64,000 nucleotides of DNA from Chamaelirium japonicum (taxonomy: Eukaryota; Streptophyta; Magnoliopsida; Liliales; Melanthiaceae): assembly GCA_947650365.1 (NCBI GenBank), contig OX393553.1, positions 62,619,055 through 62,683,054 of the forward strand, in the 5' to 3' direction. This document shows, piece by piece, positions 1-64,000 of the stretch. Made by a program: the position numbers and the translations under genes. Within the stretch, counting starts at the first letter, position 1. The number at the start of each line of letters is the position of its first letter. Under the pieces are notes generated by a model. The model saw only the letters and a program-made list of their open reading frames with translations, was not told the DNA's origin and searched no databases.

Positions 1-107
1 TTTGTAGACCCTCCAGGCTGGGCTAGTGGGTCCTGTTGTCGTCTCTATCTACCCCTAGGAAGGGCTAGTGGGTCCAATCACGGGGCGTTGGCCAAAATTT
101 GCACACA
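1..107 (-). repeat. 3' LTR of the Gypsy element (U3 end only)
   Basis: This stretch matches the right end of the LTR at 19708-20411: both carry the GGGCTAGTGGGTCCAATC block and end in GTTGGCCAAAATTTGCAC followed by ACA or CCA. Read on the minus strand the LTR starts TGTGTGCAAATTTTGG here and TGGGTGCAAATTTTGG in the 5' LTR. The remainder of this LTR lies before the window. Confidence 0.8.
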
Positions 108-121
108 CGGTTACCCCCTCC
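108..121 (-). other. Polypurine tract of the Gypsy element
   Basis: On the minus strand this reads GGAGGGGGTAACCG and lies directly before the TG start of the 3' LTR. This is where the plus-strand primer of an LTR retrotransposon is expected. The few non-purines next to the LTR suggest decay or a boundary offset of a few bases. Confidence 0.55.
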
Positions 122-239
122 AAGTTAGCTAGAGGCTGATCTGGCTGACTTGGAATCCATGTGCAAAATCCAAACCCCCTGCCAAGGGTTGGTGTCATCG
201 AGATCTCATCGAACGTTGCTGGCTGATAGTGCTCTAGCA

Positions 240-2123
240 TCCGATCGGTCAAGACTTACCGATCGAGTATTGATGACCTGATTGGTCAAGATCAACCGAT
301 CGGGTGCTGGTGACTAATCAGTCAAGATCGACCGATCAGGTAATTTCGACTTGTGAAACTTTGGGCGATCGGGCAAAAAGACTGGTTTTTCACCCGATCC
401 TTCGGACATTTACCCGATCGTCTGCCTGTCGATCGAGTGAATTCATCGATCGATCGGTCAAAGTTGATCGATCGGGTATCTCCTACCGATCGATCAAAAT
501 TGTTCGATCGGGTGTTTCCAACCGGTTGGATTTCGGGCGATCGGGCAAAAAATCAGGTTTTTCAGTCGATCCCTTGAAAATTGAACCGATCGTCTGCATG
601 TCGATCGAGTGAAGTTTTCGACCGATCGGTCAGAGTCAATCGATCGGGTGTATTCTACCGATCGATCAAAATTGTCTGATCGGGTGCTTTCAACCGATGG
701 GACTTGGAGCGATCGGGCAAAAATTCAAGTTTTTTGCCAGATCCTTTGGAAATTCACCCGATCGTCTGCCTGTCGATCGGGTGAAGTCTTCGACCGATCG
801 GTCAAAGTTGACCGATCGGGTATCTTCTATCGATCGATCAAAGTTGTCCGATCGGGTGCTTTCAACAGGTGGGACTTGGGGTGATCGGGCAAAAAACCAA
901 GGTTTTTGTTAGATCCCTTGGAAATTCACCCGATCGTCTACCTGTCAATTGGGTGAAGTTTTTTTGGCCAATTGATCAAAATTGACCGATTGGGTATTTA
1001 CAATCGGTGGAACTTGGGGCGATCGGGTAAAAAACTATATTTTTTGCCCGATCCTTTGAAAATTCACCCGATCGTCTGCCTGTCGATTGGGTGAAGTCTT
1101 TTTGGCCGATCGGTCAAATTTGACCGATCGGATATTTTTAACCAGTGGAACTTAGGGCGATCAGGTAAAAAACTATATTTTTTGCTCGATCTTTTGGAAA
1201 TTCACCCGATCGTCTGCCTGTCGATTGGGTGAAGTCTTTTTGGCCGATTGGTCAAATTTGACCGATCAGATATTTTCAACCGGTGGAACTTGGGGCGATC
1301 AGGTAAAAAACTATATTTTTTGTCTAATCCTTTGGAAATTTACCCGATCGTCTACCTAGCGATTGGGTGAAGTCTTTTTGGCCGATCGGTCAAATTTGAC
1401 CGATGGGATATTTTCAATCGGTGGAACTTGCGGTAATCGGGTAAAAAACTATAATTTTTGCCCGATCCTTTGGAAATTCACCTGATCTTCTGTTTGTCGA
1501 TTGGGTGAAGTCTTTTTGGCCAATCGGTCAAATTTGATTGATTGAATATTTTCAACCGGTGGAACTTGGGGTGATCTGATAAAAAAACTATGTTTTTTGC
1601 ATGATCCTTTGAAAATTTACCCGATCGTTTGCCTGTCAATTGGGTGAAGTCTTTTTGACCGATCGATCAAATTTAACCGATCGGATATTTTTAACCGGTT
1701 GAACTTGGGGCAATCGGGTAAAAAATTTATTTTTTGCGTGATCCTTTGGAAATTCACCCGATCGTCTGCTTGTCGATTGAGTGAAGTCTTTTTGGCCGAT
1801 CAGTCAAATTTAACCGATGGGATATTTTTAACCGGTAAAACTTGGGGCGATCGGGTAAAAAACTATATTTTTTGTCTGATCCTTTGGAAATTCACCCGAT
1901 CGTCTGCCTGTCGATTGGGTGAAGTCTTTTTGGCAGATCAGTCAAATTTGACCGATCGGATATTTTCAACCGGTGAAACTTGGGGCGATCTGGTAAAAGA
2001 TTATGTTTTTTGCCCAATCATTTGGAAATTCACTCGATCGTCTGCCTGTCAATTGGGTGAAGTATTTTTGGCCGATTCTTTGAAATTTCACCCGATCGTC
2101 TGCCTGTCGATCAGGTGAGGTGG
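240..2123. repeat. Two-period tandem array (172 bp then 138 bp) rich in CGATCGG
   Basis: The marker GTCTGCC or a close variant recurs at 420, 592, 764 and 936 (spacing 172), then at 1074, 1212, 1350, 1488, 1627, 1764, 1902 and 2040 (spacing 137-139), with a short last unit near 2098. The longer units carry about 34 extra bases, a second copy of the CCGATCGATCAAA motif. The array lies in the 3' untranslated part of the Gypsy element, between the antisense gene and the polypurine tract. Because 138 is 46 codons, open frames persist by chance along the array. Confidence 0.92.
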
Positions 2124-2246
2124 AGTTGATGTTTTATCTTTTTCGTCGTTTCGTCTAGCCTATCGATTCGTCTGGCCTATCGATTCATCTTCCGCCAGTC
2201 TGATGCTGCCACATGTCACAGAGTTTCCCGCCAAGCTTTTTGAGCG

Positions 2247-2254
2247 TATATAAA
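2247..2254 (+). promoter_or_regulatory. TATA box of the antisense gene
   Basis: TATATAAA lies 109 bases before the ATG at 2363 and just after the end of the tandem array. The C/T-rich stretch between them is typical of a plant 5' leader. It would drive transcription against the Gypsy genes. Confidence 0.55.
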
Positions 2255-4364
2255 TCAAGTCCTGGATTTTATTTTTCTTCATGCTATTAGAAAATTTCTT
2301 GACTTCTTCGTTTTCTGCTTCTTGGTTTCTGCTCTCTGTTTTCTATTCTTCGATCGGTCGTGATGTCCTCCGCAAGCTGCACCAAGAATATCGTCCCCCC
2401 AAAGGTGAAGCCTTCTCAGCGAGATGGGTCGAAGAAGGGGAAAGCCACCGCTGAGCCTTTATCACCGAAGATTGCAGGGAAGGGCAAGCAAATAGCAGTC
2501 TCGGTAAGTGACACTTAGGCGTCGAATTCGCCTCAGCTCCCACTAAGCCGGAGCACATCCCGAAGGCTGACTTTGTGTTGAGGTCGTTGAAGCCTCTGTA
2601 CGAGGAGCCAGTCTTCGAGTACGGGATCGGTCAAAAAACCACTGACGCGAAGAGGGTGAAGTGGGAGAGGCTGTTGGGGTTCTTCACCGAAGGCGCCCAT
2701 CGCCCAGCGCTTACCGGGGTACAGGCTGCCTTTAGCATTGACAAGCGATCAGTGTGCATCTAGGTGGCTAGCAAGGAGAAGATCATGGACACCATCGTGA
2801 CGATTGGCCAGCTCAACTGCGGGCTGCATCTGTCGTTGCTTCCATTCGCGGCCAGGCTGCTGAACACGTTCGGACTCTGTCCTGGGCAACTGACAAGAAA
2901 TGCCTGGAGAATCATCTACACCTTCTATAGGATAGATATTGATCACCAAGATAAGCTGAGGGCCAGCCACTCCAGCGTTCTTGAAGGCAAGCAGGCAAAG
3001 ATCGAGCTGGGCTACTTCTTCTACCACTATCAGTGGATTTCAAGGAAGGACAGTCCCTTCTTCAACTTGCATGGTGTGTCTGCTCTCTGCCCCATTACTG
3101 ACACAGTCCCCTCTTATAAGCTATACACCGACTGGCCAATCTCCATTTCTGGATCATGGACTCCTCTGTCAGTGCCAGAGACTCCTCGTAACAACGTCCA
3201 TAAGGAGGTCAAACGGTACGGACCAGGAGGTGACCTCTGTTGGTTATCCGAGTAGGTCAGATCGATCAACAACTTATTTTTGGAGTTGACCTGCGGGACC
3301 AGATCATGGAAGCAGTTCGCAAACTGCCCGGTTTGCCATGGCATCGCTAATCTGATGCACCATCAGCCGATGAGATACGAGGACAATGACACCCTATACT
3401 CTGACTTTGAGGAGGATCCCGAGACAGGCGGGGTGGTCCGATATTCAGGACCGAGAAGAAGGTTTATGGCAAGAGAAGATGCTCGGGGCCAGGCGAAGAG
3501 AAGCTGGTCATAACCAGATGGGGCCAGGTCAAGAAAAGGAAGGTCGCGAAGGGGGCCGAAGAGGAGGAGGAAGAGAAAGGGGAGAAGCAGTAGCACGAGG
3601 GAGAGGGTAAAGGAGAAGAGAAAGAGGAAGAATGAGAGAAAAAAAAGGGAAGGAAGAAGAGGAGGAAGAAGAAGAACAGGAAGACGATGAGGAGGAGGAG
3701 GAAGAAGGGGGCGAAGAAGAAGGAATAAGGGATCAGGGTGACGTGCCCCCCACCTCGCCAGGTGCAAGCCAGGTACCTTCCATCCCCATCGATGAGGCTA
3801 AGGCTTGGCGAATGGAGGACGAGATCGATATGATAGATGACGGCAGAAAGTGCTATTAGTCTATCACTTTGAGACTCTGAAACGTCCTACCCGCATCAGA
3901 GTGAAATACTCTGGTAGCGAGGTTATCTACAACCCGATGCCTATCTCTCAAGTGGCGTTCGAAGGTCTCCGCCAGGGTGATGCCTCGATGGGGTAGGCAT
4001 CGGCAAGAGGGAGCAGTGGGGACCCGGAGGTTGACAAGCCTCAGCTGGCTCCCTGAAGCGACGCAGCCAAGTTTGCCGCCGAGGTCGCCGCTCTGATGTC
4101 TGCCCTCTTCCAGGGGGCAGACGAAATGCAAGACGAAGGAGGGGCTTCGATGCCTCTCAACGTCCCCTACACTGACCCGACGGGGGATAAGGGTCAGGGC
4201 GAGAAGGACTTGGTTGATCCGATCCCAACCCAAGGGATGGAGGTTCCGGAGCCGGATCGACCTGGTCCAACCCAAGTCCAAGAAAAGAAGACCCCCAAAG
4301 GGGAAAGGGTCGAATCGAGGGAAGGGACCAGCTCCACTCTCGTGTGGAGGCTCCACCGGCAAGG

Positions 4365-4442
4365 GTAAACTCTAACACTTCCCTTCATTTGAATTGAATT
4401 GAATTATGAATGTCTCTGAACACTTGAACGGTTTGCATGCAG
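4365..4442 (+). other. Probable spliceosomal intron of the antisense gene
   Basis: It starts GTAAAC, is T/A-rich, and ends TTTGCATGCAG. Length 78 bases. It joins the Pro/Glu-rich exon to a short exon at 4443-4579. Its orientation shows that the antisense gene, not the Gypsy genome, is the spliced transcript. Confidence 0.5.
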
Positions 4443-4579
4443 GTGCGCCCGGTAGCCCGTAGCCTATGCTGCGGGACATAGGCGAGGTGGACATCAACCA
4501 TCCCACAAGGGCATTGAGGAGGCTGTGTAACCTGCCCGACGCGACTCTTGAAGAGTCGTCCAACAGGCTCAAAGTTATG

Positions 4580-4651
4580 GTGAGTAGTTCGATTTTGTCT
4601 TTGATAGCACTCCATCTGATTTGTCTCTGACTTGCTTCTGTTGATATGCAG
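4580..4651 (+). other. Probable spliceosomal intron of the antisense gene
   Basis: Starts GTGAGTAG, has a T-rich tail and ends TTGATATGCAG. Length 72 bases. The next exon begins ATGTCTGCC and enters the coiled-coil frame. Confidence 0.6.
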
Positions 4652-5264
4652 ATGTCTGCCTTGCTGAAGTTAAACAGTAGGCTCTTTAAGAAGGCCGACT
4701 AGAGGGAGACCATAGCTGAGATAGCCTGATTGAATGCCCTCTTACAAGAGGCTAACGATGAGACGATGAAGCTATCGGCGGAACTATACTCGAGTCAACA
4801 GTCAACTCGCAACGAGGAGCATATGAAAAAGGAAATGGAGGCTGAATTCGTAGCTGCGAATAAAGATCTTCAGAGCCTGAGGAATCGCTTCTTCAAGATA
4901 GAGGAGCTCACCTTCAAGCGCGCTAAGGAGATCAAGCAGCTAAAGGCTATGGCTGCCAAAAGAGAAGAGGCCCACGCGCTCGAGATTGAGCAGCTGAATG
5001 TCTACTTGGCGAGCTACAAGTCGACAACAAAGAAAGCCGTAGAAGCTCTCAAGCTAGCTCATAGCAGCGGCGCCTAATCTTTGAAGGCTTCCATGGCAAG
5101 CAAGGCACACGGCAGTTCTGATGGAGATAGATCCAGGGTGCCGAGTGTGGTTACGCCTTGATGTATCTCACTCTTTGAACCTGTATTTTGAATAATGGAA
5201 ATTTTTTGGATGTTTATAATGAAATTGTCTCTTTGATAATGAATGTTGTGCATTAAATGGTTGA

Positions 5265-5590
5265 TATCTTGTATTGAATGGGTGAATGAATACTTCTGCC
5301 AACTAGGGGTTGGGTGGCAACATAAGCACCCGAGTTATTTATTGATTTGTCAGTTTAGGAGGTACGCCATATCACAACACCCAAACTATTTATTTCTGCC
5401 TATGAGGGGTCATGTCGCAAGACGAACACCCAAACTGTTAGTCGATCTGCCAGTTAAGAGTTGCGCTGCATCACAACATCAAAACTATTTATTTCTGCCT
5501 GTGAGGGGTCATGTCGCAACACAAACACCCAAACTGTTAGTCGATCTGCCAGTTAAGAGTTGCATTGCATCACAACATCAAAACTATTTG
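5265..5590. repeat. About 100-bp tandem repeat, three to four imperfect units
   Basis: The block with CATCACAACA, CAAACTATTT, TTTCTGCCT and GGGGTCATGTCGCAA recurs near 5368, 5468 and 5567 (spacing about 99-100), with a more diverged unit before 5368. It sits between the end of the antisense gene and the end of integrase, so it may hold the 3' ends of both transcripts. Confidence 0.75.
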
Positions 5591-5661
5591 TCTAGTTATT
5601 TGAAGGTGTAGAATTGACAAGACTAAAATTGGAACAAATATTATTCATTACAGGATTCACA

Positions 5662-7147
5662 TCAGGGATAAAATATTTTGAGATGTCTGACATTCCAAGC
5701 CCTTAGTAGCCTATGTCCTTCGGGTGAGATTAAACAATAGGATCCTTTGCCTCCAACTGATTTGATGATGTAGGATCCTTCCTAGTTGGGAGCTAGTTTT
5801 CCGTTGCCATATTCCCTTATGTTGGAGAAGACTGCTCTGAGAACTAGGTCCCCAGTGTGGAACTGTCTTCTACTAACTTTTTGATCATAGGCCCTCTTAA
5901 TCTTCTGCTGATAGTTGGCAATACGAATAGTTGCTTGATCACGTAACTCTTCTGAGAAATAGATATCATTGATCCGAAGTTCATTGTTGATCCCTTTTTC
6001 GATCACTATAGTCTTCAGAGTTGGAGAAATAGCTTCGGTTGGGAGAACTACTTCTGACCCATAGTTTAGGCGGAAGGGCAAAAATCTAGTCGATCATCGT
6101 GGAGTGGTCTGATAGGCCTATAGGACCTCTAGCAGAACTTTCTCATATAGCCCTTTCTTATCGCCCAACTTCTTTTTGAGTATACCAAGGATTGGAGGCT
6201 TCGGCTTGTCCGTTGCACTGCGGATACCTCGGTGTAGAATAGAAGAGTTTAATCCCGTGGTTTAAACAGAACTCTCAAAATTTATCTGAGTCGAATTGAG
6301 CTCCGTTGTCGACGATAAGTACTTGAGGTGTGCCAAACCTGGAGAAGATGTTATGTCTGATGAATTTAATAACCTCGTCGTCGGTTTCTTGAAAGAGTGG
6401 CACGGCCTTAACCCACTTGGTGAAGTAGTCGGTGGCCAGCAACAAGTACTTCTTCTTACTTGGTGATGGTGGGAACGGGCCTAGGAAGTCCAACCCCTAT
6501 TGATGGAAAGGCCATGAACTCATCAAAGGATGAAGTCTATCTGTCGGGAGATGGATTGCCCGCTCGTGTCGTTGACAGGGCTCGCATCTTTGAACGAACT
6601 AACGAGTGTCCTTCGCCATGGTTGGCCAATAGTAGCCCTGGAGTTTGGCTTTGGCTTCAAGGTATCTTTCGCTAGAATGGTTGTCACAGGCTCCAGAATG
6701 GATATCGGCTAAGATTATTTCTGTTTGCCCGGGACTAACACATTTAAGAAGCGCTCTGCCATGTGATTTGAAGTAGAGATCTTCTTCTCGGAGGCTATAG
6801 AACGAAAGCTTCCTTTGAAGTTTTTTGGCTTGGATTAGATCTTCAGGCATTTTTTCTTGTTTGAAGAAGTCGATGATTGGATGTCTCCAATCTAAATGTC
6901 CATTAGCTAAGGCTAAAGTGAAGGTTGCCTGTCTCCAACTCCCATAGCCTTTCGTTGTGGCAACAAGTTGTTGCCCGATGGTAGCTTTAGGCAACTCTTG
7001 ATAGTCAATCTGAATCTGACTTTCTTTGCTAAGATCTCCGAGTACTGAGGCAGCATTGGCTAGGGCATCAGCTTCTTAATTTTTCATCCTTTGAATTTGA
7101 ACGAATTCAATATCAGAGAATCACTGTCAGTGATGCTGCACCAGAGC
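5662..7147 (-). pseudogene. Gypsy integrase plus the tail of the second RNase H
   Basis: On the minus strand the order is: end of the second RNase H (FSDIEFVQIQ and ADALANAAS, near 7040-7120), the integrase zinc-binding region (DIHSGACDNHSS ... GYYWPTM, about 6600-6720), the catalytic core (DFLGPFP, TDYFTKWVKAVPL, DNGAQFDS with the first two acidic residues of the D,D(35)E triad, 6275-6493) and the C-terminal domain (HTGDLVLR ... LAPN, then RAWNVRHLKIFYP up to the stop at 5662-5664). The frame is broken between the blocks. In the C-terminal part a TAG replaces the usual Trp after LAPN. The block is cut at 7147 by the nested Copia element. Confidence 0.85.
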
Positions 7148-7229
7148 TGTTGGAATTAAATCCTATTATCAGAGTCACAGCGAAAGGAAAAGATAGAAAA
7201 TCCACGCTCAAGACACATGAGCTATAATA
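7148..7229 (-). repeat. Internally deleted 3' LTR of Copia A
   Basis: The first 50 bases match 13090-13139 and the last about 33 match 14945-14978 of the complete LTR. About 1.8 kb between them is missing, with a joint of one or two shared bases. Confidence 0.85.
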
Positions 7230-7244
7230 ATCTCCCACTTGGCC
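7230..7244 (-). other. Polypurine tract of Copia A
   Basis: The minus strand reads GGCCAAGTGGGAGAT next to the LTR remnant, the classic plant Copia polypurine tract. The same tract occurs again at 14979-14993. Confidence 0.8.
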
Positions 7245-9005
7245 TAGCGGGGAAAAACAGTCTTAACTCCCATGGCATCCACGTGCTTCTCAAAAGCCTT
7301 GGTCGGTCACGCCTTTGTGAAAGGGTCCGTCATGTTATCTGCAGACACCACCTGAGTCACTACAACCTCCCCTCGCTTCTGCAAGTCCCAGATAATGTAG
7401 TATTTCCGCTCGATATGCTTACTCTTCTGGTGATATCTTGGCTCCTTGGATTGTGCCACTGCTCTACTATTGTCACAGTAAAGTACAATAGGATCTTGAG
7501 CTCCAGATATACATCCTAAGTCTGTGAGAAACTTCTTGAGCCATACTGCCTCCTTAGCTGCTTTGCACGTCATAACGTACTCAGCCTCTGTCATCGAATC
7601 CGTGATGCATCCCTACTTCACGCTCCTCTAACTGACAGTTCCTCCTCCCAATGAAAATACAAACCATAATGTTGATCTCCTGGATACCGGATTTGCTGCA
7701 AAGTCAGAATCCGTGTATCCAATCAACATCAGTTCCTGTGAAGAGTAAACTAACTCATAATCTCTCATCCTACGAAGATTCTTGAGTATAATTTTCACAG
7801 CAGTCCAGTTGCCCTGGACCCAGATTTGACTAATATCTGCCCATCATGCCTACTGTATAGTATATATTTGGTCTCGTGCACTGCATAGCATATATCAGAC
7901 TCCCTACAGCCGAAACATAAGGTATCTTCTGCATCTCTACCCTCTTCTTAGGAGTCTTAGGACCCTAATCCTTGGACAATTTCATTCCATGTCTGAATGG
8001 AACCAGTCCCTTCTTGGAGTTGTGCATACTGAATCTAACCAAGATATTATCTATGTAGGCTGACTGTGACAGCGAGAGAGTCTTGTTCTAGCGATCTTGA
8101 GTTATCTTGATTCTCAGAGCATAACTTGCTTCACCCAAGTCTTTTATGTCAAATTGAGAGGATAACCACACCTTCACTGTAGACAATATTCCAATATCGT
8201 TTCTAATGAGCAGGATATCGTCTATGTAAAGTACTAGAAAAACTACTGCAGTCTTATCACTCCTCTTATAAACACATGGTTCATCCACGTTCTGTTCAAA
8301 TCCCTAAGACTAGATAGCCTGATCAAAATGCATGTTCCAACTTCTGGATGCTTGCTTCAGTCCATAAATGGACCTTTGCAACTTGCACACCAGACTTTCC
8401 TGACTTTTTGCGACAAAGCCTGGAGACTGAGACATATAGATGTCTTCTTCCGAATCCCTATTGAGGAATGTGGTCTTGACGTCCATTTGTCAGATCTCCC
8501 AATCATAATGGGCTGCAATGGACAAGAGGTTCCGGATAGACTTAAGCATAGCTTCTAGCGAAAAAGTTTTATTATAGTCGATCCATTCTCGCTGGGTATA
8601 ACCCTTAGCGACTAGTCTAGCTTTGTAAGTCTCAACGGTACCATCCGGACCTCCTTTTCTTTTGTACACCCACTTACACCCAACAGGTTTAATATTGTGA
8701 GGCGGTGTTACAAATGTCCAGGCCGAGTTTTGGGACATCGATGTCAGTTCTGCCTCCATGGCTTTCTGCCATGCTGCATGGTTAGAGGATACCATCGCTT
8801 CGTCATAGTTCAGAAGATCATCCTTCTGAAACTCTGGATCTACCAAGAAGGCTTCTCCAATGTATCTATCAAGAGCTCTTGTGGTCCTCCCACTGCGACG
8901 AGCCTGCGGTGGTTCCGTAGGAGTCGATTCTATAGTATTATTTATCTTAGTGGTATCGGCTCCCACTATGTTTTCTGTCTGCGTACTCCCCTTAGTACCA
9001 AGCAA
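7245..9005 (-). pseudogene. Copia A reverse transcriptase and RNase H
   Basis: From N- to C-terminus on the minus strand: the RT start at 8490-9005 (WQKAMEAELTSM, PVGCKWVYKRK, ARLVAKGYTQ), a frameshifted middle, the catalytic YIDDILLI block at 8088-8288, then the RNase H at 7307-7594 (TEAEYV, YCDNSRAVAQ, SKHIERKYYIIWDL, ADNMTDPFTKA). Several frame breaks divide it, so it is a broken pol gene. Its RNase H end is repeated, about 92% identical by eye, at 14979-15235. Confidence 0.85.
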
Positions 9006-9990
9006 TTCTTCAAGAACTATTTTACTGGTGGGCTTATGGTCTATTAAATAATCCTACTCCAGGAATACGGCGTTCATCGAGATGATGATCTTTCTATCAT
9101 CGGGATCATAAAATAAACCACCCTTTGTCCCTTTTGAATACCCAACGAATAGACATACCTTAGTCTTTGACTTTATCTTATCTCGCTTGTCCTTCCGTAC
9201 ATGTGCTAGAAAATCGCAAATCCTAAAGTGCTGTAGGCTTGGCTTTCGCTTTAACCACAGCTCCCAAGGAGTTAGAGGTACTGACTTTGATGGAACAAAG
9301 TTCAACGTATATACTGCTGTCTCTAAGGCATATCCCTAAAAACTAGGTGACAATGTTGCATAACTCATCATAGTCCGAACTATATCTAACAAAGTTTGGT
9401 TTCTCCTCTTAGATACATCGTTTTGTTACGGTGTCCCTAGTGCAGTCAACTGGGATACGATCCCATGCTCACGCAGGTACCCAATAAATTCATCCGATAG
9501 GTATTCGCCTCCTTGATCCAATAGAAGAGACTTGATACTCTAACCTGTCTGCTTTTCTGCTTCAGCTCTGAACTCCTTGAACTTATCAAAGGATTCAGAC
9601 TTCCATCGTATTAGGTATATATATCTAAATCTTGAGTGATCATCCGTGAAGGTGATGAAATGCTCAAAACCTCCTATGGTACGGACACTTATGGGCCCAC
9701 ATATGTTAGTATGTACCAACTCCAATACCTCCTGAGATCTGTTACCTTTCGCTCAGAAAGTTCTTTTAGTCATCTTGCCTTCTAGGTAAGACTCACACGT
9801 TGGTAGGCTTTCTGAAACATCTGGACTTAAAAGTTCTACCTTAACCAACCTATGAATCCTGTCTGAGGCTATGTATCCAAGCCTTAGATACCAAAGGAGT
9901 GTTGGATTATCTGAGAGATTTTTTCTTTTATATGAATTAACCACACAAGCTTTAGTTATGTTATCATGCTTATGATTGGAGTTAATTACA
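9006..9990 (-). pseudogene. Copia A integrase
   Basis: Blocks on the minus strand: the GAG-pre-integrase region with LWYLRLGYIASDRI and a degraded Cys pair (9753-9944), the catalytic core start (ELVHTNICGPISVRTIGG, FITFTDDHSRF, 9540-9725), and the C-terminal part with KRKPSLQHFRICDFLAHV and CLFVGYSKGTKGGLFYDP (9054-9305). The His of the usual LWHLRLGH motif has been replaced, and frames change between blocks, so it is inactive. Confidence 0.85.
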
Positions 9991-10001
9991 TAGAAACCAT
10001 T

Positions 10002-10442
10002 TTATGTCTTTCCCTTACAAACAAAGGAACCATTCAATTTAATTGACACACCAGAAGCATCAAATAAAACTAAAAAACCTTTATTATTCAATAAGGAAAT
10101 ATAAATTAAGTTTCGTTTTAATGACGGTACATAAAGTATGTCTCTAAGTAATAAACTTCTTCCATCAAGAAACTGCAAGACGATATCTCCAACTGCTTCA
10201 GCCTCTACCACGGCCTCAGTTCCCATGCTCAGGATGATCTCCCCATCACCCAGTTTTCTTGTCTCCTTGAACCCCTGCAAATTATTGCAAGCATGGTTCG
10301 TGGAACCAGAATCCACAATCCATGAGACTGGAGAACAACTGGATGCTACATAGGATTCCGCTATGTGGATTTGAGATATACCTGTCTCAGCCTTCTTGGG
10401 AGCCACGCTACAGTCACCCTTCCAGTGCTCCTTCTTATCGTA
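10002..10442 (-). pseudogene. Copia A aspartic protease
   Basis: WIVDSGSTNHACNN contains the catalytic D-S-G, followed by ILYVPSLKRNLIYISLL, typical of Copia proteases. This frame is open over 134 codons, but upstream the join to gag has a stop. Confidence 0.85.
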
Positions 10443-11165
10443 TCAGAAATATTTTCCTTTGGGTTTCGCCGGACCATCCTGCTTAGGAACCTGCAACTGC
10501 ACCTGGCCCATCTTCACGAGCTTCTTAGACTTTCTTTTTTGAAACTTGCCTTTGACTTTCAGAGAAGATTTCCACTCTATATTCAGGGATTGGGCTCCTG
10601 CCTTCATCCCATCCTCTGCCGCTTGTAGCGGCGCTAGAAGTTTTGCATTAGACATCTCTAACCAGTTAAGGTTAAAGTTGGTAACGAAGCTCTCAAATGT
10701 TCATGACAGAGACGTAAGGAAAATATTGATTTGGATCTCTACATCTAAGATGACATCGAAGGAACCAAGTTCATTCACATAGCCAAACAATTTCAGCATA
10801 TGATCCCAAACTAAAGTCCCCTCTGCCATCTTTATGGACACCAATTTCTTGATGGTCAGGTAACGAGTTACCCGACTACGACCCTCGAACATTTCCTTTA
10901 AAGAGAGCATCATGTCTAAAGCGAAGGCTATGTCTTCGACTTGCTTCTGAAGGATGATCTGCAATGATGCCACTATGTAGCACTTGCATATCTCATCAAC
11001 ATCAGTAGCACTTGGTCCCAGTATTACTGGTTGAGGGGTACTTAGGGCAATTGAGTGTTTGCCAACCCTTAGGACGAGCATTAGGTTACGCTTTCAGTCC
11101 TTATAGTTTGGTTCCGTAAGTTTGTTATTATTAAGGATAGAGGCAAGTGGGTCGAGTTTGGTCAT
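10443..11165 (-). pseudogene. Copia A gag
   Basis: The start is the ATG complementary to 11163-11165, giving MTKLDPLASILNNNKLTEPN, typical of Angela-like Copia gag. A TGA replaces the usual Trp near 11092. The UBN2-type middle (10701-11081) is open. The C-terminal end is Lys-rich and leads to a damaged CCHC knuckle in which KKEHWKGDC is still readable near 10400-10440. Confidence 0.8.
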
Positions 11166-13075
11166 AATTTCTGTAAACAATTGTTTAAAGCAAAAATTAG
11201 GGTCTACTACAATCTATTTTATGGAATTTAAAAATAGATAATATTTACTCTAGCCGTTATGACTTCACTACCTCATATGGAGACATCCAAGAATCTAAAT
11301 TCCCTGGGCTCGATCACTGAGACTATCGGCCTTGAATTGGAGACAGCATATTGGTGAGAGCATGCAACCGCTTCTGCCAACGGAGTGTTTATGACCCAGT
11401 CTTTATCAGAATTACCTATGGCAAACTGAAAGACCTCCCAGTCTCCTTTTGGCCAGCTTTATGTGACCCGCCATGCGCAGCAACGGTGGCTTCATACAAG
11501 CTTTCGGATACTTCTCATAAATCTAGGTGGTGTCAGCAAGGGGGTTCATAGGCTCTCGCGGTGCAGGAAAAAACCGTCACCCACTGCCACTGGTATCCTC
11601 CATGTCCCGAAGGAAACCACTAGGTGAACCAAAATGGAAGAAAACACAGCTCTTACTCGGTGGGAATATCGAACTGTGTACCTCCCACCCAGACCATTAG
11701 CCGGTTGATTGTGGAGGCCAGGGGCTCCCTTTATGAGGTTTTATGCATATCTAGAAAGATCACGACCTCCTAGACCTAGACCCTGGTCTACCGTGCTCCC
11801 ACTAGCATTACAAACATTTCCGCAAAACATTAGTATCTTTGGAAAATATTATAGTTCTTACCTTGAATACTCAGTTTTCACCTTTCTTGTAAGGATCACA
11901 TTACATAGATTCCAAGTATCCCGATACTTCACTAGTTTGCCCATAATCCTAAGATCTGGAGCCTAGCCTAAGGTCAACATGGAAAGGACACCTACTAGAA
12001 TGACGTTTCGTTTATAATTTGATGTCTGATATCATAGTAGACCTCATCTCATTACAGATTTCGATACTGGCTAAAATAGGGACATCCGACAACCTCCGCC
12101 GGACTTCAACCTAATAGTGGCATAACCAAATCATGATGAGTTCACACTATCATCAAACGTCAACTAGAAATAGGTATCACTTAGTGGAATCCTAACCTAA
12201 CTTGGTCGCTAGGGCCATGTGGGGAAAGGGCTTCCCATTAGGGTTATCATACTTCTTATGGGGATATTAGTTATCTTTAAACAAATCTAACACTGCGTCT
12301 ATCTCGGTGCACAGTACTTGGCTACCTGAACTACCACGAGGGTGGTTATCACCTTTCCTTTTAGTTAGCCACCGAATTCGCACGTATTAGAACCATATAA
12401 AAACACCAATCTATAAGCTAAGTACTAATCCTAAGCCTGATCTAGAGACTAACTCACAAGTAAGATAGATAATTAAATTATCATCGGGCTTCTCTAAACA
12501 CTATATAAAGAGAACAACAGAAAAACATCCAAACTGAATCAAGTCCAGGGTCCGACCCCTGAACCTGAATAGCACTGCCAAGATATCATGTTCTTTCATT
12601 CTGCACGATCTCCGACGACGATCCCGATCATCGCTAATGTGAACGCATTTGCCGGGTCTTTGCACTCCATGGTACCGCTTGCTCGAACCGTGGATATAGC
12701 ATCATCTCCTTCTTTCTATGACTGAAAAACTAACACGTTTTGAGCAAATGCTCGTTCATGTACAATTTCGCTAAAAAAAAAAGAAACAATCCTAGAAAAC
12801 ATGGTCAGGGAATTGAGGGTGGTCAACGTGCACCCCCGCCCATCTAGAGCTTTGAAATCCACAAGCACAATAATAATCAATACAAAAAAGAAATCCGGGG
12901 TCTGACCCCCGGAGGCATGCAATCACAGATTATTATTCAACGCGGCACCAGCAAAGAGTTGATACATAGCACAATCCATATGTATGATCTACACCGAACC
13001 CTGACAAAAATATATGTCATCATATATTTACATAATGTTTTTACAAATTCATGCATGAAACACACACCGAAGCGT
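11166..13075 (-). other. Long leader of Copia A (no gene seen)
   Basis: About 1.9 kb lie between the primer site and gag. No conserved ORF is visible. It carries phrases shared with the leader of Copia B, for example the GGGTCCGACCCCTGAAC block near 12550 (compare 44115-44135). This supports A and B belonging to one lineage. Confidence 0.6.
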
Positions 13076-13087
13076 GCTCTGATATCA
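13076..13087 (-). other. Primer binding site of Copia A
   Basis: The minus strand reads TGATATCAGAGC, one base off the TGGTATCAGAGC that pairs with initiator tRNA-Met, two bases from the end of the LTR. Confidence 0.85.
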
Positions 13088-13089
13088 AT

Positions 13090-14978
13090 TGTTGGAATTA
13101 AATCCTATTATTAGAGTCGCAGCGGAAGCAAAAGATAGATTCGAAGATCTCATGGTGTATGTTTCATTACAATTAATTCTACAAAATAATCTATATGCAA
13201 ATCTATGATCTTAGCATATATGCGTACACCCTAGAGGCATACTACGATCTACGGAAGACATACATGCATCTAATTAGGTGTTTATAATCATCATACCTTA
13301 TGGATCTATGATCTAAAGATAATGAAACGATAATAAACCACACGTGAATCACAAGGGAAGCTGTCGAATGGCACCTTGTCCTTTGCGAAGGGAGGAATCC
13401 TCGAAGTCCTATCTCTAAGTGCAAGGACTACGAGCCGACGGAGGAATTCGTTGTGAAGACGACAGTGATCAGCGAGATCTCCTCCTTCTCTTTCTCTCTT
13501 ATTCCTTCTCCTTCTTTCCTCCTTTTTCTTTCTTCTTCTTCCTCTTTCTTCCTTGGCCAAAACCACAAAGAGGGAAGAAGGGAGAAGGGGTCCGGTTTTC
13601 TGGAGAGGGAGGTACTTAGAGCCAGCCCTCTCTCTCTAATCCTCATATATGGCCGGTCCCCAAGTACTTTATGCAAGATAGGGCCGGCCCCAAGGGGATA
13701 GGGATGGGGGGGGCAGTTTTTAGGGTTTCCACATGTCTATCATGAAGCCTGGATGAAAACATCCTTCACGAAAAATGAAACACTGTAAGAGAGATTGAGT
13801 GAGGTGCGCTACTCAGAATCAAGTTCCGTCAGTGCCTATGAGCTCTTGGAATTATTTCACTCATTTTAAGATCCATATTCAATATATTATAAGCCATATT
13901 TTAGTATTTACCAAAATACCCCTACAGTCCCTAACACATATGAATTAGGTTCTTAGGCTCCGGGCTTATGCTCCATCGTGCTACTTCGCATTCAACATAT
14001 CCAAACAGGTCATGGAATAATTCCTATACGCAATAACAGGGTGGAACCTTCAGGGTTCAGGATCTCTAGCTCCAACCAGATCCCTGATTAACTGCTCCGG
14101 TGACACACCGAAAGTTCCGTTAATCAGACCTAATCCGATAAACCCGCGTAGCCACCCAGAGTGCGACACAAGTTGAACTCTAGTAATCCTAAACTTATGT
14201 TACTCTCTTGTAACCCTGTTCTCTACTATACTCTGATAATCCTTAGCCCCCCCTATTACTGGTGCCATGATACGACTCGGGCGGTGGGGAGCACCATCAG
14301 ATCCCGATCGATCATCTGACTAGGATTTAATGACTTGTCATCTATAACACCACACACCTTTCGGTGCTATTCCTAGCATCCGGAACGTCGTCAGTCATAG
14401 TGATAACCACCAGACCTAGGTTAATTGTGTGGACAGATTAACTCATCAAAACGCACCCATCCACACTAGACGTCGGATAACCTGTAGGCATTGCATGCCA
14501 CTCAAGCGCCAATCGGGTAACCCAACGTACCGTGGTATTGGACTATGGAAGGTCCGCACACGTTTGCATATCAAAGCACCACACAACTAGTTGGCCCAGT
14601 GTACATGGTCCCTCAGGGTTGAGGACATATTATCTATAGTAGTAAGACGGTTTATGCACCAGTATCTGAATCACTGAACTGTGCACCATCTTGGTTCCTG
14701 TTCAACACAATCATCGTGCTGCCAATAACTTATTCTCGGTGAAGCGACCGGCATCATCAAAGCTGTGAACTGGTTCTAGGTCTACACAGAACTGGTCCAT
14801 TGGGTCTCCCAAGCATGGATCCACCATGCGCTTCAATGGCCTACTGTGTTCATTAGGGTCCTTTATTATATATGTATTAACATATACCAAAGTAGTATTC
14901 TAATTAAAGCAATAACCAAAGTCATCTTTATTAATGTTAATACAGAAAATCCACGCTCAGGACACACGAGCTACAACA
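13090..14978 (-). repeat. Complete LTR of Copia A (1889 bp)
   Basis: Bounded by TGTTGGAATT and its inverted end (CTACAACA on the plus strand). The primer site lies at the left edge and a polypurine tract at the right edge. An LTR with both signals is one that sits between two internal regions. Confidence 0.85.
13643..13650 (-). promoter_or_regulatory. Candidate TATA box in the Copia A LTR
   Basis: The minus strand reads TATATGAG directly after GGCCGGCC-rich sequence and before GA-rich sequence. Copia B has the same arrangement around its TATATAAG. Confidence 0.45.
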
Positions 14979-14992
14979 ATCTCCCACTTGGC

Positions 14993-15271
14993 CTAGCGAA
15001 GAATAACAGTCTTAACTCCCATGGCATCCACGTGCTTCTCAAAAGCCTTGGTCGATAACGCCTTTGTGAAAGGGTCCGCCATGTTATCTGCAGATGCCAC
15101 CTGAGTCACTGCAACCTCCCCTCGCTTCTGCAAGTCCCAGATAATATAGTATTTTCGCTCAATATGCTTACTCTTGTGGTGATATCTTGGCTCCTTGGAT
15201 TGTGTCACTGCTCCACTATTGTTGTAGTAAATAGTGAGATGATCTACCCCCAGGGTCTCGGTTATCTCCAA
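14993..15271 (-). pseudogene. Chimeric ORF: Gypsy second RNase H fused in frame to Copia RNase H
   Basis: This 92-codon frame starts with Gypsy sequence (EITETLGVDHLTIY). It then passes at about 15231-15237 into Copia sequence (NNSGAVTQSKEPR, SKHIERKYYIIWDL, ADNMADPFTKAL). The joint is at the equivalent place in the two RNase H folds, just before the conserved acidic D-S/D-N position. The Copia half corresponds to 7245-7490. The frame is open, but no promoter or start for it is evident. Confidence 0.75.
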
Positions 15272-15656
15272 CCCAGAAATAAGCGCATCGTACTTGGCTT
15301 CGTTATTGGTAGCGTTAAATCCAAAAAAAAATTATCTTTTGAAGATGGTCGAGTTTGAGTTATATTAAGACTATCCTAATTCCCGAACCGATCGTGCTTG
15401 AAGCTCCGTCAGTATAGAGCTTCCATCGAGCAAGTGAATTAGTGGGAGCCTTAGGGCTCGGATTGAATGTCGTAGGACTTGGATTGAGATGAGGTCCGTC
15501 ACTATCATCGAGATGCATCTCAATGTCATCCTCCAAGGCGATGGGATCCTTCACTAGGAAGTCAGCAAGGAAATCGGTAATGGCTTTCCCCTTAACGGAG
15601 ATATGCAGTTCGAACTGAATACCGAGAGAGCTCATCTCGATCACCCACTTAGTCAT
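15236..15656 (-). pseudogene. Gypsy second (archaeal-like type) RNase H
   Basis: WKLYTDGASSTIGSGIRIVL opens the domain, followed after a frameshift by NATNNEAKYDALISGLEI. Tat-lineage Gypsy elements are known to have such an additional RNase H after the RT-linked one. The domain is cut at about 15235 by Copia sequence. Its C-terminal end resumes at 7147 and below, with perhaps 25-30 codons missing. Confidence 0.8.
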
Positions 15657-16203
15657 TCAACCAGCTCGACCTGCCTTATCGAGGATGTCTTTAAATGGAT
15701 GTTCCGAGACGACCGTGATCAGGTAAGAAATGAAGTAGGGTCGGAGTCGCCCCGATACTATTAGTAGAGCCAGTGTAATTTTCTCGATCTTCGAGTGGCG
15801 AGTCTCTTCCGATAGAAGAGTATGGCTAATGTAGTAGATGGGACGCTCAACGCTTTCTCTTCTACTAATAAGGACTGCACTGATGGCTTGATTCATGACA
15901 GACAGATAGATCCAGAGATTTTCTTTTAATAATGGTGCCTTCAGGATAGGAGCTCGAGCGAGATAGTTCTTAACACTTTGAAAGGCTTGCTCGTAGGTTG
16001 GATTCCACCCTGAAGTGTCTGCTTTCTGTAGTTTATCGAAAAGGGGCTTGCACTTGTTAGAAATTTAGAGATGAATCGGTTGAGGGCCGCTAGTGTTCCT
16101 GTGAGGCATTGCACCTCTTTTCAATTGGAGGGCGATGGCATTTTGAGGATTGCTCGAATTTGATCGGGATTAGCTTCGATGCCCTTTCTGGTCACCAGAT
16201 GAC
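15657..16203 (-). pseudogene. Gypsy RT-linked RNase H and connection
   Basis: On the minus strand the frame reads AISAVLISRRESVERPIYYISHTL and ERHS-like KIEK, typical of the RNase H that follows the Gypsy RT. It continues into FELHISVKGKAITDFLADFL of the tether region. The expected start of the domain is in other frames near 15900-16200, so it is frameshifted. Confidence 0.75.
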
Positions 16204-16922
16204 CTAGGAATTTACCCGATTGAACCCCCCGAAGGCACACTTTACCGGATTTAGCTTCATGCAATATTGTCTGAGGACCTGGAATATTTCAGCAAGATCG
16301 AAGAGATGATTCTCATGACTGTGGCTCTTGGTGAGGAGATCATCAACATAGACTTCGGCGTTATGGTCGATTTGCTCTTCGAACATCTTTGTGACCAGCC
16401 TCTGATAAGTAGATCCTGTATTTTCAGGTCAAAGGGCATGACATTGTAGCAGTAGAGGGCTCTGTCAGTCACAAAGTATGTTTTCTCTTGATCGTCAGGA
16501 TGTAGAGGAATCTGGTTGTACCCTGAATAATCATCCATGAAGGATAGGAGCTCGTGGCCAGCAGTGGCGTCGACGAGCCTATCTATTCTTGGCATAGGGA
16601 ATGGGCCATTGGGGCAAGCCTTTTTGAGGTTGGTAAAGTTGATGCAGACCCTGATCTTTCCGTTCTTTTTAGGAACCGTGACGATATTGGAGATCCAAGT
16701 TGGGTACTCTACTTCATGAATGAAGCCTGCCGCGAGCAATTTGTTGATCTCCTCTTGAACTACAGCTAAACGCTCTGGTCGGATCATCGGGAGCTTTTGC
16801 TTGACGGGTTTTACCACTTTTTTGATTGCGAGTTGATGGCATGCATCATTCGTATTGATCACGGGCATGTCTTTGAAGCCCCATATGAAAATGTCGATGT
16901 TGGACTGGAGGAAGAATATCAT
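16204..16922 (-). pseudogene. Gypsy reverse transcriptase
   Basis: RT motifs in order: RLAVVQEEINKLLAAGFIHE, YPTWISNIVTVPKKNGKIRV, LKKACPNGPFPMPRIDRLVD, LLSFMDDYSGYNQIPLHP and, after a frameshift near 16440, EVYVDDLLTKSHSHENHL with the catalytic DD. The wording is that of the Tat lineage. The protein is split across two frames and cannot be active. Confidence 0.88.
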
Positions 16923-17905
16923 GTATCGCGCTTCTGCGTCACTGAGACTGGTACCGATGAATGTCTCTCGAAGGAGATCACCGCCACCAAGGTTTACTCG
17001 GGTGATCTATTCGATTGAAGGTAACGCCTCCCACTCAATAGACGGAGGTTCTGACGGTAGGGGCTCCTTTGGTTGCTAGCTCGTAGAAGGGCCAGGTTCA
17101 TCTCTTTGATGCTTTGGTGGGGTGAGATTTTCTCTATGATCTGTCTTTGTTGAGGCGGCTTCGCAAAATCGCCCGACCTGTTGATCACCCTGAATGCAGA
17201 TAATGCCTTCTCCCATTGCAAATTTGAGGAGTTGGTGGTAGGAGGAGGATACGACATTGATCTGGTGGAGGAAAGGTCGCCCCAAAATGATGTTGTAGTT
17301 GGATGTTCCTTCGACGATGGCGAACCTCACAAAGACTCGAGTCTCTCTGCAGAAGTCCAGGGTGAATCTTGATTCCCCCATGGTCATGCTTTGCTTGCCA
17401 TTGAAGCCCGTGATAACGGTGGGGATGACGTCGAGGCTTGAATACTTATGCCGCAAGCACTTAAAGAAATCTGAGAACATAATCTCAATTGAACTACCGG
17501 TGTCAATGAGGATCCGGGTAACGGTACTCCTGTCAATGATGAGCCGCAGGACCAGGGGATCCCGATGCGAAGTATGCACTCCTTGAAGGTCTGAGTCGTT
17601 GAAGACGATCGATAGCCACACCAGCCTTTGATAGGTTTCTCGACCCAACTGCCATCTTTGTTTGCTGTCGAGCGAACATTGAAGATGCATCAAACTTGCC
17701 GATTGACTTCCTTCCCGGTCAGCATTTGATGGTGTAATGCTCCGTGGATGCCAAAGACGTTGACCTTCACAACGACCGGAGATGAGCGAGCGAAGACACA
17801 GCGGATCCAACAAGCTTCATTCCCTTTTGTTGAAGAGGGTTGATGTTGATCTCGTCCGTTCTTGATAAACTCTTGGAGATGGCCTTCACGCAACAAGTCC
17901 TCCAA
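16923..17905 (-). pseudogene. Gypsy aspartic protease and spacer
   Basis: ILIDTGSSIEIMFSDFF gives the catalytic D-T-G, and NYNIILGRPFLH is the typical second part of a Gypsy protease. The protease frame is open from 17813 to 17076. Downstream towards RT, the polylinker is rich in Pro and Gln. Confidence 0.85.
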
Positions 17906-18034
17906 ATAATACTTTAGTCGGAAGCATCGAATGGTTGGATGACCATGGCTACGATGAAAGTTACAGTATACAGATCTGTTGGCAATGAGTTTAGTATCTG
18001 GTTGCAGAGGGTTTAGCCGCCGAAAGAATTCTTC

Positions 18035-19540
18035 ATGTTGAATTTAATCAAGAATTTTTCGATTGGAAGGGTCCAATCAGTGAACGTCATTTTCTTCGAA
18101 AGTGATCTTCGACCATCTTCTCTTGGTCGCTTGGCAGGCAGAGGCGCTAGTATTTCTGCATTGTGGGCCTTGGCTATTTGCTTTGGTGCTTCTCTCTCGA
18201 CAGGCCGTCGTCTGGATTCACGTCCCTTCCGACCTATCTGGTCATCTTCGACCTATATCTCCCGTTGGATACAAACGAACATCGCACCGAGGGAAGGCGG
18301 AGGATTGTGGATGAAGTCGTTGTAGATGTGCAGATCGAAGCAGAGAGTATTTTGAAAGGCTAACATGATGGCTTCGTCATCAAGATGTCGTCCGGAGAGG
18401 GTGGCGTACTCGTTATGGAATCTTCGTATGAAATTACGAAGACTCTCATCGGCTCCCATTCTCAATCGATAGAGAGAATCGATTTTCTTCTCTGGCTTGA
18501 GTTTGAGTTGATAATGCTGGACGAAATGGTTCGCAAGGACTCCGAACAGGGTGATCGATCCAGCACGGAGATTGTGATACCAATCGAGAAAAAGCTCGTC
18601 GAGGCTACCGGTGAAGGTGCGACAGAGTATATTGTTCTCTTCTTCATGCGGTGTCAAAGCTTATTTGAATGCTAGAATGTGAAGAGTTGGATCCCCCTTC
18701 AGGAAATTAAACTTTGGCAGAGTCGGAGTTCTCTAGTTCTTCGGGAAGGGCACTTGAAGCAGGTTTTGATGGAGAGGTCCGGTCCAAGAATATCCTTCCC
18801 TATGACCGAGTCCCCGGCCTTGTTGTTGGTCCAGGGGCAAGATTAAGGGGCCTTGGTCTCCACCTTGAATTGTTGTCGGGTAGCTCCGATGATGAAGGTC
18901 GATATGGGAGTTTCGATGGAGGGGGAGATATGGAGGGGACCAGCCTTTCGACACGAACTCTTTCATTTGATGCCTCACTCGTAGGTTGGGTTTTGCCTTT
19001 GCCTGCCTAACACAGTTGCGAACCGAGGATGATTGCAAAGACTAGTCATTGATGTGATCCCAGACGCTCTGCTTCCGAGGATCTGCCGAGGGGGTTGGTT
19101 CGCGATGACTTTTCTGGCCGGTAAATATCCATTGTTCGGAATAGATAGGTTATCGTGGTGGACTGGCCCCGTTATTGATGGAGGGAATGGGAAGAATGAC
19201 TCCAGCTTCGGAGGCTGCTCTCTTTATAGCGTTTCTCTCAACAGTGAGAGTGGCGTTCTACTTTGCCAACTGCATCAGCTGGAAGTTGAGCATCAAGCTT
19301 TGGTAAGTTGGTGGAGGATCTTCCGTTGGAGCAGGAGTGGTTTGCTTGATTGACTGTCGAAGTGGCGGAGGGATCGGTCGGTCGACTGATCTTCCATTTT
19401 CTAGAATGAGCTGCTATCTTGGGGTGAGTAAAAGGCAGCCCGAAATTGAGTCGTTGACTCATCGATCGAGTTTTTGGACGAGGTTGATTCCGTTGAGTAC
19501 TACTTCTCTCTGGATGATCATGATGCCTCGTCTTCACCAT
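18035..19540 (-). pseudogene. Gypsy gag
   Basis: The conserved gag domain is at 18253-18657 (AFTGSLDELFLDW-like start, LANHFVQHYQLKLKP, ESLRNFIRRFHNEY). This is a retrotransposon gag (PF03732-type) segment. A basic, Arg/Pro/Ser-rich N-terminal part lies upstream at 18733-19540, beginning MVKTRHHDHPERSS. The parts are in different frames, and the nucleocapsid end near 17900-18250 has no intact zinc knuckle. Confidence 0.75.
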
Positions 19541-19688
19541 TTAGGAAAAGCGGAGGAAGCAACCAGATTGTTGGTGTCCAATCGGTTGTCTGCTCAACCG
19601 AGGGAACTGGGAAGTATGATTATCAAGATCGGTTGTCTGCTCAACCGATCCAATGTTGTTGTCGAAAGAACTAAGCTTTTCAACCTAT

Positions 19689-19706
19689 CCCATAGACGAT
19701 GCCAAA
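19689..19706 (-). other. Primer binding site of the Gypsy element
   Basis: The minus strand reads TTTGGCATCGTCTATGGG directly after the 5' LTR. It resembles the TTGGCGCCGTCTGTGGGA phrase found at this place in many plant Gypsy elements. The pairing tRNA is not certain. Confidence 0.6.
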
Positions 19707-20121
19707 CTGTGAAGGATGATCTATGTGCCAACCCGAAGACTCCACCCAACCAGTCAATCGAGTCGAGTCGAAGGTTTGATTGAATGTTTGTCTAGTTTAT
19801 AGGTTCGGATATTGATGTCTTTGGCTTGAACCTATCAATAGGTGAAGGGTTAACGACTTAGGTTGAGAGGAGAAGAGTTGAGAGAGATTAATTGAGTGTC
19901 AACACAAGATGTGATCTCGGAGTTCAGTCGAAGCCTACGTCTTCGTGCTATGAGGAGCAACCGGAATTCACTATCACTTGAACTGAAGTGACCTCGACAA
20001 GCCGAGTATCACTAGTTTCTCTCCGAAAAGATATCGAAAGGTTGAGATGTCATAGCTCTATATTTTCAAAAGCCCGATTTAGAAATCAGATATCCAATCT
20101 TATTACACTTGTCGGGTCTGC

Positions 20122-20129
20122 TATTTATA
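20122..20129 (-). promoter_or_regulatory. TATA box of the Gypsy LTR
   Basis: The minus strand reads CTCTATAAATAGC. It lies within the LTR downstream (in element sense) of the 43-bp repeats, and a transcript start about 30 bases further would leave a long R-U5. Confidence 0.65.
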
Positions 20130-20170
20130 GAGTTTTTTTTTACGGGAACCGGGGTAGAGGACGGTTTTCT

Positions 20171-20390
20171 ACAGCTGTCGTCTGGATCCAGGCGGGGGCT
20201 GGTGGGCCCCGTCGTCGTCTCTGTGGAACCCCAAGCAGGGTTGGTGGGTCCCACTGTCGTCTCTGTGGACCCTCCAGGCTGGGCTAGTAGGTCCCGTTGT
20301 CAACTCTGTGGACCCCCCAGGTGGGGCTAGTGGGTCCCGTTGTCGTCTTTGTGGACCCCTTGGCAGGGCTAGTGGGTCCAATCGTGGGGC
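20171..20390. repeat. 43-bp tandem repeats in the Gypsy U3
   Basis: The phrase CTGTGGA, then a C-rich run, then GGGCTAGTGGGTCCC recurs with starts at 20221, 20263, 20306 and 20349, spacing 42-43, preceded by a more diverged unit. The visible part of the 3' LTR (1-80) has at least two such units. U3 repeats often act as enhancers; that role is inferred here. Confidence 0.8.
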
Positions 20391-20411
20391 GTTGGCCAAA
20401 ATTTGCACCCA

Positions 20412-20874
20412 CATAAATCGTAGCCATACGGTGATGATCGTGTTGTGACTGCGGTCCAAATGGTATTGACTGGCATTGTAATTTTGAGGAAATGGTTGGA
20501 GGCACTCATCTATCTCCCATCCTCAAAGATGATGTGGCATAAAATTCCTCCCCAACCACGCTTTTGAGGAGGCTATTGTACCTGCTCTTAGCAAAGCTAG
20601 AGAAGACTCTAGGACAATAGGTTTCACAACCTTTGGCAAGGGCTCCGCATCAGTTTTCTGTGGTTGGTGGAGTTTCTGGCAATATGGCTGAAAAAGATAT
20701 AGCAAACATGATCATAACGGAAGATAATCGCATGCATTTTATTTTGAATCACTTTAACACATTAAGGCATTTTTTGTTTGGAAAATTTTATGTGGCCGAG
20801 AGTAATGCTAAAGTTTTAGCTACACCCCATGCTTATTTCTTCACCCTCATCGATCTTGTCAGCACATCCCTCAA
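20412..20874. other. Intergenic DNA, no gene seen
   Basis: Flank of the Gypsy 5' LTR. Short ORFs only, with no recognisable protein or repeat structure. Confidence 0.5.
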
Positions 20875-21200
20875 TGGTGCGGTTTAAAACCGAAAACCAT
20901 GGTAAACTGCACCGCATAGTGCGGTTTTGGTTTGGCTAAATATAAAACCATCGAGGTGCGGTGCAGTTTCGGTTTTCGATTTCGGTGTAGCGATGCGGTT
21001 TCGGTTTTCACCAAAACCACATAAAACCGCACCGTTTAGGCCATTCTAGTGATAAACCGTGGTGCACCACACCGCATGGTATGGTTTCGGTTTTACATAA
21101 TGGTACACCGTTGCGGTGCGGTGCAGTTTCAGTGTGGCGGTTCAGTGTTGCGGTGCAATTTTGGTTTTGCCCAAAACCGCACCGAAACTGCATCGTTGCC
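20875..21200. repeat. Cluster of GGTGCGGTTT / AAACCGCACC motifs in both orientations
   Basis: Variants of TGCGGTTTTGGTTT and AAAACCGCACC occur about a dozen times on both strands, with gaps of 20-40 bases. Such dense, mixed-orientation motifs are seen in subterminal regions of hAT or CACTA transposons, but no matching terminal inverted repeats with target duplications could be fixed. Confidence 0.5.
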
Positions 21201-21563
21201 ATCGCTACCCTCAACGATACTCTTCCACCATTTCCGCCCATCTCGTGGTGTAGAATTTTTGGCTTGTGTTGAAGACCCCCTATCTCCCAGGCACTCTCCA
21301 GATTTCGCTTGGGCGACTATAAGGATTTCACCGGGTGATAGCTATTGGGTTTTGGCAACCCATGAGTTCAAATCAGACCAACTAGGTTCGGCTCGCTAAG
21401 GTTACTTGGCGCGCAAGTTAGAGTTATTTGAAGGCGAAGCAACCTACCTCTACGGCGCTAATAAAGATCTGGTAGCGACTGCCAAGGAGAGGAGGATGCC
21501 CGGAGGCCACTGTACAGTGCTTCCCCCCTGGGTTGTTTGCTTCATTGGGGAGGAGAAAAGGGA

Positions 21564-21573
21564 GGGGGGGGGC

Positions 21574-21602
<29 letters not shown>
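21564..21602 (+). repeat. Poly-G tract
   Basis: Nine G, one C, then 29 consecutive G. It is either a G-quadruplex-prone homopolymer or a sequencing/assembly weak point. Confidence 0.9.
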
Positions 21603-21604
<2 letters not shown>

Positions 21605-22740
21605 ATCCGATGGCTCTAAGGCCAGGGGGATCCTACCCATGGAGATCTAAGGAAGCGGGGAAGGTCGGGAGACCCACCCCACTGGAGACGACATCGACGA
21701 GGCCCAGTAAGAGGTTGGACCATTGGATGTCCGAGCAAAATACTCGCAGCAGGGGATGGGACAGCTCGGGTGCCTGGCAAGGAGGGCCCTATTGAAACTG
21801 TGCTAGGGAGCTAGGGAAGGTTGTGGTACAATGGACCTTGCCCTAGGTGGTTCGGGTCTTCAAAGGAGATCTCGATGGAGAGGTTGCGATACAATATCCT
21901 CTCCCTCAGGACGATTCCAAGAATCGGAGGCGAGGTCGGTAGGAGAGTGCGGCCAAGGCACCTTCTCCCAAACTCGATAGATTGTGGGGGAGCGTCGTGA
22001 GATCACGGATACGTGTAGGTTCTTGGATCGTGGGGGAGCACCTCGATGGCACGGGAGTCATCGACGATAACGTGTTCAACCGTCGATGAGTGGATTGATT
22101 TTGGTTGCCGTTGAGTGCCTAGTGGAGATACCGACAGGCACCTGTGCGGATCGTTGACGCGTGATGTGGGCGCTGACTGGTATGATGGTGGCAGGCATCG
22201 CCATGGACACCCATGTGGGACAACGAGGTGCAGGGTTCTGGACTAACAACGGACAAAAGGCGACGACGGTCATAGTGGCGGCGGACTTAATGGTGGGTAC
22301 ACCTGCGGTGCAGCAGGGTACAAAATAGAAAGGACTGATGTTGGTTGACAAACGACAGCTTGGGAACGATGGGTGCATGCAACATTGTAGAGCGAAACAA
22401 GGGCCATGGTTTACGGCAAAGTCGTCGACGAGCGATGAACCGGATCACCACGCGTGGTGTATGGTCATCGAAAAGATCGTTGTATCTGTGGTGCGTCTCA
22501 CTTGAAAACGGGGGAATCATGTAAAAGAAATGTTTGGCTATGTCTATGGTCTCCTTTATTATGTTTACTCTGCAACAAATCCCTTGCGCAGAAGGCTCAC
22601 ATAACAACTTGCAATTTTACTTGGGCGACCAATTTATACTAGTGGCACTCACCCATGAGAAACCCGGTAGCAGATCGGCTCACATTACGTTGCCCGATTT
22701 CACTCGGGCGAAATCCACGAGTTACCCGGGCGACCTGTAG
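21603..22740. other. Intergenic DNA, no gene seen
   Basis: Moderately GC-rich, with scattered short frames that show no domain. The TTGGGCGAC / CACCCATGAG phrases near 22620-22660 resemble those near 21305-21370, suggesting a shared old repeat. Confidence 0.4.
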
Positions 22741-23180
22741 CAACCTGTGTGATATCGGACCGGGCTTTTCTGGTTATTTTCGGACTCATCGAGTCTATTT
22801 GCTGAGTATTCTTGTGGGATGATTTTTGGCCTATTTCTCTATGTAACGGGGTTCTCAGGTTTGAGGAGAGATTGACGAGAATCGTATTAGGGTTTCGGAG
22901 AGAGCTTAGAAACCTGTTCTTAAGAGCTTGTTGAAGGATTTCTTTGAAACTCGTTTGTACTCTTTTCATTGAATAAGAAGATCGATCCGTGTTGTTGTCA
23001 GTGGATGTAGGTCGAAGACTGAACCATCAAAATCTCTGTGTCTCGTGGATTGTCTGTGATCATTACTTTACTTTAATGCTTGATTTGTATTTGTATCTCT
23101 CTAGATATTGTGCTTGCATCATCTCTATCATTGGAGTTTGTTTATTGCTTCGTTTCATCTTACAACACACGGTTGTCATG
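22741..23180 (+). repeat. Possible LTR fragment (Copia-like 3' part)
   Basis: The stretch with TTGTACTCTTTTCATTGAAT, then GATGTAGGTC, ACCATCAAAATCTCTGTG and GATCATTAC has the wording of many plant Copia LTR R-U5 regions. No second LTR, primer site or coding part is adjacent, so it would be a solo or truncated LTR. Boundaries are approximate. Confidence 0.4.
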
Positions 23181-23261
23181 GCAACCCCATTCTATCCATT
23201 AGATTCCCAATATCCTAGTAAGAGTATTTTAATCCAAAATTATAAATATATAAAAAAAGAT

Positions 23262-23412
23262 GGGTTATTTTGACTTTGCCCTCAAATTTTGTCATGAATT
23301 AGACTTTACCCTCCAAAACAGTTTGTTTTGGGGGGCTATAGTCTAATTAATGAAAATATAGGGGTAAAGTCTAATTGAAGGCAAAATTTGGAGGGCAAAG
23401 TCAAAATAACCC
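23262..23412. mobile_element. MITE with 9-bp target duplication (Mutator-type)
   Basis: Ends are inverted copies of GGGTTATTTTGACTTTGCCC. The 151-bp element is flanked on both sides by the exact 9-mer AAAAAAGAT (23253-23261 and 23413-23421). A 9-bp duplication is typical of Mutator-like elements. It has no coding capacity. Confidence 0.85.
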
Positions 23413-23472
23413 AAAAAAGATACGTAAGTAAAGCGTCTTCATACTTTTATCTAGAAATATTTGACGACAGGT

Positions 23473-23613
23473 TTTGATGACCGAAATTACGACTGGCTGG
23501 TGGCATTGGCCACATACACCACAGCCCTATGAAAATTACCTCGTTAGCCCTTCAAATTACCTCTTACCCCTTATGTGGCGCAATGCCATTGGCGGGTCGT
23601 AAGTCCGGTCGTC
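23473..23613. repeat. Decayed inverted-repeat element
   Basis: TTGATGACCG...TTACGAC and, inverted, GTCGTAAGTCCGGTCGTCAA form imperfect arms of about 35 bases around a centre near 23543. It looks like an old MITE; target duplications were not found. Confidence 0.45.
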
Positions 23614-23755
23614 AAGACCAGTCTAGGGATCTTTTCGACCGGGCCCGCTAATACCAATTTCTGCAGCGGAGGCGGCGGAGCACAAAATTGTACAAGGCTA
23701 CGCGTAAGCCTCCAATTGGTTTATTAAACTCACAGGCGATCGTAGAGATCAGATC

Positions 23756-23920
23756 GGGGAAAGATTTTCAGCACAACCGTTGTGCCATACAACCGTAGGG
23801 CCCACTACGATGCAAGACACATGGGGAAGTAGCCCCCAGCACTTGGACGGTGTTGATAGGCTGTCGGGGCAGTGGGCCCCGCGGTTGTACGGAACAACGG
23901 TTGTGCTGAAAATTTTCCCC
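23756..23920. mobile_element. MITE with 8-bp target duplication (hAT-type)
   Basis: The 165-bp element has about 50-bp imperfect inverted arms beginning GGGGAAAGATTTTCAGCACA and is flanked by ATCAGATC at 23748-23755 and 23921-23928. An 8-bp duplication is typical of hAT elements. Confidence 0.85.
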
Positions 23921-23928
23921 ATCAGATC

Positions 23929-24439
23929 AGGCAGCAGCCGCTGACGCCCATCAATGCGTCATTCACACCTCCGAAGAGATTTTTTTTTGTTTTTTCTGGG
24001 TTGTCAAATTTGAACAAATAGAATATTGATGTAACTCGGGCATGTTGGGCCGGGTCGGAGGTGTTTGCAAAAGTTGATTTTGATTTATAAAAATAAAAAA
24101 ATAATTTTGACTTCAGTCGAGTATTACCCGAGAGAAGAACTATTAATATATATTTAATAGAATTTTCTTCATTGATCTTTGTAGTTTCATAAGAGCCATG
24201 CCATAACCCATCACACACGCTGTCCGAGCCGAGCCGAATCGGGCACAGGTCAAAGCTCGCAAACCGCATGGGATGTGAATAAGCTTTGGGCCTTCTTTTA
24301 TATTATTTTTTATATTTTAATAGAGTTATTTCTACTGTTACACGTTTCACGAGGCTGAGTTAGGTTCATCGAACATAGACCTCTGCCCTGACGCATTCAC
24401 CCGTTACACCAAATAGAGCAGTAAATTCTCTTTAGTGCA
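23929..24439. other. Intergenic DNA, no gene seen
   Basis: AT-rich in parts, with only short ORFs that show no known domain. Confidence 0.4.
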
Positions 24440-24760
24440 GGAACTGTTGCTGCATGTGATAGGTTGTGAGTGAGGAAACGTTACGACTAAGGAGCATTCG
24501 TCCGAGGTCTTCAAGCACCTACCAAAACAGGTGAAATAGCTTTCAGGACATTGTGCTAGCACAAATCTCGACTACTGCTAAGTTTACCTTTTATCCTTCT
24601 ATTTCTTCCCCTTTTATCATATCCATAGAAGGCCTTAGGATTCCACTCAAAACTCGTTTGATTGCTGTGTCAACCTTTGCATGCTAAATCATCTACCGTA
24701 GTCCTACTGTTTTTCTAAATTAGATTTGTAACCTTATTATTATATTGCTAGTCATCTTTT
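24440..24760 (+). repeat. Diverged LTR fragment related to 33645-34600
   Basis: The phrase TTTTCAGG(G/A)CATTGTGC followed by AGCACAA and CTCGACT, and the later AGAAGGCCTTAG...CACTC...GAT stretch, parallel 34425-34570. The two are clearly related but too diverged to align fully by eye. Confidence 0.45.
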
Positions 24761-25099
24761 GCATGTCATAATATAATAGATTCCTAATATTAGGTTAACC
24801 CAAGCTTAAACCGAGTTGTAGAACCCTTAACCTGCAACCCAATCCAGCCCGCTCTACTCAGCCCAAGCTCAATTCGAGAAAAAATTTCAAACTTGGGCTA
24901 AATCCAGGTTAGCGCAAGTTGATAGGTCAGATAATGTTGCACGGATTTGGATAAGACCTATTTTTTTACTTGTCTAAAATTTTAAATTTTAAAAAGTGAA
25001 AAATTTAAAATATTTTTTTTTATCCTTAATCCTTAGAACTTCTCCAACCCTCTCCCAACAAGTAGCTCAAAACACTTTTGCACTCACATTAACATATTC

Positions 25100-26350
25100 C
25101 GGTGGGAACCACTCATGTGGGGATCGGGCAAAGCAAAATGAGGCTCAGCCATGAGCCATCGCAGCTTTGTTTATGGGGGAATTCATCCACGAGTGCTTTG
25201 CTTCAGTACACATCAAGTCTGGTTAGTGCATCTGTTTTGGATACAGAGGGCCATAGGTTCGAATCCTGTCTTCTTGATGTTTTGTTCAGTCGGCTAATAC
25301 AAATGAAGTAGTTTCGTAATGACTTTGACCCCGACAATGGACGGAATCGCTAACAAGATATATGGATACCAAAATTTGGTCACTACATTTGTATCCTCCT
25401 TGGTTGGAACTAATGGCAGCTAGGCTGATGTCGTTGTCTTCTTCGTCTTCTATGAAGTGTCTTTCCTTAGTGTCAGCTATGATGATTTCTCTGAAGAAGT
25501 CTCAACTACATTGCCCTTTGGTTGTTCAATATAATATGCTTTGGCGGGGGTTCCTTAAACCCATGTCTTGGCTGGTGTTGGTGCTTAGACAAAACCCTAA
25601 GCCAGTAGGGTAGTTTTCTCTCCAGGGTGATGCAGCCATTGGTCCTTTGTGTCCATGATACCTATGATAGGCACAGTAGTCATTGGGGTTTCACATCGAA
25701 TTTTTTTTAGTTTTGGTAAGATAGTTCTGAATGATTTTCTTCCGCTTCTTTGAATGAAAGGTGTGCCATGGGCTACGACTCCCGATATGGAATGTTCACA
25801 GGCTTGGCAAGATTTCTTCCCTACTAACAACCTCCCTTGTTGAAATGTGAAGTTGATATCGAATAGATTGACTTTTTTTCTCTAGTGTGGAGAATGTGCA
25901 TTAGCCACCGTAGATCCACTTTCGTGGAAGCACCTTTGGAGGATGGTTTCTCGATCTCCGAACATAGTCTTTTCCGTGGCATGTCTAAACTGTATTCGTT
26001 GTTGACTATTAGCGATGAGCCTTGTCTTTCTACATGCAGGAATGCGGTGCCTTCAATCCTCGTTCCGCATTTGGTCGCTTATCATACGTAGGTAAGTTGC
26101 TTATCTTTTTATTGCTTCGCTCTTCTGCTATCCACAACCATAGCCGCAGGCTCTCCTATGGACCTTAAGTTGCCCTACCTATGTACAACTATGGAGCTCT
26201 CGAGACTGTTTTCTCTACTCACTACTTTCCGGAGATCGAACCCCATTATTCTCCGAATGAAAGAGCTTTTGCAAAGCAATGTTGTTTTTAGATTCAGGGA
26301 AAGGCAATCGACCCAAACGGTTGTTGTGGAGTATTTGGAGCTGACCAAGC
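25100..26350. other. Candidate nuclear copy of mitochondrial DNA
   Basis: The decayed tRNA-Pro at 25202-25277 is of the plant mitochondrial type. The following 1 kb has a composition and phrasing (for example GCTTCGCTCTTCTGCTATCC near 26116) that recall plant mitochondrial spacer DNA. Only the tRNA is recognisable with any certainty, so the extent is a guess. Confidence 0.35.
25202..25277 (+). pseudogene. tRNA-Pro (UGG) pseudogene of mitochondrial type
   Basis: The anticodon stem pairs TCTGT with ACAGA around the loop TTTGGAT, giving anticodon TGG at 25238-25240. The T arm is intact (ATAGG, loop TTCGAAT, CCTGT). The D arm reads AGTCTGGTTAGTGC, one or two bases from the functional form. The acceptor ends no longer pair, so it is a relic. 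The variable loop GGGCC and overall wording match plant mitochondrial trnP rather than the plastid or nuclear gene (from memory). Confidence 0.65.
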
Positions 26351-26558
26351 TCCTAAAGACGGACCGACGTGGTTAGTGGGCCCACATTGGTGTTCACACG
26401 GCATACGAAGTGCCACAAGGAGTTGGGAGCTCGCCACAACAGCGTCATGTCAGCGATTGCGAGTAGGTTGGAGCGGCTGGGAGCTCCATGTCTCTTGGAG
26501 CATCTCCAACCGACTCCGAAGTCGGCACTGATTGTGACAATTGTGGGACAGGGGATGC

Positions 26559-28374
26559 GGTCCAATCCGTGGACCCACGTGATAGCTCATGCAAACTTTT
26601 ACCTTTTGACGTGAGATGTTGGGCAACTGACTATTGGAGATGTAGTAAAGGTAGGAGTGAGTTGGAGTGCTGCCGAACTTTAGAGTTCTCTACCTTGATG
26701 AGGCACGTTTGGCTACCTACACTACGGACCTAAGTTGGGACTCGGTTGGAGATGCATTACATTCATTTTCTGATGGTTTGTCTATCTTTGCGTTGGGAAT
26801 ATGATTCATGTATTTATAGATATAAGATTTGTCGGGAAAAAAATTCTAGGGATGTGGATGCTCGACCTGCAAAACAAAAGAATCACGTGAACAGCTAGTT
26901 CTGTGAGGAGCGCAGACCCTTTGATGCTCAAGTCAGTGAAGGTTTGAAAAGGGAGAGGTTTAGTAGTCGAAAAATGTTGGGTTTTAGAGTTTCGAACCTG
27001 TACTTTGGAATCTAGGGTCGTACCTTTGTAGTCTTTTGCAGATCGTCCGAGACTGACACGCCGCCACTCATTCCCGTACTTTCTACGTACACCTCCTCGT
27101 GCCAACCCATATGGGTCCTTTATGGACCTTGTCGTTTAGCTTGTCAGGCGGTGGCTAAGGGCCACAAGGGAGGATGCACCGGTCTTGTCTAGGCCAGGTC
27201 GGCATTCTGGAAGGCGCCAGTTGAGGACACTCTAGACCTACTTTGGCCCGCGAACGCGGCTCACAATCATCCACGTAGTTCCATGTTGGTGATGATATCT
27301 GTCGACCCATTACTGTCTTACTATAGGCAACACCCACGAGCAGGTAGGCGAACTCTTCTGCGGTCGCGTGATAGGGCGAGCTCTCAGGCGAGCTAATCAG
27401 CACGGTAGTTCAGCAACCCAACTATTCTCGTTGCTCAACGGCGCCCTTCTTTTTCCTACTGTCAACAGACGAGCTCTCACGGGTGAGCTGATATGCTCTT
27501 GGACGAGCTATGGGTGCTGGATCTTCTAAAGTTTTCTTTAAGTTCTATGTAGGGGGCGACCTCCTCTGCAGGCGAGCTTATCGCATGCGATCAGGATGAG
27601 CTCTCTGGCGAGCTGATGGTGATTCGTAGATATCCTTCTAAATTTCCTATATACAAAAGACGATATCCTTCACGGGTGAGCTGATTAGCGAGGCAGCTTA
27701 GTGACCCAACGGATGCCGTTGTTTCGCCTTCTTCTTTCTATTATCAATAGGCGAACTCTTCCGCGTGCGGGCTGAGCGAGCTCCTAGGCGAGCGAGGGGC
27801 AACGACGGGGCCAAAGGCGAGGTCCATCACTGACCTACATTCTCTTCGAGCAGAATGGAACCCCCTTGAAGGCGACCTCGAGTACTTTGATGCCCGGCAG
27901 GTGTCTATTTTTCGAGCACCGTCAAGATTCTTGGGGCCTATAATAAGGTGTTATGTTATACTCAACTCGGATTCGGGTTGGTCGGTTGCCTGACCCATTG
28001 GCGGATTGGCCCAAGCCCAACCCGAGCAGTTTTCCCAATCCAGATTAGGGTCGGGATCAACTGGCCGAAGTTGCAGCCCTAGGACAAAATGTGTTCAGTA
28101 CGATTTTGTTCCGACCATTTTAAAGAGGCTTGATGTTCACGGACTCTCTCATTGGTCCATTCCAAGGATATGTTTGTCATTTCATACTGTTTATCATGGT
28201 GAAATGACCAAAACCTCTGGATATGGTCCAATGAGAGAGACCGGGAACATCCAACCTCTTTAAAGAGGTTGGAGCAAAATCGTACTCATCCTGGGCCCGT
28301 CGTCTTTAAGAAGAGCCTCCCTCCGGTCTGCTTGTTTCACAGGAGGAGAGAAAGAATGGTGGTGAAATCCTCCA
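26559..28374. repeat. 1.8-kb tandem duplication, unit 1
   Basis: It begins TCCAATCCGTGGACCC and ends with the first six codons of the UGT gene. It repeats, with indels, at 28369-30145. It contains a GGCGAGCTGAT-rich, LTR-like part (about 26800-27930, probably a minus-strand Gypsy LTR beginning near 27928) and a palindromic element near its end. Confidence 0.9.
28097..28286. mobile_element. Palindromic MITE-like element, distal promoter copy
   Basis: Terminal inverted repeats AGTACGATTTTG and CAAAATCGTACT, with further internal symmetry (TTAAAGAGG / CCTCTTTAA, CTCTCTCATTGG / CCAATGAGAGAG). No clear target duplication. Its copy at 29870-30058 lies next to the UGT start. Confidence 0.7.
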
Positions 28375-28424
28375 ATCCGTGGACCCACGTGATACCTCAT
28401 GCAAACTTTTACCTTTTGACGTGA
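28356..28424 (+). pseudogene. Orphan UGT start (first six codons only)
   Basis: The leader and ATGGTGGTGAAATCCTCC of the UGT gene are present, giving MVVKSS. The frame then runs into the next duplication unit and stops after 22 codons. This is a promoter and start codon without a gene. Confidence 0.85.
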
Positions 28425-30145
28425 GATGTTGGGCAACTAACCATTGGAGATGTAGTAAAGATAGGAGTGAGTTGGAGTGCTGCCGAACTTTGGAGGTCTC
28501 TACCTTGATTGGAGATGCATTACATTCATTTTCTGATGGTTTGTCTATCTTTTTGTTGGGAATATGACTCATTTATTTCTAGGAATAAGATTTGTTGGGG
28601 GAAAAATTATGGGGATATAGATGCTCGACTTGCAAAACAAGGGAATAACGTGAACAGCTAGTTCCGTGAGAAGCGCAGACCCTCCAACGCTCAAGTCAGT
28701 GAAGGTTTGAAAAGGGAGAGGTTTAGTAGTCGAAAAATATTAGGTTTTAGAGTTTCGAGGCTGTACTTTGGAACCTAGGGTCGTACCTTTATAGTCTTTT
28801 GCAGATCACCAGAGACTGACACGTCGCCGCTCATTTCCGTACTTTCTATACCTCCTCGTGCCAGCCCACATGGGTCCTTTATGGACCTTGTCGTTTAGCT
28901 TGTCAGGCGGTGGCTAGGGGCCACAAGGGGGGATGCACCGGTCTTGTCTAGGCCAGGTGGGCATTCTGGAAGGCTCCAGTTGAGGACACTCTAGACCTAC
29001 TTTGGCCCGCGAACGCGGCTCACAATCATCCACGTAGTTCCACATTGGTGGTGACATTTGTCGACCCGTTACTGCCTTACTGTAGGCGACACCCGCGAGC
29101 AGGTAGGCGAACTCTTCTGCGGTCGCGTGATAGGGCGAGCTCTCAGGCGAGCTAATCAGTGCGGTAGTTCGGCAACACAACTATTATCGTTGCTCAATGC
29201 CCTTCTTTTTCCTATTGTCAACAGACGAGCTTTCACGGGTGAGCTGATGTGCTCTTGGGCGAGCTGTGGGTGCTGGATCTTCTAAAGTTTTCTTTAAGTT
29301 CTATGTAGGGGGCGACCTCCTCCGCAGGCGCGCTTATCACGTGCGATCAGGATGGGCTCTCTGGCTAGCTGATGGTGATTCGTAGATACCCTTCTAAGTT
29401 TCCTATATACAAAAGACGATATCCTTCGCGGGTGAGCTGACTAGCGAGGCAGCTTAGTGACCCAACGGATGCCGTTGTTTCGCCTTCTTCTTTCTATTAT
29501 CAATAGGCGAGCTCTTCCGCGGACGAGCTAATCGCGTGCGGGCTGAGCGAACTCCTAGGCGAGTGAGGGGTTAACGACGGGGCCAAAGGCGAGGTCCATC
29601 ACTTCCCTATATTCTTGTCGAGCAGAATGGAACCATCTTGAAGACGACCATGAGTATTTTGATGCCGGGCATGTGTCTATTTTTCGGGCACCGTCAAGAT
29701 TCATGGGGCCTATAATAAGGTGTTATGTTATACTCAACTTGGGTTCGGGTTGGTCGGGTTGCCTGACCTATTGGCGGCTTGGCCCAAGCCCAATCCGATC
29801 ACTTCTCCCAATCCTGAGTAGGGTCGGTATCAACTGGCCCAAGTTGCAGCCCTATGACAAAATGTGTTCAGTAAGATTTTGTTCCGACCAGTTTAAAGAG
29901 GTTTGATGTTCCCGGTCTCTCTCATTGGTCCATTCCAAGGATATGTTTGTCATTTCATACTGTTTATATGGTGAAATGACCAAAACCCCTCGATATGGAC
30001 CAATGAGAGAGACCGGGAACATCCAACCCCTTTAAGGAGGTTGGAACAAAATCGTACTCATCCTGGGCCCGTCGTCTTTAAGAAGAGCCTCCCTCCGGTC
30101 TGCTTGTTTCACAGGAGGAGAGAAAGAATGGTGGTGAAATCCTCC
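28369..30145. repeat. 1.8-kb tandem duplication, unit 2 (UGT-proximal)
   Basis: Second copy of 26559-28374; start-codon to start-codon distance is 1772 bases. Relative to unit 1 it lacks about 45 bases near 28510, at a TTGA/TTGG joint. It supplies the present UGT promoter. Confidence 0.9.
29870..30058. mobile_element. Palindromic MITE-like element, 70 bp from the UGT start codon
   Basis: Copy of the element at 28097-28286; here the left end reads AGTAAGATTTTG (one change). It contains TTTATATGG at about 29964, where the distal copy has TTTATCATGG, so a TATA-like box exists only in the gene-proximal copy. Confidence 0.7.
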
Positions 30146-31564
30146 ATGGGTGCTCACATCCTGGTGTTTCCCTTCCCAGCCCAGGGTCACATGCTGCCGC
30201 TGCTGGACCTCGCCCATCACCTCGACGCCGCCGGCCTCTCCGTCACCATCGTCGTCACCAGTAAGAACCGCCCCCTCCTTAACCCCCTCCTATCCCGCTC
30301 CCCCGAGATCGAGCCCCTCGTCCTCCCCTTCCCCGACCAGTACCCCTCCATCCCCCCGGGCATCGAGAACTTGAAGGACCTCCCACCCTCCTACTTCCCC
30401 GCCATGATGCACGCCCTGGCCGGCCTCCACCACCCCCTCCTCCGCTGGGCCCGCTCCCATCCCTCCCCGCCACGCGCCATCCTCTCCGACATGTTCCTCG
30501 GGTGGACCAACGCCCTGGCCGCCAGTCTCGGCATCCCCCGCCTCGTCTTCTCCCCCTCCGGCGCCCTCAGCATCGCCGGCATCAACTGCCTCTGGCGCGA
30601 CATGCCGAAGCCGGCCGACCCCTCCGACCCCGGGTCCCCGGTCTCCTTCCCCTCCATCCCCGGTTCCCCGATCTACCCCTGGTGCCAGCTATCCCGCCTG
30701 TACCGGGGGTACAGGGAGGGGGACCCACTTTGGGAATTCATAAAAGAGGGCTTCCTCCAAAACACCCGGAGCTGGGGTTACGTCTTCAACACCTTCAACG
30801 AGCTCGAGGGGAGGTACCTGGAGCACGTGAGGGTCGACCTCGGCCACTCACGCGTTTGGGCGGTGGGGCCCCTCTGCCCTCTCGACGACCCCGCCGCCGG
30901 CCGCGGTGGGCCCAGCTCCGTACCGGCCGACGAGGTCCTGGCGTGGCTGGATCGATTCGAGGAGGGCTCGGTGGTGTACGTGTGCTTCGGGAGCCAGGCC
31001 GCGCTGGCGCCGCCGCAGGCGGAGGCACTGGCGGCGGGGCTCGAGCGGAGCGGCGCCCGGTTCGTGTGGTGCGTGAGGGGGCCCACGGAGGCGGCGGACG
31101 GCGGCTGGGTGGCGGAGGGGTTCGAGGCGCGGGTGGCGGGGCGGGGGCTGGTGATCAGGGGGTGGGCCCCACAGGTGGCGGTGCTGGGGCACCGGGCGGT
31201 GGGGTGGTTCCTGACCCACTGCGGCTGGAACTCGACGCTGGAGGCGGTCGCCGCAGGCGTGTCGCTGCTGACGTGGCCGATGACCGCGGACCAGTTCTTC
31301 AACGCGAGGCTGCTGGAGGAGGAGGCGGGGGTGGCGGTGCGGGCTTGCGAGGGGATCGGCGCGTTGCCGGACCCCGACGAGCTGGCGAGGATCTTGGCCG
31401 AGTCGATGGACGGGTTACCACCGGAGAGGAAGAGGGCCGCGGAGTTGAGGAGGAGCGCGTCGGAGGCTGTGAGGAAAGGCGGGAGTTCGTACGGGGATCT
31501 TCAGGCACTGGTGGAGGAGCTCTCCAAGCTGAAACTGGAGCAGGAGACGTCCACATTAGCGTAA
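30128..31564 (+). CDS. Family-1 UDP-glycosyltransferase, UGT89-like
   Basis: 478 residues, one exon, usual length for plant UGTs. It would transfer a sugar, most likely glucose from UDP-glucose, to a hydroxyl of a small phenolic acceptor in the cytosol. The N-terminal acceptor half has the catalytic His21 (PFPAQGH) and the partner Asp121 (ILSDMFLGW). The C-terminal half has a complete 44-residue PSPG box (Trp346 to Gln389, with HCGWNS at 364-369 and the terminal Asp-Gln pair expected for a glucose donor). The phrases DLPPSYFP, GDPLWEFI, RVWAVGP, VRACEG and PDPDELAR fit group B (UGT89), whose known members act on flavonol 7-OH or benzoic acids. The acceptor is not predictable here. The frame is also open upstream to 30041, but there is no ATG before 30128. 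Met7 is an alternative start. Third positions are almost all G or C, unlike the flanks. No defect is seen. Confidence 0.93.
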   Translation: MVVKSSMGAHILVFPFPAQGHMLPLLDLAHHLDAAGLSVTIVVTSKNRPLLNPLLSRSPEIEPLVLPFPDQYPSIPPGIENLKDLPPSYFPAMMHALAGLHHPLLRWARSHPSPPRAILSDMFLGWTNALAASLGIPRLVFSPSGALSIAGINCLWRDMPKPADPSDPGSPVSFPSIPGSPIYPWCQLSRLYRGYREGDPLWEFIKEGFLQNTRSWGYVFNTFNELEGRYLEHVRVDLGHSRVWAVGPLCPLDDPAAGRGGPSSVPADEVLAWLDRFEEGSVVYVCFGSQAALAPPQAEALAAGLERSGARFVWCVRGPTEAADGGWVAEGFEARVAGRGLVIRGWAPQVAVLGHRAVGWFLTHCGWNSTLEAVAAGVSLLTWPMTADQFFNARLLEEEAGVAVRACEGIGALPDPDELARILAESMDGLPPERKRAAELRRSASEAVRKGGSSYGDLQALVEELSKLKLEQETSTLA

Positions 31565-31630
31565 CGGTTTGTCAAGGGCACGTGCTTTGCACGCGGTAGA
31601 GATATTTCTTACAAAATGATAAATATCACC

Positions 31631-31636
31631 AATAAA
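31631..31636 (+). terminator. Candidate polyadenylation signal of the UGT gene
   Basis: AATAAA 67 bases after the stop codon, within an AT-rich region. Confidence 0.4.
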
Positions 31637-31867
31637 TGATATAAAATAATAAGAAAGAACATAAAGGAAAGTATTATATCTGTCACCAATGTTTTGTATT
31701 AATAAGTAAATATTAAGAAGAAATGAACGTAGTAGTTCAATAATAAAAAAGATTACCCATTGCTCCTAAGTCCCAATATCATCAAGGTATCATTTTAGTT
31801 TCTTACCTATTTCGATTCGGTCAAATATTACACAATTTCTCACGTCATAGTCAAATATTACAAGTAT

Positions 31868-32340
31868 GTTTTTGTTTTTATTTTTATTTTTATTATTTTA
31901 GAATTTTCTCTTAGTGAACGAGGGGGGTTTCGGCTTAGTCCCCAACCTGTTTATTAATAAAATAAAGATGCACAATACAAGAGATCATGAACATGTTACA
32001 AAAATCTAAGCAATTATCAAATCAGCCTCTGCGATGCATCTCTCAGACTACCAGAGATAGGTGTAGCTCAAGTGCGCATCGAATCTACTATTCGCCGTAT
32101 GAGCACCGGAACAAGTAGAAACTTGTTGGAATACTCAGATTTCTCTCTAACCAGATATTTCGGGAGCATGCCATGGTGACCACATGCCAAAGTTTTCCAC
32201 TTGTCCTGTGGTATTTGTCTCTTTCTCCACAAAGATCATAAGGAAGAAATGGTGGCTGGATGACCTCAGATTTGTAGCTTCTGCTTGTAATGCTCTCAGA
32301 CTGGTTGAGCAAAAGGGCAAGACAATAAAGTCTTGTTTGG
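31868..32340 (-). mobile_element. 5'-truncated LINE 3' end
   Basis: On the minus strand a short frame (32312-32088) contains LWHVVTMACSRNIWLERN, the wording of the C-terminal end of plant L1-type LINE proteins. It is followed by an untranslated tail with TTATTAATAAACAGGTTGGG and an A-rich end near 31870-31905. It stops at the left edge of the 20-kb duplication. Confidence 0.6.
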
Positions 32341-32703
32341 TTGGTCGGTGAAAAACGACGAACAGGTGGAACAGATGAGGGCTTGGACGTAGATCCGGTG
32401 TCGAAGAGGCTAAATCCGGCTAGAGGAGGGTTGCTCCGGTGAAGTGATGGTGACGGGGGGTTTGACCAGACACGGGTGGTGATAGAGTAGAGCTAAAAAA
32501 AAGTGATAGTGAAAAACCAGTTGATCGGAGGCTGGTCCAGCGAAGAGATGCGAGGGGCGGTGGTCAGATTGGAGGGCAAGGCAGGCAGTAGTGATCAGAC
32601 TTAACTAGTGGGCGGAAGACAAAGGATACAATTGATCAGAAGGGCATTTTGACCATATTACTATTTTCTAAAATGACCTTGATATCCTTTTTGTCCTATG
32701 AGA

Positions 32704-35700
32704 TTCTAGAGAGAGAATCGGGAGGAGCTACGATCAGTTTGGGGAGCTAGGTGCATGCATGGGTTCTGTGAACGGCTGTGATGGTTCGGGTTTTAGAGAG
32801 AGAATAAATCGTGTATGAGTTGGGGTCGTGGGGTCCGGCGCATGAATGGCTTTAATGGGATTGGTGTGATGAACTTTTAAATGGGATAATAAAAGCCATT
32901 TATTTTAGAGAGAGGGAGTTGGCCGAGTGTGTGCATGGCTGGGGTTGGTGTGTGCGCGCATGCATGCTTGGATTGTCAGATCAGACAAGGTATGGCTGTG
33001 ATGGTTGCATGGGATTAAGTGGAATAGGAAAGAGAAAAGATGGAAAGAGATTAAGAGAGAGAACTTCGGTGGGGGGTGAGATTTAGAGAGAAAGAGATAT
33101 AGATGGCTGCGATTATGCATGCGTGTATGGGTTTCGGGTGTTGCATGGGGATTGGATCGGACGGCTAGGGTAAGAGAGGAAAAGATTGGGATCTAAAGAT
33201 GGTTGTTGTGATGGGTTTTTCGACGGCTAAAAGAATGGAAGGTGTAGTCACTGCTGGAACCCAAATCTTCTGCAACATTTCTCTGCGCCATCGTCTGCCC
33301 CCAAAGTCATAGTCGTCCGTTGCACCCAGGCTCGATCCGGTGCATCGCACTCATCCCAACCGGTAGGCAAAGGGACGACCGGTGCATCTCGATGAGAAGT
33401 GATGGGTTTGCATGGAAATAATTGTTGGGATGGTTGTGCATGGGTTGTTAGAGAGAGAGATGGAAAGATATTAGAGAGAGATTTAGAGAGATAGAGCTGG
33501 GCATGATTATGAGATTCTAGAGAGAGAATCGGGAGGAGCTGCGATCGGTTTGGGGAGCTACGTGCATGCATGGGTTCTGTGAACGACTGTGATTGTTCGG
33601 GTTTTAGAGAGAGAATAGATCGAGTATGAGTTGGGGTCGTGGGGTGTTGGTTTTGAATTTTGAATTCAAATATTTTTAAATGTTTTTAATCTCTCATTTA
33701 GTTTGAACAGGTCATATCATGCTGCATTCTGTTTGAGATCTTTTTGTTACCATGATCTGATCCTTTGGGAGGAACTGTTACTAGTGGAGATTGTGGGCCA
33801 CTTTAAGAGGGTTCAGTAGAATCGGTGAGTTGGGATTGAGGGTTAGTGGAGCCCGCATGGGATGGGAATTTGTTGTGGGGTCTGCCTATATAATGAGGCC
33901 GTGACTTTTCTCTAAATCACACAACTTCATTATCTCTCTCTCTCTCTCTCATCTCGAGTGGTGGACTTGGGAGTACCACACCTCTTCTTTTGAGCCAAGG
34001 GGTTGTTGCTTGCATCACGTGGAGGTGGGGTGCTTCACCCCTTGGCCAAGGTGTTGTTGCTTGCTTCACTTGGAGGTGGAGTGCTGCAGCATCTCTTTGA
34101 AGTTGAGGTGCTCGTCTTGGAACCGACAAGGTGCTTCACCCTCCTGTGTCCGTCAAGCTACTCGAGGACTTCCCTTGCCTCTCCAATCCATGCCGACATG
34201 CTACTCGAGGACGAGCTCTAGCCGCTATTCGGAGGAGCAACAAGGGGTCGTGATTAGTTCATCATCCTTCAACGCTTTCCTTCATCGAATCAGATTTTGA
34301 TATTATTTTTTGAAGTTTTTTGAGAGTTCCTACAAGCTCTCCTTGGTGCGTAGAAGCTCGAAGTCGTACCTTGGGGGCTTATCATCGGAGGCCAGGAGCA
34401 CTATCCTACGGCGGCGATCTAGTTTTCAGGGCATTGTGCAAGCACAAGCCTCGACTCATCTCTTTCGATAAGTCTTTTATTCTCCTTCTCATCTTTCCGT
34501 TATTTTGAATCTCTGTAGAAAGCCTTAGCTTCCTATCCTTTAGCTAGTTCACTCTCCATGAACCATTGTATGCTAATAGAATATAACTTTATTTTTCCAA
34601 CTTTTAAATGGGATAATAAAAGCGATTTATTTCAAAGAAAGGGAGTTGGTCGGGTGTGTACATGGCTAGGGTTGGCGTGTGCGCGCATGCATGCTTGGAT
34701 TGTCGGATCCGGTAAGGGATGGTTGTAATGGTTGCATGAGATTATTTGAAAAAGGAAAAAGAAAAGTTGTAAAGAGATTAAGAGAGAGAAGTTCAGTGGG
34801 TGGGGTGAGATTTAGAGAGAGAAAGAGATATGGATAGCTGCGATTATGTATGCGTGCATGAGTTTCGGGTGCTGCATGGGATTGGATCGGATGGCTGGGT
34901 ATAAGAGGGGAAAAGATTGGGATCTAGAGATGGCTGTTGTGATGGGTTCTTGGACGGCTAAAAGAATGGAAGGTATAGTCGATGTTGGAATCCAAATCTT
35001 TTGCTACATTTCACTACCCCATCGTCTGCCCCCGAAGTCATAGTCGTCCATTGCACCCAGGCCCGACCGGTGCATCGCACTCATCCCAACCAGTAGGCAA
35101 AGGGACGACCATGATTAGGTATAACCTAGAGCATATGTCGAAGGGCCAATCACATCCGTTTCTTTGCCTGCCGGTTCAGGCTGAGTGGGATGCACGGGTC
35201 GGGTATAGGTACAACGGACGGCTGTGACTTGGGGGGCAGACGATGGGGCCGAGAAATGGGGTAAAAGATTTGGGTTCAGGGGGGGCGTGGTTGCCCGCTT
35301 CGTGCTAATCGGGGGGTGTCTTGCCACCGAAGGTGGCCCGCTATAGTGCTGATAGGCACGGGCTGATGCGAGAAATGGCTAGGTTGGGTTCCGGATGGGA
35401 GGGCTCGCGATCAAACATCGCGATGGGGGAGTCAGGCACCAGCTGGATTCTGAGAGAGAGAGTGAAAGATATAGAAAGAGAATGCATGCATGATTCTCGG
35501 GTTTGCGTGAGGCTGCGATTGCATGGAGCGCTGGATATGGACTGATCTTGGACGATTGCGATGGGATGTGAGAGAGGACTGCATGGATTGAATGGCTAGA
35601 TCGAGGATTAGTTAAAGAAAGAGGGACATGCATGAATAGGGGTGATCAGCTCTTGGGTATTTAATTTATTTGGTTTAAATAGACAAATATTAAGATGGTG

Positions 35701-36438
35701 ACCGTAAGGTTTAAATGGAAACAATGAATGAGAAATCTTGATGAGTGGTGATGGGTTTGCATAGAAATAATTATTGGGGTGGATGTGCATGGTTTGTTAG
35801 AGAGAGATATGGAAAGATATTAGAGAGAGATTTAGAGAGATATAGCTAGGCATGATTATGAAATTCTAGAGAGAGAATCGGGAGGAGATGCGATCGGTTT
35901 GGGGAGCTACGTGCATGCATGGGTTCTATGAACGACTGTGATGGTTCAGGTTTCAGAGAGAGAATAGATCGTGTATAAGTTGGGGTTGTGGAATCCTGTA
36001 CATGCATGGCTTTAATGGGGGTGGTGTGATGAGCTTTTAAATGGGATAATAAAAGCAAATTAATTTAGCTTTTAAATGGGATAATAGACCCGACCGGTGC
36101 ATCGCACTCATCCCAATCGGTAGGCAAAGGGATGACCATGATCAGGTACAACCTAGAGCATATATCGGGGGGCCAATCACATCTGTTTCTTTGCTTACCG
36201 GTTCGGGCTGAGTGCGATACACGGGTCGGGTATGGGTGCAACGGACGCTGTGACTTGGGGGGCAGACGATGGGGCAGAAGATTTGAGTTCAGGGGTTTGG
36301 GGAGGAGGGTAAGTGGTTGCCCGCTTCGTGCCAATCGGGGGGTGTCTTGCCGCCGAAGGCGGGCCGCTGCATCGTTGATAGGTGTGTTGCTGCCGAAAGC
36401 GGCTCGTTGCAGTGCCGACAGGCAAGGGCATGCACTAG
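32704..36438 (+). repeat. Mosaic of G/A-rich modules ending in a Helitron 3' terminus
   Basis: Module X (GATTCTAGAGAGAGAATCGG to GGGATAATAAAAGC) begins near 32704, 33511 and 35867. Module Y (GAGTTGGCCGAGTGT to ATCTTCTGC...TCTCTGC) begins near 32910 and 34640. Module Z (ACCTAGAGCATAT to GGGGCAGACGATGG and beyond) begins near 35120 and 36140. Some copies lack Y. The block ends with GTGCCGACAGGCA, GGGCATGCA, CTAG at 36435-36438. No protein is recognisable, and ORFs here are GAGA/GCATGC by-products. Confidence 0.7.
33645..34600 (+). repeat. Solo LTR-like insert in the module block
   Basis: It interrupts module X after GGGTCGTGGGG, starts TGTTGGTTTTGAATTTTG and ends near TTTTTCCAA, after which module X resumes. 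About 40-55 bases of module X are missing at the joint, so there is no target duplication. It has a TATA box (TATATAA, 33887-33893) followed by a CT repeat, as in an LTR U3-R. A related, diverged sequence is at 24440-24760. Confidence 0.6.
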
Positions 36439-37004
36439 TCTATATAACAAGGGACGCCGGTTTTGTGCTAACTAGACAAAACAGAACAAAAAAGCTGACT
36501 AGGACAAGCTGATTGGACAAAAATAAACCAAATAGATCTGACCATTCCTTTAAAAATAACGCACGATCTCTCCTTGGTTTCAAATCCATACATATTTAAA
36601 CTGCACTAAACCCCTAAAATCCCGGCCTATTGAAATTGTACTAAACTTGACCACTGATCCCGTGACCGTTGTTCGCATCAACGGCTATAAACCCGCTTGC
36701 TGAAATTTTGGCTGCTCCAAACCATCGGGTTGATCTCGAGGAATCCGTTCGAACAAAGATAGCTGTAATTGATCGATTATAGGAGGATGGGAGTTTGTCG
36801 TGCCGAAGGTGCCCGCTTCATGCCAATCGGCGCGGGCGAGGAAATGTGTGTGTCCCTATAAATACCGGTGTTGTCGTCAAAAGTGTTTTATTACCGAAGA
36901 CATTCAGGAGTGTTGCCGCCAAAGGCGGTCCGCTGCAGTGCCGACAAGTATATTGCTGCCGAAGGCGGCCCGCTAAAGTGCCGACAGGCACAGGCATGCA
37001 CTAG
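36439..37004 (+). mobile_element. Short Helitron, 566 bp, flanked head-to-tail by others
   Basis: Starts TCTATATAACAAGG directly after the CTAG of the preceding unit. It ends with hairpin sequences (GCCGAAGGCGGC and GTGCCGACAGGCAC), GGCATGCA and CTAG. A TC start, a hairpin about 9 bases from the end and a CTAG terminus are the structural marks of Helitrons. It has no coding region and is non-autonomous. Confidence 0.7.
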
Positions 37005-40000
37005 TCTATATAACAAGTGACAACAGTTTTGTGCTGACTAGACAAAAATGAACCAAATGCTGACTAGACAAAACAAATAAGCGAGCACAGTCGTTCCCTC
37101 TCTTCTTCCCCGATCTCTGCATGAATGGTGGTGATCAGCTCTTATTTAATTGATTTGGTTTAAATAGATAGATATTAAGAGGGGGATCACAAGGTTTAAA
37201 TGGAAACAATAAATAAGAAATCTCGATGAGAGGTGATAGGTTTGCATGGAAATAATTATTGGGATGGCTGTGTATGGGTTGTTAGAGAGAGATATGGAAA
37301 GATATTAGAGAGAGATTTTGAGAGATAGAGTTGGTCATGATTATGAGATTCTAGAGAGAGAATCAGGAGGAGCTGCAATCGGTTTGGGGAGCTAGGTGCA
37401 TGCATGGATTCTGTGAACGGCTGTGATAATTCGGGTTTTAGAGAGGATTAGATCGTGTATGAGTTGGGGTCGTGGGGTCCTGCACATGCATGGCTTTGCA
37501 TGGCTAGATTTAATGGGATTGGTGTGATGAGCTTTTAAATGGAATAATAAAAGCAATTTATTTTAGAGAGAGGGAGTTGGCCGAGTGTATGCATAGCTGG
37601 GGTTGGAGTGTGCGTGCATGCATGCTTGGATTGTCAAATCAGGCAAGGGATGGCTGTGATGGTTGCATGGGATTAATTGGAATATGAAAGATAAAAGATA
37701 GAAAGAGATTAAGAGAGAGAAGGTTGGTGGGGGGATAAGATTTAGAGAGAGAGAGAGAGAGATATGGATGGCTGCGATTATGCATGCGTGCATGAGTTTT
37801 GAGTGTTGCATGGGGATTGGATCGGACGGCTGGGTGTAAGAGGGGAAAATATCGGGATCTAGAGATGGCTGTTGTGATGGGTTCTTGGATGGCTAAAAGA
37901 ATGGAAGGCGTAGTCGCTGCTGGAACCCAAATCTTCTGCTATATTTCTCTGCCCCATCGTTTGCCCCCAAATTCATAGTCGTCCGTTACACCCAGGCCCG
38001 GCCGGTGCATCGCACTCATCCCAACCGTTAGGCAAAGGGACGAACGGTGCATCTCGATGAGAGGTGATGAGTTTGCATGGAAATAATTGTTGGGATGGCT
38101 GTGCATGGGTTGTTAGAGAGAGATATTAAAGAGAGATTTAGAGAGATAGAGTTGGGCATGATTATGAGATTCTAGAGAGAGAATTGGGAGGAGTTGCGAT
38201 CGGTTTGGGGTGCTACATGCATGCATGGGTTCTGTGAATGGCTGTGATGTGGTTCGGGTTTTAGAGAGAGAATATATCGTGTATGAGTTGGGGTTGGAGT
38301 GTGCGTGCATGCATGTTTGGATTATCGGATCAGGCAATGGATGCGTGCATGGCTGGGGTTGGAGTGTGCGTGCATGCATGTTTGGATTGTCGGATCAGGC
38401 AACGGATGGCTGTGATGGTTGCATGTAATTAATTGGAATAGGAAAGAGAAAAGAAGGAAAGAGATTAAGAGAGAGAAGTTCGGTGGGGGGGGGGTGAGAT
38501 TTAGAGAGAGAAAGAGATATGGATGACTGCGATTATGCATACGTGCATGGGTTTTGGGTGCTGCATGAGGATTGGATCGGACGACTGGGTGTAAGAGGGG
38601 AAAAGATCAGGATCTAGAGATGGTTGTTGTGATGGGTTCTTGGACGGTTAAAAGAATGGAAGGCATAGTCGCTGCTGGAACCCAAATCTTCTGGTATATT
38701 TCTCTGCCCCATCGTCTGTTCCTAAAGTCATAGTCGTTCGTTGCAGCCAGGCCCGATCGGTGCATCGTACTTATCCCAATCGGTAGGCAAAGGGCCGACC
38801 ATGATTAAGTACAACCTAGAGCATATGTTGGGGGTTCAATCACATTCGTTTCTTTGCCTGCCGGTTCGGGCTGAGTGCGATACATGGGTCGGGCATGGGT
38901 GCAACGGACGACTTTGACTTGGGGGGCAGACGATGGGGCAGAGAAATGAGGCAGAAGATTTGGGTTCAGGGGTGAGGGGGCCGTGGTTGCTCACTTCGTG
39001 CCAATCAGGGGGTGTCTTGCTGCCGAAGTTGGCCTGCTACAGGCACGGGCTGATGCTAGGAATGGCTGAGCTTAGGTTCCGGATGGGAGGGCTTGCGATC
39101 AAACATCGCGATGGGGGAGTCGGGCACCAGCTAGATTCCGAGAGAGATAATGAAAGATATAGAAAGAGAATGCATGCATGATTCTAGAGTTTGCGTGAGG
39201 CTGTGGTTGAATGGGGCACTGGATATGGGCTGATCTTGGACGGTTGCGATGGGATGTGAGAGAGGGCTGCATGGATCGGACGGCTAGATAGAGGATTAGT
39301 TAAAGAGAGAGGGACATGCATGAATGGGGGTGATCAGCTATTGGATGTTTAATTGATTTGGTTTAAATAGACAGATATTAAGAGGGGACCACAAGGTTTA
39401 AAATGAAACAATAAATGAGAAATCTTGATGATGGGTTTGCATGAAAATAATTATTGGGATGGCTATGCATGGGTTGTTAGAGACAGATATAGAAAGATAT
39501 TAGAAAGAAATTTAGTGAGATAGAGCTGGGCATGATTATAAGATTCTAGAGAGAGAATCAATAGGAGATGCGATCGGTTTAGGGAGCTACGTGCATGCAT
39601 GGGTTCTGTGAACGGTTGTGATGGTTCGGGTTTTAGAGAGATAATAGATCGTGTATGAGTTGGGGTTGTGGGGTCCTACACATGCATGGCTTTAATGGGG
39701 GTGGCGTGATAAGCTTTTAAATGAGATAATAAAAGCGAATTATTTTAGCTTTTAAATGGGATAATAGACCCAACCGGTGCATCAGACTCATCCCAACCTG
39801 TAGGCAAAGGCATGACCATGATCAGGTAAAACCTAGAGCATATATCGAGGGGCCAATCACATCTGTTTCTTTGCCTGCTGGGTCGGGTTGAGTGCGATGC
39901 ACGGGTCGGGTATGGGTGCAACGGACGGCTGTGACTTGGGGGGCAGACAATTGGGCAGAAGATTTGGGTTCAGGGGTTTGGAGGAGGGGGGGGACGGTGG

Positions 40001-40359
40001 TTGCCCGCTTCGTGCCAATCGGGATTGTCGGTCCATCGGGGCGAGGTCATAGGAGCTAGGTGTTAGTGCCGAAGGCGGCGGCTTTGGTGGTAGCGAATGG
40101 CGCAACAGTAGCCGCTGTAAGTGGTGTCAGGGTCGACGGTCCATTGGGGCGGGGCCGATGTAGGCCAGTGTTGCTGCCGAAAGTGTTTTGTTGTCGAAGC
40201 CGAATACAACGATGTGGGTGGTGATTCCTGGGGGGTGTCTTGCCACTGATTGCGACCCAGTGCAATGCCGGCAGGTATGTTGCCGCCAAAGGCGGTCCGA
40301 CTGTGTTTTGCCGCCGAAGGCGGCCCGTTACAGTGCCGACAGGCACGGGCATGCACTAG
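37005..40359 (+). mobile_element. Helitron-like unit, 3355 bp
   Basis: Starts TCTATATAACAAGTG directly after the preceding CTAG. Its body consists of X, Y and Z modules (X near 37349, 38172 and 39545; Y near 37563 and 38290; Z near 38800 and 39830). The end has two or three hairpin copies (GCCGCCGAAGGCGGC, GTGCCGACAGGCAC), then GGGCATGCA and CTAG, followed by T and an (AT)n tract. No Rep/helicase sequence is seen. Confidence 0.65.

Positions 40360-40445
<86 letters not shown>
40360..40445 (+). repeat. (AT)n-(AG)n microsatellite
   Basis: About 50 bases of AT repeat followed by about 35 bases of AG repeat. It begins at the Helitron terminus and ends at the palindromic element T1. Confidence 0.95.
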
Positions 40446-40448
<3 letters not shown>

Positions 40449-40832
40449 CTGTTACGTTGAGCTGTGAGCTATGGGTGGAGAAAATGAGCTGCCCTCATTT
40501 TGATTCCCCTAGGAGTTTTGGAATTTGATGAAATTTGGTGAGGGTGTTATCTAGGATAAGATGATCATCCTCACCAATTTTCATCAAATTCCAAAACTTC
40601 TAGGGTCATCAAATGGTAGAAGCATTATCTACCGTCCGCAGTCACCATTAATTTTGCTTCTACCATTTGATGACCCTAGAAGTTTTGGAATTTGATGAAA
40701 ATTGGTGAGGATAATCATCTTATCCTAGATAACACCCTCACCAAATTTCATCAAATTCCAAAACTCCTAGGGGGATCAAAATAAGGGCAGCTCATTTTCT
40801 CCACCCGTAGCTCACAGCTCACTATAACATTC

Positions 40833-40833
<1 letters not shown>
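40446..40833. mobile_element. Palindromic element T1 (about 388 bp)
   Basis: Nearly the whole element is an inverted repeat about a centre near 40640. Left arm blocks GGGCTGTTACGTTGAGCTGT, GAATTTGATGAAATTTGGTG and GATAAGATGATCATCCTCAC recur inverted on the right. It sits between AT/AG and CT/AT microsatellites. Such (TA)n-flanked foldback elements recall the rice Micron type (microsatellite-targeting); family identity is inferred. Confidence 0.8.
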
Positions 40834-40891
<58 letters not shown>

Positions 40892-40894
40892 TAT

Positions 40895-40956
<62 letters not shown>

Positions 40957-40969
40957 AGAGAGAGAGAGA

Positions 40970-41114
40970 GGGGTGTTAGGATGCGGCGTGCGGTGCGTGC
41001 GGCGCACCGCAACAGCCGTCTGATGCACTGCTGCGTGCATCGCACGCACCGCAGCAGTGCATCAAACGGCTGCGGTGCGGCGCCGCACGCACCGCACGCC
41101 GCATCCTAACATTC
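40970..41114. mobile_element. Palindromic element T2 (about 145 bp, GC-rich)
   Basis: Arms of about 60 bases: GGATGCGGCGTGCGGTGCGT and inverted ACGCACCGCACGCCGCATCC, with GCAGTGCATCA blocks near the centre. Flanked by microsatellites on both sides. Its end GGGGTGTTAGG resembles the GGGCTGTTAC end of T1. Confidence 0.8.

Positions 41115-41201
<87 letters not shown>
41115..41201 (+). repeat. (CT)n-(AT)n microsatellite, left flank of Copia B
   Basis: CT then AT repeats running directly into the TG of the Copia LTR. Confidence 0.95.
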
Positions 41202-41205
<4 letters not shown>

Positions 41206-43519
41206 AGAATTAGTGAGGTCTACAGCTCGTAAAAACCTATAGTTTAGCTATGTATGGTTGATAATATAGGATTGCATATTGGTACGTACCTTAGTACATA
41301 TTCTGATTACAGAACAGAGAGCCATGGCTACATGGTAATCCACTTGAGTAGGAGACTCAAGGGACTGGTCCCATGTAACCTAAATAAGTTCGCAGCTCTG
41401 ATTAGGGTTAGTCGCCCTATCAGGATAAGCTATTGGGATGACAGAGCATGGGTGTCTCTACCATGGTCATTACCAGGCACAGTGTCTGTGACCGAACGGA
41501 ACCAACACGGTATATAGATCGATGAGCAAACATCGATGCACTAAACCGTGTTTCTACTTAGGGTAAAACGGTCCTAAACCCTGAGGAACCATGTCTGGTG
41601 GACTAACCAGTTGTGTGGTACTTTGGCACACCAATGTGTGAGGATCCGGATGTAGTGATCCAAAACCACAGTGTACTGGGTTACCTGACTGGAGTTGCAT
41701 TAGCGTGTCACTTCTGCAGGCTATCCACATCCCTAACGGGAGGTACGTTCCTTGGTCTTATCTATGTAGTATTAAACCCTAGCCAGGTGGTCATAAGTTG
41801 GACTGGTGACGGATCTGGTTGCTCGTCAGAGTCATCGGAGGTATGCTGTATATGGTCAACCTAAAGGAACCGAGTCATATGAGCACTCGAGTCTGACGGT
41901 ATTCTCCACCGCTCGAGTTACATCATGGCACCAGATAGTGGGACAGCAGGTTTACCATACTAAGCGGAGAGCAGGGGTATGAGGGAGAACATAGTAAGTT
42001 CGGGGGAATTGAAGTGCAGCCTGCGACGTACTCTGGGTGGCCATGCAGGTTAACTCGGACTCAGAGGATCGATGGTACACTCGGGTAGTGTGTCGATCGA
42101 GTCTAAGTTAGAAGCCATGAACCCTGGTCCCTGAAGGTTCCACCTTATCGATATTATGTACGGTCCTAGTACCATCTCCTCAAAATATAGAACGCAGTAA
42201 GAGGAAGCGAATAATCCAAGCCTACGCTCCGTGAGTGCTTCACACTAGTGCACGTTAGATGCGTAGTTATGTGTGTGCACTAAGGGGAAAACCTACGTTA
42301 GTGTAGAGACGCTTGTAGCAATTCCTTGCCATAAATGGACTTTGCCACATGGGTGCGAAGCAACGGGACATATTGCGAGTTGACTAGTTGACTTCTCTAG
42401 GGGCACCCTACGAGAACCTCAGAGAATAGTGAAATCACTAGTGCACTTTACTTATGTGTGCCTTGCAAAGTCTCATACACGAGGAACGGCCAACTAGTGA
42501 CATAAGGGCGTTTTGGTCATATCATGCGCCACTATGCACTAGGGGGGCTGGCCCTAAGTGTTGGGAGACTGGTCAAGGCCGGCCCCATTGGTTTCAGGAG
42601 GTTGTTGCCTCCAATGAATGGGCCGGTGATGAGGCACAGAAAATGGGCTGGTTTTGACCGATTTCAAAACCAAGGAAAAGATAGAGATAAAAGAAGAGAT
42701 ATATAGGGAGAGGTTTGAATCAGTCAAACTTATCCGTACTATCCTTATCCATATGGATAGGCCGGCCCTATATAAGGGAAAAGGAGAGAGGGGGGTCAGC
42801 CATGCAAGCCCTAGGGGTCAGCCATGCCATGGGGAAACCCTAGCCACCCCCTCTTCTCTCTTCTCTTCTTCTATCTCATCTCTCTCTCCCTCGTTTGCGC
42901 TATTTGATGGCGACTCGTCTTCCTCGCATGGTGTTTTGTATAAGGAGAAGGCTCATCGGATGGAGGCACTCATAGATCCATCGATGAGGTGCCGTGCATT
43001 GTGTGAGATCGGGTGAACTAGAAGTCATCTCCTGCAAGCTTTTGCTATCCAGAATCTGCATAGAAAATTAGCATTATTTATGTGATTCTGGGAGCTACAA
43101 AAGTCCAAATGAGGTGACACTTATTATAAAAGTTGAATCTCGAAGTTGGCTACCTGCAGTCCAAATTTCAGCCCAATCCGAGTTCGGAACAGAAAGTTAT
43201 GGACATCTTACCGAAGCTATATCAAGCAGATCTGAGCCCGTCTCCATCGACAAAGAAGAAACTTATCGCGATGAAAGAATCTGCATGCAGGTATGATCTC
43301 TAACATGTAGATCTAACATAGATAGAATATATATGCATGCTAGATTATTCTTTCGTATTAAATCGACATTAGGGGTTCGCGTAGTTGCCATGCTAGATTC
43401 ATACACGCACGTGTAGATCGTTTCGATGAAAATTTTGATATGTAACGCACACCGCTCACGGTCTTCGAACCTTCACTTTGCTTCCGCTACGAGCCTCTAC
43501 CATGGATTTACATCCAGTA
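41202..43519 (+). repeat. 5' LTR of Copia B (2318 bp)
   Basis: Starts TGTTAGAATTAGTGAGGTC and ends CATCCAGTA, where the 3' LTR has CATCCAACA. The small ORFs inside correspond in both LTRs and in the copy at 61568, and are LTR sequence rather than genes. Confidence 0.9.
42769..42776 (+). promoter_or_regulatory. TATA box of the Copia B 5' LTR
   Basis: TATATAAG directly after GGCCGGCCC and before a GA-rich leader. In the 3' LTR the box has decayed to AATATAAG near 50340. The copy in the duplication keeps it at 63135-63142. Confidence 0.65.
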
Positions 43520-43521
43520 AT

Positions 43522-43533
43522 TGGTATCAGAGC
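43522..43533 (+). other. Primer binding site of Copia B
   Basis: TGGTATCAGAGC, the exact complement type for initiator tRNA-Met, two bases after the LTR. Confidence 0.92.
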
Positions 43534-45655
43534 ATGCTAGTAGTGTGTGTTTCATGTTTTTCATGAAACCATCATGTGCGCGCATGAATAGTATGTACCG
43601 TCATAGGGGTTCTACGAGTAGATCATGCATAGTATATATTATGTGTTCTATGACTTGTTCTTGTAGAGCGCCGCTTCTAAAATTAATCTAGATTTGTGAT
43701 TACTTGCTACCGGGGGTCGGACCCCGTGTTAGTGAATATTGTCTGGATGTGTTTTCTTCTGTGTGTGGATAGATTTTAGAGCCGTAGTTGGGCAAGTAGA
43801 GGGTGTTTACCACCCTTGATTCCCAGGCTTTTTGCTAGGTTTGTTTTCCTTTTCGTTCTAGGAAATTGTGTACGAGCGAGTACTTGCTCAAAGCGTACTA
43901 GAGTTTTTTTGGATACAGATTAAAGAGGAAGACTTACCGTGAAGATCCACCACTGGGAGGACGAGCGGAACCTTGGAGGACGATGGTGATCCGGCGAAAC
44001 GTACACGATGACGGCAAAGGGCATAAAGCATCAGGAGATCGTATATAGAGGCTTACACCGGATCGAGAAACCTTGCGACAGAGATAGAGATCCTGTGCTG
44101 TGCCAGTCAGGTTCAGGGGTCGGACCCTGAACTTGATTCAGTTGTGTGGTTGTTTCTTTCAATAGTTCTTTATGTTTCAGTAGAGAACCTCGATGCGATA
44201 ATTTAATTATCAGTGTGTTAGAGGGATGCTCTTTCCCCTCGAGTCCAAGTGACCTTATTAGGATAGGATTCCACTAGTGACGCCTATTATTTAATTGACC
44301 CTTGATGATAGCAAGAATTCCTCATATTTGGTTATGCCACCATTAGGTCAACACCCGATTAGCCGGGTGTGCCTATTTGGCCAGCATCAAAACCTAGAAT
44401 GAGTTGGAATTCTACTATGACATCATTCGTCAAATTTATAAGTGAGGCGCCATGGTAGTGGAAGACCTTTTCCTGTCAGTCTGACCTTAAGCTAGGCTCC
44501 ATAGCATTAGCGTGATAGCTAGGTTTGTGGAGTATCGATGTTCTTAGGATATGTAACGTGACCCTTGAGTGGAGAAATCCACTTAAGGCAGGGACTATGA
44601 TATTCAGATATCGATTAATGCTTCGCAAAAGGCTTGAAACGCTAGTGGGAGCACGGTATGACCAGGGTCTAGTGTATAGGTTGTCGTGACCTTAGTATAC
44701 ACTCATACTTGCATAAAATAACCCTCAACTATAATAAGGAATGTAAGAGAGGACTTTCTAGAGATCCTCTGGCCTCCACAACCAACTGCTTTGTGTCTGG
44801 GTGAAAGGGCGTAGCTCGACACCCCCTAGGGTGAGGGTTATGTTTTTCCATGCCAGATGACTTAGCAGTCTCCTTTGGGATATGATGGTTACGGTGTGAG
44901 GAGATAAGGGCTTTTTATCCCACCCTAGTGGGGGCCGCATAAACTCCTGTGTTGTAACTACCTAGGCTTGTGGGTAAGCATCCGAAGTAGAAGTGAGGCA
45001 TCCATTGCTTGCACAATGAAGATTACGTGGCACTGGCCAAAAAGATAACTATGGTCCATCAAAGCCCTTAGTTCAAAGATTTGGACTGGGTCAAGGAAAG
45101 GCCTGCGTAATCGGATTGACGTTGCATGATGCCCCCTAGGGTAGGTGCAGTCGATTCCGAGATCTTACATACATGGTTAATTAATCCATAGATGTGTCTT
45201 CGCTGTGAGGGTAGCGTTGGCATTTGGATATAATTAGCTTGTTTTCAAAATCCATAAAATAAGTTATTTTGCATTCTTTCTTTTAACCATATAGTTCCCC
45301 TATCCACTATCCCATAAGAGAACCAGTTATCGAGTCTATAACTACGTAGAGCGGAAGCACTATCTTTAGCTTATGCTTAGGGTAGAAAACGTACATTGGC
45401 TTGCAATCTAAATATCCCTGTACTAGACCTAACGGGTCCAGATATCACTAAAGCACTAACTAGGGCATATGACGACTAGCGAGAGTCTGAGGAGATGTGC
45501 AAGTTCTGTGTCATAGCAGACTTACTGACAACTCCTTAGAAGTAAGTCAGAGATATACCGGGTCTTCTCAAATAAAGTTTTACTTGTAGAAGATGTCTGA
45601 AAAGTGAAGTCGGTAGACTCGTCGCTTTTCCACTAAGATACTTGTCGGTACCGAG
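43534..45655 (+). other. Leader of Copia B, no gene seen
   Basis: About 2.1 kb without a recognisable ORF. It contains the GGGTCGGACCCC and TTCAGGGGTCGGACCCTGAA inverted phrases (43715 and 44112), also present in Copia A. Confidence 0.55.
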
Positions 45656-45877
45656 ATGTCTGAGGGTATGTTTGTTCGGGAACACATACTTGAGTTCCAG
45701 ATCGAACTAGATTTCAAAGACATGGTGCCAGATGAGGAGGTAGTGGAAGACTATCTTGCATCCTTGTCTGGAACCTTCGAAGGCATTATCAGAGACTTTA
45801 TCTTTAACAAGTTAGAGATGATAAACGCAAAACTTATAAGAAGATTTCCAAGAGACAAAGGATGGGATCAAGATTAA
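45656..45877 (+). pseudogene. Copia B gag remnant
   Basis: The 73-codon frame contains VPDEEVVEDYLASLSGTFEG and NKLEM, matching the UBN2-type gag of Copia (usually DELVIDYILASLP...). Sequence before and after is in other frames with stops. Confidence 0.6.
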
Positions 45878-46689
45878 AGGCAAAGCCTTTAGTGCTTAAC
45901 CTAGGTCTTCTATAGAAGGACCAAAGGGAGTAACTTATAAGAGATCAAAAACTATTCTAGTACAGAAACTGGTGTGGACTCCTAAGTCTGGTAACGCTAA
46001 GGACGGAAGTGTTTCCGCTTTGGCAAGTATAGGGGATATTTGAAGATAGTGTATGGCCTCAGGATGTTAGGAGTTGAGTCGCTATCTAGTAGCAGTTCTT
46101 ATGCTTCTTGGAATATAGACTTCGGGTCTACAGAGATTCAAGGAAAGCAAAAGGCTACGTTATAGTGAAGTAATCCTAACATAGGTACTGATGTCATAAG
46201 CCGCTGCGGAAGCTGTTAGATATGATTGTCTTAGTTTTTCCGAAACACGGATTTTGATTTTTAGAGATATAGTTTTGTTTCCTCCTTGGTAAATGAAGTT
46301 TTTAGTTTTAGACAGCACCGTAGGTGTGTATCTTAAACTGAATAGATAGCTTTATTACTAGAGGAATAGATTAGAATAATCTTTTTGTATTTAATCTTAA
46401 TTCGGAAATAGAATTCATGACAGCTGCAGCGTCTAATTTAAATTCATCTAAATCCTTTGGAGAATCTATCCCATTTGTGACCCCTCTGATGTAGATATTT
46501 TGCCTCAAATAAATTCAAAGGTAACAAAAGGCCAAGTTTCTGTTCACAGATTCATCGGAGATCCTTCTAACCTATGAGTGTAATCTGGAAGGTAGAATAA
46601 CTAAAAAGGCCACTAAGGTATTGGAGTTCGTTAATTTTGACGTCTATAGTTCCAAGAGCATCTAGATGATAGAAGACTCTTCGATTTAA

Positions 46690-46930
46690 TCGAAGGAATA
46701 AGTCACTATCAGACGAGTTCCATAGGATCCTGAGGGAGCATGGGATTATCTCCCAGTTAAATACTCCAAGGATGACAAGTCAGAATGAAGTCTCCGAGAG
46801 AAGGAATCGGACTCTGTTTGACATGGTCCATAGTATGATGAATATTGCCAAGTGTACTACCCACCTTTTGGTAGGGTTGTACCTTAAAACAGTAGCTTAT
46901 ATCTGAAACTATCTTTCAGATATATCAGTA
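46690..46930 (+). pseudogene. Copia B integrase remnant
   Basis: Reading through frame breaks gives FHRILREHGIISQL, then TSQNEVSERRNRTLFDMVHS and MMNIAK, the end of the Copia integrase core, where the catalytic Glu of the E-R-R-N-R-T motif is still present. The rest is too decayed to follow. Confidence 0.6.
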
Positions 46931-47379
46931 TCTCAGACCTATAGAGAGCTATGGTCTAAGCGAAAGCTGATACTATAGTGTCTCGAGATATAGGGTTGTC
47001 CTGCACTCGTGCAAATGGACAAAAGGGATGAGATGGAGATGTAGTTCCAGGTATATCTGTTTATAGTTTACCCTAGGGAGACATAAGGTGGACTATTCTA
47101 CGATCTTGAGGTTTGGAAGGTAATCGTTTCTACGAACACCATCTACCTAGACAAAGATTATATTATAGACCATAACTTTACCGGTATGGTAGTTCTGGGT
47201 GAACTACTAGGTACTGGTAGAGAGTGCGCATCTGAAAAAACGTAGTGGGAGTAAATGATACAGAAACTAGTATACCAGGTACTGTAGAAATGATTCATTT
47301 TGTACCACCACCACCTCGTCGTTGTGGGACCATAAGAGCTCTTGAAAGATACTATGGAGAAACTTCGATAGTTAATCCA

Positions 47380-48050
47380 GAGTTTCAGGAGGATGATCCC
47401 TAGAGCTACGAAGAAGTAGTGGGAGCTTCCGACAGACTGACAAAAGACCATGGAGGCAAGCTTGCATCGATGTTCCTTGGAACAGTCTTGACACTTATAG
47501 CACTATCACCCTTCGGGGTACAGGAGGTGTATAAGAAGAGCACCCGGTTAAGACTTAAGTAGCTAGATTAGTTACCAAAGGAGAAGGGATTGACTATGTC
47601 GAAACCATCTTACTGGTAGATATGCCTAAGTCTATTTCAGATCCTCTTAATCCATTACAGTCCATTATAGTTGGGAGATCTAGTCGATGGATGTCAAGAC
47701 AATGATTCCCTAACGGGAATTGGGAAATGACATATGGATGATGTAGCCTCAGACTTTGAGTCAGTAGGTTAGGAAGATATGAATGCAAGTTGCAAAGGTC
47801 CATTTATGGACTGATGCAAGCATCCAGATTGGAATATCTATTTTGATCAAGGAAATCCACTCACACGGATTTGATCAGAATGATGATAAACCAAGTGGGT
47901 ACAAGAATGGTGAAAGAGCTACAAGGGTGTACGTAGTACTTTACGTTAATGATATCCTACTGATTGAAAATGATGTAAGAATATTGTTTACGGTAAAGGT
48001 TTGTAGTCATCACAATTCGATGTGAAAGACCCTAGTGAGGCAAGTTATGA
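47380..48050 (+). pseudogene. Copia B reverse transcriptase remnant
   Basis: The open frame at 47783-48025 ends with VVLYVNDILLIENDVRILFTVK, the Copia YVDDILLI block with its first catalytic Asp changed to Asn. The preceding CKGPFMD and NIYFD phrases correspond to the RT palm. Upstream RT is shattered. Confidence 0.7.
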
Positions 48051-48389
48051 TTTGGGAATCAAGGTAACTCGAGATAACTAGAGCAAGGTTCTCTTGCTAT
48101 CACAGGCTATGCATGAAGATAAGATTCTAGCCAGATTCGGTTTACGAGGCTAGATATCTATTGCGTAACAGGATTCATGGGTCAATTTCAGTCGAACCCT
48201 GGTCCAGATCACTGGACTAAAGTAAAGGATATACTCTGAAGTCCTCATCAAGTGACGATTATGAGTTAGATTGCACTTCACAGGTCCTGATATCGATTGG
48301 ATACATAGAGTCTGACTTTGGTGTCAGATGTGTATTCCAGAGAATCAATTTTAGGAATAGTTTTTATCTTGGGATTAGAAGCGGTAGTT

Positions 48390-48763
48390 GGTAGAGTGTG
48401 AATCAAGTGCATCACAGACTCCATCACAAAGGCTTAGCACGTTGTTGCATGCGAGGTAGTATATCAAGTGGTAAGGCTTAGGAAGTTCTTAGAGAACTTG
48501 AGATGCGTACCAGAGGCTCAGTTATCTGTTGTTGCAACAGACGAGCGGTAAGCAAGGTCCAAGGAGACTAGGCACCACAATGAGGGGAAATCCATCAAGT
48601 ACAAACTCCACTTGATCTGACAGTTATAGGAGGAAATACAAGTAGCGGTACTGAGATGAAATCTACAGACAATATTGCCAATTCCTTTAGGGAATTCCTG
48701 CAAAGGCTTTTGGGCAGCAAGTAGAAGCTACAGAGCTCAACACCATTATTCCTCGTTAGACCT
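48390..48763 (+). pseudogene. Copia B RNase H remnant
   Basis: Phrases such as KFLENLR-like LREL, EMRTRGSVICC and STDNIANSF match the end of the Copia RNase H in several frames. It leads to the degraded polypurine tract. Confidence 0.45.
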
Positions 48764-48773
48764 AGTGTGAGAT

Positions 48774-51083
48774 TGTTAGAATTGGTGAGGTCTACAGCTT
48801 TTAAAAACCTATAGTTTAGCTATGTATGGTTGATAATATAGGATTGCATATTGGTACATACTTTAGTACGTCTTCTGATTACAGAACAGAGAGCCATAGC
48901 TACATGGTAATCCACTTGAGTGGGAGACTCAAGGGACTGGTCCCATGTAACCTAAATGAGTTTGCAGCTCTGATTAGGGTTGGTCGCCCTATCAGGATAA
49001 ACTGTTGGGATAATAGACCGTGGGTGTCTCTACCACGGTCATTACCAGGCACAGTGTCTGTGGCCGAACGGAACCATCACGGTGCATAAATCGGTGAGCA
49101 GACACCGGTGCACTAAACCGTGTTTTTGCTTAGGGTAAAACGGTCATAAACCCTGAGGAACTATGCCTGGTGAACTAACCAGTTGTGTGGTGCTTTGGCG
49201 CACCAATGTGTGAGGATCCGGATGCAGTGATCCAAAATCACGGTGTACTGGGTTACCCGGCTAGTGTTGCATCAGTATATCACTCCTGCAGACTATCCAT
49301 ACCCCTAACAGGAGGTGCGTTCCTTGGTCTGATCTACGTCATATTAAACCCTGGCCAAGTGGTCATCAGTTGGACTGGTGACGGATCCGATTGCTCGTCA
49401 AAGTAATCAGAGGTATGATGTATATGGTCAACCTGGAAGGAACCGAGTCATATGAGCACTCGAGTCTGACGGTATTCTCCACCGCTCGAGTTGCATCATG
49501 GCACCAGATAGAGGGACAGCGGGTTTACCATACTAAGCGGAGAACAGGGGTATAAGGAAGAACATAGTAAGTCCGAGGGAATTGGAGTGCAGCCTGCGAC
49601 GCACTCTGGGTGGCCACGCAGGTTAACTCAGATTCAAAGGATCAATGGTACACTCAGGTAGTGTGTCGATCGAGTCTAAGTTGGAAGCCATGAACCTTGG
49701 TCCCTGAAGGTTCCACCTTATCGACATTATGTATGGTCCTAGTATCATCTCCTCGAAACATAGAACGCAGTAAGAGGAAGTGATTAGTCCAAGCCTACGC
49801 TCCGTGAGTGCTTCGCACTAGTGCACGGTAGATACGTAGTTACATGTGTGCACTGAGGGGAAAACCTACGTTAGTGTAGAGACGCATGTAGCAATTACTT
49901 GCCATAGTGGACTTTGCCACATGGGTGAGAAGCACCAGGACATGTTGTGAGTTGACTAATTGACTTCACTAGGGGCACCCTACGGAAACCTCAGAGAATA
50001 GTGAAATCACTAGTGCACTTCACTTATGTGTGCCTTGAAAAGTCTCGTACACGAGGAACGGCCAACTAGTGACATAAGGGCGTTTTGGTCATATCATGTG
50101 CCACTATGCACTAGGGGGCCGGCCCTAAGTATTGGGAGACTGGTCAAGACCGGCCCTATTAGTTTCAGGAGGTTGTTGCCTCAAATGAATGGGCCGGTGA
50201 TGAGGCACATAAAATGGGCTGGTGTTGATCGCTTTCAAAACCAAGAAAAAGATAGAGATAAAAGAAGAGATATATAGGGAAAGGTTTGAATCAGTCAAAC
50301 TTATCCATACTATCCTTATCCATATGCACAGGCCGGCCCAATATAAGGGAAAAGGAGAGAGGGGGGTCGGCTATACAAGCCCTAGGGGCCGGCCATGCCA
50401 TGGGTAAACCCTAGCCGCCCCCTCGCCTCTCTTCTCTTCTTCTCTCTCGTCTCTCTCTCCCTCGCTTGTGCCATTAGATGGCGACTCGTCTTCCTCGCGT
50501 GGTGTTTCGTAGAAGGAGAAGGCTCATCGGATGGAGGCACTCAGAGATCCATCGACGAGGTGTCGTGCATCGTGTGAGATCGGATGAACTAGAAGGCATC
50601 TCCCGCAAGCTTTTACTGTCCAGAATCTACACAGAAAATCAGTATTGTTTCTATGATTCCGAGAGAATAGAAGTCTAAACGAGGTGAAACTTATTGCAAA
50701 TGTTGCATCTCGAAGTTGGCTACCTACAGTCTAAATTTCATCCCAATCCGAGTTCGGACCAGAAAGTTATGGCCATCACAAAGACGTTATATCAAGCAGT
50801 CCGAGCCCGTCTCCATCGACAAAGAAGAAACTTGTCGCGGTGAAAGAATCCGCACGTAGGTATGATCTCTAACATGTAGATCTAACATAGATAGAATATG
50901 CATGCATGCTAGATTGTTATTTCGCGTTAGATCGACGTTAGGGGTTCGCGTAGTTGCCATGCTAGATTCATACACGCACGTGTAGATCGTTTCGATGAAA
51001 ATTTTGATATGTAACGCACACCGCTCACGGTCTTCGGACCTTCAATTTGCTTCCGCTGCGGGCCTCTACCATGGATTTACATC

Positions 51084-51088
<5 letters not shown>
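48774..51088 (+). repeat. 3' LTR of Copia B (2315 bp)
   Basis: Starts TGTTAGAATTGGTGAGGTC and ends CATCCAACA, directly before an AT repeat. Over the first 275 bases it differs from the 5' LTR at about 19 positions by eye. Confidence 0.9.

Positions 51089-51177
<89 letters not shown>
51089..51177 (+). repeat. (AT)n microsatellite, right flank of Copia B
   Basis: About 88 bases of pure AT repeat between the LTR and the next T2 element. Confidence 0.95.
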
Positions 51178-51179
<2 letters not shown>

Positions 51180-51181
<2 letters not shown>

Positions 51182-51315
51182 AATGATAAAATACGGCGTG
51201 CGGTGTCACACCACAGTCGTCTGATGTACTTGCTGCATATGTGCGATGCACGCAGCGGTGCATCAGATGGCTGCGGTACGACACCGCACGCACCACACGC
51301 CGCATCTTAACACGC

Positions 51316-51318
<3 letters not shown>
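51180..51318. mobile_element. Palindromic element T2, second copy (diverged)
   Basis: ACGGCGTGCGGTGT and inverted ACACGCCGCATCTTAACA arms around GATGCACGCAGCGGTGCATC. It ends AACACGCCCC at an AT repeat. Confidence 0.75.

Positions 51319-51380
<62 letters not shown>
51319..51380 (+). repeat. (AT)n microsatellite
   Basis: AT repeat separating elements T2 and T1. Confidence 0.95.
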
Positions 51381-51383
<3 letters not shown>

Positions 51384-51763
51384 CTGTTACAGTGAGCTAT
51401 GGGCTGCCGGGGGGGAAAGTGAGCTGCGGGTATTTTGACCCCCCAAAAAATTATAGAATTTGATGAAATTTGGGGAGGTTGTTGCCTAGGATAAGATGAT
51501 CATCCTCATCAATTTTCTTCAAATTTCAAAACTTCTAGGGGGGTCAAACGGTCGAAGCAATTTCTGCCATCCGAAGTCTCCGTTAAATTGCTTCGACCAT
51601 TTGACCCCCTAGAAGTTTTGGAATTTGATGAAAATTGGTGACGATGATCATCTTTTCCTATGAAACAACCTCCCCAAATTTCATCAAATTCCATAACTTC
51701 TTGGGGGTTTAAAATACCCGCATCTCACTTTCCCCCCCGGCAGCCCATAGCTCACTGTAACAG

Positions 51764-51766
<3 letters not shown>
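51381..51766. mobile_element. Palindromic element T1, second copy (386 bp)
   Basis: Terminal inverted repeats GGGCTGTTACAGTGAGCTAT and ATAGCTCACTGTAACAGCCC are perfect, followed by G-rich and C-rich complementary runs. It is flanked by TATA on both sides. This copy shows the true ends, which in the copies at 40446 and 60722 merge into CT repeats on the right. Confidence 0.9.

Positions 51767-51855
<89 letters not shown>
51767..51855 (+). repeat. (TA)n-(GA)n microsatellite
   Basis: TA repeat followed by GA repeat between T1 and the next T2 element. Confidence 0.95.
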
Positions 51856-51856
<1 letters not shown>

Positions 51857-51999
51857 AATGCTTGAATGCGGCATGCGGTGCGTGCGGCATCGCACCGCAG
51901 CCGTGTGATGCACGTGCTGCGTGCATGCGATGCACGCAGCAGTGCATCACACGGCTGCGGTGCGATGCCGCACGCACCGCATGCCACAGCATAGCATGC

Positions 52000-52004
<5 letters not shown>
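51856..52004. mobile_element. Palindromic element T2, third copy
   Basis: GAATGCGGCATGCGGTGCGT and inverted ACGCACCGCATGCC arms, with CAGTGCATCACACGGCTGCG near the centre. AT repeats follow. Confidence 0.8.

Positions 52005-52086
<82 letters not shown>
52005..52086 (+). repeat. (AT)n-(GA)n microsatellite
   Basis: AT then GA repeat between two T2 elements. Confidence 0.95.
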
Positions 52087-52245
52087 AATGCTTGAATGCG
52101 GCATGCGGTGCGTGCGGCATCGCACCGCAGCCGTGTGATGCACGCGCTGCGTGCATGCGATGCACGCATCAGTGCATCACACGACTGTGGTGCGATGGCG
52201 CACCGCTGTGGTGCGATGCCGCACGCACCGCATGCCGCACCGCAA
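52087..52245. mobile_element. Palindromic element T2, fourth copy (right end extended)
   Basis: The left 100 bases are nearly identical to the third copy. The right arm contains a duplicated GTGGTGCGATG block, and the element runs into unique sequence instead of a microsatellite. Confidence 0.7.
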
Positions 52246-52289
52246 GATCCGGCGAGAGGAGAGTTGCTTCAGCTACGGGGGGGTGGGGT

Positions 52290-52880
52290 GGGGGGGTTTA
52301 TCGAAATGGGTGGCAATGGAGAAGGTCTTCGGAGGCGTGATTCAGCAAAACTACTGCTCCATGATCTTGTGAGGGAGATTGGTCGGAGATCGAGCTCCGG
52401 GAGGGCCTGTCTTGCGACGAACGACGAAGAGGTGGAATGAAAGAAGGCTTGGGCGCAGATCGGGCATCGGAAGGGCTAGATCCGAGGAGTAGAGGGTTGC
52501 TCCAACGAAGTGATGGTGACCGGGGAGGGGGGGGTTTCTAACCGGAGACAGGTAGCGACGGAGAAGGGCACCGGAGGCGCGATCGAGCAAAATTGCTAAT
52601 ACGGGATCTCATGAGGGAGATTGTGCGAATATTGAGCTCTGGAGGGCCTGGTCGGTGAAAAACGACGAACAGGTGGAACAGATGAGGGCTTGGACGTAGA
52701 TCCGGTGTCGAAGAGGCTAAATCCGGCTAGAGGAGGGTTGCTCCGGTGAAGTGATGGTGACGGGGGGTTTGACCAGACACGGGTGGTGATAGAGTAGAGC
52801 TAAAAAAAAGTGATAGTGAAAAACCAGTTGATCGGAGGCTGGTCCAGCGAAGAGATGCGAGGGGCGGTGGTCAGATTGGA
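52290..52880. repeat. About 240-bp tandem repeat across the duplication boundary
   Basis: The block with CGACGAACGACGAAGAGGTG, CAGATCGGGCATCGGAAGG and GAAGTGATGGTGACCGGGG (about 52405-52535) recurs, diverged, from about 52645 on. The joint between duplication copies (52649/52650) falls between these two units. Confidence 0.7.
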
Positions 52881-53952
52881 GGGCAAGGCAGGCAGTAGTG
52901 ATCAGACTTAACTAGTGGGCGGAAGACAAAGGATACAATTGATCAGAAGGGCATTTTGACCATATTACTATTTTCTAAAATGACCTTGATATCCTTTTTG
53001 TCCTATGAGATTCTAGAGAGAGAATCGGGAGGAGCTACGATCAGTTTGGGGAGCTAGGTGCATGCATGGGTTCTGTGAACGGCTGTGATGGTTCGGGTTT
53101 TAGAGAGAGAATAAATCATGTATGAGTTGGGGTCGTGGGGTCCGGTGCATGAATGGCTTTAATGGGATTGGTGTGATGAACTTTTAAATGGGATAATAAA
53201 AGTCATTTATTTTAGAGAAAGGGAGTTGGCCGAGTGTGTGCATGGCTGGGGTTGGAGTGTGCGCGCATGCATGCTTGGATTGTCAGATCAGGCAAGGTAT
53301 GGCTGTGATGGTTGCATGGGATTAATTGGAATAGGAAAGAGAAAAGATGGAAAGAGATTAAGAGAGAGAACTTCGGTGGGGGGTGAGATTTAGAGAGAAA
53401 GAGATATAGATGGCTGCGATTATGCATGCGTGTATGGGTTTCGGGTGTTGCATGGGGATTGGATCGGACGGCTAGGTGTAAGAGAGGAAAAGATCGGGAT
53501 CTAAAGATGGTTGTTGTGATGGGTTTTTCGATGGCTAAAAGAATGGAAGGTGTAGTCACTGCTGGAACCCAAATCTTCTGCAACATTTCTCTGCGCCATC
53601 GTCTGCGCCCAAAGTCATAGTCGTCCGTTGCACCCAGGCTCAATCCGGTGCATCGCACTTATCCCAACCGGTAGGCAAAGGGACGACCGGTGCATCTCGA
53701 TGAGAAGTGATGGGTTTGCATGGAAATAATTGTTGGGATGGTTGTGCATGGGTTGTTAGAGAGAGAGATGGAAAGATATTAGAGAGAGATTTAGAGAGAT
53801 AGAGCTGGGCATGATTATGAGATTCTAGAGAGAGAATCGGGAGGAGCTGCGATCGGTTTGGGGAGCTACGTGCATGCATGGGTTCTGTGAACGACTGTGA
53901 TTGTTCGGGTTTTAGAGAGAGAATAGATCGAGTATGAGTTGGGGTCGTGGGG

Positions 53953-54908
53953 TGTTGGTTTTGAATTTTGAATTCAAATATTTTTAAATGTTTTTAATCT
54001 CTCATTTAGTTTGAACAGGTCATATCATGCTGCATTCTGTTTGAGATCTTTTTGTTACCATGATCTGATCCTTTGGGAGGAACTGTTACTAGTGGAGATT
54101 GTGGGCCACTTTAAGAGGGTTCAGTAGAATCGGTGAGTTGGGATTGAGGGTTAGTGGAGCCCGCATGGGATGGGAATTTGTTGTGGGGTCTGCCTATATA
54201 ATGAGGCCGTGACTTTTCTCTAAATCACACAACTTCATTATCTCTCTCTCTCTCTCTCATCTCGAGTGGTGGACTTGGGAGTACCACACCTCTTCTTTTG
54301 AGCCAAGGGGTTGTTGCTTGCATCACGTGGAGGTGGGGTGCTTCACCCCTTGGCCAAGGTGTTGTTGCTTGCTTCACTTGGAGGTGGAGTGCTGCAGCAT
54401 CTCTTTGAAGTTGAGGTGCTCGTCTGGGAACCGACAAGGTGCTTCACCCTCCTGTGTCCGTCAAGCTACTCGAGGACTTCCCTTGCCTCTCCAATCCATG
54501 CCGACATGCTACTCGAGGACGAGCTCTAGCCGCTATCCGGAGGAGCAACAAGGGGTCGTGATTAGTTCATCATCCTTCAACGCTTTCCTTCATCGAATCA
54601 GATTTTGATATTATTTTTTGAAGTTTTTTGAGAGTTCCTACAAGCTCTCCTTGGTGCGTAGAAGCTCGAAGTCGTACCTTGGGGGCTTATCATCGGAGGC
54701 CAGGAGCACTATCCTACGACGGCGATCTAGTTTTCAGGGCATTGTGCAAGCACAAGCCTCGACTCATCTCTTTCGATAAGTCTTTTATTCTCCTTCTCAT
54801 CTTTCCCTTATTTTGAATCTCTGTAGAAAGCCTTAGCTTCCTATCCTTTAGCTAGTTCACTCTTCATGAACCATTGTATGCTAATAGAATATAACTTTAT
54901 TTTTCCAA
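53953..54908 (+). repeat. Solo LTR-like insert, copy in duplication 2
   Basis: Counterpart of 33645-34600, nearly identical, same insertion point. Confidence 0.6.
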
Positions 54909-56746
54909 CTTTTAAATGGGATAATAAAAGTGATTTATTTCAAAGTAAGGGAGTTGGTCGGGTGTGTACATGGCTAGGGTTGGCGTGTGCGCGCATGCAT
55001 GCTTGGATTGTCGAGTCCGGTAAGGGATGGTTGTGATGGTTGCATGAGATTAATTGAAAAAGGAAAGAGAAAAGATGTAAAGAGATTAAGAGAGAGAAGT
55101 TCAGTGGATGGGGTGAGATTTAGAGAGAGAAAGAGATATGGATAGCTGCGATTATGTATGCGTGCATGAGTTTCGGGTGCTGCATGGGATTGGATCGGAT
55201 GGCTGGGTATAAAAGGGGAAAAGATTGGGATCTAGAGATGGCTGTTGTGATGGGTTCTTGGACGGCTAAAAGAATGGAAGGTATAGTCGATGTTGGAATC
55301 CAAATCTTTTGCTACATTTCACTACCCCATCGTCTGCCACCGAAGTCATAGTCGTCCGTTGCACCCAGGCCCGACCGGTGCATCGCACTCATCCCAACCA
55401 GTAGGCAAAGGGACGACCATGATTAGGTACAACCTAGAGCATATGTCGGAGGGCCAATCACATCCGTTTCTTTGCCTGCCGGTTCAGGCTGAGTGGGATG
55501 CACGGGTCGGGTATGGGTACAACGGACGGCTGTGACTTGGGGGGCAGACGATGGGGCCGAGAAATGGGGTAAAAGATTTGGGTTCAGGGGGGGGCGTGGT
55601 TGCCCGCTTCGTGCTAATCGGGGGGTGTCTTGCCACCGAAGGTGGCCCGCTATAGTGCTGATAGGCACGGGCTGATGCGAGAAATGGCTAGGTTGGGTTC
55701 CGGATGGGAGGGCTCGCGATCAAACATCGCGATGGGGGAGTCAGGCACCAGCTGGATTCCGAGAGAGAGAGTGAAAGATATAGAAAGATAATGCATGCAT
55801 GATTCTCGGGTTTGCGTGAGGCTGCGATTGCATGGAACGCTGGATATGGACTGATCTTGGACGATTGCGATGGGATGTGAGAGAGGACTGCGTGGATTGA
55901 ACGGCTAAATAGAGGATTAGTTAAAGAAAGAGGGACATGCATGAATAGGGGTGATCAGCTCTTGGGTATTTAATTTATTTGGTTTAAATAGACAAATATT
56001 AAGAGGGCGACCGTAAGGTTTAAATGGAAACAATGAATGAGAAATCTTGATGAGTGGTGATGGGTTTGCATAGAAATAATTATTGCGGTGGATGTGCATG
56101 GTTTGTTAGAGAGAGATATGGAAAGATATTAGAGAGAGATTTAGAGAGATAGAGCTAGGCATGATTATGAAATTCTAGAGAGAGAATCGGGAGGAGATGC
56201 GATCAGTTTGGGGAGCTACGTGCATGCATGGGTTCGTGAACGACTGTGATGGTTCAGGTTTCGGAGAGAGAATAGATCGTGTATAAGTTGGGGTTGTGGA
56301 ATCCTGTACATGCATGGCTTTAATGGGGGTGGTGTGATGAGCTTTTAAATGGGATAATAAAAGCAAATTAATTTAGCTTTTAAATGGGATAATAGACCCG
56401 ACCGGTGCATCGCACTCATCCCAACCGGTAGCCAAAAGGATGACCATGATCAGGTACAACCTAGAGCATATATCGGGGGGCCAATCACATCCGTTTCGTT
56501 GCTTACCGGTTCGGGCTGAGTGCGATACACGGGTCGGGTATGGGTGCAACGGACGCTGTGACTTGGGGGGCAGACGATGGGGCAGAAGATTTGAGTTCAG
56601 GGGTTTGGGGAGGAGGGTAAGTGGTTGCCCGCTTCGTGCCAATCGGGGGGTGTCTTGCCGCCGAAGGCGGGCCGCTGCATCGTTGATAGGTGTGTTGCTA
56701 ACGAAAGCGGCTCGTTGCAGTGCCGACAGGCAAGGGCATGCACTAG

Positions 56747-57309
56747 TCTATATAACAAGGGACGCCGGTTTTGTGCTAACTAGACAAAACAGAACAAAAA
56801 AGCTGACTAGGACAAGCTGATTGGACAAAAATAAACCAAATAGATCTGACCATTCGTTTAAAAATAATGCACGATCTCTCCTTGGTTTCAAATCCAAACA
56901 TATTTAAACTGCACTAAACCCCTAAAATCCCGGCCTATTAAAATTGTACTAACTTGACCATTGATCCCGTGACCGTTGTTCGCATCAACGGCTATACCCG
57001 CTTGCTGAAATTTCGGCTGCTCCAAACCATCGGGTTGATCTCGAGGAATCCGTTCGAACAAAGACAGCTGTAATTGATCGATTATAGGAGGATGGGAGTT
57101 TGTCGTGCCGAAGGTGCCCGCTTCATGCCAATCGGCACGGGCGAGGAAATGTGTGTGTCCCTATAAATACCGGTGTTGTCGTCAAAAGTGTTTTATTACC
57201 GAAGACATTCAGGAGTGTTGCCGCCAAAGGCGGTCCGCTGTAGTGCCGACAAGTATATTGCTGCCGAAGGCGGCCCGCTAAAGTACCGACAGGCACATGC
57301 ATGCACTAG
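56747..57309 (+). mobile_element. Short Helitron, copy in duplication 2
   Basis: Counterpart of 36439-37004 with the same TC start, hairpins and CTAG end, and the same direct junctions on both sides. Confidence 0.7.
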
Positions 57310-60300
57310 TCTATATAACAAGTGACAACAGTTTTGTGCTGACTAGACAAAAAGGAACCAAATGCTGACTAGACAAAACAAATAAGCGAGCACAGTCGTT
57401 CCCTCTCTTCTTCCCCGATCTCTGCATGAATGGTGGTGATCAGCTCTTATTTAATTGATTTGGTTTAAATAGATAGATAATAAGAGGGGGATCACAAGGT
57501 TTAAATGGAAACAATAAATAAGAAATCTCGATGAGAGGTGATAGGTTTGCATGGAAATAATTGTTGGGATGGCTGTGTATGGGTTGTTTGAGAGAGATAT
57601 GGAAAGATATTAGAGAGAGATTTTGAGAGATAGAGTTGGTCATGATTATGAGATTCTAGAGAGAGAATCAGGAGGAGCTGCAATCGGTTTGGGGAGCTAG
57701 GTGCATGCATGGATTCTGTGAATGGCTGTGATGATTCGGGTTTTAGAGAGAGATTAGATCGTGTATGAGTTGGGGTCGTGGGGTCCTGCACATGCATGGC
57801 TTTGCATGGCTAGCTTTAATGGGATTGGTGTGATGAGCTTTTAAATGGAATAATAAAAGCAATTTATTTTAGAGAGAGGGAGTTGGCCGAGTGTATGCAT
57901 GGCTGGGGTTGGAGTGTGCGTGCATGCATGCTTGGATTGTCAAATCAGGCAAGGGATGGCTGTGATGGTTGCATGGGATTAATTGGAATATGAAAGATAA
58001 AAGATAGAAAGAGATTAAGAGAGAGAAGTTTGGTGGGGGGATAAGATTTAGAGAGAGAGAGAGAGATATGGATGGCTGCGATTATGCATGCGTGCATGAG
58101 TTTTGAGTGTTGCATGGGGATTGGATCGGACGGCTGGGTGTAAGAGGGGAAAATATCGGGATCTAGAGATGGCTGTTGTGATGGGTTCTTGGATGGCTAA
58201 AAGAATGGAAGGCGTAGTCGCTGCTGGAACCCAAATCTTCTGCTATATTTATCTGCCCCATCGTTTGCCCCCAAATTCATAGTCGTCTGTTACACCCAGG
58301 CCCGACCGGTGCATCGCACTTATCCCAACCGTTAGGCAAAGGGACGAACGGTGCATCTCGATGAGAGGTGATGAGTTTGCATGAAAATAATTGTTGGGAT
58401 GGCTATGCATGGGTTGTTAGAGAGAGATATTAGAGAGAGATTTAGAGAGATAGAGTTGGGCATGATTATGAGATTCTAGAGAGAGAATTGGGAGGAGTTG
58501 CGATCGGTTTGGGAGCTACATGCATGCATGGGTTCTGTGAACGGCTGTGATGTGGTTCGGGTTTTAGAGAGATAATATATCGTGTATGAGTTGGGGTTGG
58601 AGTGTGCGTGCATGCATGTTTGGATTGTCGGATCAGGCAATGGATGCGTGCATGGCTGGGGTTGGAGTGTGCGTGCATGCATGTTTGGATTGTCGGATCA
58701 AGCAATGGATGGCTGTGATGGTTGCATGGAATTAATTGGAATAGGAAAGAGAAAAGAAGGAAAGAGATTAAGAGAGAGAAGGTCGGTGGGTGGGGGGGTG
58801 AGATTTAGAGAGAGAAAGAGATATGGATGACTGCGATTATGCATACGTGCATGGGTTTTGGGTGCTGCATGAGGATTGGATCGGACGACTGGGTGTAAGA
58901 GGGGAAAAGATCAGGATCTAGAGATGGTTGTTGTGATGGGTTCTTGGACGGTTAAAAGAATGGAAGGCATAGTCGCTGCTGGAACCCAAATCTTCTGGTA
59001 TATTTCTCTGCCCCATCGTCTGTTCCTAAAGTCATAGTCGTTCGTTGCAGCCAGGCCCGATCGGTGCATCGTACTTATCCCAACCGGTAGGCAATGGGTC
59101 GACCGTGATTAGGTACAACCTAGAGCATATGTTGGGGGTTCAATCACATTCGTTTCTTTGCCTGCCGGTTCGAGCTTAGTGCGATACACGGGTCGGGTAT
59201 GGGTGCAACGGACGACTGTGACTTGGGGGGCAGACGATGGGGCAGAGAAATAAGGCAGAAGATTTGGGTTCAGGGGTGGGGGGGCCGTGGTTGCTCGCTT
59301 CGTGCCAATCAGGGGGTGTCTTGCTGCCGAAGTTGGCCTGCTACAGGCACGGGCGGATGCTAGGAATGGCTGGGCTTAGGTTCCGGATGGGAGGGCTTGC
59401 GATCAAGCATCGCGATGGGGGAGTCGGGCACCAGCTAGATTCCGAGAGAGATAATGAAAGATATAGAAAGAGAATGCATGCATGATTCTAGAGCTTGCGT
59501 GAGGCTGTGGTTGAATGGGGCGCTGGATATGGGCTGATCTTGGACGGTTGCGATGGGATGTGAGAGAGGGCTGCATGGATCGGACGGCTAGATAGAGGAT
59601 TAGTTAAAGAGAGAGGGACATGCATGAATGGGGGTGATCAGCTATTGGGTGTTTAATTGATTTGGTTTAAATAGACAGATATTAAGAGGGGGACCACAAG
59701 GTTTAAATTGAAACAATAAATGAGAAATCTTGATGAGAGGTGATGAGTTTGCATGAAAATAATTGTTGGGATGGCTATGCATGGGTTGTTAGAGACAGAT
59801 ATAGAAAGATATTAGAAAGAGATTTAGAGAGATAGAGCTGGGCATGATTATAAGATTCTAGAGAGAGAATCGGGAGGAGATGCGATCGGTTTAGGGAGCT
59901 ACGTGCATGCATGGGTTCTGTGAACGGCTGTGATGGTTCGGGTTTTAGAGAGATAATAGATCGTGTATGAGTTGGGGTTGTGGGGTCCTACACATGCATG
60001 GCTTTAATGGGGGTGCGCGTGATAAGCTTTTAAATGAGATAATAAAAGCAAATTATTTTAGCTTTTAAATGGGATAATAGGCCCAACCGGTGCATCAGAC
60101 TCATCCCAACCTGTAGGCAAAGGCATGACCATGATCAGGTAAAACCTAGAGCATATATCGAGGGGCCAATCACATCTGTTTCTTTGCCTACCGGGTCGGG
60201 TTGAGTGCGATGCACGGGTCGGGTATGGGTGCAACGGACGGCTGTGACTTGGGGGGCAGACAATTGGGCAGATGATTTGGGTTCAGGGGTTTGGAGGAGG

Positions 60301-60670
60301 GGGGGACGGTGGTTGCCCGCTTCGTGCCAATCGGGATTGTCGGTCCATCGGGGCGAGGTCGTAGGAGCTAGGTGTTACTGCCGAAGGCGGCGGCTTTGGT
60401 GGTAGCGAATGGCGCAACAGTGGCCGCTGTAAGTGGTGTCAGGGTCGACGGTCCATTGGGGCGGGGCCGATGTAGGCCAGTGTTGCTGTCGAAAGTGTTT
60501 TGTTGTCGAAGCCGAATACAATGATGTGGGTGGTGATTCCTGGGGGGTGTCTTGCCACTGATTGCGACCCACTGCAATGCCGGCAGGTATGTTACCGCCA
60601 AAGGCGGTCCGACTGTGTTTTGCCGCCGAAGGCGGCCCGTTACAGTGCCGACAGGCACGGGCATGCACTA

Positions 60671-60671
<1 letters not shown>
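57310..60671 (+). mobile_element. Helitron-like unit, copy in duplication 2
   Basis: Counterpart of 37005-40359. It ends CTAG at 60668-60671, followed by T and an AT repeat. Confidence 0.65.
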
Positions 60672-60721
<50 letters not shown>

Positions 60722-60722
<1 letters not shown>

Positions 60723-61109
60723 GGCTGTTACGTTGAGCTGTGAGCTATGGGTGGAGAAAATGAGCTGCCCTCATTTTGATTCCCTTAGGAGTTTTGGAAT
60801 TTGATAAAATTTGGTGAGGGTGTTATCTAGGATAAGATGATCATCCTCACCAATTTTCATCAAATTCCAAAACTTCTAGGGTCATCAAATGGTAGAAGCA
60901 TTATGTACCATCCGCAGTCACCGTTAATTTTGCTTCTACCATTTGATGACCCTAGAAGTTTTGGAATTTGATGAAAATTGGTGAGGATAATCATCTTATC
61001 CTAGATAACACCCTCACCAAATTTCATCAAATTCCAAAACTCCTAGGGGGATCAAAATAAGGGCAGTTCATTTTCTCCACCCGTAGCTCACAGCTCACTA
61101 TAACATTCC
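60722..61109. mobile_element. Palindromic element T1, copy in duplication 2
   Basis: Counterpart of 40446-40833, with few base differences. Confidence 0.8.
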
Positions 61110-61121
61110 TCTCTCTCTCTC

Positions 61122-64000
<2,879 letters not shown>

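Follow-up and report, generated by a model that had tools for sequence, protein, structure and literature searches.

Results

We analysed a window of 64,000 nucleotides (the whole stretch of DNA under study; C5 62.62-62.68 Mb of the 1.5-Gb genome of Chamaelirium japonicum), in which three Helitron-like units lie head to tail on the + strand, with two internal joints and no spacer at either. Unit 1 (32697..36438) is related to unit 3 and ends in CTAG at 36435-36438. Its left edge at 32697 is not a terminus and marks only the onset of similarity to unit 3; a TC 5' end was not found upstream when a start like TCTATATAACAAG was sought with up to two mismatches. At joint 1 (36435..36440, + strand) this CTAG is followed directly by the T at 36439 that opens unit 2 (36439..37004, + strand), a 566-bp Helitron that runs from TCTATATAACAAG to GTGCCGACAGGCACAGGCATGCACTAG and has no recognised gene. 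At joint 2 (37001..37006, + strand) the CTAG at 37001-37004 is followed, again with a spacer of 0, by the T at 37005. There begins unit 3 (37005..40359, + strand), a 3355-bp Helitron-like unit with a TC start and a terminal CTAG at 40356-40359, after which the sequence reads TATGTATATA. Both internal joints read CTAG|TCTATATAACAAG, the bar marking the boundary between units. The preliminary description of this locus had reported CTAG|TC without a spacer at both positions, and these joints were found to be exact; it had closed the feature at 37030, which takes in both joints and stops short of the end of unit 3. The 24-base joint (GCATGCACTAGTCTATATAACAAG) was matched four times in the window and never in 100 shuffled sequences when three mismatches were allowed, and is not due to chance.

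Helitrons are characterized by a 5' TC, a 3' CTRR, insertion between A and T and no target duplication, and their 3' end is usually preceded by a hairpin of 16-20 bases located 10-15 bases before it. The ends of a non-autonomous Helitron (5' TC, 3' CTRR) were present in the array, for unit 1 by the 3' end only. Units 2 and 3 carry the hairpin GTGCCGACAGGCAC, that is GTGCC-GACA-GGCAC, which at 14 bases is slightly shorter than usual and lies 9 bases ahead of CTAG. The order of hairpin, about 9 bases and CTAG given in the preliminary description therefore applies to units 2 and 3, but not to unit 1, which has a damaged stem (GGCAA) and for which the folding program favours a different fold. Hairpin folding energies were unexceptional compared with shuffled sequences (z -0.84 to -1.36). 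Within the window, neighbouring units have different lengths and interiors. Unit 2 has about 70 bp in common with unit 3 at the 5' end (84%) and about 100 bp in common with units 1 and 3 at the 3' end (~80%), and between units 1 and 3 the similarity is ~87.5% over 1.7 kb.

The array lies in a tandem duplication of 20.3 kb, the first copy of which starts at 32342 and the second of which occupies 52649..64000. Identity between positions 32342-41202 and 52649-61490 is 97.5%, and the similarity continues to the end of the window. The second copy contains unit 2 at 56747..57309 (+ strand, 97.5%) and unit 3 at 57310..60671 (+ strand, 97.7%), and the CTAG|TC joints recur at 56746/56747 and 57309/57310, 20.3 kb further on. 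That the two joints are kept in a second copy was thus correctly noted before, but they are not independent of the first two, because they were duplicated along with the surrounding DNA. The four joints in the window represent two events.

We searched the genome with the joint region of the array, which gave 4640 first-look candidates, and 40 of these were scored. Ends were read from 92 loci collected in several searches, with 18 left out as duplicates or overlaps; the remaining loci provided 105 distinct 3' ends and 107 distinct 5' starts, the family 5' start pattern being TCTATATAACAWG. The base before a 5' start outside a joint was A in 62 of 68 cases, a set that includes a few altered or missed joints (e.g. 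L009, L021, L032), and the base after a 3' end outside a joint was T in 62 of 65. G preceded one of the 68 starts, that of L032, which reads TACTAG|TC and is itself a joint to another family. One locus scored as a joint, L026, was a chance match of the search expression and has an ordinary A|TC end. The flanking bases of the sampled copies thus show insertion between A and T, and the termini are real, since copies elsewhere start A|TC and end CTAG|T. Single-copy insertions with other end points had been named beforehand as the observation that would overturn these termini; the single copies use the same ends, and the Helitron identity, the termini and the head-to-tail joints of the preliminary description all hold. 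The Helitron_like_N domain (PF14214) had at least 150 matches in the genome (150 of the 150 scored, from 315 candidates). These lie in stop-free open frames of up to 1,451 aa, several of more than 1,000 codons, which indicates that Helitron machinery exists or existed in this genome.

Because the first query itself held two joints, it favours joints, whereas a 399-bp query from the interior of unit 2 does not. For this interior query 40 places were scored and 30 fetched, two of which were the window's own and were left out, so that 28 of the 38 non-window copies were covered. A direct joint was present in 6 of these 28 copies, downstream of the unit in L061, L064, L067, L069 and L074 and upstream in L067 and L068; in L067 and L069 the CTAG next to the joint is mutated (TTAG, TTAA). 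With a 140-bp joint query, the joint was spanned by all 40 of the best candidates that were scored, including the window's two, and this selected list gives a lower bound only.

The joints were also exact. In the fetched pieces, 45 3' ends had another 5' start after them; the spacer was 0 in 37 of these cases and 2, 4, 72, 136, 139, 394, 491 or 556 bp in the remaining eight. Most of these pieces came from queries containing a joint, so the sample is joint-enriched; in the part drawn with the interior query only (L052-L078), five spacers of 0 stand against one of 136 and one of 139 bp. This distribution argues against a loose preference for nearby sites. A|T sites occur at ~0.079 per base in the fetched loci, or roughly 10^8 genome-wide, and by our estimate even ten thousand copies inserting at random would be expected to produce less than one exact joint. 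Given this abundance of sites, random insertion cannot account for the joint frequency. Altered joints were seen as well, with CTA|TC in L021 and L090 and with the TC missing or replaced by TA in L088 and L092. For L021 and L090, CTA|TC is also compatible with an A|T insertion just 3' of a resident that lacked its G.

We then compared the units on the two sides of a joint. For the partner comparison, 14 of the 38 non-window places found by the joint query were fetched. At 7 of these 14 joints the upstream partner matched the unit 2 family only in the terminal region, and at 7 it had the family interior. In the unit comparisons, matches shorter than ~380 bp of the reference were left out, and one comparison left out 12 of 69 loci (duplicates, and the inverted L062). 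Among 18 joints between members of the unit 2 family, mean neighbour identity was 86.8%, versus 86.5% for shuffled partners (P 0.065), a slight upward lean. An earlier result from 11 joints, according to which neighbours were less alike than random units (86.6 vs 87.8%), arose because the other units had been selected as best hits. We discarded raw identity as the sole test for siblings, since relationships within the family are close to star-like and changes at CG/CHG are recurrent and unlinked; a long or short 3'-end class and five non-CG transversion sites were therefore used in addition. As most substitutions are such recurrent changes, the power to recognise siblings is reduced.

At the diagnostic sites, the columns of which were picked on the same alignment as was tested, neighbours agreed at 0.571 versus 0.523 (P 0.16), and other site sets gave P values of 0.14, 0.14 and 0.30. 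With classes entered by hand, the 3'-end class was unlike in at least 5 of the 18 same-family pairs (L018, L037, L069, L081 and L090); automatic assignment made 8 of the 18 unlike, of which five were counted as safe. Full agreement at the scored diagnostic sites was found at 3 of 17 same-family joints (L015 b/c, L025 and L079), against 4.6% of cross pairs, which by our own arithmetic corresponds to a simple binomial value of ~0.04, and a minority of joints may therefore be true multimers. Among the sampled dimers, a comparison for composite copies gave no positive correlation of upstream and downstream relatedness (r -0.22). The upstream unit was less diverged in 10 of the 18 same-family joints, so there was no signal of an age order; an early lean in this direction (8 of 11 joints) was gone in this larger set.

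Locus L035 provided a control for tandem duplication. Its three units are 92.7-93.2% identical, and ~110 bp of non-Helitron, host-like intervening sequence is repeated with them (104 of 112 columns identical); at the few diagnostic sites that could be scored, 3 of 3 and 2 of 3 agreed.

One joined pair had moved. A stretch of ~2.07 kb is common to L021 (C5:4.54 Mb) and L024 (C11:53.2 Mb), two loci outside the window that were also read as L047 and L048, respectively. The stretch is 97.8% identical and runs from the A|TC of the first unit to the CTAG|T of the second. The outer ends are exact, the host flanks differ, and similarity ceases 2 bases beyond the outer A|TC. Inside the stretch the two units meet at CTA|TC, and the stem of the inner hairpin is damaged. 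Most simply, the joined pair moved as one element past a broken terminator. Rolling-circle read-through so explains the movement of this pair, but not the origin of most joints.

Discussion

The array combines exact joints with real termini, neighbours in our sample are mostly unlike, and one composite has moved. We consider it most likely that the joints in the window record unlike units inserted end-on, one after another, at the terminus of a resident; recognition of A|TC by the transposase itself may have guided them there. For non-autonomous Helitron arrays in general, it is probable that they arise by successive end-on joining of mostly unrelated units, with occasional composite read-through. 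The 5' edge of a resident, the host A plus TCTATATAAC, is a canonical AT-rich A|T target and at the same time the place where the transposase nicks the DNA when transposition begins. A/T made up 77% of the bases following single 3' ends and 8 of 10 at the resident start; Helraiser is described as preferring AT-rich targets, with most of this preference on the 3' side (PMC4778049). A later Helitron landing exactly at this 5' edge would give A-[new: TC...CTAG]-[resident: TC...CTAG]-T, and a joined pair with a damaged inner terminator could occasionally be replicated in one piece, between the outer TC and the outer CTAG, and so move as a composite.

The preliminary description had argued that independent insertions between A and T would leave host bases between units, an argument that Du et al. 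2008 (PMC2267711) attribute to Pritham and Feschotte. It does not hold, because the host A and the T of the resident themselves form a canonical A|T target, and insertion there gives [TC...CTAG][TC...CTAG] with no spacer. In their account of two adjacent, unlike maize Helitrons with an exact CTAG|TC joint in the r1 region, Du et al. favour consecutive insertion and name the A|T at the resident 5' edge; they also give an alternative in which the newcomer enters the G|T at the resident 3' edge (PMC2267711).

In the latter case the resident CTAG|T, the second natural cleavage site of the transposase, would accept the newcomer downstream, which we regard as unlikely but which would yield an identical joint. 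The maize lines fit such a downstream arrival directly: the pair is polymorphic among lines and the left unit occurs alone, so that either arrival at the 3' edge fits better or an excision is needed (PMC2267711). The missing age order among our 18 joints is compatible with it, and L021 and L090, which read CTA|TC, could be explained as plain A|T insertions provided that the G of the resident was already gone. With an intact CTAG|T, however, the newcomer would have to enter between G and T, and single insertions at such a target are all but missing. With G before only one of 68 non-joint starts, the 5' edge would be the likelier acceptor if the usual target rule holds, and from this we infer that the 5' rather than the 3' edge serves as acceptor. 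Two observations count against insertion at the 5' edge, namely that the younger upstream unit it predicts left no signal (10 of 18) and that the maize left unit occurs alone (PMC2267711). The loci read here yielded neither an empty site nor an allele with a single unit.

Rolling-circle run-on, the origin proposed in the preliminary description, would have a single Helitron, from its donor site or from a CTAG|TC circle, pass its terminator and insert as a head-to-tail multimer. Circles with exact CTAG|TC junctions are described for Helraiser (PMC4778049, PMC5876387) and circles with exact end-to-end junctions for wheat Xuan1 (PMC13286980), and the three of 17 same-family joints that agree at all scored diagnostic sites would fit. 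The neighbours expected to be copies of one unit are nevertheless not copies, either in the window, where the units differ in length and interior, or at most joints sampled elsewhere: 7 of 14 sampled joints lie between families, and neighbours from one family are no closer to each other, at a significant level, than shuffled partners are. Unlike neighbours refute run-on as the general cause in this sample, and we consider it an improbable origin of the arrays, one that a minority of joints may fit.

A further alternative is that two CTAG|TC circles are fused by the transposase before integration and the dimer inserts once at A|T. This would account jointly for unlike neighbours, exact joints and the outer A|T, and circles are known intermediates according to the Helraiser reports (PMC4778049, PMC5876387); it is hypothetical here, however, and the maize pair has one-unit alleles (PMC2267711), so that we give it little credence. 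Tandem duplication by unequal exchange or slippage, of which L035 is a case, could not produce exact CTAG|TC joints between different families; it is refuted for the unlike pairs and very improbable overall.

It is possible, and we put it forward tentatively, that the resident terminus is the preferred integration acceptor, which the transposase would actively recognise through the same A|TC that is nicked when transposition starts. Helitrons would in that case home in on other Helitrons with single-base precision, and arrays of unlike units and occasional composites would follow.

Exact joints are already known from bats and maize, and the arrays are no new kind of system. In bats, head-to-tail Helitron junctions and tandem arrays were described (Pritham and Feschotte 2007, cited in PMC2267711 and PMC5876387); the joints are exact as they are here, but were read there, in these accounts, as tandem repeats, whereas the neighbours here are mostly non-siblings. 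The maize r1 pair is one case, whereas the present sample comprises tens of joints and includes a measure of how closely neighbours are related. In Fusarium and Metarhizium, a FoHeli4 copy lies 2 bp upstream of the 5' end of another and three tandem copies occur, for which the authors weigh insertion at the 5' end against rolling-circle replication (PMC5148889); these are few cases of non-canonical fungal Helitrons, weighed between the same two explanations as here. Helraiser shows the A|T target, the CTAG|TC circle junction and the bypass of the 3' end seen here, but is an experimental single element, for which the parts of these reports consulted describe no arrays of unlike units (PMC4778049, PMC5876387). 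Maize Helitrons with multiple termini or pseudo 3' ends share a damaged inner CTAG with the L021/L024 composite (PMC3288121); their path was deduced from nested elements in that report, while here an end-joined pair moved as a unit. A preference of Helitrons for inserting near other Helitrons has also been described (Yang and Bennetzen 2009, cited in PMC12477314 and PMC3288121).

Support for rolling-circle transposition has been drawn from exact CTAG|TC joints (PMC5876387), and the dissent in the sources consulted comes from the single maize case (PMC2267711). Counts of joint precision, joint frequency and neighbour unrelatedness were not found in the parts of the open-access Helitron literature that we searched. 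The counts of joints and of neighbour relatedness given here make an old argument testable and tilt it, and this genome appears to hold joints enough to settle the question by counting. Since most sampled joints link non-siblings, a joint alone is no evidence of replication past the terminator. End-on joining offers a simple route to composite Helitrons and to picked-up neighbours, and if self-targeting is true, what a CTAG|TC joint records would be that process and not replication run-on.

The window contains a tandem duplication of ~20.3 kb (32342-52648 and 52649-64000), with ~97% identity between the copies, the second of which extends past the window end. The entire Helitron array lies within this duplication. 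A further repeat of ~2.3 kb occurs at 41202-43516, 48774-51085 and 61568-63887, the first two being ~91% identical, and long TA runs adjoin it. The window also holds a satellite-like tandem array (260-2118; periods of ~138-172 bp, CGATCGG-rich), an open frame of 529 codons matching UDP-glycosyltransferase (29975-31561; PF00201), and the minus-strand retrotransposon fragments RVT_1 and RVT_2 (16257-17003 and 8493-9053).

Elsewhere in the genome, joints in which CTA directly abuts TC, the G of CTAG being absent, were found at position 1329 of locus L021 and, on the minus strand, at 1248 of L024 and near 644 of L090. The joint of L021 and L024 is common to two dispersed copies of one composite, a joined two-unit Helitron. 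Another Helitron 3' end lies 4 bp (TATA) upstream of the L021 copy.

Several joints, at loci L009, L012, L034 and L092, have the form CTA(G)TATATATAAC, in which TA occupies the expected TC position. This variant stems either from C-to-A substitution or from the expansion of a TA repeat at the 5' end.

Locus L035 carries three copies resembling unit 2 of the array (1433-3242; 92.7-93.2% identical), and the ~110 bp between them are also repeated. In contrast to the exact joints, this triplet is a later tandem duplication.
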